Source of the DNA: Triglochin maritima
Taxonomy: Eukaryota; Streptophyta; Magnoliopsida; Alismatales; Juncaginaceae
Reading direction: 5' to 3'
NCBI GenBank assembly: GCA_963682175.1
Contig: OY821772.1
Coordinates: 48,878,925 to 48,942,924, forward strand
Length of the DNA: 64,000 nt
Shown: in pieces, positions 1 through 64,000 of the stretch
Layout: every line of letters starts with the position of its first letter
Position numbering within the stretch: the stretch's first letter is position 1
The notes under the pieces: generated by a model
What the model was told of the DNA's origin: nothing
The model's database searches: none
Seen by the model: the letters and a program-made list of their open reading frames with translations, nothing else
Translations under genes and position numbers: made by a program

Positions 1-555
1 GTGGGGCCAGAGCTCGTTCAGATGTATGTAGAGAAGGTGAATGTGATCATGAGGAGATTGGCCACAACATAGAGCATGCAGAAGAGTTATGCCGACAGAC
101 GCAGAAGGGCATTGAGCTTTGAGGTTGGTGACCATGTGTTTCTGAAGATCTACCCAGCTCGGGAAGTGATGAGGTTTGGGAAGAAGAGGAAGCTCAATCC
201 GAGGTATGTTGGGCCGTTTGAGATTCTAGACCGAGTCGAAGAGGTTGCCTACAGGATTGCATTGCCACCACAGTTTTTGGGTCTTCACAACGTTTTCTAT
301 GTATCAATGCTGAGGAAGTACATTGCAGATTCAGCTCACGTGAATCAGATTGCAGTGCCAAAGGTCCAGCAGGACTTGTCGTTTGAGGAGAGACCAGTTG
401 AGATCGTTGATCGCATGGATCACCAGCTTAGGAGGAGGACCATTCCGATGGTGAAGGTTCGATGGCAGCACCACAGTGAGCGCGAGGCCACTTGGGATAT
501 CGAGGAGGAGGTTCGGAAGCAGTTCCCGAAGCTCTTTGGTGAGTCTCTTGGTTAA
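1..555 (+). pseudogene. Ty3/gypsy chromovirus pol 3' end (integrase C-terminus and chromodomain)
   Basis: The frame is open from base 1, so the gene enters from outside the window. It has the usual end of a chromoviral polyprotein: QKSYADRRRR, then EVGDHVFLKIYP, GPFEIL, YRIALPP and HNVFYVSMLRKY of the integrase C-terminal region, and a chromodomain-like tail with KVRWQHHSEREATWDIEEE. A TAG stop at 70-72 interrupts the frame just before QKSYAD, where relatives usually have glutamine, so CAG to TAG is the simplest explanation. The natural stop is at 553-555 and is followed within 30 bases by the LTR, as in Tekay/Del-type chromoviruses. Family identity is firm; the lineage within chromoviruses is inferred. 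Confidence 0.9.
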
Positions 556-1778
556 TTTCGAGGACGAAATTTCTTTAAGGATGTTAGGTTGTAAGACCAT
601 GTTGTTGTGTGAGCAGAGAGAAGGTGGCGGGAACTGTGTGCACAATAGGCTAAGGTTGTGAGGCATGGAGTGCACTGTTGTGACACATTTTGGTGTTGAG
701 TGTGACCGGTTCGTCTGGGATTTTACGTGGGAGAGGATGTTATATATTCTCATTCATTTTTCTTTGTTCTTCTTCCTCGTTTTGCTGCCATTCATCTCCT
801 TTCTCGTTGCCTTCATCTTTTCTTTTCAAGTCCCGTGCTGTGGAGGTGCTGGAGCTGTCGACCAGGGTTCGGGCGAGGCAGTGGAGCGAGCCTGCGATGC
901 GAGGAGGTGCTGACCAGAGGCGAGTACGTGGAGCTCCGACGAAGTTGTGTGTGGCTTGGAATCAAGGTATGCTACCTTTTCTTCCCTCTCTTCTTGCCAA
1001 GTTGGTAGGTTAGATGGAGGTTGGGTTGTCGCTGCTTGAGGTCGTAGTTTTGGGTGGTGGTTTTGCAAGGTTTTGGTCAGACCAGATCTGACTGGGTCGG
1101 ATATAGTGGTCCGACGGTGGTGGTCGGCAGATCAGCTCGGGCTAGGTTGTTCCAAGCCGAGACTTGGGTGTTGTGGTTCCATGTGGGAGTGCTGTTGTTG
1201 GGCTGATTTATTGTATTCTTTAACCATGTTTTTTTCCATGCATGTTCCACGCCTTAATCTTGTGGTTGCTTCGGTATTTAATCTAATGTCTTGAATATTT
1301 CATCAGTACTTAATTATAGTTGGGCCTTGGTTTCAATTTAAAGGTTTTCAATGCATGTTGAGTTGATTTTAGCAATTATTGCCAGATGATGTTTGTTGAA
1401 TCACTTTCATAACTTTTCCTCGAATCTTAGCATGGTCATTCTTAAATTAGAGATCACCAGACATCTTATTTCGTTTCCTTTCTTCTCCTTCCACTCGTCA
1501 TTCTCTCCTCCCTCAGTTTCCCGGACGTCGGTGACTAGAGCTCTACCTCGCGGAGGCAAGGAGGCGGCTAGAGTTGAGGCCAACTTAGTGTTTGGTGGAG
1601 GTTGTCGGCATAAGCATTCTCCAGCGAAGTCGTGGCCAAGGTATGCCGGTTCTTTAGTTGTTGTTGTTACTCACCCATGTTGGGGTGATGTTGTGGTCGG
1701 TCGCGGGAGGTCGGAGACCTTGCCAGCGACGTGAAACAACGTAAAATCCTCGGCATGTGCGGGGTCGCTGTCGACCAA

Positions 1779-2066
1779 CGGTCGACCGATTTTACTGTTT
1801 TGCCCAACTTTAACCAACACCGGTCGAACGATGCCAATGTGGCGGTTGACCGGTTGTATGTGTGCTGGTGAATTGGAGGCTTACTATCAGATTTCGGTCG
1901 ATCGGGACCCTGAGTCGGTCGACCGAATAGTCTTGTGTGATTTTGACCTCGTATTCGGTCGACCGGTTTTAGATCGTTGTCCGATCGTTTGGATTTAAGT
2001 GATGCGCAGAATAGTTCGACTGTTGCAGACTTTCGGTCGACCGAACCTATTGGGAACGGTCGACCG
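1779..2066. repeat. Cluster of CGGTCGACCG palindromes in the LTR
   Basis: Five perfect copies of the 10-base palindrome CGGTCGACCG lie at 1779-1788, 1916-1925, 1956-1965, 2034-2043 and 2057-2066. Degenerate versions such as CGGTCGAACG and CGGTTGACCG lie between them. They fall downstream of the TATA-like site. The same motif clusters in the LTRs at 12721-12998 and 21817-22320. Function is unknown. Confidence 0.85.
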
Positions 2067-2368
2067 TTTGTGCGTAGAACTGAATTCCTGGTCCTTGTGT
2101 TGTGTCAACTCTGTCCACGGAAACCTGTGTCCTCGCTTAGAGCATGACCTGGAAGGTGACGACGAGTACATACTCGTGTCTGCCTAGGGACCGCCGTATG
2201 GAAGAGTGTGGACACTTGGGTCGTGCCACCTCCTTGTTGGACCGTGGTGTGACGTGTTGTTGCCTTACTCTCTGTAGAGTAGCAGACCCGAGGGATCGCG
2301 GATCCCAATGCGTGTTGACGCTAGGCTCGTGGAGCATGATGACCCTGTAGACTACGGTCTGGACCCGT

Positions 2369-2528
2369 CCGATGTTGTGTCGGACGTATGTTGTACCGCC
2401 GAGGTTGTGCTGGCGATGCCGTCAAGGTTTTTGCCGGCGATGATGGTGCCGACGATGTTCTGGCTTGTGGTTGTGTCGTCCGATGTTGTGCCGGACGTAT
2501 GTTGTACCGCCGATGTTGTTCCGGTGAT
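2369..2528. repeat. Direct repeat inside the chromoviral LTR
   Basis: A stretch of about 50 bases containing CGGACGTATGTTGTACCGCC occurs near 2369-2418 and again near 2479-2528, about 110 bases apart and with few differences. The second copy abuts the point where the nested element inserted. Confidence 0.7.
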
Positions 2529-2531
2529 GAT

Positions 2532-3760
2532 TGATAAGAATTAAATTTATACCGCAAGTGCACGGCGTCAATGGAGACGTGGCAAATACGGGTCGAACAC
2601 AAGGAGGGAGAGATTTGTTATTAGTGTGATTTTTGATTGGGGGAAAGAAGGGGAGAAGAAATAATTGGGTTTTGAGATTTTTGGGTTTTAATTATCTAAA
2701 GCAAGAACAAGAACAATTAAAACTAAAACAAGAACAAAGAGGTGAATTCCGTTGGGTGGAGGTTTAGATTTAGGGTTTAGATTAGAGAATTCAGAAACTT
2801 ATAATAAATCATGTTAGTTATGAAGTATTACATGATAAATGATTTAACATAAACTCAAGTAATCAAAATATACTAATCACGAACTTAAAATAATAACATT
2901 CATTCATCTTCTCTTCACCCTAATCCGTCACCTCCACCCTTTGGAAGGAGTTAGAAACTCATAGAGGGAGGAAGAAGGGGTCCTAGAGGCATTACAAAAG
3001 AAAAGTAAAAACAAGAAATAAAAGACAGAATTTTATTAATCAAAAGAAAAGATTACAAATAAAAACAACAACTAAAAACTACGTCTAAGCCCAAGGACCT
3101 TTCTAACATCGTTCTCGGGGCTATTTATAGCTGATACAAGGGTCCCAATATATAAATGGAACGTACACGCGTCAATACAACATTGGTAAAAATTTGAGCA
3201 CACGGATCGACTTTTGTGCGGCTAAATCGCCGCAATTTGTATATGAGGTGCGGCGGAATCGCCACCTTTTTTGCTCGGATTCGATCCGGATTTTTCCTGT
3301 GTGTTTATGGTATGATTTGATCCTCCTTTGCGCGTCTGGATTGATTCTTTCCATTCTTTTGAGCTCCGGATTAATTCCTTCATATATTTGGAGATCCACA
3401 TTGACTTTTCTTTATATTTTCTCCAAGATAATAAAAGCTACTCGTGATTTGCAATTAGGTCCTTGTCTTTTTGCAATTAAGTCCCGGGCTACTTTTGTGC
3501 TCAAGTCCTTGTTCTTTTTGTAATTAGGTCTTTGAATGCTTTTATGCTTGAATACATTTCCATTTGAAACCCGATAATCTTGAGCTTGGTCTTTTATGAT
3601 GGAAATGAGTCTTTTGCACGCGTTTATGCTCGGGGTGTGGGTAAATTGCATTCAGGTCCCTGTATTCTGTAAATAAGACTAAACACATACCTTAGTAGCA
3701 TTTATTGATGTAAAAGTAATCTAAATGAAAGACATATGATGCAATGTATGCAATGCATCA
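2532..3760 (-). repeat. 3' LTR of the gag-protease element
   Basis: The LTR is 1229 bp, with TGATGCATTGC at its minus-strand start and an end in a degenerate TCA. A minus-strand TATAAATAG near 3126 is a plausible promoter. GC-rich short hairpins (GCGGC, six bases, GCCGC type) lie at 3216-3265. It differs from the solo LTR at 7704-8930 at many sites but matches 13672-14228 closely. Confidence 0.9.
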
Positions 3761-4858
3761 AATACCCCCACACCTAGATTTTGCGAGTCCCTAGCCAAAC
3801 AGAAGATACGACAAATAAAACAGGGAAATCCTAACTCACTTTCGTAGGAATCACGGTTGCACTTAGCATGTGCAACAAGCCTTTAAACCTCTTTGTTGCC
3901 AAGGAGGAGGAGTGTTGTCTCCTGAGGGTTTTCAGCGGATATACCCACAAAATCCTAAATCAACATTTCATTAATAGTTCTCAATATCCCTACCTCAACC
4001 TTATACATCTCACTGAGAATTCTTGCATGCTCATTATATAAATCTAACTCATTAAAAATATGACTTGGTCTTTGTTCCTCCAACATTCACATCACTAACC
4101 CTTCTACACATGTTTATCACTTGAATTATTTTGCACGCCTCCTCTGGTGGTGAAGTATCATTCGGATCAACCATGACATGGATCATTCTTTTAGTTTTGG
4201 GCCTTGAGTATTATTTTTTTTTCTTTTCTTCCGTGATTCAACACATTTGCTTTTTGACACTTTTACCCTTTTTGCATTCGTGTAGCGAGTTTGGTCGATA
4301 ATCCCGAGCTGGTAGACTCAAGTTACCGGGTTTTAAGATACCCCTATGGACCAGTGACTCAAAGGTTTGGGCTTTTGTAATCATTTTGCAGAATGTGTTT
4401 TCCTTACTTTATTCCTTTATTTTTAACTTCCTCAAGGCTTAATTGCTATTAGAAGTCCACACTTCCCGGTATATTTTCCTCAACCTCTGCTTTTTATCAA
4501 CCACTTCAAAGATTTGATTCATCCAATTTAAGTGCATACATATCTTAAAGGGCAATGGGTTATTTCTTTGGAACTTAGATTTATGTCATAATTTCTACAA
4601 GCAGAACTATATAATAAGGAACAAAAACTCAATGCAATTTGTACGCTGGTTTTGGCAGTTCAATCTTAAGCTATGTCATGAAACATTGATTTTTTTTATT
4701 TTTTATTTTTTTAGAAATAAAAGACAGATATATAGATAAATATATACATAAACACCCCCCACACCTAAATCATGCATTGTCCTCAATGTATGCAAATATA
4801 AAGCAAATGCACTTATTACCTTGGTGAATTGCGGTGGAAGGATGGAATTTGCTCAAAG
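3761..4858 (-). other. 3' non-coding part of the gag-protease element
   Basis: There is no open frame here. A purine-rich tract (minus strand AGGTGTGGGGGTATT) abuts the 3' LTR and is the likely polypurine tract. A second, similar tract lies near 4757-4772. In an autonomous relative this interval would be expected to hold reverse transcriptase and integrase; nothing of them is recognisable. Confidence 0.6.
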
Positions 4859-7429
4859 TCAACCATAGTCAGAACTGGATTGAATGACACCATATTGGTG
4901 CATGTATCCAGTTGAATTGTTCCCCATGTTGCAATGAGATTCCTGAGTCACAGGTTCCACACCCCTCACATAAATTGGTTCTCTTATTTGCTCGAGTGAC
5001 GGTGGGTGTGTAGATGAATTCCTCCATTTTTTCTTACTTCCTTTTTGATTTTGTGATGATTCAGAAATATTATAGATTCGTGATTTCATCACAACGTCAC
5101 TTTGATTGCATATTATTTCTGGCTCACTATCAATATGAAAGATATTAAATTCAGCTTTTAAGTTCCCAAAAGATAATTGCATGAGCCCATTTCGACAGTT
5201 TATCAATGCTTCCGAAGTGGCTAAAAAAGGTCTGCCTAGAATTACAGGGATTTGTCGGTTAGGATTTACAACAGGTGCAATATCTAGTACGACAAAATCC
5301 ACTGGGTAAATGAAGTCACCAACCTTGATCAAAACATCCTCTACTATACCTCTTGGTTTCTTAATAGAACAATCAGCAAATTGAAGGGTTGTCTTAGAGG
5401 GTTTTAGTGGACCAAGGTTCATTTGCTCATAGACAGAGTACCGGAGTAGGTTAACACTAGCACCAAGGTCTAGAAGGGCTTTGTTGATAAAAGTATCTCC
5501 TATTACACATGAAATTGTGGGACATCCAGGATCCTTATATTTTATAGGAGATGTGTTGGACAAAATAGAACTTATGTTTGCAGTTAAGAATGTCTTCTTT
5601 GGTACGTTCGTTTTTCTCTTTTTAGTGCACAAATCTTTTAAGAATTTAGCATAAGCAGGTATTTGTTGAATCATGTCTAAGAGTGGAATGTTCACCTTAA
5701 CTTGCTTAAATACTTCCAAGATTTTCTCTATTTGTGCACTTGAGTTCTTTTTGAGTCTATTGGGGAATGGGGCTTTAGGAACATAGACTCGCTCAGGTTC
5801 AGGTTGAGCTATAGGTTCAGGTTGAGTAGGTGGGTTGGGCGTTTCAGATTGGACGTCGGGTGCAATGGTTAGGTCATATGTGGTAGTTTGAAGGCTAGAT
5901 TGATTAGACGTTCTAGGATTTACCACATTGTTATCAACTTGTCTTCCGGACCGTAATGATACTACAACATTTATTTGTTGGAACGACCTTTCCTCATTAA
6001 CCATTTGAACCGGTCTAGGGTTGTTATTTCCTGAAGGTGCTTGATAGGATTGATATGAATTATTAGATCTTGGGTTCACCTCAGGTTGACTTGGAAACCG
6101 ACCATTTTCTCTTTCACCTACTATTTGTGCTAGTTGGCTGACTTGTGTCTCTAGCCTTTGGAAGGTCTGGTTGGTTGTTTGTATAAAGGTTTTCATCAAA
6201 TTTTCTAGGCTTGTCAACCTAACCTCATGATCGCCATTGTTACTAAACCCAGAAGATGTATTATTTTGGTTGTACGGGTTTGGTTGTTGTCTAGGAGGTT
6301 GACCATGTTGGTTTGATGAGAAATTGGAATTATTACGCCAACCCGAGTTATAGGTTGATGCGTATGGGTCATTTCTAGCATGGTTATACATGGCATTAAC
6401 TTGGTCCCATTCCGCACAATCCTCCTTTACATGACCAGTCTGACCACATCTAGAGCACGGGATAGTCAAGGCTTGATTCACTCGGTTTTGGGTTTGTAGC
6501 TCTAAACTTTCCATTCTGCGCATAAGGGTAGCTAGTTTTGCTTCAGCCGCTATGTTGGCATCTACAGCTAAGACACCTGGTTTGGGTTGACTTGCTATTC
6601 TAGATCCAATACTCGGGTTAAGCGGTGTTCTAGCATTGTCCCATTGCATACTGTTTTCAGCTAAATCCTCAAGAAAAGTCCAGGCATCATTTTCATTTTT
6701 CGACATAAAGTTCCCTTGACTTACGGATTCTACCATAACCCTAGATGTGGGTGTCAATCCCTCATAAATAATTTGACATAATTGCCATCTCGGAATTCCA
6801 TGATGAGGGCATTGGGTCAGAACACTTTTGAATCTTTCTAGATAGGAATAGAACGGCTCGCTCTCAGACTGAACGAATGCAACAATTTCATTCCTAATCC
6901 TCATAGTCTTATGGTTGGGGAAATATTTTTTCAGGAATACTTGAACAAACTCAGCCCAACTCCTAATAGATCTTTCGGCTAGACTATATAGTCATTTCTT
7001 AGTGTCGTCCTTTAGTGCCAGAGGCACGAATTTCAGACGCACTGCCTCCTCAGGGATATGCTGGTATTGCATAAGAGAGCAGATTTCCTCAAATTCTCTA
7101 AGGAAGAGATATGGGTATTCCCTAGAGGTGAACTTAGGCAATATACTCATGTATTGTGCCTTAACTTCGAAGTCGCGACCCGGTATGGTGGGCATAAAGA
7201 TGCACGATGGCTGAGCAGCCATCGCTGGATAGCATCGATCCCTTAGAGTTATGGGTTGCAAAACAGGTGGGTCCACTACGTTCTCACCCATTGGATCTGG
7301 GTGAGGTGGTGCAACAGGTGGATTGGGGCTAAGTTCCAGACTGGAATCTAGATGAACTCGTGAGAGTCGATTACTCAGGTCCCGAATCCAAATCTGAGTG
7401 CACCGGGTTGAATCAATTTTTGAATTCAA
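4859..7429 (-). pseudogene. Retrotransposon gag with aspartic protease
   Basis: This is one frame of 857 codons broken by a single TGA at 6992-6994, where the conserved context (KDDTKK, then LYSLAERSIRSW) calls for tryptophan. It has the plant retrotransposon gag core (FLREFEEICS, QCPHHGIPRWQLCQ), a zinc knuckle CSRCGQTGHVKEDC, a Q/N-rich linker, and a retropepsin-like domain with active-site LDLGASVNLL and a flap-distal ILGRPFL. DLGA in place of D(S/T)GA is usual for this plant clade (Athila/Tat-like). The natural stop at 4859 ends the polyprotein after the protease. Apart from one point mutation the frame is intact, so it may have been mobilised in trans. About 270 bases of AT-rich leader (7430-7703) precede it. 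Confidence 0.9.
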
Positions 7430-7703
7430 ATTCGAAATTTAAATTCCAAATTTAATTTCAAGAACTAATTACAAATATATATTTTTATTTTCGTTTTTAT
7501 ATATATATATTTTATGTTTTTTTTCAAAAGGGAAACAAACAATAGAATGGGGAAAGATGAGAAAGGAATCCTAATCTAGAGAATTTAGGTGAGAAGAGAA
7601 AGAAGACTCAGATGAGAAGGGAAACCTAACTTTAAAGATAGAAAGGGGTTGGTTAGAAAATTTCTAAGAAAGCATGGTTCAAACAATCCTAGACCTAGTG
7701 TCG

Positions 7704-8930
7704 TGTTGAGAATTAAATTTATACCGCAAGTGCACGGCGTCAATGAAGACGTGGCAAATACGGGTCGAACACAAGGAGGGAGAGATTTGTTATTAGTGTG
7801 ATTTCGATTGGGGGAAAAGAAGAAGAGAGAAGAATAAATTTGGGTTTTGAGATTTTTGGGTTTTAGTTATTTAAAGCAAGAAACAAGAACAATTAAAACT
7901 AAAACAAGAACAAAGATGTGAATTCCATCGGGTGGAGGTTTAGATTTAAGGTTTAGATTAGAGAATTTAGAAACTTAAAATAAATCATATTAGTTATAAA
8001 ACATTACATGATAAATGATTTAACATAAACTCAAGTAATCAAAATATACTAACACGAAATTAAAATAATAACATTCATTCATCTTCTCTTCACCCTAATC
8101 CGTCACCTCCACCCTTTGGAAGGAGTTAGAAACTCATAGAGGGAGGAAGAAGGGGTCATTGAGACATTACAAAAGAAAACTAAAAGTAAGAAATAAAAGA
8201 CAGAATTTTATTAATGAAAAGAAGAATACAAAACTAAGATTAAGAATAAAAATTACCACCAAAGACTAAGGACCCTTCTAACATCGTTCTCGAGTCTATT
8301 TATAGTTGCTACAAGGGATCTAGGTATAATATTGGAAAGTACACGTGTCCAGACACGACTGGACAAAATTGGAGCACACAGATCGCTGAGGGGGCGGCGT
8401 TTCCGCCGCACAATGTATGTGATATGCGGCGATTTTGCCGCACAATCTTCTCTGATTTAATCCGGATTTTTGCTGGTAGTTTATGATATGATTTGATCCT
8501 CCATTGCGCGTCTGGATGATTTCTTTCCATTCTTTTGATCTCCGGATTAATTCCTTTATATGTTTGGAGATTTACATTTGATTTTTCTTTAGATTTTCTC
8601 CAAGATAATATTTTGGTGCTTTAATTGCAATTAGGTCCTTGACTTTTTGCAATTAAGTCCCGACTACTTTTGTGCTTAAGTCCTTCTTTTTGCAATTAGG
8701 AGTTGAATGTTTTTATGCTTGGATACATTTCCATTTGTAACCCGATAATCTTGAACTTGGTCTTTATGATAGAAATGAGTTTTTTGCACGCGGTTATGCT
8801 CGGGATGTGGGTAAATTGCATTCAGGTCCCTGTATTCTGTAAATAAGACTAAACACATACCTTAGTAGCACTTATTGATGTAAAAGTAATCTAAATGAAA
8901 GACATATGATGCAATGTATGCAATGCATCA
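7704..8930 (-). mobile_element. Solo LTR related to the gag-protease element
   Basis: This is a 1227-bp LTR homologous along its length to 2532-3760. It is flanked by the 5-bp direct repeat TGTCG at 7699-7703 and 8931-8935. The perfect duplication shows that it inserted independently into the leader of the larger element and then lost its partner LTR and interior by recombination. It is therefore not the 5' LTR of the gag gene beside it, although its position invites that reading. Confidence 0.88.
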
Positions 8931-8935
8931 TGTCG

Positions 8936-9800
8936 CTTAGATCTAGACGACTCCTAACTGGTTGAGTCGAATCGATTTACTTGATTCACCTCCCTCACTA
9001 ATCAAACCAACTTGGCCAGACCGTGTATAGCTAGTGGGGGCGCTTCCGACAGAGTCGGTGCCAATTAGACAACCACTTCGCTTGGAAGACTTACGTCAAC
9101 ACAAAAACACTTTCTAGACACCAAATTAAATTCAATCGGCTTCAGGTCATAGCAAGTCAAACCAATTCTTCTCCTTAAATGAGTCTAAGTCCTTAGGGGT
9201 CAATGTCTAATTGATTTTAATTTAAGGCTTGGGTGACACTTTAGGATTGTGATTTGTGGGCCACGGAAGGGTGATGAAATTCCCACCGTATCTTTGCCTA
9301 CGGAGTTGCCCTTAAGATAGTTTAACTTAGATCTAGCAAAGATAGTCAAACAATGGTCTTTAGAGGGGGGGGGGGGCAATTGCAAGGTTGTATGCAAACA
9401 AAATTATATGCCTAAATGCAATCAATAAAAACCGCGATACGTACCTTGACTCCAGCACTCTTCAACAAGAATTAATTTGCAAGAATTTAGCAAGAATAAT
9501 GCATACAAAACACTAAATGATGCATGCACTAAGGCCTTTCTAATTTTGCCAATTTTAGGTCAGAGTTGAATTATTGCCAATTATGGAATTTTGCCTCAAC
9601 ACATGCAGTTCTACGAAAAGGAAATTTTCTGAAAATAGAAATTACGAGGAAAAAGGCAACAAAGGTTACCTACGCAATGCTCAGTCGGGTTCGCCGCCCG
9701 CTCTCGAAATTTCAGTAGCTCTACACGTCCACCCAGAGATGAGTCGCGTCCCAGAAAAAGTTGAAGCCCAGAAGCTTCAGGGAGATTCGGTCAGGATCGA
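8936..9800. other. Unassigned retrotransposon leader sequence
   Basis: Non-coding sequence between the solo LTR and the plus-strand gag relic. It is either leader of the minus-strand element or 5' leader of the plus-strand element; the junction is not visible. A run of 12 G lies at 9365-9376. Confidence 0.5.
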
Positions 9801-11544
9801 GTTCTTGGTGCACCACCACCTTTAACTCGACATGATAGACCGATGACTTTGTGGGAGCGGACCCATCCTGTTCGGGTCGCGCAGCCTTCTTGCATAGTTG
9901 TTCCCCCTGCTCGCGGGAACAACTATGAGCTGAAACCTCAATATGTGAGCATGCTTCCAACCTTTACTGCCAATAAGGAGGATCCGTATATCTTTATACG
10001 CGAATTCGAGGAAGTATGCTCCATGTTCAAGCTTCAACAGCATGACGAGGATTCAGTCCGATTGAGGATGATTTCTTTCGCATTGAAGGATAATGCGAAG
10101 AAATGGATGTATAGCCTCCCGGCGAGCTCGATTCGGTCATGGGATGACTTTGTGACCGTCTTTCTGAAGAGATTTTTCCCTCAAATGTATCTGACCGAGA
10201 CCGAATCGTTTCATGGTTTCTTTGAGAGATTCAAGGACCTTCTCCAGCAGTGCCCTCATCATGGATTTGAGTTATGGCAGCTGTGCCAAACCGTTGATGA
10301 GGGCACCAACTACAACACCCGCACATTGTTGGAGTCGATGTGTCAGGGTGACTTCCAAATGAAACCCATCGAGGAGGCATGGGATACTTTTGAGTCTATG
10401 GCTGAGCGTACCTTCGAGTGGGACACCATGAGAGAGCCACCAGCCGCCAGGTCTTCTGGTCGAGCTGGATCATATCATGTTGAGTCGACTATCGCGTCTG
10501 AGGCGAAAATTGCTGCTCTCATGCGTAGGATAGAAAGTTTGGAGATGGACCGAGCTCCTGTAGCTCAGGTCGCTACTCCCGGGTGTACTAGGTGTGGACT
10601 GTTGGGACATGATGACTTGGAGTGCGCTTACGCTCCAAGGGATACTGAGCATGCAAATGCGATGTATCAATAGAGGCCATGTAACGACCCGTACAGTCAC
10701 TCCTACAACCCGGGATGGCGTAACCATCCTAACTTCTCTTGCGGGTCTAGTGGAGGCCACGGTCAGAGCTCGCACGCTCAACCTCAACCTCCACCTTATC
10801 AACCTCCACCCCCATCGGCGACCTACCAACCCCCACATCAAAGGTCTCAGCACCATAATTACCAACCTGGTCAGGCCTCTTCGTCGGGTTATTCTAACCA
10901 GACTCCACCACCCCAGCGGGTTGACCCTAAGGACTCTACCCTTGAACAAACCCTTCAAACATTCATGCAGAGCACTCAATCCATGTTTGCGGCCAGCAAT
11001 AATTCGGTCAAAGCATTGGAAATGCAAGTTAGTCAGTTGGCTCATCAGCTCCATGAACGCGAGAAGGGTCAGTTACCGAGTCAACCTGTGGTTAATCCCA
11101 GGGGTCAGCCTGCTAATACCTGGCAAAATGTACACAATGTTGAAAGTGACCCTTCCCAACATGCTAATGTTGTTCATACCTTGAGATCGGGAAGGGTCGT
11201 TGACAACAATGTGAAAATGCCGGAAGCCAACCCTGTTGGCGAGACTTCCGAGGAGAGTCTTGAGCCTGTCAAGGAACCTAATTCTGAGACTCCTCCTCGT
11301 GATTCTTATGTCCCCAAGGCACCATTCCCTCATCGGTTGACTAAAAAATGTGATGAGCATTAGGATAAGATCGTTGAGGTACTTAGGCAAGTAAAGGTGA
11401 ACATCCCGTTGTTGGACGTTGTTCAACAAATGCCACCGTATGCCAAGTTCCTCAAGGACCTTTGCACCACCAAGAGAAAAACAAATGTGCCCAAAAAGGC
11501 CTTTTGGGCCGCCAATGTGAGCTCCATATTGACGCTGAAGGGAA
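9801..11544 (+). pseudogene. Second retrotransposon gag relic, plus strand
   Basis: A single frame runs throughout with two TAG stops (10671-10673 and 11361-11363) and no frameshift. It is homologous to the minus-strand gag: FIREFEEVCSMFKLQQH, QCPHHGFELWQLCQ, a zinc knuckle CTRCGLLGHDDLEC, a proline/glutamine-rich linker, and PPYAKFLKDLCTTKRKTNVP at the end. It stops before the protease domain and runs into the purine tract GAAGGGAA (11537-11544) directly before an LTR. The start is uncertain: an ATG lies at 9843 but the frame is open further upstream. It belongs to a related but different gag-bearing family. Confidence 0.85.
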
Positions 11545-13671
11545 TGTGTTCTAAAAGTTTTACTTTTAAATGTCAATTATTATGAATTGAATGAGAAATC
11601 ATTTTGTTCCTTGTTTATGGTATTCGTTTTTTAGAAGTGTTAAGGAAGAGGCTCTTGGTCCTTAACCGTAGAGCTCTAAAAGATACTGGTTTGCATAAAA
11701 CAAAAGATATTCGCAATCATGGTAATTAACATGGAACATTAATTACCGAGTTAAGATTGTCGTGTTGGTCATAGATCATTGTAGCTCTACAAGTGAGTGA
11801 CAACACGGGTATGCAAAAGAGGAAAATATTACTTTTGTATACTAAATAGACCTAATAAGTAAAATATTATAGAAATGTGTTTCTGTGTCATTAATATTTT
11901 ACTGTGTCTTTGGTCCTTTGATATGAGACTTATATCTGATCACTTAAGGAATACTTAATTAGATCAGTGTCTTGAACTATCGATCAGTGTAGTGTAAAGG
12001 CATTGGTTGGTTAAGTATAACTTTCGTTGGAGAAGATAGTTAGTCAAAAGATTATCATTGCCCCTCTTAATTGAGTGATGATATTAGTGGGCCCCTTGAT
12101 AAAGCAAAGTTATAATGTGCACAATGTGATTTGAGTTAAGTCACATATTTATAACTAGCTTAAAGAGATCAAGAAATGAATACTAATACAAAAATGACAC
12201 AATACTACTTTGTGTGTATTCTTAATATCATGAGACAAGGGACGGACACAAGTGGTGCACTCTATCACTAAATGGATCGGGTTTTGGTTCGAGTGGAATT
12301 AAGAAATCTAATTAATTGGGAGCTATAATGTGTAGCTAGATACTGCTTATAGCTTGTGATATTAAGCTCTTAATATCACTGCCAACTTAGTTTAGATCCT
12401 CCCATAGGTCACACCGCAAAAACTGTGAAACAAAAAGCTTGATTTTTGGTTCATATGATGTGTCGGGTTTCTCATAGAAAATATGACACATGTGGTGAAC
12501 AAGTAAAATCAATTATGTTGTATATAAACATAATTAGAGTCATGATAAATTCATATGAGATGCATATATTATGGGGTGCAATAATTTATTGTTGCATAGG
12601 ATAATACATTGCATAAGTTGTGAATTTGCTAAAACCCCCTTAAGTTCAAATTTTGTTGGAAATAAATCCAAAATTTGAAATAGGCAAAATCGAGTAGAAG
12701 TTCGGTAATCCGTTATGGTTCGGTCGACCGAAGGATCTATGGATCTGTCAACCGAACGTGGAACGGATAATCGTAATTGATTGACCGAACTTGACCAAAG
12801 TGCCTGGAGCTTTGGTATGGTGTACCGAACTAGAAACGGTCGACCGAACAATGTCAAGTTCCGATATTTTCGGTTAACCGAATAGCACTCGGTTTTAGAC
12901 GTGAATGGGTCCGATCGGTTAAGGAGAATTTTTTCTCCTTAAGATTCGGTCATCCGTCACGTACTCGGTTAAACGATCGTGACAAATTCGGTTAACCGAG
13001 TGGGACTCGGTAAACCGAACAGCGGTCGATTTTCTGCCTTTGATTATTAAGAGATTAATTTGATCGATGGTTGGATTAACTCCAAATTTGGTCAAACGTT
13101 TTGTGGGTGCATATAATGCATTATGGAATTAGTTTGTGAGAGAAATTGTCATAAAACCGTGGCTTAAGAATAGCCATGATTAAGAGTAAGATTGGAACCT
13201 ATAAATAGGTCCTTATTCTCCCTAATTGGGTTACACAATTCAGAAATTATTTTCTCTCCTAATTCACTACTAAAACCCACGAAAATTCTCTTAGTTTTCT
13301 AAGTCTTTGGAAGGAGAAATCTCAGAGGCTAAGGAAGGGGTTTGTAGCTAGATTCTAAGCTTGTTTGGAGATCGATTGGCTAGCTCCTTTCTCTCCAACC
13401 TTGTTTAGGGTTTCGGTGAACACTCGGAGACATCCGGCTCAACGAGAAGCGAAGATTGGCTTCCTCAACGTCTCTGAAACGTCAAGAAGTTTTTGAGAAC
13501 TTCTAGGTATGAATTTCGGAGTCCATTTGTGTTTGTTTTAATAAGTTTTTGAAACTAGTTGTTAAAACAAACCGATGCATGCATAAATAAATCGAAGAAA
13601 ATTGTAATAGATCCTTATTATACATGAAAATTCGAAAAATATATATGTATAATTAAACATGAAATCCTACA
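11545..13671 (+). repeat. 3' LTR of the plus-strand gag element
   Basis: This starts TGTGTTCT directly after the purine tract and ends CCTACA. TATAAATAGG near 13199 followed by a pyrimidine-rich leader marks the start of R, so about 1650 bases are U3. The right flank GGATC is LTR sequence of the host element, but the left side is gag, so the 5' LTR and the matching duplication have been lost by deletion. U3 carries CGGTCGACCG and CGGTTAACCG palindromes at 12721-12998. Confidence 0.7.
12721..12998. repeat. CGGTCGACCG / CGGTTAACCG palindrome cluster in U3
   Basis: Perfect CGGTCGACCG lies at 12721-12730 and 12837-12846, and perfect CGGTTAACCG at 12871-12880 and 12989-12998. Half-matching variants lie between. 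The cluster is upstream of the TATA box, unlike the chromoviral LTRs, where it lies downstream. Confidence 0.85.
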
Positions 13672-14228
13672 GGATCGACTTTTGTGCGGCTAAATCGCCG
13701 CAATTTGTACATGAGGTGTGGCGGAATCGCCACCTTTTTGGCTCGGATTCGATCCGGATTTTTCCTGTGTGTTTATGGTATGATTTGATCCTCCTTTGCG
13801 CGTCTGGATTGATTCTTTCCATTCTTTTGAGCTCCGGATTAATTCCTTCATATATTTGGAGATCCACATTGATTTTTCTTTATATTTTCTCCAAGATAAT
13901 AAAAGCTACTCGTGATTTGCAATTAGGTCCTTGTCTTTTTGCAATTAAGTCCCCGGCTACTTTTGTGCTCAAGTCCTTGTTCTTTTTGTAATTAGGTCTT
14001 TGAATGCTTTTATGCTTGGATACATTTCCATTTGAAACCCGATAATCTTGAGCTTGGTCTTTTATGATGGAAATGAGTCTTTTGCACGCGGTTATGCTCG
14101 GGATGTGGGTAAATTGCATTCAGGTCCCTGTATTCTGTAAATAAGACTAAACACATACCTTAGTAGCATTTATTGATGTAAAAGTAATCTAAATGAAAGA
14201 CATATGATGCAATGTATGCAATGCATCA
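13672..14228 (-). repeat. Truncated 5' LTR of the gag-protease element
   Basis: These 557 bases correspond to 3204-3760 of the 3' LTR with only scattered differences. The rest was removed together with the left end of the plus-strand element. The ATGAT duplication follows immediately. Confidence 0.88.
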
Positions 14229-14233
14229 ATGAT

Positions 14234-14916
14234 CCCCGATTGGGCACCTATCTTGGGATGTTGACCGACTGGGCTACGACTCCGTCGAGGTGGTGTAGAC
14301 CACATGGTTCTTTGCGCGAAAGTGCAGACACTCCTCACCGATCCCTTTGGCTCGAGTAGTCGCTTATGGGGGGTGCGTCGCGTACTGTCCGTAAGACCGT
14401 ATGTGCCTACGGTAGGTTTCCGAGGGAGACCCGTTGTTGTTGCGGTACCGATGTCCTTGTGAACCATGTTGAGGGTACATGTGTTGGACTGAGGTCTCGT
14501 TTACCCTTTGAGGGATTTGATGCATTGCAGATGTAATATGACATGCTACTAGTATGATAGGTTCATTTACCGTACTGTTGCATTCATATAGGCGAGCTTG
14601 ACATACGGGGTTTCCTAATGGAAAACTCAGGCATCATTGTTTGATTCATGTTTCAGGACCGCAGTAGGTTCTGTCGGGTGGTGACAGCGGGCACACACAT
14701 TTTGGGGTCAGGATCCTCTTCGGACTCTTCGAGGTCGTCGTAATTGCTTGTACTTGTCTTTCGTTGTATTGTTGTAATCACGTCTTTTGACAAACTCTGT
14801 TGTATTTGGTGCACCGACTGTTGATTTATATGAGTAACATGTCCTTTGATGAGTTTTATCTGATAATCTCTTGATTGTTTAATTTTTTAAAATTTTCGCT
14901 ATTTCGGGATGTTACA
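14234..14916 (+). repeat. Chromoviral 3' LTR, right part
   Basis: This resumes the LTR interrupted at 2531. It shares GACTCCGTCG and a following block with 22800-23300, and ends CTATTTCGGGATGTTACA, the same terminus type as the LTR ending near 23445. Base 14917 onward is non-LTR sequence. Confidence 0.75.
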
Positions 14917-15152
14917 ATTTGTGTGTGTTAATTGGAGGTTCAATCTTAAAACCTGAGGTTATGATTTCAATTTATGTGATTTCAATGTGCGCCCAGGGGC
15001 AAGTTCATTTTCTATGTCGCACAACCTAACATGTAAATTTAGACACATCATTCTCGTTGCCAAAGATTGGTATGGTGAACTAGTGTGCCTCAATAATTTT
15101 TGATAGACTGGACGTGAGGAAGTTAAATGTCATAATTATTTGAGAGATAAGA

Positions 15153-15380
15153 TGTAGAAAACTAGACACGGATTTGAGAAGAAGGAAGAAAAGAGAAAAA
15201 GCTTTTTTGGTTTTTATTTTTGTTGTCTGTCTCTATTACATTCGAACTGTTTAGTATATATTGATACATTATTTCCGTTGGGCTGGTTGTAGCGAGGAGA
15301 TGCGTCTTTAATTTTGTTTGTTTGTCGAGGAGGTGTGACTTTAATGTTGGTTGCTTCGGATACTCCCCCTGTCTTCAATA
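15153..15380 (-). repeat. 3' LTR of the copia element
   Basis: 228 bp; near-identical to 19829-20057. The purine tract CTTGAGGGGGAG (minus strand, 15381-15392) abuts it. Confidence 0.95.
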
Positions 15381-15387
15381 CTCCCCC

Positions 15388-18300
15388 TCAAGTTGGGTCC
15401 TGAAATAAGTTGAAGAGACCTAACTTGGAAAGGATGTGGTTTGCTTGAGGTTGATCAAGAGCTTTGGTGAAAATATCAGCGAGTTGATCGTTGCTAGGAA
15501 CATAGGGAACTTCTATTTCTTTGGCCTGGATCTTCTCATGGATGAAGTGGCAGTCAACTTCAATGTGTTTGGTTCTTTCGTGAAACATTGGGTTTTGAGC
15601 TATGTGTCGAGCTGCATTGTTGTCACAGAACATTTTTATTGGGAGGTGGTAAGGTTGTCCCATGTCGAGGAGTAGTTGCCTTAGCCAGATTAGTTCGCTG
15701 GTAGTGGATGTCATAGCCCGGTATTCAGCCTCAGCACTGGATCTGGCAACAACCGTTTGCTTTTGCTGCGCCATGTTACAAGGTTTCCTCCAACAAATGT
15801 GCAGAAACCTGTAGTTGATCTTCGATCGTGACTTCCTGCCCAATCTGCATCAGAGAAACCAGTTATTGAATTAGAATTGTTGTTTTTCATCCATAATCCT
15901 TGTCGTGGAGTTTTCTTAATATATCTAAGTATCCTAGTGATTATATCTAAATGAGGTGTTCGAGGTGAATGCATGAATTGGCTGATGATGCTAACAGCAT
16001 AGGTTATGTTTGGTCTTGTTACAGTGAGGTATATGAGTTTCCCGACGAGTCTTTGATACTGTTGAATGTCTTTTATGGGTTCGCCTTCAGTGGTGTTTGT
16101 TTTTAGTTTAGTTTCCATGGGTGTATTTGCTGGTTTGACTCCAAGTTTGCCTGTTTCTTTTAAGAGATCAAGGGCATATTTCCTCTGAGAGAGAAAGAGA
16201 CCCTTCTTTGAATGAGCAATTTCTATTCCTAGAAAATACTTTAGTTGTCCTAGGTCTTTAATATCAAATTTTGCTTTTAAGTGTTGTTTTATTTTGTTGA
16301 TTTCATACATGTTGTTACCAGTGATTATGATATCATCTACGTATACTAGAATGATGGTGGTGATAGTCTGATGATGTTTGGTAAACATAGATGCGTCAGC
16401 GGAAGACTTTTTAAAACCGTAGGAAAGAAGACAATAGCTAAGCTTGGCATACCAGGCACGAGGGGATTGTTTTAATCCGTAGATGGCTTTGTTGAGTCTG
16501 CAAACCTGATTTGTTGAGGTGTAACCGGGTGGAGGAGTCATATATACTTCTTCCTCGAGGTTTCCTTGAAGGAAGGCATTTTTTACATCCATTTGATAGA
16601 GTTCCCAATTTCTATTCACGGCTATAGAGAGTAAGACACGGACTGTGTTCATTTTTGCTACTGGGGCAAAGGTTTCTAGATAATCTAGACCGTAAGTTTG
16701 TGTGTATCCTTTTGCTACAAGTCTTGCTTTGTATCTTTCTATTGTCCCATCACTATTGTATTTGATTTTATATACTCACTTGCATCCTACGGGCTTAATT
16801 CCTTTTGTGATTGGGGTTAGGATCCAGGTGTTGTTTGTCTCAAGGGCTTGGATTTCTTCTTCCATGGCCTTGCACCACTTTGGATCCCTAATGGCCTCAT
16901 TGTAATTCTTTGGTTCTATGTGAGTATCTATAGTTCCTAGAAAGGCTTTATGATGTGTTTTTACTTGTTGGTATGATAGGTATTCCTGGATAGGATAAGT
17001 GACGTGAGAGGTGATATAGTTGTGCAGATATTTTGGTGGGCGAGTTGGTCGAGTTGATCTTCTTGGAATGTTTTCTTCTTCGTGATCGGATGGAGCTCCA
17101 TTGTCTTCTTCTTGAAGATCAGATGTCCTTGCGGTGATCTCAGGATCGCAGGTGATGGGTATTGGTGTGTCAGCGGAGTTAGGTGGTACTGGAGGTCTGT
17201 TGTTTCCATCTTCTGGGCCGAAAAAAGGACTACTTTCTACAAACTGTACATCCCGAGAAGTATACAATTTACAATTTTCTGGGTCATAACATTTATACCC
17301 TTTTTTGTTAAAGGAATATCCTAAAAAATACATTTGCGAGAACTGAAATCAAGCTTGTCATCTCTTTTCTTGTAAACAAACACAATACACCCAAAGACTC
17401 GTAGATGATCAAGTAAAGTTTTTCGACCAATCAGAATTTCTAAGGGTTGTTTGTTTTGGAGACGAAGACTAGGTAGTCGATTAATAAGGTATGCAACAGT
17501 TAAAACAGCATCGGACCAAAACCTTTTTGGAACGTGATTTTGAAAGAGTAGTGAACGTGTTATATTCAAGAGATGACGATTTTTCCTTTCTGCTACACCG
17601 TTTTGTTGTGGTGTGTCAACACAAGTGGTTTGATGAAGGATGCCTTTTTGTTTTAGAAAACCTTGAAAAATATTACTAGTGTACTCGGATCCATTATCTG
17701 ACCTTAAGATTTTAATTTTGAAATCATACATGTTTTCCACAAACTTTGTAAACGTGCAAAAAATATCAAAAACTTCAGATTTTGATTTTAATAAGTAAAT
17801 CCATGTAGTACGAGAAAAATCGTCGATAAAGGTGATAAAATATTTGAACCCATTGTAGGATTCAGTTGGGGCTGGTCCCCAGATATCAGAGTGTATTAGT
17901 TCTAATGGTTGTTTTGTTTTAATAGATGATAAATGAAATGATGAACGAGTTTGTTTTGAGAATCTGCATACATCACATAATAAATCCGTCTTAATAGAAG
18001 GAAAAAGCGATTTTAAAACAGAATGCGACGGATGTCCCATCCTTTTATGCCATAACACATGTTTGGAAAAGTTCCCAGCATGTAATGCATGTATATTTTG
18101 ATCTAAGATATAAAGATTATTAGCAAGTTGACCCCTACCAATCGTCTTCCCGGAGGTACGATCCTGAAATACAACATCAACAGGTGAGAAGATAATATTA
18201 CAATTTAATTCTTTTGTGATTTTTGCAACAGATAATAAGTTTGATTCAAAAGAGGGGACATACAAGACATTCTTTGCAATTTTATCAAGTAATTTCATAT

Positions 18301-19696
18301 TTCCTTTTCCTTTTATTTCTACTTGGTTTCCATTAGCTACACTTACAAAATTATTTAGTAGAGATATGTTCTTTTTAAGATCTAGTAGTAAATTTTGATT
18401 TCCAGTCATGTGATCAGTGGCGCCGGAATCAATAACCCATATATTACTTTTCCTTTTTTCAGATTGGAGAGCTAAAGAATAATTTTTTAGAGCTTGTATC
18501 ATACCTGCCGAATTACCTGAAACGGAAGGTCCATTGTGCAAAAAACCATTCAATTTGTTTATAAGGACATGGATGTCCTCCTCTGAGCCCATTGGGCCTG
18601 TGCGGTTTTGATCCGCGGCTTGATGATTTATATGGTTGTTTGGTGAGAATAATCTCCTGGTGGTCGGGTTCGGAGTCGACCCGAATGTGCCATCCGGATT
18701 CGCAGAAGTATTTAAACCTCGTGATCCGACTGCTGACATTCCGAATGCTTCCTGCGAAAACAAATTAGGGTTAGGTAGGTGGCTGCCGCTGCTGCCTCCT
18801 GTGGCGGCGATGTAGCCGCTGCCGCCCGATGACCCCTCGTGCAATGAACTTCTCCCATCTCCTCCTCCTCTTCTGTTGTTGTCTTTTGGTGGTCGGAGAT
18901 GAGGATGAAGAAACCAGCAGTTGTTTTTGTTGTGTCCGGACTTTTTGCAGTTTTCACAATGCTCGTCCTTCCAATTTCCATATCGTTTTTTGTTGTTTTG
19001 ATGCTGGTTTTGTGTTTTTCCGGAAAAAAACGCTTGATTCTCGGCTTCGGTTGTTGATTGGGTTTGTGACGGAGTGATGGTCCTTCGCCGCGATTCTTCG
19101 CGAAGGATCATCGCGATGACAGCGGAAAGAGACGGTAGTTCGGGGGCCATGAGCACCTGACTTCTGATGTTTTCAAATGATGGGTCCAGACCTACCAGAA
19201 ACTGGTAGATCTGGTTTTGTTCAGTTCTTTTTTTGATTGTCCGTGCGTCGTCTGTTGGTGGCTCATAGATCCCCAACTCGTCCCATGCCTTCCTGAGAGT
19301 ACCGAGGTACTCAGTGATGCTTTTGTGGTTTTGACGGGCTTGAGCGATGTCTTGTTTGAGTCTGAAGATGTGCGCGAAGTCTTGCGCCTTCCCGAAATGT
19401 TCTTGGACCACATCCCAGAGTTCTTTTGTGCTTTCTTTGTAGAGGAAGATCTCCCCTATCTGTGGTTGCATGGACGCGATTATCCATGACATGACCAGGT
19501 GGTCGGAGGTCTGCCATTCTTCCTGTTTTGCCTCCGTTTCTGATTCCTCCGGTTTCTTTGCAGCTTCAGTGATGTGGCCGACTTTCCCCCTGCCGCCGAG
19601 GGAGAGGGAAACCGCCCGCGCCCAGGACAGGTAATTTGTCCCGTTTAGTAGTGTTGATACGAGACGGGAGGGGTTTTCGTGGTGGTTTCCCGACAT
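15388..19696 (-). pseudogene. Ty1/copia gag-pol polyprotein with three breaks
   Basis: The start at 19696 gives MSGNHHENPSRLVS followed by the gag-like LNGTNYLSWARAVSLSLGG. In order there are a zinc knuckle CENCKKSGHNKNNC, protease WVIDSGATDHMT, pre-integrase LWHKRMGHPSH, an integrase core with D, D and E (HSDIWGPAP, RSDNGSEYTS, NGVAERKNRH), reverse transcriptase with YVDDIIITG, and RNase H with ARSSAEAEYRAM. Breaks are a one-base loss in a T run (plus-strand A run 17323-17328, after SSRKCIF), a TGA for tryptophan at 16776-16778, and a one-base loss in an A run (plus strand 15761-15764) before RNase H. All domains are otherwise full length. The copia lineage was not assigned. Confidence 0.95.
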
Positions 19697-19816
19697 GGTT
19701 TTGGTGGTTTTGTGTGTGGATTTTTTAGGGTTTTGGATGTGGGTTTTGTGCCTTCAACCCCCTCAGTGAGGTGAAGATCGGTGATGATTTCTTGGGGGAT
19801 CTGAGATCGAGTCAAT

Positions 19817-19828
19817 GCTCTGATACCA
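19817..19828 (-). other. Primer-binding site (initiator tRNA-Met)
   Basis: The minus strand reads TGGTATCAGAGC directly after the 5' LTR end TCTACA. This is the standard plant copia primer site. Confidence 0.95.
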
Positions 19829-20057
19829 TGTAGAAAACTAGACACGGATTTGAGAAGAAGGAAGAAAAGAGAAAAAGCTTTTTTGGTTTTTATTTTTGTT
19901 GTCTGTCTCTATTACATTCGAACTGTTTAGTATATATATGATACATTATTTCCGTTGGGCTGGTTGTAGCGAGGAGATGCGTCTTTAATTTTGTTTGTTT
20001 GTCGAGGAGGTGTGACTTTAATGTTGGTTGCTTCGGATACTCCCCCTGTCTTCAATA
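19829..20057 (-). repeat. 5' LTR of the copia element
   Basis: 229 bp; the partner of 15153-15380. The target duplication TAAGA follows at 20058-20062. Confidence 0.95.
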
Positions 20058-20062
20058 TAAGA

Positions 20063-21289
20063 AATGGTAGCTGGTCCATATCCAACGGTTTGGAGATACG
20101 GACGAAATCAAGTAGCTCAAACATCAACTCTGTGATTCTACATTTCTACCTTTTGTTTTGTTCCTTTCGGCATTTATAACCAAGCAAAAAGAAAATCTTC
20201 CGGAAAAAAATGTACTCTCCATTTCATGCAGGATAAATTTGAAGTAAACCAATATCCCCCTTGTTATTTTTCAAGTTCGATCTTAATCAAAATGAACTGA
20301 AGTAAAAACAACTCATATATGGATGGTACAAAGAAGTGAATGAGTCAGCTCTTCCCAACTGTGGTACTATAGAGTTGCAGAGTTCGATTGCAAGACAAAC
20401 ATAATGATCGATCTTCTGAATTCCAAAGCTGGTTTGCTAGTCAAGTTGGGCATTGTAATTAAAATGAGTTAAAATCTGGTTGTATAGATGAAACAGTACT
20501 TGTTAAAAACTTTTTTTATTTATTTATAAAGTGACACACTGCTAAAGTGTTTAGTGTAAGTAACAGATGCTTTTCTCTAAAATTGTTCGAGTAGAAAATA
20601 CCAAATAATATGACTGAAGTAAACATAGGAATCTTTTGTTCATCCAGATGGAATCTCCACCTCAATACAAGAAAAAAGACAACAATTTGTGTGGGTCATA
20701 AGCAGGTATTACTTGCAATCAGGAAAAGAAAAAAAGAGAAGAGAATCTTTGTTGATATGATGCTTCGTGCCAAAACTTCCACCTCAAAGGAAAATCCTTG
20801 TAATCATAAAGCCAGAAGAAGCACCCGTAGACGAAGTTGCCTTCCAAAGTGAGAGAAATATATGCCCATTGCTGCGACAAGGTAGGTAGAACATCGCAAT
20901 TTAAGTACAAGATATTGTACTAAAATGTAAATGACATAGGATTTTACTTTCAGGAAAGCACAAATGAGACCAATATATATTTTGGAAAATTAATATGTGA
21001 TGTATTTATTTATCTTATATATCATAATCAAATTTGTTTTGAGCCATGATAAAGTGAATCTACGTTTAAATAACTCATCTCCGGTAATTTCACCGTATTA
21101 TGTGGATAACCACTACTTTGATTCGTAAAGAGAGACAATCTTTGGTGGAGATTATTTTAATTCAAAATTGTACATAGCAAATAATCCGTGAAATGGAGAG
21201 AGGGAAGTTTAGTGGGGACGATCGAGCAACATGTAATGCTTACTCACTTTCAAAAAATAAATAAAAATGTAATGCTTACTAACCATGTC
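20063..21289. other. Intergenic sequence
   Basis: No conserved coding frame or structured repeat was recognised. TGTAATGCTTACT occurs twice near 21230 and 21268, just before the next LTR. The short open frames look like chance. Confidence 0.5.
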
Positions 21290-23445
21290 TTTTAGCAATT
21301 ACATAGTTGCCACTCTTAAATCCCTAAACCTAGATTAGGGCTAACCCCGGATTAGGTGGGTTTTGACTTGGATGTGATGGGGGCGTGGAGGGGGCGTACG
21401 TGAGGTGATGGTGAAGGGATGGAGATACGAGAGGGGTTGGTTTGGCTATAAGAGAACACCACACACCTCCCTTCTCTTCTTCTTCCTTCACAAACCTTCT
21501 CCTCTCACTCATCCATTCTCCCTCAGGCGTGCGGCCACCAGTGGTCGGAGGTGACAGGCAGAACTTCGATCAGCAACATCAAGGAGGCAGCTAAGAGTGA
21601 GACCGGCAAGGCACGAGGAGGCAAGACGAAGGTTGTCGGCATTAAGCGAGCTCCGACGAAACTCCGGGAAAGAAGAAGGTATGCCAAGTTCATTGCATTA
21701 GAGGCTACTCACACAAGTGTGTGTGTGAGGTTTCGCTCTTCGTCGAAGGTCGGAGACCTTGTCAGCGACGATAAGCAACAAGTGGTGCTTGGCAAGGCCA
21801 GGTAGTTGCCAAATGACGGTCGACCGATGCTTATTTGTGGTCAACCGGTCTTAGTGTATTCCGATGTCTCTACCCAGCATCAGTCGAATGATGTCTTGCG
21901 TTGGTCGACCGATTGTGCCCTTAACTCTGATCTGATCGGTAATTTAAGTGTACTGCATTGTTGGTCGACCTATCAGATTCGAGTTCGATCGTTAGTAAAT
22001 GTAGGAGAGACCCTGATTTCGGTCGAACGGAGCCCCTGAGCCGTTCGGCCATTGCCTTGTTTTGATTAGTCTTTGACTACGCGTTGACCATCTAAACGGT
22101 CGACCGCTTATGATATCTTGTTCGGCTGTTGGGGCTTAAGTTATGATTGCCTTGTTTTGATTAGTCTTTGACTGTCCGTTGACCATCTAAATGGTTGACC
22201 GCCTATGAGATCTTGTTCGGCTATTGGGGCTTAAGTTATGAGCCCAAAGTTTGACCGATGCAAGCGTATGTTCGATTGATTCTTTGGGAGAGGTCATCCG
22301 ATTTGTCTTTTTTTGGTCGACCGTTTAGGCCTAGGAGTAAGTCTTTGTATTTGTGGAGTGTCAACTCTGTCCACGGAAACCCATATCTCGCCTGAGCCGG
22401 GAGGTGACAATGGGTGCGTTAATCGTGTCTACCCAGGGACCGTCAAGTGGAAGAGTGTTGACACTTAGGACATGCCCTCTCTGTATTATATATCGTGGCA
22501 TAGTATATGCTTACTTGACTCTTATTAGATAGTAGACCTGAGGGATAGCGGATCCAAATACACGATGTTGCATGGCTTTACGGAGTGAGATGACCTGACA
22601 GACTTAGGTCCAGATGAATCGATTGGTCAGCCTGCGGGAGACGGATACCTTCGACTGGCCTTGAGGGCGATGATGTGCCCATGCGCGACCGAGTGGCGGC
22701 AAGGAGACCATGTGGCATGTGTGGCGGCGGTGATTGATCAGCGATGTATTCTGACATGTAGTTTGACTGTGGCACAACCAGATGTGATTGACCGACCTGA
22801 GCGACGACTCCGTCGGTGAGGTGTTGACCTCGAGATTCAGCTGCTTCTACTACTGACGTGGAAGTACGGGCACCCATCGCTGAACCATATGATTAGTGTA
22901 GCCGTTTATGGGGTGCGTTGCGTACTTTCCGTAAGATCGTATGTGCCTACGGTAGGTATCGGTGAGACACCCCATGATGGATTGTGGGACAAATGTCTTT
23001 TTTACCCTTGGAGGGAATGTTGATGGATACGCATTGTATCTTGGCATGTTATACTAGCAGGATATGTTCATTTCATTGTACTTTAGCATGGATATAGGCG
23101 AGATTGATATACGGGATTTCCTTATGAAACTCAGACATTGTTGTTATATTTTCATTTCAGGATCGCAGTAGGTTTGAACGGATGGCGACCAAAGACGAGG
23201 GCACTCTGGAATCAGATCTTTTATCGTATTTTTCTAGGTTGTATGATTGTTTGTATTTACACTTTGTTGTACTTGATGTAATCGTATATTTTGATAACTA
23301 TTTTATGACTAATGTTCTCATGTTTTTGGATTTTAATCTCTGCGATGTTTGAAATTTTAATCTCATGTTTTTGGATTTTAATCGTATATTTACACTTTGT
23401 TTGAAATTTTGAATTTTCTACTATTTCGGGAGATCGCAGTCAACA
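21290..23445 (+). repeat. Chromoviral-type LTR, probably solo
   Basis: Related to the split LTR at 582-2531 plus 14234-14916. Shared blocks include GGTCGGAGACCTTG (about 21736), TGTCAACTCTGTCCACGG (about 22361), the GACGACTCCGTCGG block (about 22803) and a terminus with TACTATTTCGGG (about 23418). CTATAAGAG near 21450 is the likely TATA box. CGGTCGACCG palindromes lie at 21817-21826 and 22097-22106, with variants to 22322. No internal region adjoins it. Outer boundaries are approximate and I found no clean target duplication. Confidence 0.6.
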
Positions 23446-26116
23446 TCATGTAGTCCAAGATATATGAATTAACAAAGACTTTATCTTCTTGACGACGTCC
23501 GCTACATCTCGTATATCTTTATCTTTCCTGGTAAAGTGAACGGAGATTATTGTATAATTCCAAAAGAGGTCGAAATCCGGTCCAAATGGGATTTTTTTTC
23601 ATTTTAAAAAAAGTTAGATAGTGTTATCCACGTAAGCTTATGAATAGACGATAGTATATATGGGACATTTTCTTTCAAAGGATCGCTTATCCGGTGAGAG
23701 TAGGATTATTTTTTTACATAAGCTAAATTATCAATAATTATAAAACATTCTAGTTTTGCTAAACATGAATTACATGTATTAGAAATATACAACACTAGCA
23801 ATACATACTTCGTCTTCTCTGTAATGTTTATTGACCTCTTCTGCCATATGCTAGCTTGTCTTGCATTATACTAGAAATCACTACCCTACCTTTGGTTTAA
23901 AAACCACCAACCATTAGCTTGGTGTCTAGACGAACTCTAAGGTTCCTCTTGTGCTAAAGAAATTGTAAGAAAATGAATTCTTGAAGTCAATAAGAAACCA
24001 ATAGAAAATGAAACGAGCATCATTTGTTTTTTTTCTTCTTTTGACCAAACTAGTCTCAGTTGGTTGTGCTTGTTTTGGAAATATTGGTAAATTTTAAAAA
24101 TAATTAGTTTGACTATGACTTATGAATAGGATAGTCTTAAGTAAGCCAAATCATTATGAATAACTTCGGGTACGTATTATTTATTGTATAATTTTGTTAT
24201 ATATTATTATGAATATGTAACAATAATTATGACATTTGTGTTTTTATTTCTCAAAAGTACTTTCATCATTTTTATTTAAAAGTTTTATGTAATATATTAA
24301 TTATTAAGATATTTGATGTGTTTATTCATGATTCTTAATTTTCGCACATTTTCCATATTTTTTGAAGACCGAAATGAGAAAGAGGAGAAAAATATAACAT
24401 ACTCATTCAAGACTGCAAAAGAAAATAGAGGAAAAAATACTTCCCTTTTATAGATGACACAAATACTTGAAAAATGATATGATCAAAGGAAGAAAAAAAA
24501 AAAATTCTCTGTGGATGATACGATTAAAGCACAAATATTTTCTCTTCTCTATGCGTCTGTGTGCTCTAATCCCTTGAGATTGATTAAATGTCAACAAGCG
24601 TGCAATCGAAAACATAGTTGCCTTGCCACCATGAATCCATTTTTCATTTTACAATTATGCTACAATTGTGAAGGTTGCTTGTATGTTGATCGTTTTTTAA
24701 AATAAATCGACCTTGTTGTCGTTAAAGATGTGTGATGTGTCTATGTTTTTTAAAATCTAATCTTCTTGATAGTGTTGAAATCTGGTAACATTTTTATGTG
24801 ATTGGAAGGAGGAAAGTAAACTAACTGACAAAAAAAATTACCTCGCCTAAAATCATGATTAGGATGGGATGCGGTGGCTCGGGATTGACAAGATAATCAC
24901 TGTTGGAAACATCGAATCGTAGTACGTACTGATAAGTATGGATAAAACCTCCAACACATCCCCACAACGCGTCATGTACTCATGTAGCCTTTAAATATCC
25001 GACATTTTCTTTGGAAAGTTAGCTCCGATATTTTGCTTACTATATGTTCTTTAATGATATTCATTGCCGGTGGATCAGAACAAGGTCTTTTCGTCAATTA
25101 GCCGGGCTCTTATTGGTTATGCTTATTAGGTTAATTTCTGAAATAATTCTATTGACAATGGCTTTTGAGCTTTTTTCCGAAAGTAATGTCTTTTAAACTT
25201 TGACCCGACTAGATTTGAATTTTATCATCTCAATCAATCAAACAATTTTCAGAGCAATCCGACCGGCTGTTTAGGAGATATGCGGCTGACAAAACACACT
25301 TTACTAAACCAGCGTGAAAAACCTAGATGACCCTCAAACCTCCAATAAACACCACCAAACCCGTCCAAACTTCCACCACCATACTCTACACGGAAAATCC
25401 TTTCAAACGCATCCCAGAAGCCCAAAAAAACCCTCCGGGAATGTCACCAAAAGGCTCGAACGTTCACTTTCTGTATCGGCACCCACATTCAGATTTATTT
25501 AAAGATTTGTCTTCATATTTTGCTTTTGAGTCTTTTTTTTAAGTTAACCATTGTTTGTGTTTGCTTTGTAGACTATATCGAGACTTTATAACTTGGATTT
25601 TAAACGTGTTAAAAAGATAACCAAAACCTGGGGAGAGGGACTGAATAACCTAAACTTTGAACTCGAATCTCTGGATGTTTTCGCTCCGTTCACGGGTTAT
25701 CTTTAAAATGTGATCATTTCCGATTGTCAGTTATTTTCGATGTCTTTTCGTGATTTTCTACGAGAATATTTTAAAAGAAGGATAACAACTCCATTTTCTC
25801 GAAAACATGAGTTTTGGGTTTTCTCAAAAGAAAGATTTATATATTGTGTCTTCGCGACCAAGTTTTCCATCATTTTCGTAGAGTTTTTCAACAATCACTA
25901 GTGAATTATGGAAATCAAGTTGCATGAATTTGATGCTTGAAGTTTGAACCACCTCAGTCAGAAACAACAACCCACACTTCTTAAATGGATGGCCATACTG
26001 AGTCCACAAAGGAGGAGAAACACTATAAGATCATCCTACATTTATCTAAATGTCAACCTAATCAAATCAGTATTTTCTCTTTTCGTCACGTCAGCATGAT
26101 ATTTTTCTTTTCTCTT
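23446..26116. other. Intergenic AT-rich sequence
   Basis: I see no gene, tRNA or clear transposon boundary. The open frames are short and unconserved in character. Confidence 0.5.
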
Positions 26117-26130
26117 TCTACTACTAGGGG

Positions 26131-27195
26131 TAGGGGTGCACACGGGTCGGGTTGGGTCGGGTTGGGGCTGAAACCCGACCCAACCCGAAATTTTCGGGTT
26201 AGGGAAATACTCAACCCGAACCCGAACCGATTCGGGTTGAACCCAACCCGACCCGAAATTTTCGGGTTGGGTCGGGTTGGACCCGTAAATTCCTTATCCA
26301 GCAAAGTAAGCACAAATTCAGAGTTTCAGACAACCATAACCAACACCTCCAACCACCGACATCATCAATTCTAGCACAAAAAACATGAAGAAAAACATGA
26401 ACCAAATCACCAAAGGCCAGATCATCAAAGGCCAGATCACCAAATCTGGCTTAGAAAAGCAAATCTTAGAAAGTAACCCCTCACCTGGCGGTGTTCCCAA
26501 TTCCAGACGGAGACGTGGTCGGAGTCGTCGGCGATGGCGAGCTAGGGTTGGGTCGGGTGCACTGGATCGGCTTCCCACAGTAAAATCTGTGGATAATAAA
26601 TAACAACATGGTGTTTAGAAGATAAAATAAGTCAACAACCACTATGTATGAAAGATCACCTACCACTCGACATGGAAATCAAAGCGTGGATCTGGAGAGA
26701 ATCGTCGGGCGGGACTTGAGGACGGTGGCGAGGTCGGGACCGGAGACGCCGACGGATCGGAAGAGGGAAACGGAGGATTCGACGCGGGCGACGTCGTAGT
26801 TGAGGAGGGAGGGGTTTCGGCGGAGGGTGTGGAAGAGGAGGGCCTCGGAGGGGAGGAGGGAGCGGAGGAAGGCAACGTGAAGGCGGAGAAGGGAGGAGAG
26901 AGTGGAGGCGTCGCGGAAGAGGAAGCGGGGGAGGCAGGTGAGGAGGTGGAGGAGGTCGAGGTGAGGGAGGATGGGGAGGAGAACGAATGGGGATTTGGGG
27001 ATTTTCGTTGGATTTTAGGGGTTTATGCGGTTTCGGGTCGGGTTGGGTCAACCCGACCCCTACAACCCGAACCCGACCCGAAAATTCGGGTTTCAAAAAA
27101 TTTTAACCCAACCCAACCCGAAACACCTACCAACCCGACCCGACCAGTCGGGTTCGGGTCGGTTTCGGGTTCAACCCGACCCGTGTGCACCCCTA
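26131..27195. mobile_element. hAT-like non-autonomous element A carrying a gene fragment
   Basis: 1065 bp with terminal inverted repeats TAGGGGTGCACACGGGTCGG and its reverse complement, and a perfect 8-bp target duplication ACTAGGGG at 26123-26130 and 27196-27203. Both ends are packed with AACCCG/CGGGTT repeats (26141-26285 and 27035-27182), as expected of hAT subterminal transposase-binding repeats. The interior is GC-rich, unlike its surroundings, and holds an mTERF-like fragment. Confidence 0.9.
26679..26970 (-). pseudogene. mTERF-like gene fragment captured in a hAT element
   Basis: In the minus-strand frame ending with TGA at 26679-26681, the translation contains FHTLRRNPSLLNYDVARV followed by VGVSGPDLATVLKSRPTIL. 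This spacing of NPSLL, FxxSxGVSGPDLAxVLxxxP is typical of plant mitochondrial transcription termination factor (mTERF) repeats. About 97 codons are open without an ATG. The open frames in the other phases, with long proline runs, are shadows of this GC-rich stretch. Identification rests on motif recognition by eye; a captured fragment rather than a gene is inferred from its position between transposon ends. Confidence 0.7.
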
Positions 27196-27798
27196 ACTAG
27201 GGGTGTAATCGATCTCTAAACGAGCGATCCGAGTCTGCTCAAGATCGGCTCGTTAAGGGTTTCGAGCGGAAAATTCTGCTCGTGCTCGGTTCGATCCGCT
27301 CGCGAGCGGCTCGTTAACCTAAACTTTTTTTTGGTATTGAATTCCTAATAATGTTGTCCTAATAAGTAAATTATAAAATTACTTAAGACAAATATAATAA
27401 TAGTTACTAACACAATCTTAAAATTAACACCTAAAATAAAACACAATCTTATAAATTGTAGGACAACTCACAACATCAACATCTTATAAATAAGATATTT
27501 TGGTTTGGTTTGTTAAATGGATTGTTGGGTTTGGTAAATTAGTTTATTAAATAAGTTTAACACTTTACCATTTGGGTAATTGGATAGAATATTCAGGTTA
27601 ATCAAATAATTGGATATAGTAATCAGGTTTCGAGCGATAATTGAGCGAGCATCGAGCGAGTATCGAGCGAGCGGAGTTTGCTCGTGCTCGGCTCGTTACT
27701 AACCGATCCCAGCAATTTCGAGCAAAATCAGAGCAAAATCGAGCGAACATCGAGCGATCTATCGATCCCGAGCAGAACTTGACAGTCCTATCTAATAC

Positions 27799-29599
27799 TC
27801 ACTTTAGAAATCCAATTAATTATATCACATATTTATTTATCATAACTTATTATAATTAAATACAAATATTTACGGATAACTCAAAATATAATTAAATTAT
27901 GGTGGATTTGACTATTGTAATGTAATCTACTATTATACTCAAAAAAAAAAATTCTGTTATTAGTATGTACTTCCTATGTGTTGGGTAATTACATTTTATC
28001 TAATGAAATATTTTTTGTTTTTATTATTATTTATGTCAAATAATTATTTTTAGTAACACTTAACCAAATAAATTTAATAAAATTAATTACAAAAATGTAA
28101 TTTCTAATTAAATTTGTCAAATTTAATTAACATTACAAAGTAATTAATATTATTAAATTAATTACAACAATTTTTTTGTTGTTTTTAAAAAAATCATTTT
28201 CAATCTTTTTTTAAAATAATTTTTTTAAATGTTTTATTTTTAACAAAAAATTATGAAAAAGATGTGAGGAGAGAGAGTGTTGAAAAATTAGATTGTTTTA
28301 TCTAATAAAAAAACTTAATATCTCTATCACGCATAATAAATTATTTACAACTAAATAAAAAACAATAATAATTAAAACAAAAAACAAAACAAAAAAAAGA
28401 CAAAAATCATGAGACCTGGCAGTCCCATGATTTTTTTGCACTCCCATTGAGGGGGTGTTGTAAATGCCGACGTAATTGAACCAACGATATAATGTCGGCA
28501 TTTCTGCGGGCGACTCTCTTGAGGGTGCTCTAATAATTGAACCAGCGCACTTATTGTTGATCAACCGTGGCCACGAGAAAAGACAATAGACAACGCAGTT
28601 TTTCTCCTCATCTGGAAATGAAAGACATGAGAAAAGACGCCCGACACAAGGGACCCTTACCTCTCGTTCTAGCAATTAGTAACCACACAGTTATTTCATA
28701 TCGGGCATGGTCGCAGCTACAGCAAGAAGATTCCACGTTATCATATGTCCTTTCACAAAAGTGAGGAATCTTTCCCCCCCAAGACTCTGGAGAATCTAGT
28801 CTAGTTTTAAAACAATAAAAAATGATAATTTTAAAATAATAAACCAGGTATATTTTGAGTATTAACCTCGTGGTGCAGGAAACAAAAAGGTTTTACCGAT
28901 ATCACCTTTTACGGCATCTGTTATGTGGGTGTTTTACTCTTATGCGCGGAGATCAGGTTACGTACGAAATTATCAATCGTTTATCTTCTAACTCCTATTG
29001 TAGATTATCAATCATGTTCAGTGTACCTATATATGCTAGGATCTGTTGCTTGGAAATTAAGGAAATTAACATTTGCCATCCACGCATTTGGAGCATTATC
29101 AGATATAGATCGCTGTAATTGGTGCCGTTTGTTGGTGCACATGCCTACATTTTCTAGATAGATAGATAGATAATCAAAAAGCCTACAACGTGCCTGTTTT
29201 AGTTCGATTATTTTTTATGCGCATGTATGACTCCAGGAAATATAAAATTAGTCACCGGTCCCCACTTACCCAGGGTTCGTTTGGATGCATGTCGGGAATC
29301 GAGTCTAGAATGTGAAGAAATTACATAAAGACCCAGACGCAAATTTGCATATTCAAATAGCTTTTTGGCGTCAGGGTTTGGGGCGTCCGGGGTGGCGAGT
29401 TTGTACGAGAAATGAGTTGTTGTTTTTTTGTTGAAATTTGGCACTTGCATTAATTAAAGGTTGACATGCCATGACATCTGAAAAGGTTTTACAAAATTGT
29501 TAAAAGTTTTACAAAATTGTTCCTTTTATGGGAATCCTAGCCCATAATAGGCATAAGATTGCAGAAAGGAAACACGTGGATAAAAGAACAATCTTAACA
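27799..29599. other. Intergenic AT-rich sequence
   Basis: Very AT-rich from 27800 to 28430. A perfect 10-bp inverted repeat, AAATGCCGAC and GTCGGCATTT, with a 22-base loop lies at about 28465-28506. I recognise no gene. Confidence 0.5.
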
Positions 29600-30191
29600 C
29601 CCGATTTAGTTCTCGGTAGTATCCACCTCTTTACGTGTGGCCTTCATTGCCTCCAACTTGCGTGCCTCATCCTCACTCCTAGTCTTGTGATTTTTTTTTG
29701 AAAGTTCACTAGGTGATGTGTCAGTAGCCACATGGTTGTTCGCAATAGTAGCAACTACCTGGTGTGGTACTGAGTTGGTAGCATTGGTCGTTGCCATAAG
29801 TACAAGAAGAAGGTTGGTTGCCGAAATAGTGTGGTTAGGCAAGAAGCTCGCACGTGCATGTTTGATCTTCTCATGCTCAAGCTTGTCTCCCCCACGTTTC
29901 AGAAATCATGTCCAAGATAGACACCATTTGAAACAATTATTTATGATACAATCAAATGTGGTACTTGATTTTCTAAAAATTCGTTCATTTCTTTCGCACC
30001 ATATGCCCCATAGGAAGGCACTGATAAAGCTCATCATGGTTTCTTTCTTTAAATCAAGTTGATTTTCGACTGATGACTTGAAGACTACATTATTGCCCGG
30101 CATTAGGTTTAAGTTAATTCATGCTCCTTTTCCCCATAAAGGCATGACGAAATCACATTGATAAAATAGGTGATCAAACATCTCTTCCATG

Positions 30192-30731
30192 TAGGGATGC
30201 AAATGGATCTTTTCAAATTTGGCATAACATGTATCCGAATTCGAATCCGAATTCCGAATAAGCGTACCAAATCCGAATTCAAATTCATATTTTTCTAGCT
30301 TACCAATTTCATATATGAATTTGAGAGCATTTCGAATTCGGATAATGTTCAAATTCCTATAACACACACACACACACATATATATATATTGTTGTATAAT
30401 CAAAAAAAATGGAAAGTTGTTTTAAGAGAATTATATATTATAATTTGCTTTTGCATTTCTATTATTTTTATATTTACATAGGAAATAATTTAGTTTTTTA
30501 TTAACTCACAATACATATATTAATAACCACATGTATTGGATGCTAAAATTGGTATTTTTGGATATTCGAATATGGTTTGACTTCTATCTGAATTCGTATC
30601 CGACTTTGAAAATGGTAAAAAAAGAATTTGAATTCCAAATTGTATTAAAAAAAAACTTATTTACCAAATATCAATCAAATGGTAATTTTCGAATCAGATA
30701 CTCGGATAATCGTTTACCATTTGCATCCCTA
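30192..30731. mobile_element. hAT-like non-autonomous element C
   Basis: 540 bp with inverted termini TAGGGATGCAAATGG and its reverse complement, and a perfect 8-bp target duplication CTTCCATG at 30184-30191 and 30732-30739. Subterminal repeats are variants of ATCCGAATTCG. It is inserted in the LINE remnant. An (AC)n(AT)n microsatellite lies inside at 30362-30390. Confidence 0.92.
30362..30390. repeat. AC/AT dinucleotide microsatellite
   Basis: About nine AC units followed by about five AT units, within hAT-like element C. Confidence 0.9.
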
Positions 30732-30855
30732 CTTCCATGTTGACGCAAAGCACACATGTTGGATCCTAATATTCATGGTAGCATTTTCAACTTCTGGACA
30801 AATTGTTTGCCAACCTCACACGTGTGGCAGGTGAATAAGTGGGGAAAGTCTATAA

Positions 30856-31410
30856 GGGTCTGTTTGGCAATAAATTTTTCAGTTGGTTTTCTCAAAAGTG
30901 GAGAAGTCTATATGGGTCTGTTTGGCAATAACTTTTCGAGTTGGTTTTCTCAAAACCAAACAAAAATTTACCAAACAAAAAAATATTGTCGGAATGAAGA
31001 TTTTTTATTGTTACCCCCTTAAATTTACTCTTTTGAGTTGTCCGATGAAGATTTTTTGATTGTTACCCCGTAAATTTACTCTTTTGTCCTCATCATTCTT
31101 TAAAAAAATATTATTCGAAAGATTAGTATTATCTAATTTTAAAGTGGATGTCGTGATTAAGTGTTAAAGCTGATGATCTTCTATGTCGAGAATAAATAAT
31201 GAGAGAAATATATAAAAAATGTTTTAGCATTATTACTGCAAAAGAATTTCTATAAGGTCAGCTTAAATTTTAGTAATCTTTGAAAATGTAAAATCTAGAT
31301 AGGCAAAATAAATGAAAATCAATTTCATAAAAATATACTTTTTTGGAGATTTTAAGAAAAATCATTTTTTTAGAAATTTGCCATCATAAAAGTTATTGCC
31401 AAACAGACTC
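30856..31410. mobile_element. Harbinger/Tourist-like MITE
   Basis: Termini GGGTCTGTTTGGCAATAA and, in reverse, GAGTCTGTTTGGCAATAA, flanked by TAA on both sides (30853-30855 and 31411-31413), the 3-bp duplication typical of PIF/Harbinger. The left 60 bases are duplicated in tandem: TCTGTTTGGCAATAA recurs near 30919. The interior is AT-rich and non-coding. Confidence 0.75.
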
Positions 31411-31413
31411 TAA

Positions 31414-34400
31414 GAAGCCGCAACTGGGAGTCACCGACGCAAGTTTGAGCTTACCCAAACAAACCCCCAGAGGAAACCCGTGCAAATTTTAGATTCTGAA
31501 CTAGTTGTTCATAACACTTGGAGTCAATAACTAATGTTTATGATTATATATATAACACGTAAAAGAATGTTTATTGATTTTTTTTATATAAAATTGCATC
31601 TCCAGTTCCTGATGTTTATAGTTTATATAAACGTAAAATATGGTCTTCAAACTAAAGCTTATTATGGTCATGACTCTTTTTCACTATTGATGGTTAATCA
31701 GGTTGTGAGAATCTAAAGTTTAAATTGGAGTCAATTGGATTTGCCTATGGAATCATTTTAATGTGATGTCGAACATTAATGGTTTACGATAGCGGAGCAT
31801 TACGTCCTATTAATAATCCAACACCAATCCAAATCCATGCCCAACAAGATAGATTGCTTAAGTTAAGTATGAGCCCAATTCAATAGGCTCAATCTCTGAA
31901 GAGTTCATACTTTAGAATTTTTTATTTCCTCCAAGAATTCTAAAATTTTATTCTTTCTTCACAAGTTTTCATCTCGCATTATAAATAAGTGTCCATCACC
32001 GTCTCATGCATTACAAGTAAGTGTTAGTTTTCACTACTATAAAAGAAAATATTGTAGTTGTGTAGCTAAAGAGTGTGTATTGTAACAAAACGAGTCTTGT
32101 ATAAAAGTAAGTATAGTAGTAGAAAAAGTAGTTGTGAGTGTGTGTTAGAAGTTAAATATATTATGTAAGTATAAGTTGTAGTATTTTAACATTAATTATT
32201 ATAAATACAAACTTATATTCCATCTATCATCAAGTCTCTTGTGCCCAAAAAGTACAACGGGTTGTTACCGACTAACTTTCCCATTATCACGTAAACTCAT
32301 TGATCTTAGTGTGATACCAACTTTCCCATCTCAAAGGAACGGTCACAAATCGCTAGTAGCTCGCTAAGTCTTGTAGCTAGTTGCTAGTGCCTCAAAAAGA
32401 TTGTGGGGACAAACACATGTTTCATTCCGGTCACAGTTGCATAACAATCAATTGTGTTTAGCTTTAGCTCTAGGAGATCAAAGTTTTTGCTACTCTCACA
32501 CGAAAGTTGAGCAGTTTAGTGTTAAAGGAGAAGTTTTAGTGCTTGACCCACACTATAACGAAAACGATTTGCACGTAGGGTCATTTTCATGTCGTCTATG
32601 TAGTTTTTTATTATAAAAATAGTGGTGTTTTTGCATTTTGTAGGATGCATTTGAATTTGATATTCTTCAGGTGCAGTTTCTTGCCACCGGTCGAACCTTA
32701 TTTTCAATTTCAGCCAAGACTCAACATTATATATATAGAGAAGATTTTGAATGGAAATTCATAAACACTTATGTGACGCGGAGTTAACGAAAAATATTTG
32801 AGTGTGGAAACAAATCTTATGGTTTCAAAATTAAAGGAATAAATGCTTTTCACTTAGACAAATTAAGTAATCCACAAAAAAATAGAGAAAAGGTGATTGA
32901 TATTCACCGACCCTTACTGGGAATATTTTTGTTCTTGTCAAATAGCACCATCAACCACAAAAATGTATTGCCTTTTCACTCCCACCAACTAAGCCAAATT
33001 GTAATGATATAGATCGATTTGCAATAATATAAATGCCACTGAATTTGATAGAGATCGACATGTGTGACTTAATTTCTACTAGTAACTTTTTTTTATTGCT
33101 TTAAAACAATTATTTTTCGACCGCTCATTTATTTTATTTTCTTTAAAGTAAATATATGCACCATTCAATTAGTTTTGTTTTCCAAAGTCTTTATCATGTT
33201 TTGCTATAGTTACCATGAAGGAATGCCGAGTCCGATGAGGATATCATCTTAGTTGCTTTCTAAAACAATAAGGTACTGTTGATTGCAAAGTCAAAATTTA
33301 TAAGATGGAACAAGCTTTCACTTGTATTAAACAAAACTGGGAAAATACGTGCAAAATATATATGACTTCTATATTATTTTTATGAGTAGTAGGGGTTGAT
33401 TTTAATAATCAATGTGGACTGCATCCCAGCCAATTACAGATTACTAAAGAAGTGGGAATTTAAATTGCACTCCACCCTAGCACAATGTGTAAAATGTAAC
33501 TTTGGTAATGTATTGTTCAGAATGGTGAAACAATCACCTCTACACAGTCTCATATAGTATAGTGGTAGTTGACGAGCAGGAACCGGTGTCTTCGAATCTG
33601 CATGGATGTCTTTTTTTATTTAATTATCTGCATAGATGTCTGTTTTTTGTGTTAAAAAATGTTTGTTACGATAAGATTAAAGGAATGACATGGAAAGACA
33701 ACACCCTGTTAAGATCTGCATAGATATCTCATATCTATTGGCAACTTGGCATTCATGAAGGGAAAATGGGACCACCCAACGCTTGAATTCTTGCTATTTA
33801 TTTTGGTAGAGATTGGAGAATGTGTGTACCTTTTTTTTTAATAATTAAATGTTTGTACAAATTGCTTTCATTAAACAATAATAAAAACACTACCAGTATT
33901 TAATGATTACGGTTTGAGTGGTCGTAGAAAAAGGAACTGATTTTGACAAATGATGACTTATGTGAAGCATCTTCTGGCGACTGCTATAGTACCATATGTA
34001 TGGGATTTTTACAGGTCCAACCAACAAAAATATGATATGTGAAATAAGTTAAGTTCTGTATTGCCATTATATTACAATTTCTTATGGATTTAGCATTAGG
34101 TCCATTATGAAACAATATCAATGCATTACTGGGAATTTATATGTTATTTTTCTATTTATTTCCTACATTATAATCCTTTATTGCTTTAACACAATGTACG
34201 ACACCTATAAATTAGTTTTTTGAAGAATAAGAAAAGCTATCAAGGTATTTTTATAGAAAATTGACAACAAGAGGAAACTGAAAGAATGCTAAATTGTGAG
34301 ACAATGTTGAAACTAAAATTATACGATTGTCGTCTATGCTTTAATCGTGAGAAAGATTCTTTATGCTTCTGCCTTATTCTGAAGTCCAAATTGTATATTT

Positions 34401-35873
34401 TGTGTCATGACTGCTAGTCTTCTAAGAGGTTGGACCTACAAAACAAAAATATATGAAGTCATTGCTTTTCCTAAAAAAATAAAATAAAAACGAAGTTATA
34501 CGCAATTTTTTTTCCATTCCAAATAAACTTTACGTAAAAATATCACTCTCGTGGTTGCAGTTGGAAGAGACATTGGGAACCAAAGCACGTCTACCTAAAG
34601 TATTGATTCCAACAAACAATACAGTTTTATAATTTTAAGATTCGTCACTTATCAATTTTAGTTTTAAATTAGTAGCCAAATTCACTTTTTCCATATTCTT
34701 ATTTGTAGTTAAACGTCTGCACTCCAATATCCAACTTATCGTTCTTTGTTTAAGAAATGTTGTTTTCCCGTTACAAACCCTTTCATCTATATTTGGCCTG
34801 ATTAGGAAAGCTACGCCTTCATTATTTATACCTGCAAGTTACATAATGACGGGCGAGAGAAAAAACATACAACATTAAGGAAACGAGGTCATGATTTAGT
34901 TGCAACATATTTGCTGGAAATGGAATAGGACCTAACACTTGGAATTTATCTTTGCACACGAAATCAAATTTCAGTTGTAATACCAAATGCTTAGTTTGGA
35001 CCTAAGATTCGTGTTTCTATTGGGATACCTCTCGTTGTAATATTTTCTGAATGAGTTACCTGCGTCTCAATTATGACGTCCCAAAGACATATAAAGTATG
35101 CAATTTTGAATATAAATGAGATCCATATGTAAATGTGGCCTTTAGTTCCTCATATAAAATGATATAAACGTTGTAAAGATAAATTAGAGCAAAATTGATT
35201 GCCTTCAGTGACTTGCCAATTTTAATCTAGCTCGGAATAAATGATAAGGCATCTCAAGATGAAACTTTTGCTTAATAAAAAATTTAGCTTTTATTTGATT
35301 TGATCTACTCTAGCCCACTTCCTATTTTAAATCTCAAGCATTCCAAACATGCAATGGAGATCTATGGCCTCAAGACAATGTATTTTCAAACCGAGCTATC
35401 CCAAATTTGTATTAATTTATAGCTTTACAAATTTACATTTCAAGGTGCAATAATTAAGATACTTTATATATAGTAGTTGTGGGTTTCATTGTAGATAGGA
35501 TCTTTGAGCAAAGTTCCAATGAAACTTTGCATGATAAATTTCCTTTCATAGAAAATTTAATCGGAGAGATGATTAAGCAATTTCAAGGTCGGACATTTCC
35601 TATTTTATTCACGCAAATCAAATTCAAATTTGAAAATCCAGACAGATTTCCGGACAGGACATAACTAACAAATGGTTGCTCTTTGTGAAATTTTAGCAAG
35701 CCAAATTTTACGCAGTTGGGGGCAGTGCCCATATATCCAGCATATCTTGGGAGCCTAAAAAATTGTGGATCATTGAAACCTTAAAAAATGGTTGACATAT
35801 GATAAGTACGTTAATTTCATGTTGACATATGATGCACATTCATATGTTGACATGCTGGCATATAATTATTAGA
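31414..35873. other. Intergenic sequence with possible LTR and tRNA-like remnants
   Basis: No intact gene was recognised. At about 31765-32260 a stretch with ATTATAAATAAG followed by a leader-like sequence resembles a degraded LTR, but its ends are unclear. At 33553-33600, TATAGTATAGTGGTAG followed by GTCTTCGAATC resembles the A and B boxes of a tRNA (Asp-like) or a tRNA-derived SINE head. Confidence 0.45.
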
Positions 35874-35881
35874 GGTAGTAG

Positions 35882-36578
35882 TTCTAGACCCGACAATGGT
35901 GTCGTATACTTTCGTGTCATGTTTCTTCATGAACACGACCCGAAAGTTTTTCGTGTCCGATAAGCGAGATACGAAAACGACCCGAATCAGTTCGTATAAA
36001 CACGAACCCAACCCGAAACAACAAGAATATTTAACGTTCCAGAATTTACTCCTAAAATAATTTATTAGAGTACAACAAATTCAAACAACAATTCTCCCTT
36101 CACAATCGGTGGGACAACACTTAAGTGGTAAGAGGAAAGATCGATTAGTTTATAAAGTAAAGGTAAAACACAATGCAGGCGATGTGGGACCAAATGTTTA
36201 GAGCACCAGAAACATTAAACTTTTTTATGAGTACATTAACACATTGCGAGTTCGAATCTTCCCAAGTTTTTTTTCGATTTTTCCAAATTTCGGCAAAAAG
36301 AAAAGTTTGGCTGGGATTCAAACCTGGATCCCAGGTGAGAGCCTTAACGTATGAACCATTGCACCAAGGGAACAAACATGTTTAAATGTCGGGTTTTAAT
36401 TACTTAGTGTAATTCGTGTATTTTTCGGGTACACGAACAAGAGACACGAACACGACACGAAATCAATTTCGTGTACTCAAAACCCCACACGAACACGACA
36501 CGAAACACGAAATCCAGAAACCCAAACACGGATTTTTCGTGTCGTGTTTTCGTGTTCCGTGTCAAATTGTCAGACCTA
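35882..36578. mobile_element. hAT-like non-autonomous element D
   Basis: The flanks are GGTAGTAG (35874-35881) and GGTAGTAA (36579-36586), seven of eight matching. Terminal sequences CTAGACCCGACAAT and, in reverse, TAGGTCTGACAAT are imperfect inverted repeats. Both subterminal regions are filled with CACGAA / ACACGACAC repeats (35935-36020 and 36415-36565). The middle carries a tRNA-like segment. Confidence 0.7.
36314..36366 (-). repeat. tRNA-like (SINE-type) promoter segment
   Basis: The minus strand has TGGTGCAATGG (A-box-like, 36356-36366) and GGTTTGAATCC (B-box-like, 36314-36324), at the spacing of a tRNA gene. It cannot fold as a full tRNA with certainty. A captured tRNA-derived segment inside hAT element D is the likely reading. 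Confidence 0.5.
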
Positions 36579-36677
36579 GGTAGTAAAAAGGGATTGAAAT
36601 TTCAAAATGATTAATATTTACGAAAAAAATGTTCTATTACAATATTTGGTGTTGCTACAAGCATAAAATGTAAAAAA

Positions 36678-36974
36678 TTAGATAAATTACAACAATATCG
36701 TTAAGAAACAACGAAATTGGATTTATGCTATCTGAAAATATTTATTTTCATTAATGCCACGGAAAAATCCAAAAACTTATTTTTATGTCATTAACTAGTT
36801 TCCAATGTCATTCTGTTAGTCATCCCTTAACTTCTCCGTTAACGGCCGTTAATTTTATTAATGGCATGAGAGCAAGTTTTTTGTATTTTTCTGTGGTATA
36901 AGTTGAAATAATTATTTTCAGATGGTATAAATCCAATTCCGTTGTTTCTTAATAGTACTGTTGCAATTCACCTA
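36678..36974. repeat. Long inverted-repeat (fold-back) MITE
   Basis: Two arms of about 110-140 bases match in inverted orientation: AAGAAACAACGAAATTGG near 36702 against its counterpart CCAATTCCGTTGTTTCTT near 36929, with GTTAACGGCCGTTAAT near the centre. No coding content and no clear duplication. Confidence 0.7.
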
Positions 36975-39302
36975 ATATATTTTTCCACCAAAGTTTAGGG
37001 TGATGAAATCGTAAAGTTGATGGAACTAAAATTATAGGACCACATAAATGTTACTATTATTATTGAAGAAGTTTCAGTATAAAATTCATATTAATGAAAG
37101 GTTTACAGGGACAATATTTGAAACAAAACGTAGAGCAAGGATTTACATGGAATAAGCCGATATTGACAAGAAAATCAAAAGGCAAAGGAATTTGCACCAA
37201 CCAACGTGGAGCGCAATTTTGCAATAAAGGCAAAATATTATATTAGATAAGGGCAATCACATATTGGTAACATACATTTAGTTAAAAAATAAGACGATTA
37301 AATTGCAAAATGACGATTGAGGTGGGGTGCAAATTATATTGGAAAAAAAAGAAAGAAACTACGGGAGGAATATCTTTCGGGAACCACAAGAACCATTCGT
37401 GTATCCCATCGTTCGAAAGTAGAAAGATTAATAAAAAAAGCGGCCATATGTAATGTGACGCATGATTTGGAATCATGTAGGGAGTATGATGAAAATATCC
37501 CGTCCCGTAAGTTTTGAATGGAAATAAAATAAAATAAATACGCGGTCTGGTTCGATTCGGTGTCGTACTCATTAAGTGCAGGTGTATCAGAATAAAAATA
37601 GGCGAGGAGGAGGAGTGGAACACGTACAGAACAGAGGAGTGGTGGACACAAAACTCCCCTTTTTCTTCTCCGGCGATTCCAACCATCGTTCTTCTTGTCG
37701 TCGCTTCGTCTGCATTGCGGACTTCTTCGGATCATAGAAACCAGTGAGGACATGTTAATTATTCCAACGTTTTCGGATTTCTTCGACTTTTGGTTTTGGA
37801 TTTCGGTTGTTTTTGTTTTAATTTTTTTTTCGGTCGTGAAATGCTTCTGATATGTTGGGTCTTCTGAGCTTCTCCGACGTGGATTCATGCTCTTTTCGGG
37901 CTTGGATAAACTAGTTTTCATCTCATTCTGAGTTGTTTTCTCTGATTTAGAATCGATTGATTTTTTTTTATATTTCCTTTTTAAGAGAGATTAATTACTT
38001 CGCATGAAGTTGAGAAAAGCTTAGAAAAGTATGTATGTTTTTTTGATGGAGCGAAGAAAAGTTTTAGGATTTTTTATATAATATAAATTGAAGGATTTTT
38101 TTAGTGTACAAATACATGAAAGTGTGGAAGCCAGAGAATTTATCTATAGTACCGTTTTTGAAGTCTTGTTTAGGTTTTTCTGCATGCCGATCACGAAAAC
38201 TCATCTTTGAAGTTCAACTCGCTCACTTTTTGATGTCTTCTCACATTATTTTAAAGCGAAGTTATAGAATACTCTACAATGGAATCATATCAACCGTCTT
38301 CAGCGCACCTGAGCAGTTAAATTTTTGAAGCGAGGGCGGATGTTAATGTGAACAAATGGACTGACCTGTGGAGAAATATAGTTATACGTGGTTAGAACTG
38401 ATTGGACGCTCACGACATAGTTCTGTCTACTATCTCCACGGTACAAATTGGTCATGTAATCTCAGCACAGTGGTCATTTATCATTCGAACAGTGTGTGAA
38501 AGCATCAAATCCTCCTTTTCCTCCAACATGTTAGAACATGCGGTTATCCAAAAAAAATGTTAGAGCATGTGCTACTTTCTACTTTTGGTCAATATCCTGA
38601 ATTATCTTCTAAAATATTTCTGTTTAATATGTGCCAAGTAAATTCAGAGAAGTTGAAGCTCCTGTCAAGCAACTTGCTATATGTTTATATATATTTAGCC
38701 CAAGGGTGATTTGAGTTGGAGATGATGTGGAAAGGACGTCTTGGGCCCATTTGACTGGAGAGTGGTTACTGTAATTAAAGACCGAAGAAAAACATATAGC
38801 TCTGGACTTATAGCTTCCATTGGGCTCATCTAGTGTTTTAGTTTTTTTCTTCGTATTTCAATCTCAATGGTTCATACACTGTCATTTAGTAAGGATCGCA
38901 TTAGCATTATATTCGTGTTAGTGGTACTATTTATAAGGAAAATAAGATGAAAATCTTCATTTTTTTAACAAATATACCACAATTCTTTCCTACAAAGTGG
39001 GCCAGACGATAAATCTTTCCTTTACTCTCTCTTCCCCTCCTTTTGAATGTCAGAACTGCAGTAATGTTCTAATTAAGAAAGACCAGGATGTTCGATGTTT
39101 AGAGATCATTCATGAATTTCAGTTTTCTTATCCAAGTTCATTAATTACATTTTTAATAATCATATCTGATTATACACGATTGATATGATTATTTAGTTGA
39201 GCCTATTATTTTGATTATAGGAAATAGCTCTGGTAAGTGATAACTTCAAGAAAATGTTCTTGCTTTCAACTCAATTCTGCTGTTTTTTCCAGCAAGCAAA
39301 GG
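36975..39302 (+). other. Upstream region and probable leader intron of the SPX-MFS gene
   Basis: A pyrimidine-rich, 5'-UTR-like stretch lies at about 37610-37740. A consensus acceptor TGTTTTTTCCAG ends at 39292, ten bases before the ATG, so the start codon probably sits in a second exon after a leader intron with a donor near 37745. I searched by eye for a miR827 target site, present in the SPX-MFS leaders of many plants, and did not see one. Confidence 0.45.
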
Positions 39303-42300
39303 ATGGTGCGGTTTGGGAAAAGGTTGAAAGCCGATCACGTTGAAGAATGGTGTCGGTAAGTTCAATTCCTTGCTAGCTTATCTAATCGAGAACATATTAT
39401 TCAACTTTAATTATTTCAACTTCTTTTCATTCCCATTCAGTAAATGATACATTCAGGGGTTTTGTTAGAGTTCTAATTAAAATCCATTCGTTCAAGGCAT
39501 ACCAAATTGATGAAGTTGATATTTAGAAGGAATAACCCATATAGATTTAATGTACATTCTAACAATAAATTTGTGCCTACAGGTACTACCTAAACTACAA
39601 GTTAATGAAAAAGAAAGTAAAGCAGTATGTACAACTAATCAAGGTTGGTGCAAAAGATCGTCACGAGGTTCTTAAAGAGTTCTCAAGAATGCTAGATGAC
39701 CAGGTATGCAAATCTAACTTGAATTCATACCCATTTTTTAGATTTATATTACTTTCTAATTTTCACAGTTATAATCTCCATAATCATACATATTACGGCA
39801 TAAATGTATTTCAGCTTAAAAATTGTATATCAAGATTTATCATTGGGATAATTCTAGACTATGCGTTGAGGACTGTGTCTTAACTCTTAAATAGTCTTAT
39901 TTCGTTTTACAACTATCAAATTGTATTATATGATGCTGGGAGCTGATAACGTTCTCCCAATGTGGACAGTTATGTGCTAATACTTCATTTTTTTCTCCTG
40001 AGTTTGTCTCTGGTTTTTCTTGTTATGTATTACTCTCTGATCATTATATTTATTTTGTTGCAGGTTGAAACGATTGTGCTCTTTATATTAGAACAACAAG
40101 GCCACCTTGCTAGCAGGATTGAAAAGTTAGGCGAGCAGCGTACTGCTCTTCTGGAGCAATATGATGTACAACAATTGGGTCAACTACAACACTCATATAG
40201 AGAAGTTGGATTGGATCTTCTGAAACTTCTCAAATTTGTGGACATGAATGCAACAGGTCTTCGCAAAATATTGAAGAAGTTCGATAAACGCTTTGGTTAC
40301 AAATTTACTGATCACTATGTAACCACTCGAGCAAACCATCCATATTCTCAGCTACAGCAAGTTTTTAAGCATGTGGTAATCTATTCAATGTCTAAACTAG
40401 TGTCGTTTATATGTTCTGATGACGGAGTGAATGCATTATATATTAGTTTGTTTATGTTCTACTTTTAAATTTTATTGTTAAGTTAAAAAGTCCTCACAGG
40501 ATAACCCACGCTATTACTTACTATGTAATGAATGTTTCAGGGTATTGGTGCAGTTGTAGGAGCTTTATCTCGCAATTTAGCAGAACTTCAAAGCAGCCAA
40601 GGAGACTATTTGTCAATCTATGATCATCCATCTGTCGTTTGGAAGGTAGTAACGGTTGTTATACTCCTTCATAGAACTTTTCCATACTCACAATTTTATA
40701 TGCTTATCAAGTTACACACTCATGTGATGCAGGATCCTATTATTGAGTCAATAGAAGCAGCTATGGACAAAGTGACCCACACTACAAACTTGATACAATA
40801 TTTAGGACAACATGCTCTTATTGTGCAAGAAGATATAGCTCCAGAGGACGATATCATAGATGACCAAAAATACCATCTTGTATCTCTTCTCTTGAATTTG
40901 GCAAACACTTTCCTATACATGGTTAACACATATATTATCGTTCCAACAGCAGATGATTATGCTCTGAGTCTTGGAGCAGCAGCAACAGTTTGTGGTATTA
41001 TCATCGGGTCAATGGCTGTTGCTCAAGTCATTTCCTCAGTGTACTTCAGTGCTTGGTCTAACAAATCATACTTCCAGCCTCTTGTTTTCAGCAGCATTAT
41101 GCTTTTCTTGGGCAACATCCTCTATGCGTTAGCATATGATTTCAATTCCATCATAATTCTCCTAGTTGGTCGTCTTCTATGCGGGTATTTCCTTAATGGT
41201 TACTTCCTAAGCAACGTTTAGAGTCAACATTGTGAATTTTATGAATTTTATTAATCAAAAGGTCATTCTATTTTAAAGGGGTCATGGTTATCTTAATTTT
41301 TGGATGCCATTATCAACTGATATTCCAATTGCGTCATAATTCTTAGATTTTGAAGCATAATTTTGGGTATTGAACAGCTTGGGTTCTGCAAGAGCGGTGA
41401 ATCGGCGTTACATCAGTGACTGTGTACCTCGAAAACAACGGATGCAGGCTTCTGCAGGTTTTGTTAGTGCAAGTGCTCTTGGAATGGCCTGTGGTCCTGC
41501 CTTAGCTGGTTTGTTGCAGATGAATTTCAAACTTTACAAAATCTCAGTTAATGCAAACACACTACCTGGATGGGTTATGGCTTTCGCATGGCTTGTTTAT
41601 TTATGTTGTGTCTCGTTTTTATTCAAAGAGCCAGCTCGGGAGACCGATACAGCCCCTCATCACCAAGGAGAAACTGGTAAATTTATATCATATTGACATT
41701 AGTCTATGTGGAATTTTACATCCCACGAGTTCAAAAATTATTCTAGTACTATTAGATGCTTCTTTTTGTGTGCATATTGGTAGTTAGTTTTACTGTTGAG
41801 CTATAATTGGAAGAAGGGTAACACGTGAGAATGTATTTGTAAAATATCGCCTGTGTTATGAAAATCTACTTTGTTTGACCTCCTTCCATTTTATTCTTTG
41901 ATGTTATCATCACTTCTGAAGTGTTTTTACCAAAATTTACAAAGCCCAATTTCTTCTGGTGTTCCCACTGCAAAATAATATCAAATATTAGCTCAAGAAA
42001 AACTATTTATTCACCATATTGACTAGTAGGTGTTATGATTCCTAGATTGGAATTGGTTATGTTACATGTGTAACTCTAAGACACTACTTACAAGGTATAA
42101 TATACTAAACCGACCGACAGAGTTGCCAATGAAGTTCTTTTGTACTGCTGCTATCTCAGGAAATGACAAAAACAATGATGCAGGGACAGAAATTATCAAA
42201 ATGTTTAAAAAGATTCGATCACAGTGGATTTAACAAGAAAAGAAACGTAGACTGGTCACTGAAAAATCTTATTCAGCTTCAACTTTTTTCCCCTCCATGT

Positions 42301-44407
42301 TTTTAGATTTTTCTTATCATAATTTCTAATCGACAATGTCTGAATATGAAATTTAACCTATGATTCCTACCGAACCATTTTCATTTGCAGAAACCAATAA
42401 CTTGGAAAATGCCACCATAGAAAATGGTCTTGCTCAGCCTCTTCTCCTGAACACTGATGATGTCAAGCAAGAAGACAAATATGAGGACCAAGATTGTGAT
42501 GAAAGTGAAGAATCTGCCGAAGATTCACGCAAACCTGCTAATTCGATCGCATCTGCTTACAGGTTGTTGACACCTTCGGTCAAGGTAAAAGGTTTTAGAT
42601 CTCAACTGCAAGCTAGCTTAGTTCCATATTCATCTGTCTGTCGCTGTTCTTTGACATTTTCGATTCAGAGATCAAGAATTATCATAAACCCATGTTTCAC
42701 GTTTATTTGTTTGTTTGTCGTAGTAGTTACAAAGCGGACATAAGGCCGTGAATAACTTGGGATTTGACAGAGAAATTGGCACAGAATGGATGTTAGGCTT
42801 GCCAAGTAGATGTAATTTAAACCATTGATTCGGACTAGTTTTTCTTATCTAGTCCTAGTTGGAGATTGCAAAATACATATCACTAGTGATGCTGCATGCA
42901 CAATAATGTTTCAGTTATGGTAAAAGATATCCATCCGTGCATAACAATGGTATTAGTCTTAATCTTGGCCAGACCAACCAGCAAGGATGTCATTAGATGA
43001 CTCTTGACTTGGTGTGCAGCTCTTTAAAAGTTCATGCCTTTTTTAAACTAAAGAGGTTATAGAGGAGGTAATGCTGCAAGATTTGAGATTTTTAAGTTAT
43101 TGATAGTCAGATAAAATGGCATTTGATAGGTAATTCAGTAATTAGATTATAGGTCAAAACTCTTCACAAAATTCCTTTCTGCCATTTTCAGGTTCAGCTA
43201 TTGATATATTTCATGCTCAAGTTTGCAATGGAGATATTACTGTCGGAATCAAGTGTCATCACTACATTCTACTTCAATTGGTCTACAAGCACTGTTGCTG
43301 TATTTCTTGCATTGCTTGGACTAACAGTTCTTCCAGTAAACATTATTGTGGGAAGCTGTCTTAGCAACATGTTTGAGGAGAGGTATTACTGCAATCGCTG
43401 TTTTGCTCATCCCATACATTAGGATATTAGATAACCTAAGCCTATAATCGCTCGATTAAAAAAACTAACCTGTTCCTATATTCTTCTGGACATTTTTGCA
43501 CCTACAATTCTCCAACAAGACCTATATGCTGTTTGTCATGAAAGTCTACTACAAATTTAAGAGCAGCCATTATATAAAATTTCTCTTGATTTCCTGTTAT
43601 GCATATAACTCCCCGGCTCTATTTTTTTAATATTACACGACCTTTTGAAATGCACTACCTGTTCGGGCGTGTTTCTCTCTTCCACAGTACTCTTCGAGTA
43701 GTGTTCTTATATCCACTAGAAATGTGTATTAAGGAACCATATCAGATTCTAAAATTCATGACCATAAAAGCCATTTTGTTTCTTCTCTCGTGAAATTTAT
43801 ATGAATCAAAATGTCATTTTCTGTACTGAAGGCATCTTTAGCAATTTTTACCTTACATGGGTGGTTTACATTACGCAGGCAAATCCTACTAGCATCTGAG
43901 ATTGTGCTACTGGTAGGGATTATGACAAGCTTTCACGTAACTAGTTCGTATGCAATGGCACAATATGTCGTTTCGGCCTTGATTACTTTCGTTGGTGCTG
44001 AAGTCCTTGAGGGTGAGTCTGTTTCACATTTCTTATGCATTATACGTTTCCTTCCACTGTAAATAACATGGTATACTCCCAATCTTTTATCGGTTTCTCA
44101 CTAGAGACTGACCTTATCAAAAGTGTTATATTCATGTCAATCTAACATCCTTTGCTTATGATCAATAGGCGTAAACCTATCACTCCTCTCTCGAGTTATG
44201 TCATCTCGACTTGCTCGTGGGACCTTCAATGGCGGTCTCTTGTCCACAGAAGCTGGAACCATTGCTCGAGTGTTGGCCGACGTTACCATAACGCTGACCG
44301 GTTATCTAGGTGTAAACAGGCTTTTGAACATCACCTTGATCCCATCACTTTCAATATGCGTGATATCTATTCTAGCAACTTTCTTCACCTATAACTCGCT
44401 TTATTAG
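39303..44407 (+). CDS. SPX-MFS vacuolar phosphate transporter
   Basis: Ten coding exons: 39303-39355, 39583-39703, 40064-40375, 40541-40645, 40733-41184, 41378-41676, 42391-42584, 43192-43382, 43879-44012, 44169-44407. All junctions are GT-AG and phases agree, giving 699 codons, the usual length of plant SPX-MFS (PHT5/VPT) proteins. Residues 1 to about 165 are an SPX domain starting MVRFGKRL, with the inositol-pyrophosphate-binding lysine helix [16 protein letters not shown] (about 124-139). The rest is a major-facilitator domain with LVGRLLCG then [12 protein letters not shown] across the exon 5/6 junction, a long acidic cytoplasmic loop in exon 7, and a membrane-rich C-terminus. By family knowledge it moves inorganic phosphate across the tonoplast and senses phosphate status through SPX. 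No break seen. Confidence 0.95.
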
Positions 44408-46328
44408 CATAATGCCTTCCGACCGAGCATCTAATAATAGCTTACATCTCTGAGTTGTATATGCAATTAGACGCCATACCCTGTCCTTGTATCCACTTTA
44501 TATCAGACAGATTAATATATGAGATTAATATATGTCTACTTGTTGATGTCAAATTCATTCTTTCCTTCACACCAACATATATTTGTTGCATCTGATTGCA
44601 TTCTCATGAAGCTTAATGACAGAGGATTGTGTTGTAATTTATCAGAGGTCATTTCAGAACTCATATCATTCTACCGCGCAAAATATAACTGAAGTAAGTA
44701 GAACGTGAAGCAAAAAGGTATGCAAATGGACTTAATTTCTCTGAACTTTGAGAGATACTGAGTTGGAACGAAGGAAGAGAGGGGGAGGAAGTGTTTGTTT
44801 TATTGCCTCCCTTAATGATGACTAATCACAACTTTTATATATGGGTTAATTGGTTACGTTGCTTAAAACCTAACCAGGTTCCTTACAGTCCTATAAATAT
44901 TAAAACAAATGATATTAAAACCTAACCATTGTTTCGTTTGCAATAATAAATGAAGGGTTCTAACTTCTTATCACGACAAAAGTATGGCTCATTAAATTCT
45001 AGTTTTCAACAACTGATGGGCAAAGAAAATATTTTACCAGCGTGAACGAACAGAAGATTACTCCACGAATGCCTACATTTAATGAGATGGTGGGAACTGG
45101 GAAAGATGGTTGACACTGCACACTAGTTTGGGAATCTAAGGTCTGTTTGGATGATCAAAAACTAGTCAGTTTTTAGTTTGTGTGATTTGACATAAAGTGG
45201 AAAATCAATTTTTTATTCTTAAAATTGATTTTTCGTTTTATGTCAAATCACAGGAGACAAGTTAAAAACTATCATGATATTTTTTACATCCAAACAAAAC
45301 ATAATTATAGTTGGTTTGTTCTTCCCACGTATAATCTCGATAATAATCCATTCTGCAATAAGTTATTCTTTTTAAAAAAAAATCTTAATATTGGATGTCC
45401 ATTCTGAACCCCCTTCTCAGTCTTCGTTGAGGGCTACACCTACTTACGTGGAGACGGGAGAGGTTAAAAATTTGTGAGTCTTGTGAATTGTGAAGGGCCT
45501 ACTATAATTTAATAATCTTCAGATCCAATTTGGTTGGTATATATATATTAAACAAAATCGGATCATTAATAAAAAATTAAAACCAAATGGGCCTAAATGA
45601 GCCGAGCTCAATCCCCTAAATTAATACCATTATATACACCTCAAACATTTATTACGAACATACCTGGGCTGGCACATTACTTTTGATGGGATGGTAATAG
45701 CTTTATCAAAACAAAAAAAATGTAGGATGGTAATCGCCGGTGTACACAAGGAAGATACCATAGAACCGATTTTTGTATCGACATCACGTCTAATTGATCA
45801 TTCTTTTATGATTTCAACGTATTCTATTTGAACTCAAAATGACTCCTCACATAATCAAAATGAAACATACCAACCCACAAGGCTATAATATTCATAAAAT
45901 TTTAGAAATAAAATCAAGTTGTGCCCATTCGAGTGGGCCCACTTAATTCTTAGCTGAAATAAGTTTGGTGCATGCAATCCCTATGCCTCCATAATAAAAC
46001 TAGAAACGAATATAGTAGAGAAGTCTAGACGTATGAGACCATTTGTTTGGTGTTGGAGAGAGTTAAGGAGCTACAAATCTTTAAATGTGGTTGGTAATAT
46101 CGGTAGGAGTTCTTTGCACCCCCAATGTTGGTGCATTCATGAGATTTTGCCTTGCGCGTAGAGGACCTAGAGGTTAGAGCTAACAAGTCTATAAAAAGCA
46201 TGCCAAGTAATTGGTCTATGAAGTGTTGGAGTACACGAAGAAGGAAAAATAGAATAGTAGGTTAATTAAAGTTTTCAATATTGTGCTCTTTAATTTGTTT
46301 GCTGTGAGTCTCTTATTGACAAGACTAG
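44408..46328. other. Intergenic: SPX-MFS 3' flank and GMC gene promoter
   Basis: Contains the SPX-MFS 3' UTR, a small MITE (45140-45301) and the upstream region of the next gene. No other gene recognised. Confidence 0.5.
45140..45301. mobile_element. Small hairpin MITE, Tourist-like
   Basis: About 160 bp folding back almost completely: TGATTTGACATAAA near 45182 against TTTATGTCAAATCA near 45237, and AAAATCAATTTT against AAAATTGATTTT. Termini are GGTCTGTTTGGATG and its degenerate reverse complement. TAA flanks both ends, fitting a PIF/Harbinger duplication. Confidence 0.75.
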
Positions 46329-49300
46329 ATGAGTGGGGATTGGAGGCTGGGTATGGCGGCTTTGGTAGTTGGAATTCTTTGCTTAGCTGGTTGCGGCAAC
46401 TCAGAGAAAGGTGCTGTTCAGTAGCAATTGTTATTTATTAGGAATATATTAGATTGCATTAATTAGGTATACTCTAACATGTCAAAATTGCTTTAATAGT
46501 AATTACATGTCAAAATGATATCAGGCATTTGAAAGAAGAAAAAACATCCTATATATCTATTCTTCTTCGATCTTCTTCTTTTGACAAGGTAAAAAAACAT
46601 CCTATGTTTGTGGATGAGTGTAACTTAAAAGGTTTTCAACTAAGAATCAATTATTCACGCGCTCTTATATATCTTCCAAACATGAAATATATTCATGCGT
46701 AGATTTGATTTGAAATCTTAAAATATAATTGGTTGTGAGTGAGTCACAATAAACTACGTACTTAATCTTAAAACCAGATTTCTCAAATTATGAACTTCTA
46801 CCCAAAACTCAATATATATCATGCTCTAAAGACACGAAATCAAACAAAAAAAAAATGGTACCATTATTTTGAGGAGAATTATACGACAATTACAGCTATA
46901 TAACAAATATATATTGTTGGCTAATTTTTTTTTTCCATGCACGCATACACAACAGCTCCCAACTACAGCTTCCTCCACGACGCCACCACAGCGCCCTCAA
47001 TCTCCTTCTATGACTACATAATAATCGGTGGCGGCACGGCCGGCTGCCCACTAGCCGCCACTCTCTCCGAGACCTCCTCGGTGCTAGTCCTCGAGCGCGG
47101 CGGGTCCCCCTACGGCAACCCCAACATCACCAACCTCGCCTCCTTCGACGCCACCTTGGCCGATACCTCCCCCACCTCCGCCTCCCAGCGCTTCGTCTCC
47201 ACAGACGGCGTCATCAACGCCCGCGCCCGCGTCCTCGGCGGCGGCACCTGCCTCAACGCCGGGTTCTATACTCACGCCTCCCCCGATTTCATCAACAAGT
47301 CCAGGTGGGACCCTGACTTGGTTTCCCAGGCGTACCGGTGGGTCGAGCGGTTGGTGGCGCACGAGCCGCCGATGCTGGCGTGGCAGTCGGCGTTCCGGGA
47401 TGGACTCATTGAGGCCGGAGTGACGCCTTTTAATGGATTCACGTTTGAGCATATTTATGGGACTAAGGTTGGGGGGACTATTTTTGATAGGAGAGGGAGG
47501 CGTCACACGGCGGCCGACTTACTGGAGTATGCCCGCCCGGAGGGCATCAACGTCATGTTACGTGCCACCGTACATCGTATACTATTCCGTATCAAAGGTA
47601 CAAAAAATTTGATTAGTCCACCACTTCTTTTCTTTGAATGCGTAGACAATTTTGTGTGTGTGTGTGATAAATTTGGTATAAGTATATATATGATGATGAT
47701 GATGTCTACTGTCTCACAACATCATCGATTGTGTAGCAAATTCAAAACCAATCGCACGTGGTGTGGTTTTCCGAGATGCCCAAGGGAGAAAGCACAGAGC
47801 CTACTTGAATAAGGGGGCCAACAACGAGATTATTCTCGCGGCCGGAGCAATCGGAAGTCCGCAAATTCTAATGCTAAGTGGCGTAGGACCGGCCGAGGAA
47901 CTATGGTCCAAGGGAATCACGGTGGTGGTGGACCAGCAAATGGTGGGACAAGGCATGTCGGACAACCCCATGAACGCGATTTTCGTGCCATCGCCTGCTC
48001 CAGTGGAGACGTCCCTTATTGAAGTGGTGGGCATCACTCATGTCGGTAGTTTCATTGAAGGCGCCAGTGGTCCCAACTTGACTGGCAGACCGGACCGGAG
48101 AGACTTCGGCATGTTCTCCCCTCAAGTAATATATATTACTCATCAACATTTTCTTCTTCTTCTTCTTATTATTATTATTATTAGCGAATGATATGGATAT
48201 TGATAATTCCATCAATACCTCAAAATGATTCATTGTGTCACTAGTACCATCCAATTTTCTAATTTTACTGACCGTGGTGCTAACCTAAAGTAGATTCAAT
48301 TTTCTACGAAATTGACTTTAAATGCTAATTTCCCACTTCACCATCATATAGTAGTGCAAATGGCTTGATTTTGAATAATATTATGATATTTAACACACAA
48401 AAACAAATTCATGATTATTGGTGATGGAATTGAAAATGTACCTCAATTTGACTTACAATACCCAAGATAATGAAGAGTAATTGAAATATATTGGTGATAT
48501 GTTGAATTATTAACATATTGTCGTATCAATATCTTCTAATATCAAATAAAATTCATTCGCAAGCATTATTATCACAACAAATTAATTCGATGCATGGACA
48601 TGAACGTAGACGGGACAACTCTCCACAGTCCCACCGAAGCAGAGAACCCCAGAAGCCATCGCTCGTGCCGTGGAAGCCATGAACCGCCTCCCGGCGTCCT
48701 CCTTCAACGGCGGCTTCGTCCTGGAGAAGATCGTGGGCCCGCTCTCCACTGGCAACCTCAGTCTCGACACCCTCAACCCCGACGACAACCCGGCAGTGAC
48801 CTTCAACTACTTCAGCGACTCGAGGGACCTCCGGATGTGCGTGAGCGGGCTTGAGACGATCGAGAGGGTCATTGAGTCCCCATCTTTCTTGCCGTTCCGG
48901 TACCCGTCGTTGTCCCTCCGGGACATGGTGAACATGACTTCCAATTATCCGGTGAACCTCCGGGCGAGGCATGATAATGACTCTAGCTCGCTCGAGCAGT
49001 TCTGCCGGGACACCGTCATGACCATCTGGCACTACCACGGCGGTTGCCACGTGGGAAGGGTTGTCGATGCCAAGTACAGGGTTATCGGCGTCCAAGGTCT
49101 TAGGGTTATCGACGGATCAACGTTTCACTCCTCGCCTGGGACTAACCCTCAAGCCACCGTCATGATGCTTGGAAGGTCAGCACTCAAATTTTCTGGTTAT
49201 GGTTCGTACGTAGTTAAATTAATCGGTAGATTCTTGATTTTGAAATAATAATTTAATTTTTTTTACGAAGTTCACGTTTGATCGACTCTTATATACATTT

Positions 49301-49452
49301 ATTCCGCTCTCATGTTCATTAATTTCTTGCTTTAAGTTAGTTTAGCTAATTCTTTGGGTTAATTTGGGGTGTTTTGTATCAGGTACATGGGGGTCAAAAT
49401 AAAGGAGCAGAGGTTTGGAATGACAAGTAAGATGGAGGAAAAGAAGGATTGA
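46329..49452 (+). CDS. HOTHEAD-like GMC oxidoreductase
   Basis: Five exons: 46329-46410, 46956-47597, 47737-48125, 48610-49175, 49383-49452, all GT-AG and phase-consistent, giving 582 codons. Exon 1 encodes a signal peptide (LGMAALVVGILCLAGC). The FAD dinucleotide-binding motif IIIGGGTAGCPLAATLS is at about residues 49-65. GMC signature 1 (GGGTCLNAGFYTHAS), signature 2 (GAIGSPQILMLSGVG) and the C-terminal WHYHGGCHVG (His near 512-514) with GTNPQ (Asn near 550) supply the active site. HOTHEAD is needed for cuticle formation and is proposed to oxidise omega-hydroxy fatty acids; related family members are mandelonitrile lyases, so the substrate here is inferred only. Exons 2 and 4 are GC-rich against AT-rich introns. 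It appears intact. Confidence 0.93.
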
Positions 49453-50489
49453 TCGACTCCCATTTGTCACTGTTCCCAAATAACCAAATGGTGTAGAGCA
49501 TCGATCTGGTTCATTTTATTGATGTTTAATTTGTACCTTAATTCGTAATAAGATTTGTTGTTGTCACGGTAGTCGTCAAAAGTTGTTTATTCATATATGA
49601 GCCTATTATTGTTGTCATGAAAGTTGTTTTTTATGTAATCTGTTGGAAGACGAACGACGTGAATATATATATAATATGATATTTAAATTGAATATTTGAA
49701 GAAATTAATGATGTGTACATTCTGTAATCCGAATGCCGCAACTTCCAAATGTAATTCTTAGTCTTCAATTACCCAGGCCGCCAATCCAATATATCTCAGC
49801 ATCATGACTTAACATTTTTTAAATGGTTGACGCACAGGGCAAGCTTGAACTTTGACCCGTGTGTAAATTCACGTATCCTATCCGCAATTTAATACGACGA
49901 TCGATCATACTTAATTGCACATATAAATTGTTTGCGGTAAGACCTAAAAGCGAGTATTACAGTCTTACAGAAAATGCTAGATATATAGCTCTTGTAGATC
50001 GTAGAATAACTAAAATAAGAGATTGTGTTCCGACAAATCGAGTTGCATCATGCCAGTAAGTTCGATTAATGTGTAAAGGACAGTACAAAAGGAATATTAT
50101 TAAAGGATATACCTCCAAAATCCAAATACCCTCTCCAAAACTGACTTCTTTTTTTGACATAACGATCAAAAGCATAATATACGTAGTCATCACTCCTCTA
50201 ACAAGGATTCCTCTAGTTAATGAAGTGGGATGTGTATCAAAGGTGCATGATATGGGGAATATGGCATACTGATCAATAAGTGATTGACAAAAGCATTGGA
50301 CTTTTACAGACATAGGCCAAAACTGAAAAGGACTCTACACTCAAAAAAGATGGATATGCCATGGTATAACCCTTCTCTCTTCCTGCAGCATCTGCCTTCC
50401 ATTTTCTTGGGGCATTTTCATATATACCCTCCAAATAGCTCCAAATTCTATCATTATCTTCCAACATCACATAATATCTTACGGAAACT
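49453..50489. other. 3' flank of the GMC gene and intergenic sequence
   Basis: No gene, tRNA or clear transposon recognised before the left inverted repeat of the fold-back element. Confidence 0.5.
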
Positions 50490-50697
50490 ACTAAACGTCG
50501 CCCCAAAACTACTTAAATCGCCCCTTGAAATTACCAAATTGCCCTTAACAATATATTTAATACCCATATCGTCCCGTGTCTTTAAACAAGGTTATTGACT
50601 CAGTTTTACTAACATTCCTAGTACCAACACCACGAAAATGTCTGGCGAAACACCTAGACCAGGCGAAGTAACGGAGGCGGATTTTTTTTTCCGACAC

Positions 50698-50916
50698 GAG
50701 CGTCTGGCTAAGACGCCTGTACCATCGTGGAGGCGTCTGGCTAAGACGCCTCCACCATCGTTGAGGCGTCTTAGCCAGACGCCTCCACGATGGTGCAGGC
50801 GTCTTAGCCAGACGCCTATACCATTGTCTAGGCGTCTGGTTAAGACGCCTCGACCACGGTGGAGGCGTCTTAGCCAGACGCCTCCACGATGGTACAGGCG
50901 TCTTAGCCAGACGTCC
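50698..50916. repeat. Palindrome array 1, seven units of 33 bp
   Basis: Units start at 50698, 50731, 50764, 50797, 50830, 50863 and 50896. Each is a 21-base near-palindrome of the type GGCGTCTTAGCCAGACGCC or its reverse complement, followed by a 12-base spacer around ACCATCGT or ACGATGGT. Unit orientations run F F R R F R R, and the spacer after unit 1 is the exact reverse complement of the spacer before unit 7. The whole array is therefore one large palindrome centred on unit 4. Confidence 0.95.
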
Positions 50917-51044
50917 CATTTTTTTTATTTTTTTTTTCAAATTAAAATTATACGGTGTGTTATCTCAAATTATTTGACGTTTCTTTGCAAGTTTTCGGTG
51001 GTAACCGGTCGGATTACAATGAGTTTTTTTGCAAGTGATAAAGA

Positions 51045-51275
51045 TTCAAAAAAATTCCAGATCCAACATTTTTTAAGTTCCAAATCCCCCGGTGGTAAAA
51101 CATCATGACTTACAAATACCACCTCGACAGGTCGTTCGGGGGTCTCGCTCCCCGGTGAGCGAGCGGCATTCCACCTCGCCGGTGAGGTGGCGGGGGTGGC
51201 AAGGGGGCAGCGCCCCCTGGAAATTTTTTGGATTTTGAAATTGTTGGATCTGGAAATTTTTGAATTTTCGGTGTA
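51045..51275. repeat. Central inverted repeat of the fold-back element
   Basis: AATTCCAGATCCAAC near 51053 pairs with GTTGGATCTGGAAATT near 51243. Inside are GC-rich smaller palindromes (CGCTCCCCGGTGAGCG and CACCTCGCCGGTGAGGTGG, about 51148-51191). Confidence 0.8.
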
Positions 51276-51395
51276 CCGAAGAGGTATCGGTCATCCGAAT
51301 ATAGTAATTATTAACTTATTAATTAATTTAACAATTATCTAAATTTATAATCATTTATCTTTTTAAAAAAATAATAAAAAATAATAAAAAATTAC

Positions 51396-51614
51396 GGGCG
51401 TCTGACGGAGCCGCCCCCACGTAGGAGGGGGCGTCTGGCTAAGACGCCTTCCCCATGGAGGAGGCGTCTTACACAGACGCCTGTCCCATGGGCGGAGCGT
51501 CTGGGTAAAACGCCTCCCCGATGGGTAAGGCGTCTGGGTAAAACGCCGCCCCCATGGGGAAGGCGTCTTAGCCAGACGCCCCCTCCTACGTGGGAGCGGC
51601 TCCGTCAGACGCCC
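51396..51614. repeat. Palindrome array 2, seven units of 33 bp
   Basis: Units start at 51396, 51429, 51462, 51495, 51528, 51561 and 51594. Spacers centre on CCCATGG or, at the ends, on TACGTRGGAG-type sequence. The left arm from about 51390 is matched by the right arm to about 51620 with almost no mismatches, and AT-rich flanks extend the pairing to about 51355 and 51655. It differs from array 1 in spacers and outer units. Confidence 0.95.
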
Positions 51615-52026
51615 GTAATTTTTTATTATTTTTAATTATTTTTTTATTAAAAAGATGTTAGATGTTTTACCAGATTCGAGTACACTGGGGCGTCCGTTAG
51701 TTCATTACTGACCTCCAAAACATTATTTTTTATGATTATAAGAGGAATATGAAGAGAGATGTGTGATAGGAGGGTAAAATGTCGCGTTATAGCAGTAGAA
51801 ATGAGAGAAGGGCAAAATGGTAATTTCAAGGGGCGATTTAAGTAATTTTGGGGCGATGTTTAGCAATTCAGTATCTTAGACGCCTTTCAATTTAACTAAG
51901 AACTTCCATTATATATTACCTTCTCTTGGACAACTGAGTCGTTGGTTGACTGCCTTCTAGCTAGTACTCACTATGATGTCAAAATGGTGACCTGAAGCTT
52001 ATAAAGCAAACATGTAATACAATTTA

Positions 52027-52215
52027 GGGTGAGTTTGGAACCACACTTTGATAATCAGATTTTGATTTTCAAATATTCAGAATTAAATGTGATTTACAAT
52101 TGACTTATAAAACATGGAGTTTTCATACTACAACTAGGATATGCATGGGGACTAATTATAATATCTGATTATATTTGAAAATTTTGATCATCGAAAGTAA
52201 TTCCAAACATAACCC
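52027..52215. mobile_element. MITE-like inverted-repeat element
   Basis: Termini GGGTGAGTTTGGAA and TTCCAAACATAACCC are imperfect inverted repeats, with further pairing inward (ATAATCAGAT near 52051 against ATCTGATTAT near 52167). The target duplication is not clear. It lies about 290 bases upstream of the MIR399 hairpin. Confidence 0.55.
52137..52144. promoter_or_regulatory. P1BS-like site GGATATGC (candidate PHR1 binding)
   Basis: Matches GNATATNC, the PHR1-binding element found in many phosphate-starvation promoters. It lies about 365 bases upstream of the MIR399 fold-back and inside the MITE-like element. A motif this short occurs by chance about once per 4 kb. Confidence 0.35.
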
Positions 52216-52502
52216 GACCCTATATGTGACAGCGAATGTAGGATCGATCTAGAATTGTTGACTGCTAAAATGGTACAATAAAAAATTCTTGTCCAATTGA
52301 AAAATATCAATCATAAAAAAAGAGAGTAAGGGATGTTATGGATATTTTTGAATGATTTGAGGGGTATTTTACCAACACATTCCTTCTAGTATTATCCTTG
52401 GTGGAAGGTCCAACTTATTCCAAGAACTATAAGAAACCCTCAATACCTCCAACTTGGTAATCATGACCAGACGACATTGTAGGAATGTTGATTTTGAGCA
52501 TA

Positions 52503-52629
52503 CCAGTCTCAGGGTGCTCTCTCCTTTGGCAGGAAAGCATATGAGAGGGATAAGAATTGGAGTTCTACGTGCATGGTATTTTGCATGGATCTCTTATGTC
52601 TTGCCAAAGGAGAGTTGCCCTGTGACTGG
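52503..52629 (+). ncRNA. MIR399: MIR399 precursor hairpin
   Basis: The 21 bases at 52602-52622 begin TGCCAAAGGAGAGTTGCC and match the mature miR399b/c type as I know it. The opposite arm AGGGTGCTCTCTCCTTTGGC (52511-52530) pairs with it, and pairing continues outward (CCAGTC at 52503-52508 with GACTGG at 52624-52629) and inward (CATATGAGAG with CTCTTATG). The loop is about 60 bases. miR399 is induced by phosphate starvation and represses PHO2, a ubiquitin-conjugating E2. The 81-codon open frame across the hairpin is incidental. Confidence 0.95.
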
Positions 52630-53517
52630 TTTCTGCTCAGCTCTCCCAAAGAGGTTTCTCCCGGCAATATGCATGTATGTTCAATCGGATGCATATTAAT
52701 TATAAGAAGATGGTAAAGGTAAAATTATGTTAGTTTAATCATTTCAAAGATGTTAACATGCTTCAGTGTAGATATGTAGCATAAATATCGCAAAAGGTAC
52801 CCTAGTTAGGTTATGTGCGTGGGGTGCTGAAGTTTTATCGGCTATTTTTTTCTTTATTTAATGTTACTTCCCTTGCATTTTATGCGGCAACTAGCTAGTA
52901 TAACGCACACTTGTGTTACGTTAAGGCTGTACCGGGTTTGCATAATGATAGAGAATTTTAGAGCTGTCATTCCCTTGATTGTCTTTAGTTTAAAAGTGGA
53001 AGTAATTAAGAAAACTCTTTCCAACATAGACAATTTTTGAGATCATGGTACTCCAATTTCTTCTTTTTTAAGGCATTGATATATACAATTTTAATGCTTT
53101 AATTATACAATTTAATGTCTTGTGTGTTATAGTATACTGAGTTTAATTTTCATAGCTGGGGCTATGGACCTATATTATTATACATAGATGTGTTTGTTCC
53201 TTGTATAGATACCAAAGGGTAGAGAAGAGAAAGGAGGAACTCTGGAATCATCTTGTATATATAACTGAATAATAATATATCTGAGGATAATCTAACAGTA
53301 TAACAGCGTATATCTCCAGAGGATAATCTAACAGTACAAAGGTCTAGTCTCATTTGCCATAGTATAAATTATGATATGGGCAATCTTGACCAATTTTGTG
53401 TGACCGCTATTTAACAAAACTTTTTTGTAGAATGTTTGGGGGGTTGTGCGTTCATGGCTATCTCTTATCACCCATCGATAGACATTTGGTTTATCCTTAT
53501 TTCAGTGTTTATTTTCC

Positions 53518-53518
<1 letters not shown>

Positions 53519-53553
<35 letters not shown>
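53519..53553. repeat. (ATT)n microsatellite
   Basis: About eleven uninterrupted TTA/ATT units. Confidence 0.95.
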
Positions 53554-54079
53554 CATGCCACTACAAAACTTCAATTTTTATTCACATGCCATTACAAAAA
53601 ATCATATATTTATGCCTATGACATTCTGTTAGTTTGAGCAGTTATCGGGGCCAGATCTTTTTTTTGGGTCGGGCAGACTGTTTTCACATTAGTTGATTTT
53701 TTTTTTGAAAACCTACAACTTAAAGATGATAATTTAAATAAATTAATTCATTAAAAATAATTTGTTGAAGATATCATTCCTATTTTTACATTTTTCCAAA
53801 CATTAATAAATTAAAATTTCAACATCTAAAATATTTTTTTACAACCATAAAACACGATACATCATTTAAACAACTAATTAACTAAATAATTTAACATAAA
53901 AAACACTAATAAAAGTCCTTAAAAATCATTCTTCTAGACTTCATGTCTTGAAAATATTTCACGATCGCTTCATCGTCAATAGAATCAAGTGCGATTTGGG
54001 GAGGAGCTAAGGAGGATATCAGATTTAGGGAGGAGGAGAGGATTGAGTTTGGGGTGATTCGTTTTTAGCCCTTATAAAA

Positions 54080-54470
54080 AGGATGACAACTGATCGGTTC
54101 CGGTTTGGATATTGGGAGAATCGGAACCATATCCATTTTTTATTTGCATATCCAGAACCAAAGTTTGGTACCCATAACCAGATCCGGTGGGATCATGGGT
54201 ACCCAGAATTGTATTTGTTGGAATCGGAATTCGGCACTAAATCTGTAAAAAAAATCAATTTTTAGTTGTAACTATTATTTTCATTTTTTACAATATTTTT
54301 TACTTTTTTTAATAATACATGGGTTCCATATCTAATTTCAGTAACTAGAATTGGAATCGAACCATATCCATTTTTCCACGATTCAGTCTGACAGTTCCAG
54401 ATACTCATTGTGTGACTGAATTGACTGGAAATTTGGATTGTAAAAGATTTTTTTTGTTGGGAAAATCTTG
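54080..54470. repeat. Possible hAT-like element E with GGAACCATATCC repeats
   Basis: CGGAACCATATCCATTTTT (about 54121) and CGAACCATATCCATTTTT (about 54358) are direct repeats. Variants of GGTTCC and GGGTACC lie between. The pattern resembles the subterminal motif clusters of the other hAT-like elements here, but I could not fix ends or a duplication. Confidence 0.35.
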
Positions 54471-54644
54471 ATGGGACGTGCCACATTGTATCCGCCGCTG
54501 GCTGTTATCATGAATGATGTGACCATTCGATATTGGATTGTGCCACTTATGAGAAATTTGTTCTTGTTAGTTTTAATTTAAATTGGTAGTATCTTTAGTT
54601 TTCTATTAATTGCAAATTAAAGAAAGTTCTCGTGGAGTTGTCGG

Positions 54645-55530
54645 TAGGGCCGTAAAAGGGAATGTCAGGAAGATTTCCCCACCACCAAACTTGGCGGATA
54701 CGTGGGATAGGCGGGGTGAGTTGAGTTTTTTATACTGCTATCCGTCCCACTTAAGAGCGGGTTGGACGGGTATGGGGTGGGTAAGACAGGTTGAATTTTT
54801 TTATTTTTTAATAGTCAGATTTTCCTAGAATTCATATTCAACAAGAAAAATGTTGAAGTTGAAAATTAGTTTGTTAGCACAATCAGGAAAGAAAAATTGA
54901 GTTCACTCATTATGTTAGTATATATTGTACTTTAAACCAAAACATATTTTGCTTCCCGAAAAAAAAACTGTAAGCAGAAAACAATTTTTTATTAAAATCA
55001 ACAACCAAAAACTAATCGCACAAACACACAATCATGGACGCAAATAGAACAAATTGAAAACTCAGTTTTCAGGGCAAAATCAGTACAACCTTTAACTCAA
55101 ACCACCAACAGCATGAATCCTAAAAATTTCACTTAAAAACATCAGAATCTTTCTAAAACTTCATGTTAAGAAGAGTTTCCGTTACCTGGCAGATGTGGGA
55201 ACAAGAGGGGATTGGGTTCCGACGGGAAGGTAGGGTTGCGGGGGCTGCGACGGTCGTAAAAGGGTTGGTGGGGACTGGCGGCAGAATGAGAAAACCTTTT
55301 TGTTTAGGATTGGAAATTGAGATTAGACTATGTATTTTATGATAAATAACATTATTTAAAAAGTTTTGCGAGTAGGTGGATTGACCGGTTGGGTTGGGAG
55401 TCTACCACTACCCGCTATGTTTAGATAAGACGGTTGGCGGGTGGGCGGATAGAGAAAATTTGACCGGTACCTGCCAGGGTGGGACGGGATTATGGGTTCG
55501 CAAGTAGAACCCTCCACACGCACACCCCTA
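54645..55530. mobile_element. hAT-like non-autonomous element F
   Basis: 886 bp with termini TAGGGCCGTAAAA and, in reverse, TAGGGGTGTGCGTG. Flanks GTTGTCGG (54637-54644) and GTTGCGGA (55531-55538) look like an 8-bp duplication altered by one indel. Subterminal sequence repeats GGCGGG, GGGTGGG and GGACGGG-type motifs. No coding content. Confidence 0.65.
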
Positions 55531-55538
55531 GTTGCGGA

Positions 55539-56326
55539 AAGAAAAGAAGTCTGTCATTGTGGCATATTTTCGTCGTTCGTATGGGCGAGATAGAAAAAGT
55601 GGTTCCATGAATATCATGTCATAAACATAAAGACGAGGGTTTGCAGTGGCATGACAATAAACATGTAATACATGATGACTCAAGGGTAGCTCGGATTAAA
55701 AAAAAAAAACCTATTAGGTAAGTAGGCAATATTATTACTTCTCCAGAGGAGAAGGAAAACCTTCGACTCTATAGGCTTGGAAGTTGGAACACTATTCAAG
55801 CAATGTGCATCTTGCCTATGAGAGTAAATGAGGAATGTATAAGTATAACCTTATCTACCTATTGTCTATTGGCTGTTTGGATATGGTATCACTTTAAAAA
55901 CGTGCTCGTAAAAATTAGTTCTCTCTCTCACCCCGACTTGCTTGCATGCTGCTCAAAAAGGATGGTACGGTATAATTTTACCAATAGTCTCATAATTATT
56001 TTAAATAAATATATAATATAATAATGCGCTAATAAATATATAACTCGTGTCCAAAAAAATTCTCTAATTACCATAAATTGAAATTTCCAGGCCTTCGGCC
56101 CAAAAAATATAATGGATAAATTTCCATACGTGACGGCCCAAGGCCGACGGAAATAGAATCCAACAACCAGTTTGAAACCACACAGTTGACAGTCCCATCA
56201 CTTTTAATCCCAACCGTCAGTGACGTCGAAACGAAACAAAAATCACATCTGCACCGTCAGATAACCAACAAAAGCAAAGCCCACCGTCAAGTAACGAGTG
56301 CACCTCTCCTTTCCCTCTCATCTCCG
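55539..56326 (+). promoter_or_regulatory. Upstream region of the PHD-Myb gene with GGCCCA motifs
   Basis: CGGCCCAAAA near 56098 and CGGCCCAAGG near 56144 match site II (TCP-bound) motifs common in housekeeping promoters. They lie 180-230 bases before the ATG at 56327. The rest, 55539-56080, shows nothing recognisable. Confidence 0.5.
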
Positions 56327-59300
56327 ATGGGTTCGCCGGAGGCGACGGCGACGGCGTGGCGGTGGGTCGTGGAAACCCTTGCGGACACCAAGGAGCTCGA
56401 CACCTCCGCTCTCACAGGTCTCCTTTTCCTTCCCCGCCTTACGCTTCGTCTTCGCTCGTTAGGGTTCGGTTACGGAAAAACCCGGATTTTTTACTTGAAA
56501 CAGAGATTGTGTCTATGAACGCCTCTTTGCTGAAGGATTCGGCGTCCGAGAGGTTGGTTGAGAGGATCTCGCTGAGGTATCTGGAAGAGTTGGTGGATTA
56601 TGGAAGTAGGGCGACGTCGCCGGAGAGAGGTATGGATGCTCCGGCGATGGAAAGGTGGGATCTTGATGTCGGTATGCGGAGTGAGGATGTTCTCTGCACT
56701 TACCTTAAAAAGGTTGTTCTTTTTTCGTGCTTGGATTTCTCTTTCGATTTGATTTGGTTCTGCGAATTCTCTTTTGAAAAATAAAAAAAGTGGAGTTCGG
56801 ATGTTCCATATCGTTCTAAGTTGATTTTGATTTTAAGTTTCAACCCGGACGAATTGTGTAGTTTTATATTCTTTTTTGAGTTTGAGTCCAACATGACCTA
56901 TTTGACAATTTAGATGTATGTTCGGGATTGTGATTGATTTACTGCAGTTTTGACTTTGATATGCTCTTTTTTAACTTAATGATTTCTCTCATATGAACTT
57001 GAAATATAACAGACGGTAGACTTGAAAAGGCAGAGGTGTTTCCTTCATATTTCGGGGGAGAATGCTTGGGCCAAACTTTTGATTCACAAATTTACTTCCA
57101 GACACCTTGAGATCATGTAGTTATGAACTAATTTGGTTCTTTCATTGTGCTACTTCTTAAAAAAACTGCCTTTCTGTGAAAGAGCTTGTGCACATTTTGT
57201 TTCTATTGAATAAGTATCTGGGTTTTCTGGTGATTTAGATTTTCCTATTTTAACTTGTATATTAACTTCTAACTAAAAGAATCGACTAAAGATGGATGTG
57301 ATGAAATTGCAGCTTACAAGGATGCAATCCATCAGTTTGCGAAGTGCTGATTCTCTTTGCACCTCTGTGAAAAAGGTGATCTTTTTGCGCTTGATTTAAG
57401 TCTTTTTTTGACATGCAATACATGATCCATTTTTACTTTGGGTTTGAACATTTTGAGAAAGTCGTCTGGTTTGGTGTATCCTCTTTTTAAAAAGTGCAGT
57501 TCAGATGTTCTATTGATGCTTTTAAGTTTCAAGTGCGACAAATTGTGTAATTATTTGTTGTTTTTTGAGTTTCATTCCAAGGGTGGCCTCTTCGAAAATT
57601 TAAAAGTATGTTTGGAATTTATGATCATTAAAGTGCAGATCCAACTTTGAAATGCTCTTTACGGTATCTCAGAAATGCACTTGAAATTTATCTGACAGTA
57701 GAATTTCAAAAGCAGAAATGATTCTTTCTTTATTTTGGGAAATACTGGTGCCAAACATCAGATTTATTTTAGAAAGTGACTTCCAAATAGACCCTTAAAT
57801 TGTGTTGCTAGGAACTAAGTGGTTCTTTCAGTGCTATTTTTTAAAGAAGTGTGCTTTTATGGGAAGGAGCTTTTGAGTTTATCTTTTTTACGAATAAGTT
57901 TTAGGTTATTTATTTTTTTATTTAGTTTAGGTTTTCTTGTTTTAACTTGTCTATTAACATCTAGGTAAAAGAATTGACTAAAATTGGAAGTACTGAAACT
58001 GCAGCATACAAAGATGAAATCCATCGGTTTATAGCCCAGAAAAGGGAAACACTTCCGAAGTCTCCTCTTAGCCTGGTAACTGAATTCTTCACATTGTAGT
58101 TTGTTGTTATGGGTTGTAATATCCTTAATCATTCTTTATAATGTTAGCTCTTAGATTACATTCAAAAGCCATGCCATGAGAGCGATCCATCGTTGACCCA
58201 GAATGACCTCCTAAGCAAAGAAGTTCCAGCTGATGTGGATTCCTTGCATGATGAAATTGATAATGGGTACAATGGTGCAGAAATGCTCAAGTTAGGGACT
58301 CGTGTGTTGAGCAACGGCAGGGTGCGTTGGCAAGATGGTTCTGATGAAAGTTTAACTTGTGTTAATGGATTGGACACTTCATTTGTTCACAAGGAGGGTA
58401 TGGCCAATACTGTTGGTGGTGAACATGCTCAACCAGAAAAGGTGAGCAGCGATGTATTGATTTCATCCGATTCCAAAGACAATCTGATTCACGGTGCAAC
58501 TTCTAGTGGAAGCAAGAACTTGCATCCTGTTTCCCAGCAGTGTTCCAGTTCTGATCATAAAGGTGGTGGAGATTCAATAAATGAAGATGGCTCTCATGAT
58601 GAAGACTGTGTTTATGATTCATACCATGAGATCCTAGCTGCAGAAAAGGACAAATTAATAAGCTCACAAGTTCCTTTTAATGGTGATTCGCTGAATGAAA
58701 CTGGAACGCAGTGCCAGTTGTGCGTTAAGTGCGATGAAGGTGGGTCTCTGTTATTGTGTGGTGCTAATGATTGTCCAATTGCGGTTCATGAACACTGCTT
58801 AGGTGCAGCTGCTAAATTTGAAGAAGGCGTAGACTTTAAATGCCCTTTCTGTTCGTACCTTCAAGCAGCTAAAGCATACCATGATGCACGGAAAAAAGTT
58901 TATAGTTGTAGGAAGGCTCTTTCTTCTTTCATGGGTTCAGATGCAACTAATAAAAATAATGATGCACAGCCAGAGGCTCTGAAAGGGCCAAGAACCCAGA
59001 AGTGTGTTCAGGAAGGACATGAAGGTAATGGTAAAAGGAAAGAACATGTTATTCAGGAAAATGAAAAGAAGAGACGAGCACAAGATGTGGGTAATGGTTG
59101 TGATGGTGTACTTAGGTTCAGCAAGGATACAATTGTCTCTAGTAGGAACAATAATTCCTCTGAAGGCATAAATAACCAAACAGTCGACATGCAGAAAGAT
59201 ACATTTCCAAGTAAAAAGCATGCCATCATTAACAGTAAAGGAAGCAAATCTGGTGTGGACGATGATCATCATGAAGATGATGTATCTGGTAAACAGGATG

Positions 59301-60065
59301 GTGGTGATGGATCCAACATTCATCATGAGAAAGATGTAAACAATCATGTTCGACCAGCTAAAGTGTGTTCTACAAGAGCTCATTGTAGTTTATCTCCCAA
59401 AGAAGTAGGCACTGCATCGCCTGATGGACGTGCCAAAGTTATCAAGCTACCTGATCGAGAGCATGCATCCTCCAAGGACAGAAAAACTACCAAGCGTTGT
59501 AAGCGTTAGTAAGTTATATACTCAAGGATTTGTTACTGCCTATACTCCATTTGTTATCTGACTAGTAGGGCCTAACTGTAATGCCATTACCATCTAGCTA
59601 AGAGGGGGAATCTGCTCTTGATAATCCTGGTGGTAGAGTACTTATCAAAAAAACAAAAACGAAAAAGAGATGGACTGCTCTTTTATTCAAATGATTTCGT
59701 TTCTGTTTCAGTGTTAATCCAGTAATCCCATTTTCAAGACGGAATAGACTCCCGTGGACAGGTGAAGAAGAACTAATCTTAAAGGCACGATTTCAATCAA
59801 ATTCTTCTGTTTTATGCAATAGACATTCAAAATAGTATTTGCTTGTAATTTCAATTTTGGTTTGGTCTACGCAATCGTCAACTTTGAGCTTGTGTTTGTG
59901 CAGGATGCGGTGCAAAGTTTTTCCGAGAGAACTGAAGGAAATCTTCCTTGGACAGAAATTCTAGAATATGGAAGAGATGTATTCCACAAGACACGGCAAC
60001 CAGCAGACCTCAAAGATAAGTGGCGGAACATAAGAATCAAAGAGAGTAAAATCATGAATCAATGA
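56327..60065 (+). CDS. PHD-finger and Myb/SANT-domain nuclear protein
   Basis: Seven exons: 56327-56417, 56504-56712, 57313-57375, 57965-58075, 58148-59508, 59712-59784, 59904-60065, giving 689 codons. A PHD-type zinc finger lies at residues about 347-393 (CQLCVKCDEGGSLLLC, then HEHC and CPFC). The C-terminus (about 622-680) is a telobox-type Myb/SANT domain: LPWTGEEEL, GNLPWTEILEYGRDVF, then DLKDKWRN. The middle is lysine- and aspartate-rich and probably disordered. A role in chromatin or telomere-repeat binding is inferred from the VDLKDKWRN-type Myb. The exon 6/7 intron has no GT donor at the conserved junction: it fits GC-AG (AAAG, then GCACGA), or a downstream GT adding nine residues. 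Exon 3 lies in a tandem duplication. Exon 5 uses the donor TTA/GTAAGT. Confidence 0.87.
56707..58030 (+). repeat. Intragenic tandem duplication, about 660 bp per copy
   Basis: Copy 1 (about 56707-57370) and copy 2 (about 57371-58030) align along their length despite drift. Both begin AAAAAGGT and share GATGTTC, GACAGTAGA-like, TTTTAACTTGT and ATTAAC blocks, and end with GCAGCNTACAA(A/G)GATG. The first copy's acceptor CTAG has become CTAA near 57275, and exon 3 starts at a downstream AG. The duplication spans from the end of exon 2 into exon 4. Confidence 0.8.
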
Positions 60066-61038
60066 CGTAGTCTAGTTCATGATGATATTGTTTGTAGATA
60101 GGTGATCTCAGCTTTTAAAGGAGCTTCTAAGAGGCTTCCTGAACTGTATCTCTCTAAATTAAACTTTTTCCTTGTTAAGAGTCACTTTTTCCCAGTATGT
60201 CTTGCTTGCTGGTTTTAAGCTTGTTTGTTGCTATATTTTTTCCAAATTCACCTCTCTTTCGTCCTGGACAATGGCTGCTTGTTTGGTCCAAGTAGCGTTA
60301 GGATCAACACAGGAATAGTCAAAGCAAAAAATGAATAAAAAAGCATAGAGTTCAAAGGAAGCTTTTAGTAGTTCGATCTAAAATCAATCTTAAGATTAAT
60401 CGATGGTATTTGAAATCTTCTGTTTGAAGTGAATTTTTTCGAACTGTTGATTTCTTCCTTGATCTAAAATGAATCTTACGATTAACCAGTCTATTTACTC
60501 GCTTGAAATGATTTAAGGAACCGTTAAAATAGCTGATTAAGCGATGAGATTAATGACGTTTTTTCACTAGCAATTCCAGATAACAATATCTAACAATTCC
60601 GAGCAATAAACACACAAACAATTTGAGACTAGAACCAGTGTTATTATCCTTTTTAATTCCGAAGGCATCAAAGCACCACAGGCATCATCCTCATCCTCAC
60701 CAGAGAAAGGAAACCGGCAACAACACAAGTCTAAGATGTGTTTTCATCTTCATATGGAAGGTAATGCCAGAAAATGCAGGAGAAAAATAAGCAAAATCAG
60801 AAATATGAGAATGGCGGGGTTTGTGAAATAAATACTAACACGCCGACACCAAACCCCTTGGAATAGGCAAACTTCCAAAATATCAATAACTAATCAGAAT
60901 CCGTATAAATAACAATCCAGTCCACCCAACCTCCAAAATTAAGAGTTTCAAATAAATGAGCCGACGGCAAACCTATGTTTTTAGGCTCAGCTCAGTGTAG
61001 GAGATTTATGATACTATTGTAGATCTTACAACTCAAAT
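60066..61038. other. Convergent intergenic region
   Basis: Holds the 3' UTRs of the PHD-Myb gene (plus strand) and URM1 (minus strand). No further gene recognised. Confidence 0.55.
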
Positions 61039-62551
61039 TTATCCACCATGGAGAGTAGATATGAAAGCAATTGAATCCTTTTCTTCCAGAACAGAATCAA
61101 GTGTTCCACAAAGTTCCCAGTCACAGTCGTTGATTAGGACTAATACCCCAGGTCTCCTGAAATAGGAAAGCAGAAGCATATATATTAACTGAGCCTGAAC
61201 TACAAGTGTAATCTGGTTGTTGAATATTAATAACCAGAAACTTACACATTGTCTTCTTTCATAAACATCTCAGGCCTCTCTTTTATCAAGTTACTCTTTA
61301 CCCATAATAGGAGGTCTCTCATTGTGAGCTGCCAATGCAAGAAAATGATATTGGTTAATTTGACAAATGTCAAAAAACAGAACTAATTTGTCTTTGTAGA
61401 TGGCAAACCTTATCATTTCCTGTTTCAGGTACAACATCTATATCATGAACCTTCACGGACTCACATAGAAGGTCAAGGCCACCCCTGCATCATACATCAA
61501 GTCAGTGAAGGCATCACTTAGACAAAAAAAATTAAACACATCTGGAAGCTCACATTAATAGTCACCTAAGAAGCATCTAATAGTAAGAAAAAATAGCCAT
61601 AAAATACGTGCTATTTGCATTTTTACATTTCAAAGAAAAAGACCACATGCTATGCATTCTACTTGTAGCAGTTTGTCATTACTAAAACTTCAAAACAAAA
61701 AATGGTGTAATCAGTAAATGTTCCCATTGCCTAACCCCACATATCAGTTTTTGAAATAAAATGTGTGGATGTTCTTCAAGACATGGTAATGGAAAATAAT
61801 GATCCATGGCCAATCTCACAAACACCACCAGTTCCCATGGAAGATGTGATTAACTGTAAAGTGTTAAATGCACTTCCCAAATCTTTTGGTCTTTTGGATC
61901 AGAATTATACTATTGAAATGCTAATTGATAATCTCATCCATGTCATGTTCCTGAGATGAAGAACTTATCCTAAAAAAACGAGGGAATCAACTTACTGATA
62001 ATATTTTATAAGAGGATGGGTGAGTGCATGAAGCTTTGGGTGATTAATAAGATGCAACAAAAGAGCTAATTTACATTGTTCGGACAAAATGTCGGCGTTT
62101 GTATGCGGTCAACCAAAAAGCGCTGGATTGAGTTAAGTTTAAAATTTATCAATGTTCGACTTTGGTTTAATTATCAGAGGGTCATGAGGCAAAAGTTATG
62201 AGCAGATGATACACACAAAGCTCAGTTGTAGCTGATTGTTGAGTTATTTCCTTTAGTCAATTATTGCAATCCATAGGCCTATAAGGGAATCAAAGATCAC
62301 ATTTTAGGTGTGAGACAACGCAGTTTAATCGTCAAGTTCACGATGTCACGACCATTAAAAGGGCCTAGAATTGTGAAATACAGACGAACTTTTGAAAAGG
62401 AAGAAGTAAAACAAATTCAAGCATCATAAGAACAGAACAAATTCAGGTCCCAACAACATGAAATAACTAACAAATCCCAAAATCTGAATCCAATTCGAGA
62501 AAAATAGATAGATGTAGAAGGGGTTTACCCGAACTCCACGGTCAGACGCAT
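61039..62551 (-). CDS. URM1: Ubiquitin-related modifier 1 (URM1)
   Basis: Four short exons on the minus strand: 62551-62529, 61484-61409, 61328-61246 and 61156-61039, all GT-AG with matching phase, giving 99 codons, the normal length. The product starts [18 protein letters not shown], has [20 protein letters not shown] and [15 protein letters not shown], and ends ISTLHGG, keeping the C-terminal diglycine required for thiocarboxylate formation. By family knowledge URM1 is the sulfur carrier for 2-thiolation of wobble uridine in cytosolic tRNAs and also a protein modifier. All exons are too short to appear as long open frames. The gene converges on the PHD-Myb gene. Confidence 0.96.
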
Positions 62552-62603
62552 CCTCAAAACGTAATAGAAGAAGAGAACGAACGAACGAACGGATTCGGAC
62601 GAG

Positions 62604-62673
62604 AAACCCTAGAAAAAGTGAGAATCTTTCCCTCGCTTTTTAGTTGGATCTTCGCTGATTGGGCCCATGGGCC
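62604..62673 (-). promoter_or_regulatory. URM1 promoter: telobox and site II motifs
   Basis: AAACCCTA (telobox) lies at 62604-62611 and TGGGCCCATGGGCC at 62660-62673, with a further GGGCCA at 62682-62687. The telobox plus site II pairing is typical of plant genes for translation and ribosome functions, which fits a tRNA-thiolation gene. They lie 50-140 bases upstream of the ATG. Confidence 0.6.
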
Positions 62674-62699
62674 GTTATAACGGGCCACAGTAGTCCATT

Positions 62700-64000
62700 T
62701 AGACCGCATCGTTAGATACCTCGTTGGTGTGCCTCATGTAATAACAAAATGACACTTTCTAACATTTTTGTTTTGGCACTAACGATGCGACGTTGGGATG
62801 TATGTTTATATATTCACAAAAGATAATTCGAAACAAAACTTTGGATAATTATTGTTGACACTACAAGTGTGTCTACAAATTTCACATGTCGTACTGTCAC
62901 GACGTGTGAGTCCGTTGCTGTGGTTCCTAGATATGGATTCGGTTGATCCGTTGCTATAGTTCCTGGATATGGATTTGGTTGATGTCTACTTCTCTTCATT
63001 TCTTGTGGCAAGCAATTTGCAGGTGGGTGTGGGGTTCTAAAATTTGCTAATGGTATAAGTTCTTGGAGTTTGGTGGATTATTGCGTGTGTTAGTTTGACT
63101 TGTTCCTGGAAATATTATTTAACTTGTTTGAGATATGAAAGTGTTATTTATAAATATCTTGTTTCTATCATTTTTGTCCACAAATATGTGAGGTTTGTAT
63201 GAATATGAAATAGCACAACTTAATTTGATTTTTATCATTTGAGAACTTATATAATTTTTATATGCTTTTTCAACATCCTGAGAGTAAAAACTAAACAAAC
63301 GTATGAAAATGTAATATGAACCTTCGGTTTTCGTTCACTAGAAATTATAAATATAAAAAAAAAAACACCAAGAAACAAATTCACATTCATATTCCGTCAA
63401 ACATTGCCAAACACTACGGAAGATCTTCAAATGAAACTTTTGGAACGAGTGATGAACTATCACCATCATGCAGGTTTAGAGTTAACATCTCATTCACTAT
63501 TTCACTTATAGGACAAACACAGGTGGAACTCTATCTCGTTGAATTACTTTCATTGCAACCAAACTCTAAGAGCATTCCAATCCAAATACATTGCATGCAC
63601 AAGTTCGAAGTTCCACATGTAACTTCACCTTTACCCACACTACGATCGGTCCCATCCACAAAAAGAAACTTCGCCACTACAAAACCACACGGCAACTTGT
63701 TCCATCAAAAAAAGTTGTTGTTTTTAATCAATATATATTTGTGTCCCATCTTAAATTGTTAGCACGTCCCTCTTAACATGCAAATCAGCAAAAGTGATTA
63801 CCATAATTCTTCCCCACCGATTTACCGAATCAGACACTACTCCTTTATCCGTCAAAAGCGATGGATACATTTTCACATCATCCACGGTAGAAAAGGAAAG
63901 TGACATGAATTATGAAACCAAACACCAAACAGATAAGCAGAACAGACAAAAAGTCTCATAGTCAAATTCTTAAATTAGCAACACGAAAATACAACCCTAA
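62700..64000. other. Intergenic sequence to the right edge
   Basis: AT-rich with no recognisable gene. A 148-codon open frame at 63316-63762 has low-complexity lysine-rich composition and no domain I recognise. Confidence 0.45.

What the first reader, a model, noticed from the sequence alone, without database searches (positions are those of the whole stretch)
50490..51863. Fold-back element built from two exact 33-bp-period palindrome arrays
Seen directly: seven units at exactly 33-bp steps from 50698, and again seven units at exactly 33-bp steps from 51396, each unit a near-palindrome around GCGTCTnnGCnnAGACGC. Each array is itself a palindrome of about 220 bases, both sit between 56-base inverted repeats, and the centre has its own inverted arms. 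The period is three helical turns and a multiple of three, and no indel has disturbed it in either array, which suggests either recent expansion or selection on phasing. Array 1 and array 2 differ in spacers (ACCATCGT versus CCCATGG), so they are not simple copies. I recognise no described family. Possible roles are a transposase-binding platform, a hairpin small-RNA source or a replication-slippage product.
Basis: seen in the sequence. Interest (0 to 1): 0.88.

Follow-up and report, generated by a model that had tools for sequence, protein, structure and literature searches.

The report
Plant transposon with phased palindrome arrays
This looks like a small non-coding jumping gene in a plant genome that carries two sets of seven evenly spaced, mirror-image DNA motifs; the motifs have changed less than the DNA between them, as protein-binding sites would, but only one copy could be examined.

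Summary
Two seven-unit arrays with an exact 33-bp step (50699-50915, 51397-51613) lie between ~60-bp inverted repeats in plant DNA. Each array is also one ~217-bp palindrome centred on its fourth unit (88% and 87% of 108 pairs; elsewhere in the window at most 51% about bases and 59% between bases). New here: a likely target-site duplication, TATCTTA (position-constrained chance rate 0.0037), suggesting a non-coding transposon of ~1.39 kb, perhaps Mutator-like. The GGCGTCT/AGACGCC arms hardly vary (8 of 196 cells off consensus) while spacers do (44 of 168) (column permutation p about 0.005), and no indel breaks the phase. I read the arrays as made by fold-back copying and kept as multi-copy binding sites; both steps are inferred, the second less surely. 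Each array folds more stably as one long hairpin, so hairpin-RNA or purely structural readings stay open. Eleven host-genome searches did not complete, so copy number, superfamily and an autonomous partner are untested.

The parts
50475..50481 (+). Probable target-site duplication, left copy (TATCTTA; 9-bp version AATATCTTA at 50473-50481)
   Evidence: Exact 7-bp match to 51872-51878 directly outside the inverted repeats; 0.37% of random position pairs do as well with ends free by 3 bp; without the position constraint 3.0%
50482..50546 (+). Left terminal inverted repeat
   Evidence: (I13), 10, 11: 56-61 bp, 90-93% complementary to the right end; the outermost bases 50482-50485 are placed by inspection
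50699..50915 (.). Array 1: seven dyads GGCGTCT-n5-AGACGCC, exact 33-bp period, whole array a palindrome about 50807
   Evidence: DNA fold of 50690-50940 -123.4 kcal/mol as one long hairpin, z -28
50940..51356 (.). Central region with inverted arms 51049-51084 / 51226-51261 around a G+C-rich core
   Evidence: I19; fold
51357..51396 (.). A-rich left extension of the array 2 hairpin stem
   Evidence: I3, I18; paired in the fold
51397..51613 (.). Array 2: seven units, exact 33-bp period, whole array a palindrome about 51505; departures of unit 1 from consensus are mirrored in unit 7
   Evidence: DNA fold of 51357-51656 -157.5 kcal/mol, z -30
51614..51656 (.). T-rich right extension of the array 2 hairpin stem
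   Evidence: (I3, I18)
51808..51871 (-). Right terminal inverted repeat
   Evidence: the outermost bases 51869-51871 are placed by inspection
51872..51878 (+). Probable target-site duplication, right copy (TATCTTA; 9-bp version AGTATCTTA at 51870-51878)

Best explanation
A ~1.39-kb non-coding, non-autonomous transposon with terminal inverted repeats in a plant, most likely Mutator-like, inserted downstream of a GMC-oxidoreductase (HOTHEAD-like) gene. Each internal array arose by fold-back (inverted) copying of a half-array of 33-bp units about the dyad of the central unit. The arrays are retained because their GGCGTCT heptamers, in inverted pairs every 33 bp (about three helical turns), are binding sites for a dimeric protein. 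That protein is probably encoded by the autonomous partner: a transposase DNA-binding domain, or an anti-silencing factor of the VANC sort. Shown here: anatomy, inverted repeats, probable TSD, palindromy, motif versus spacer conservation. Inferred: superfamily, origin by fold-back copying, binding, the identity of the binder.
For: Inverted repeats plus a direct repeat exactly outside them. Heptamer arms 8/196 off consensus against 11/70 in the centre and 44/168 in the spacer; column permutation with the best of 33 rotations p=0.005, dyad-class permutation p=0.0015 for the arms as defined and 0.008 for the best run. All 28 arm CpGs intact. No indel in either array against 63 cells off consensus. 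The arrays lie at similar distances from the ends, 217 and 258 bp. The longest ORF listed inside the element is 156 aa and runs through array 1; it and its 127-aa antisense counterpart have no Pfam match, and the 156-aa ORF found no relative. Precedents: extra transposase-binding sites in TIR tandem repeats of Galileo (PMC3688188) and VANC target motifs in tandem repeats of VANDAL MULEs (PMC5735166).
Against: One copy only; no binder known. Whole-array pairing is strongly kept (departures of array 2 unit 1 are mirrored in unit 7, 18/19) and energetically favoured, which points to structure at least as much as to local sites. The intact arm CpGs may mean little: the rest of the element is not CpG-depleted either (observed/expected 1.28-1.47 outside the arrays, 1.03 and 0.86 inside, window 0.81). 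The ends align only with a gap (inspection) and the TSD is 7 exact or 8 of 9, so the superfamily is not fixed. The heptamer was delimited after seeing the data. The Fisher value (6e-9) and the indel figures there treat related units as independent, and the indel ratios (0.05-0.2 per substitution, giving 0.04 to 3e-6) are my assumption; only the column tests should be relied on.
Confidence: 0.42

Rival explanations
1. The arrays are passive products: fold-back template switching and slippage built palindromic tandem repeats inside an ordinary MITE-like element, and no protein reads them.
For: Both arrays are palindromic about the dyad of unit 4, the geometry of inverted copying. Internal tandem repeats occur in other transposons without a shown role (PMC4079207, passages; PMC10342631, section 4 part 1).
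Against: Neutral decay should hit arms and spacers alike; arms 8/196, spacers 44/168. Inner and outer palindrome mismatches are unequal (24/112 against 3/104, both arrays pooled), which a single old inverted duplication followed by uniform decay does not predict.
Confidence: 0.33
2. The arrays are hairpin-RNA sources: transcripts fold into ~217-nt near-perfect duplexes that Dicer-like enzymes cut, feeding silencing of the family.
For: The long hairpin beats local hairpins in RNA (array 1 -208 against -123, array 2 -206 against -102 kcal/mol, + strand). The outer arms are nearly perfect (3/104 mismatched). Long TIRs of Mutator-like elements are often siRNA sources (PMC10398659, passage).
Against: Duplex formation needs no 33-bp period, no heptamer conservation and no ban on indels. 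No Rfam family reaches its gathering score in the window. No small-RNA data at hand.
Confidence: 0.15
3. Composite or artefact: the ends and arrays belong to different nested elements, or the assembly has the unit number wrong.
For: The centre (51049-51261) has its own inverted arms, and a partial unit (CTTAGACGCCTT, 51875-51886) lies just outside the right end (D2).
Against: Inverted repeats, TSD and similarly placed arrays fit one element. Two arrays with different spacers, each of seven units, are hard to get by assembly error (inference; no reads seen).
Confidence: 0.1

Closest known systems
Plant fold-back MULEs: MuTAnT (Medicago, PMC4486113, passages seen) and FARE1 (Arabidopsis, as described there)
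   Same: Fold-back structure built from repeated modules; 9-nt TSDs where the MuTAnT site is not a perfect TA microsatellite
   Different: The first MuTAnT copy is a 292-bp element of two 144-bp TIRs, and the family targets TA repeats; here short inverted repeats enclose two separate palindromic arrays with an exact short period
Galileo and Foldback-type elements of Drosophila (PMC3688188, outline, abstract and passages; Tetris PMC4079207, passages)
   Same: Internal tandem repeats towards both ends; in Galileo some carry extra transposase-binding sites
   Different: There the repeats are part of one long TIR at each end; here each array is palindromic on its own, so array 1 resembles array 2 equally in direct and inverted order (70% and 71%)
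VANC target arrays in VANDAL MULEs (PMC5735166 and PMC10398659, passages)
   Same: Short motifs in tandem repeats in non-coding parts of plant MULEs, bound by an element-encoded anti-silencing protein
   Different: VANDALs have degenerate TIRs; 'palindrom', 'inverted repeat' and 'spacing' do not occur in PMC5735166. Whether a VANC gene exists in this host was not tested
SIRC of Arabidopsis (PMC10342631, outline, abstract and section 4 part 1)
   Same: Short direct repeats interrupted by varied spacers, most enriched in MITEs; some repeats contain palindromes
   Different: 2-8 repeats of 10-29 bp with diverse spacers; nested whole-array palindromes are not described in the part read

Membership tests
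Mutator-like elements (MULE) | Target-site duplication of 8-11 bp (PMC6446971, passage) | tested here: inconclusive
   TATCTTA exact (7 bp), 8 of 9 matches for the 9-bp version
Mutator-like elements (MULE) | Terminal inverted repeats, often long | tested here: met
   56-61 bp, 90-93%; not specific to MULEs, but within the 39-292 bp listed for the dicot and monocot Jittery sub-group (PMC6446971, table passage)
Mutator-like elements (MULE) | mudrA-type DDE transposase in the element or in an autonomous relative with the same ends | tested here: inconclusive
   No Pfam match for the two array 1 ORFs of the element; the search for an autonomous relative could not be run
Foldback (FB) elements | Long terminal inverted repeats made of tandem repeats, left and right arms mutually inverted | tested here: inconclusive
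   Arrays 1 and 2 form a 241-nt inverted pair at 72% (I1), but no better than the direct match (71% against 70%), and in the whole-element fold each array pairs with itself
VANC/VANDAL target arrays | Known VANC21 or VANC6 motifs; VANC gene in the family | not tested
   Motif letters were not taken from the papers; no related element or gene could be fetched
SIRC | 2-8 short direct repeats separated by diverse sequence | tested here: inconclusive
   Seven 19-bp repeats per array fit count and length, but spacers are related to each other (within-array mean 77% and 59%) and no SIRC detector was run

The most novel reading that the evidence does not exclude
A plant transposon carries two phased operator-like platforms, fourteen inverted heptamer pairs every three helical turns. 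A transposon-encoded dimeric protein, transposase or anti-silencer, binds them cooperatively, so that phase as well as motif is under selection and fold-back copying is the way such platforms grow.
Probability: 0.2. Interest if true: 0.65.

Novelty: new variant of a known kind. Interest (0 to 1): 0.42.

Why it matters
Few plant transposon families are known to me in which clusters of protein-binding motifs, for mobilisation or for escape from silencing, have been mapped. A non-coding element with two phased arrays in which motif and spacing are kept while spacers drift would make that process readable from sequence, and would join fold-back copying to the birth of binding platforms. If copies show no such constraint, it is another example of palindromic repeat growth inside a MITE.

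Tried and rejected
Protein-coding reading: in each array one + strand frame is open throughout (RRLAKTP-type 11-residue repeats), and array 1 has an open - strand frame too. A 33-bp period makes that easy. The array 1 ORF found no relative at E<=1 (560 candidates) or, for its array part, at E<=10 (299 candidates), and Pfam has none at E<=0.001. The array 2 frame was not searched. The protein collection does hold plant proteins, but arrays in non-coding DNA would rarely be in it, so the blank is weak.

Other copies in the window: none convincing; the best BLAST match outside is 35.6 bits, E 0.002, 77% over 56 bp. Viral contigs and prokaryote genome contigs: 0 exact matches to one array pattern each, as expected for plant DNA; the TIR was not sought there. 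Rfam: no match at gathering score in the window, 4227 families.

Papers holding stretches of the unit, the ends or the G+C-rich centre: 0 (six and five letter strings). Keyword combinations: 0 papers; 33, 8, 4, 17 and 5 papers, of which 20, 8, 4, 10 and 5 were listed. None of the listed titles or abstract starts describes this element. No repeat-family database was available. Other superfamilies: CACTA and Harbinger (3-bp TSD, recalled) were judged less likely by inspection of the ends, with no call made for it; hAT (8-bp TSD, recalled) is not excluded.

Full report
Setting. The window is plant DNA. A GMC-oxidoreductase gene (Pfam GMC_oxred_N and GMC_oxred_C) ends near 49248, about 1.2 kb before the element. 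Of 456 relatives of its C-terminal part (120 listed, most unnamed), the named ones include Genlisea aurea (69% identity), Camellia sinensis (67%) and a HOTHEAD of Platanthera (69%). Copia-type and other LTR-retrotransposon reading frames lie further upstream.

The observation. Two arrays of seven units, with a 33-bp step and no indel, lie at 50699-50915 and 51397-51613. The unit is a 19-bp dyad, GGCGTCT-n5-AGACGCC, plus a 14-bp spacer that is itself partly palindromic (4-5 of 7 pairs). Fourteen of the 15 window matches to the dyad (up to 3 mismatches) are these units, against 0.56 expected. Both arrays are also single large palindromes about the dyad of unit 4: 88% and 87% of 108 pairs. Over 62,484 other centres of each kind the maximum is 51% for base-centred axes and 59% for axes between bases.

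The element. Inverted repeats of 56-61 bp bound the region. Directly outside them stands TATCTTA on both sides, 50475-50481 and 51872-51878. A 7-bp match with ends allowed to slide by 3 bp occurs in 0.37% of 40,000 random position pairs from this window; without the position constraint in 3.0% of 25x25 comparisons. The 9-bp version matches 8 of 9 (null 3.9%, unconstrained). By inspection the outermost bases of the inverted repeats align only with one gap, so the exact ends are uncertain by a base or two. The length fits the 8-11-bp TSD of MULEs (PMC6446971, passages) if one change is allowed, but hAT is not excluded. No ORF over 156 aa lies inside and the two ORFs through array 1 have no Pfam match, so the element would be non-autonomous.

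Motif against spacer. With each segment put in its best orientation, heptamer arms differ from consensus at 8 of 196 cells, the five central bases at 11 of 70, spacers at 44 of 168. Units are related, so the Fisher value given there is too small. Permuting the 33 columns and taking the best of all rotations gives p=0.005; permuting the 17 dyad classes gives 0.0015 for the arms as defined and 0.008 for the best run of seven. Mean identity between arrays, best orientation, is 0.86 for cores and 0.57 for spacers. All 28 arm CpGs are intact, but the element outside the arrays is CpG-rich too (observed/expected 1.28-1.47, arrays 1.03 and 0.86, window 0.81), so this may reflect low methylation or youth rather than selection on the arms. 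No indel accompanies the 63 cells off consensus. Those cells are not independent events and the expected indel rate is my assumption, so I put no firm probability on that.

Results that pull the other way. The long hairpin is far more stable than local hairpins in both DNA and RNA. In array 2 the departures of unit 1 from consensus are mirrored in unit 7 (18 of 19 against its reverse complement), while their own local dyads form 6 and 5 of 9 pairs against 7 in intact units; symmetry of the whole array is there kept at least as well as the local site. Over both arrays the outer 52 pairs of the palindrome are nearly perfect (3 of 104 off) and the inner 56 are not (24 of 112). This suggests correction or renewal of the outer arms, or reshuffling of inner units, rather than one inverted duplication and even decay. 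I chose the split at 52 after seeing the per-unit figures.

Reading. I favour fold-back copying as the origin and binding-site function as the reason for retention. [quoted passage not shown] Neither is shown to apply here. A passive structural product and a hairpin RNA source are serious rivals. 'Recent expansion' is unlikely given spacer divergence.

Limits. Everything rests on one copy. The statement that I found nothing like it in print rests in one open-access library.

Noticed in passing
51875-51886: A 12-bp near copy of part of the array unit (CTTAGACGCCTT) lies at the right end of the element, overlapping the probable target-site duplication (D2); unexplained.
   Followed up: partly
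15146-20057: Copia-type gag/integrase frames (minus strand) between direct repeats 15146-15380 and 19822-20057 that are 98.7% alike: probably a young LTR retrotransposon with short LTRs.
   Followed up: partly
2537-14237: Repeats of 0.5-1.2 kb at 2537-3769, 7709-8930 and 13672-14237 (87-98% alike) around gag frames at 4859-6991 (minus) and 9765-10673 (plus), possibly LTRs of related retrotransposons.
   Followed up: partly
36677-36976: A 300-bp self-inverted segment (71% to its own reverse complement), possibly another MITE; smaller ones at 28067-28163, 26172-26278 and 45144-45296.
   Followed up: no
22051-22241: A 95-bp unit present twice in tandem at 91% matches.
   Followed up: no
46937-49248: GMC-oxidoreductase gene in pieces on the plus strand, HOTHEAD-like.
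   Followed up: partly
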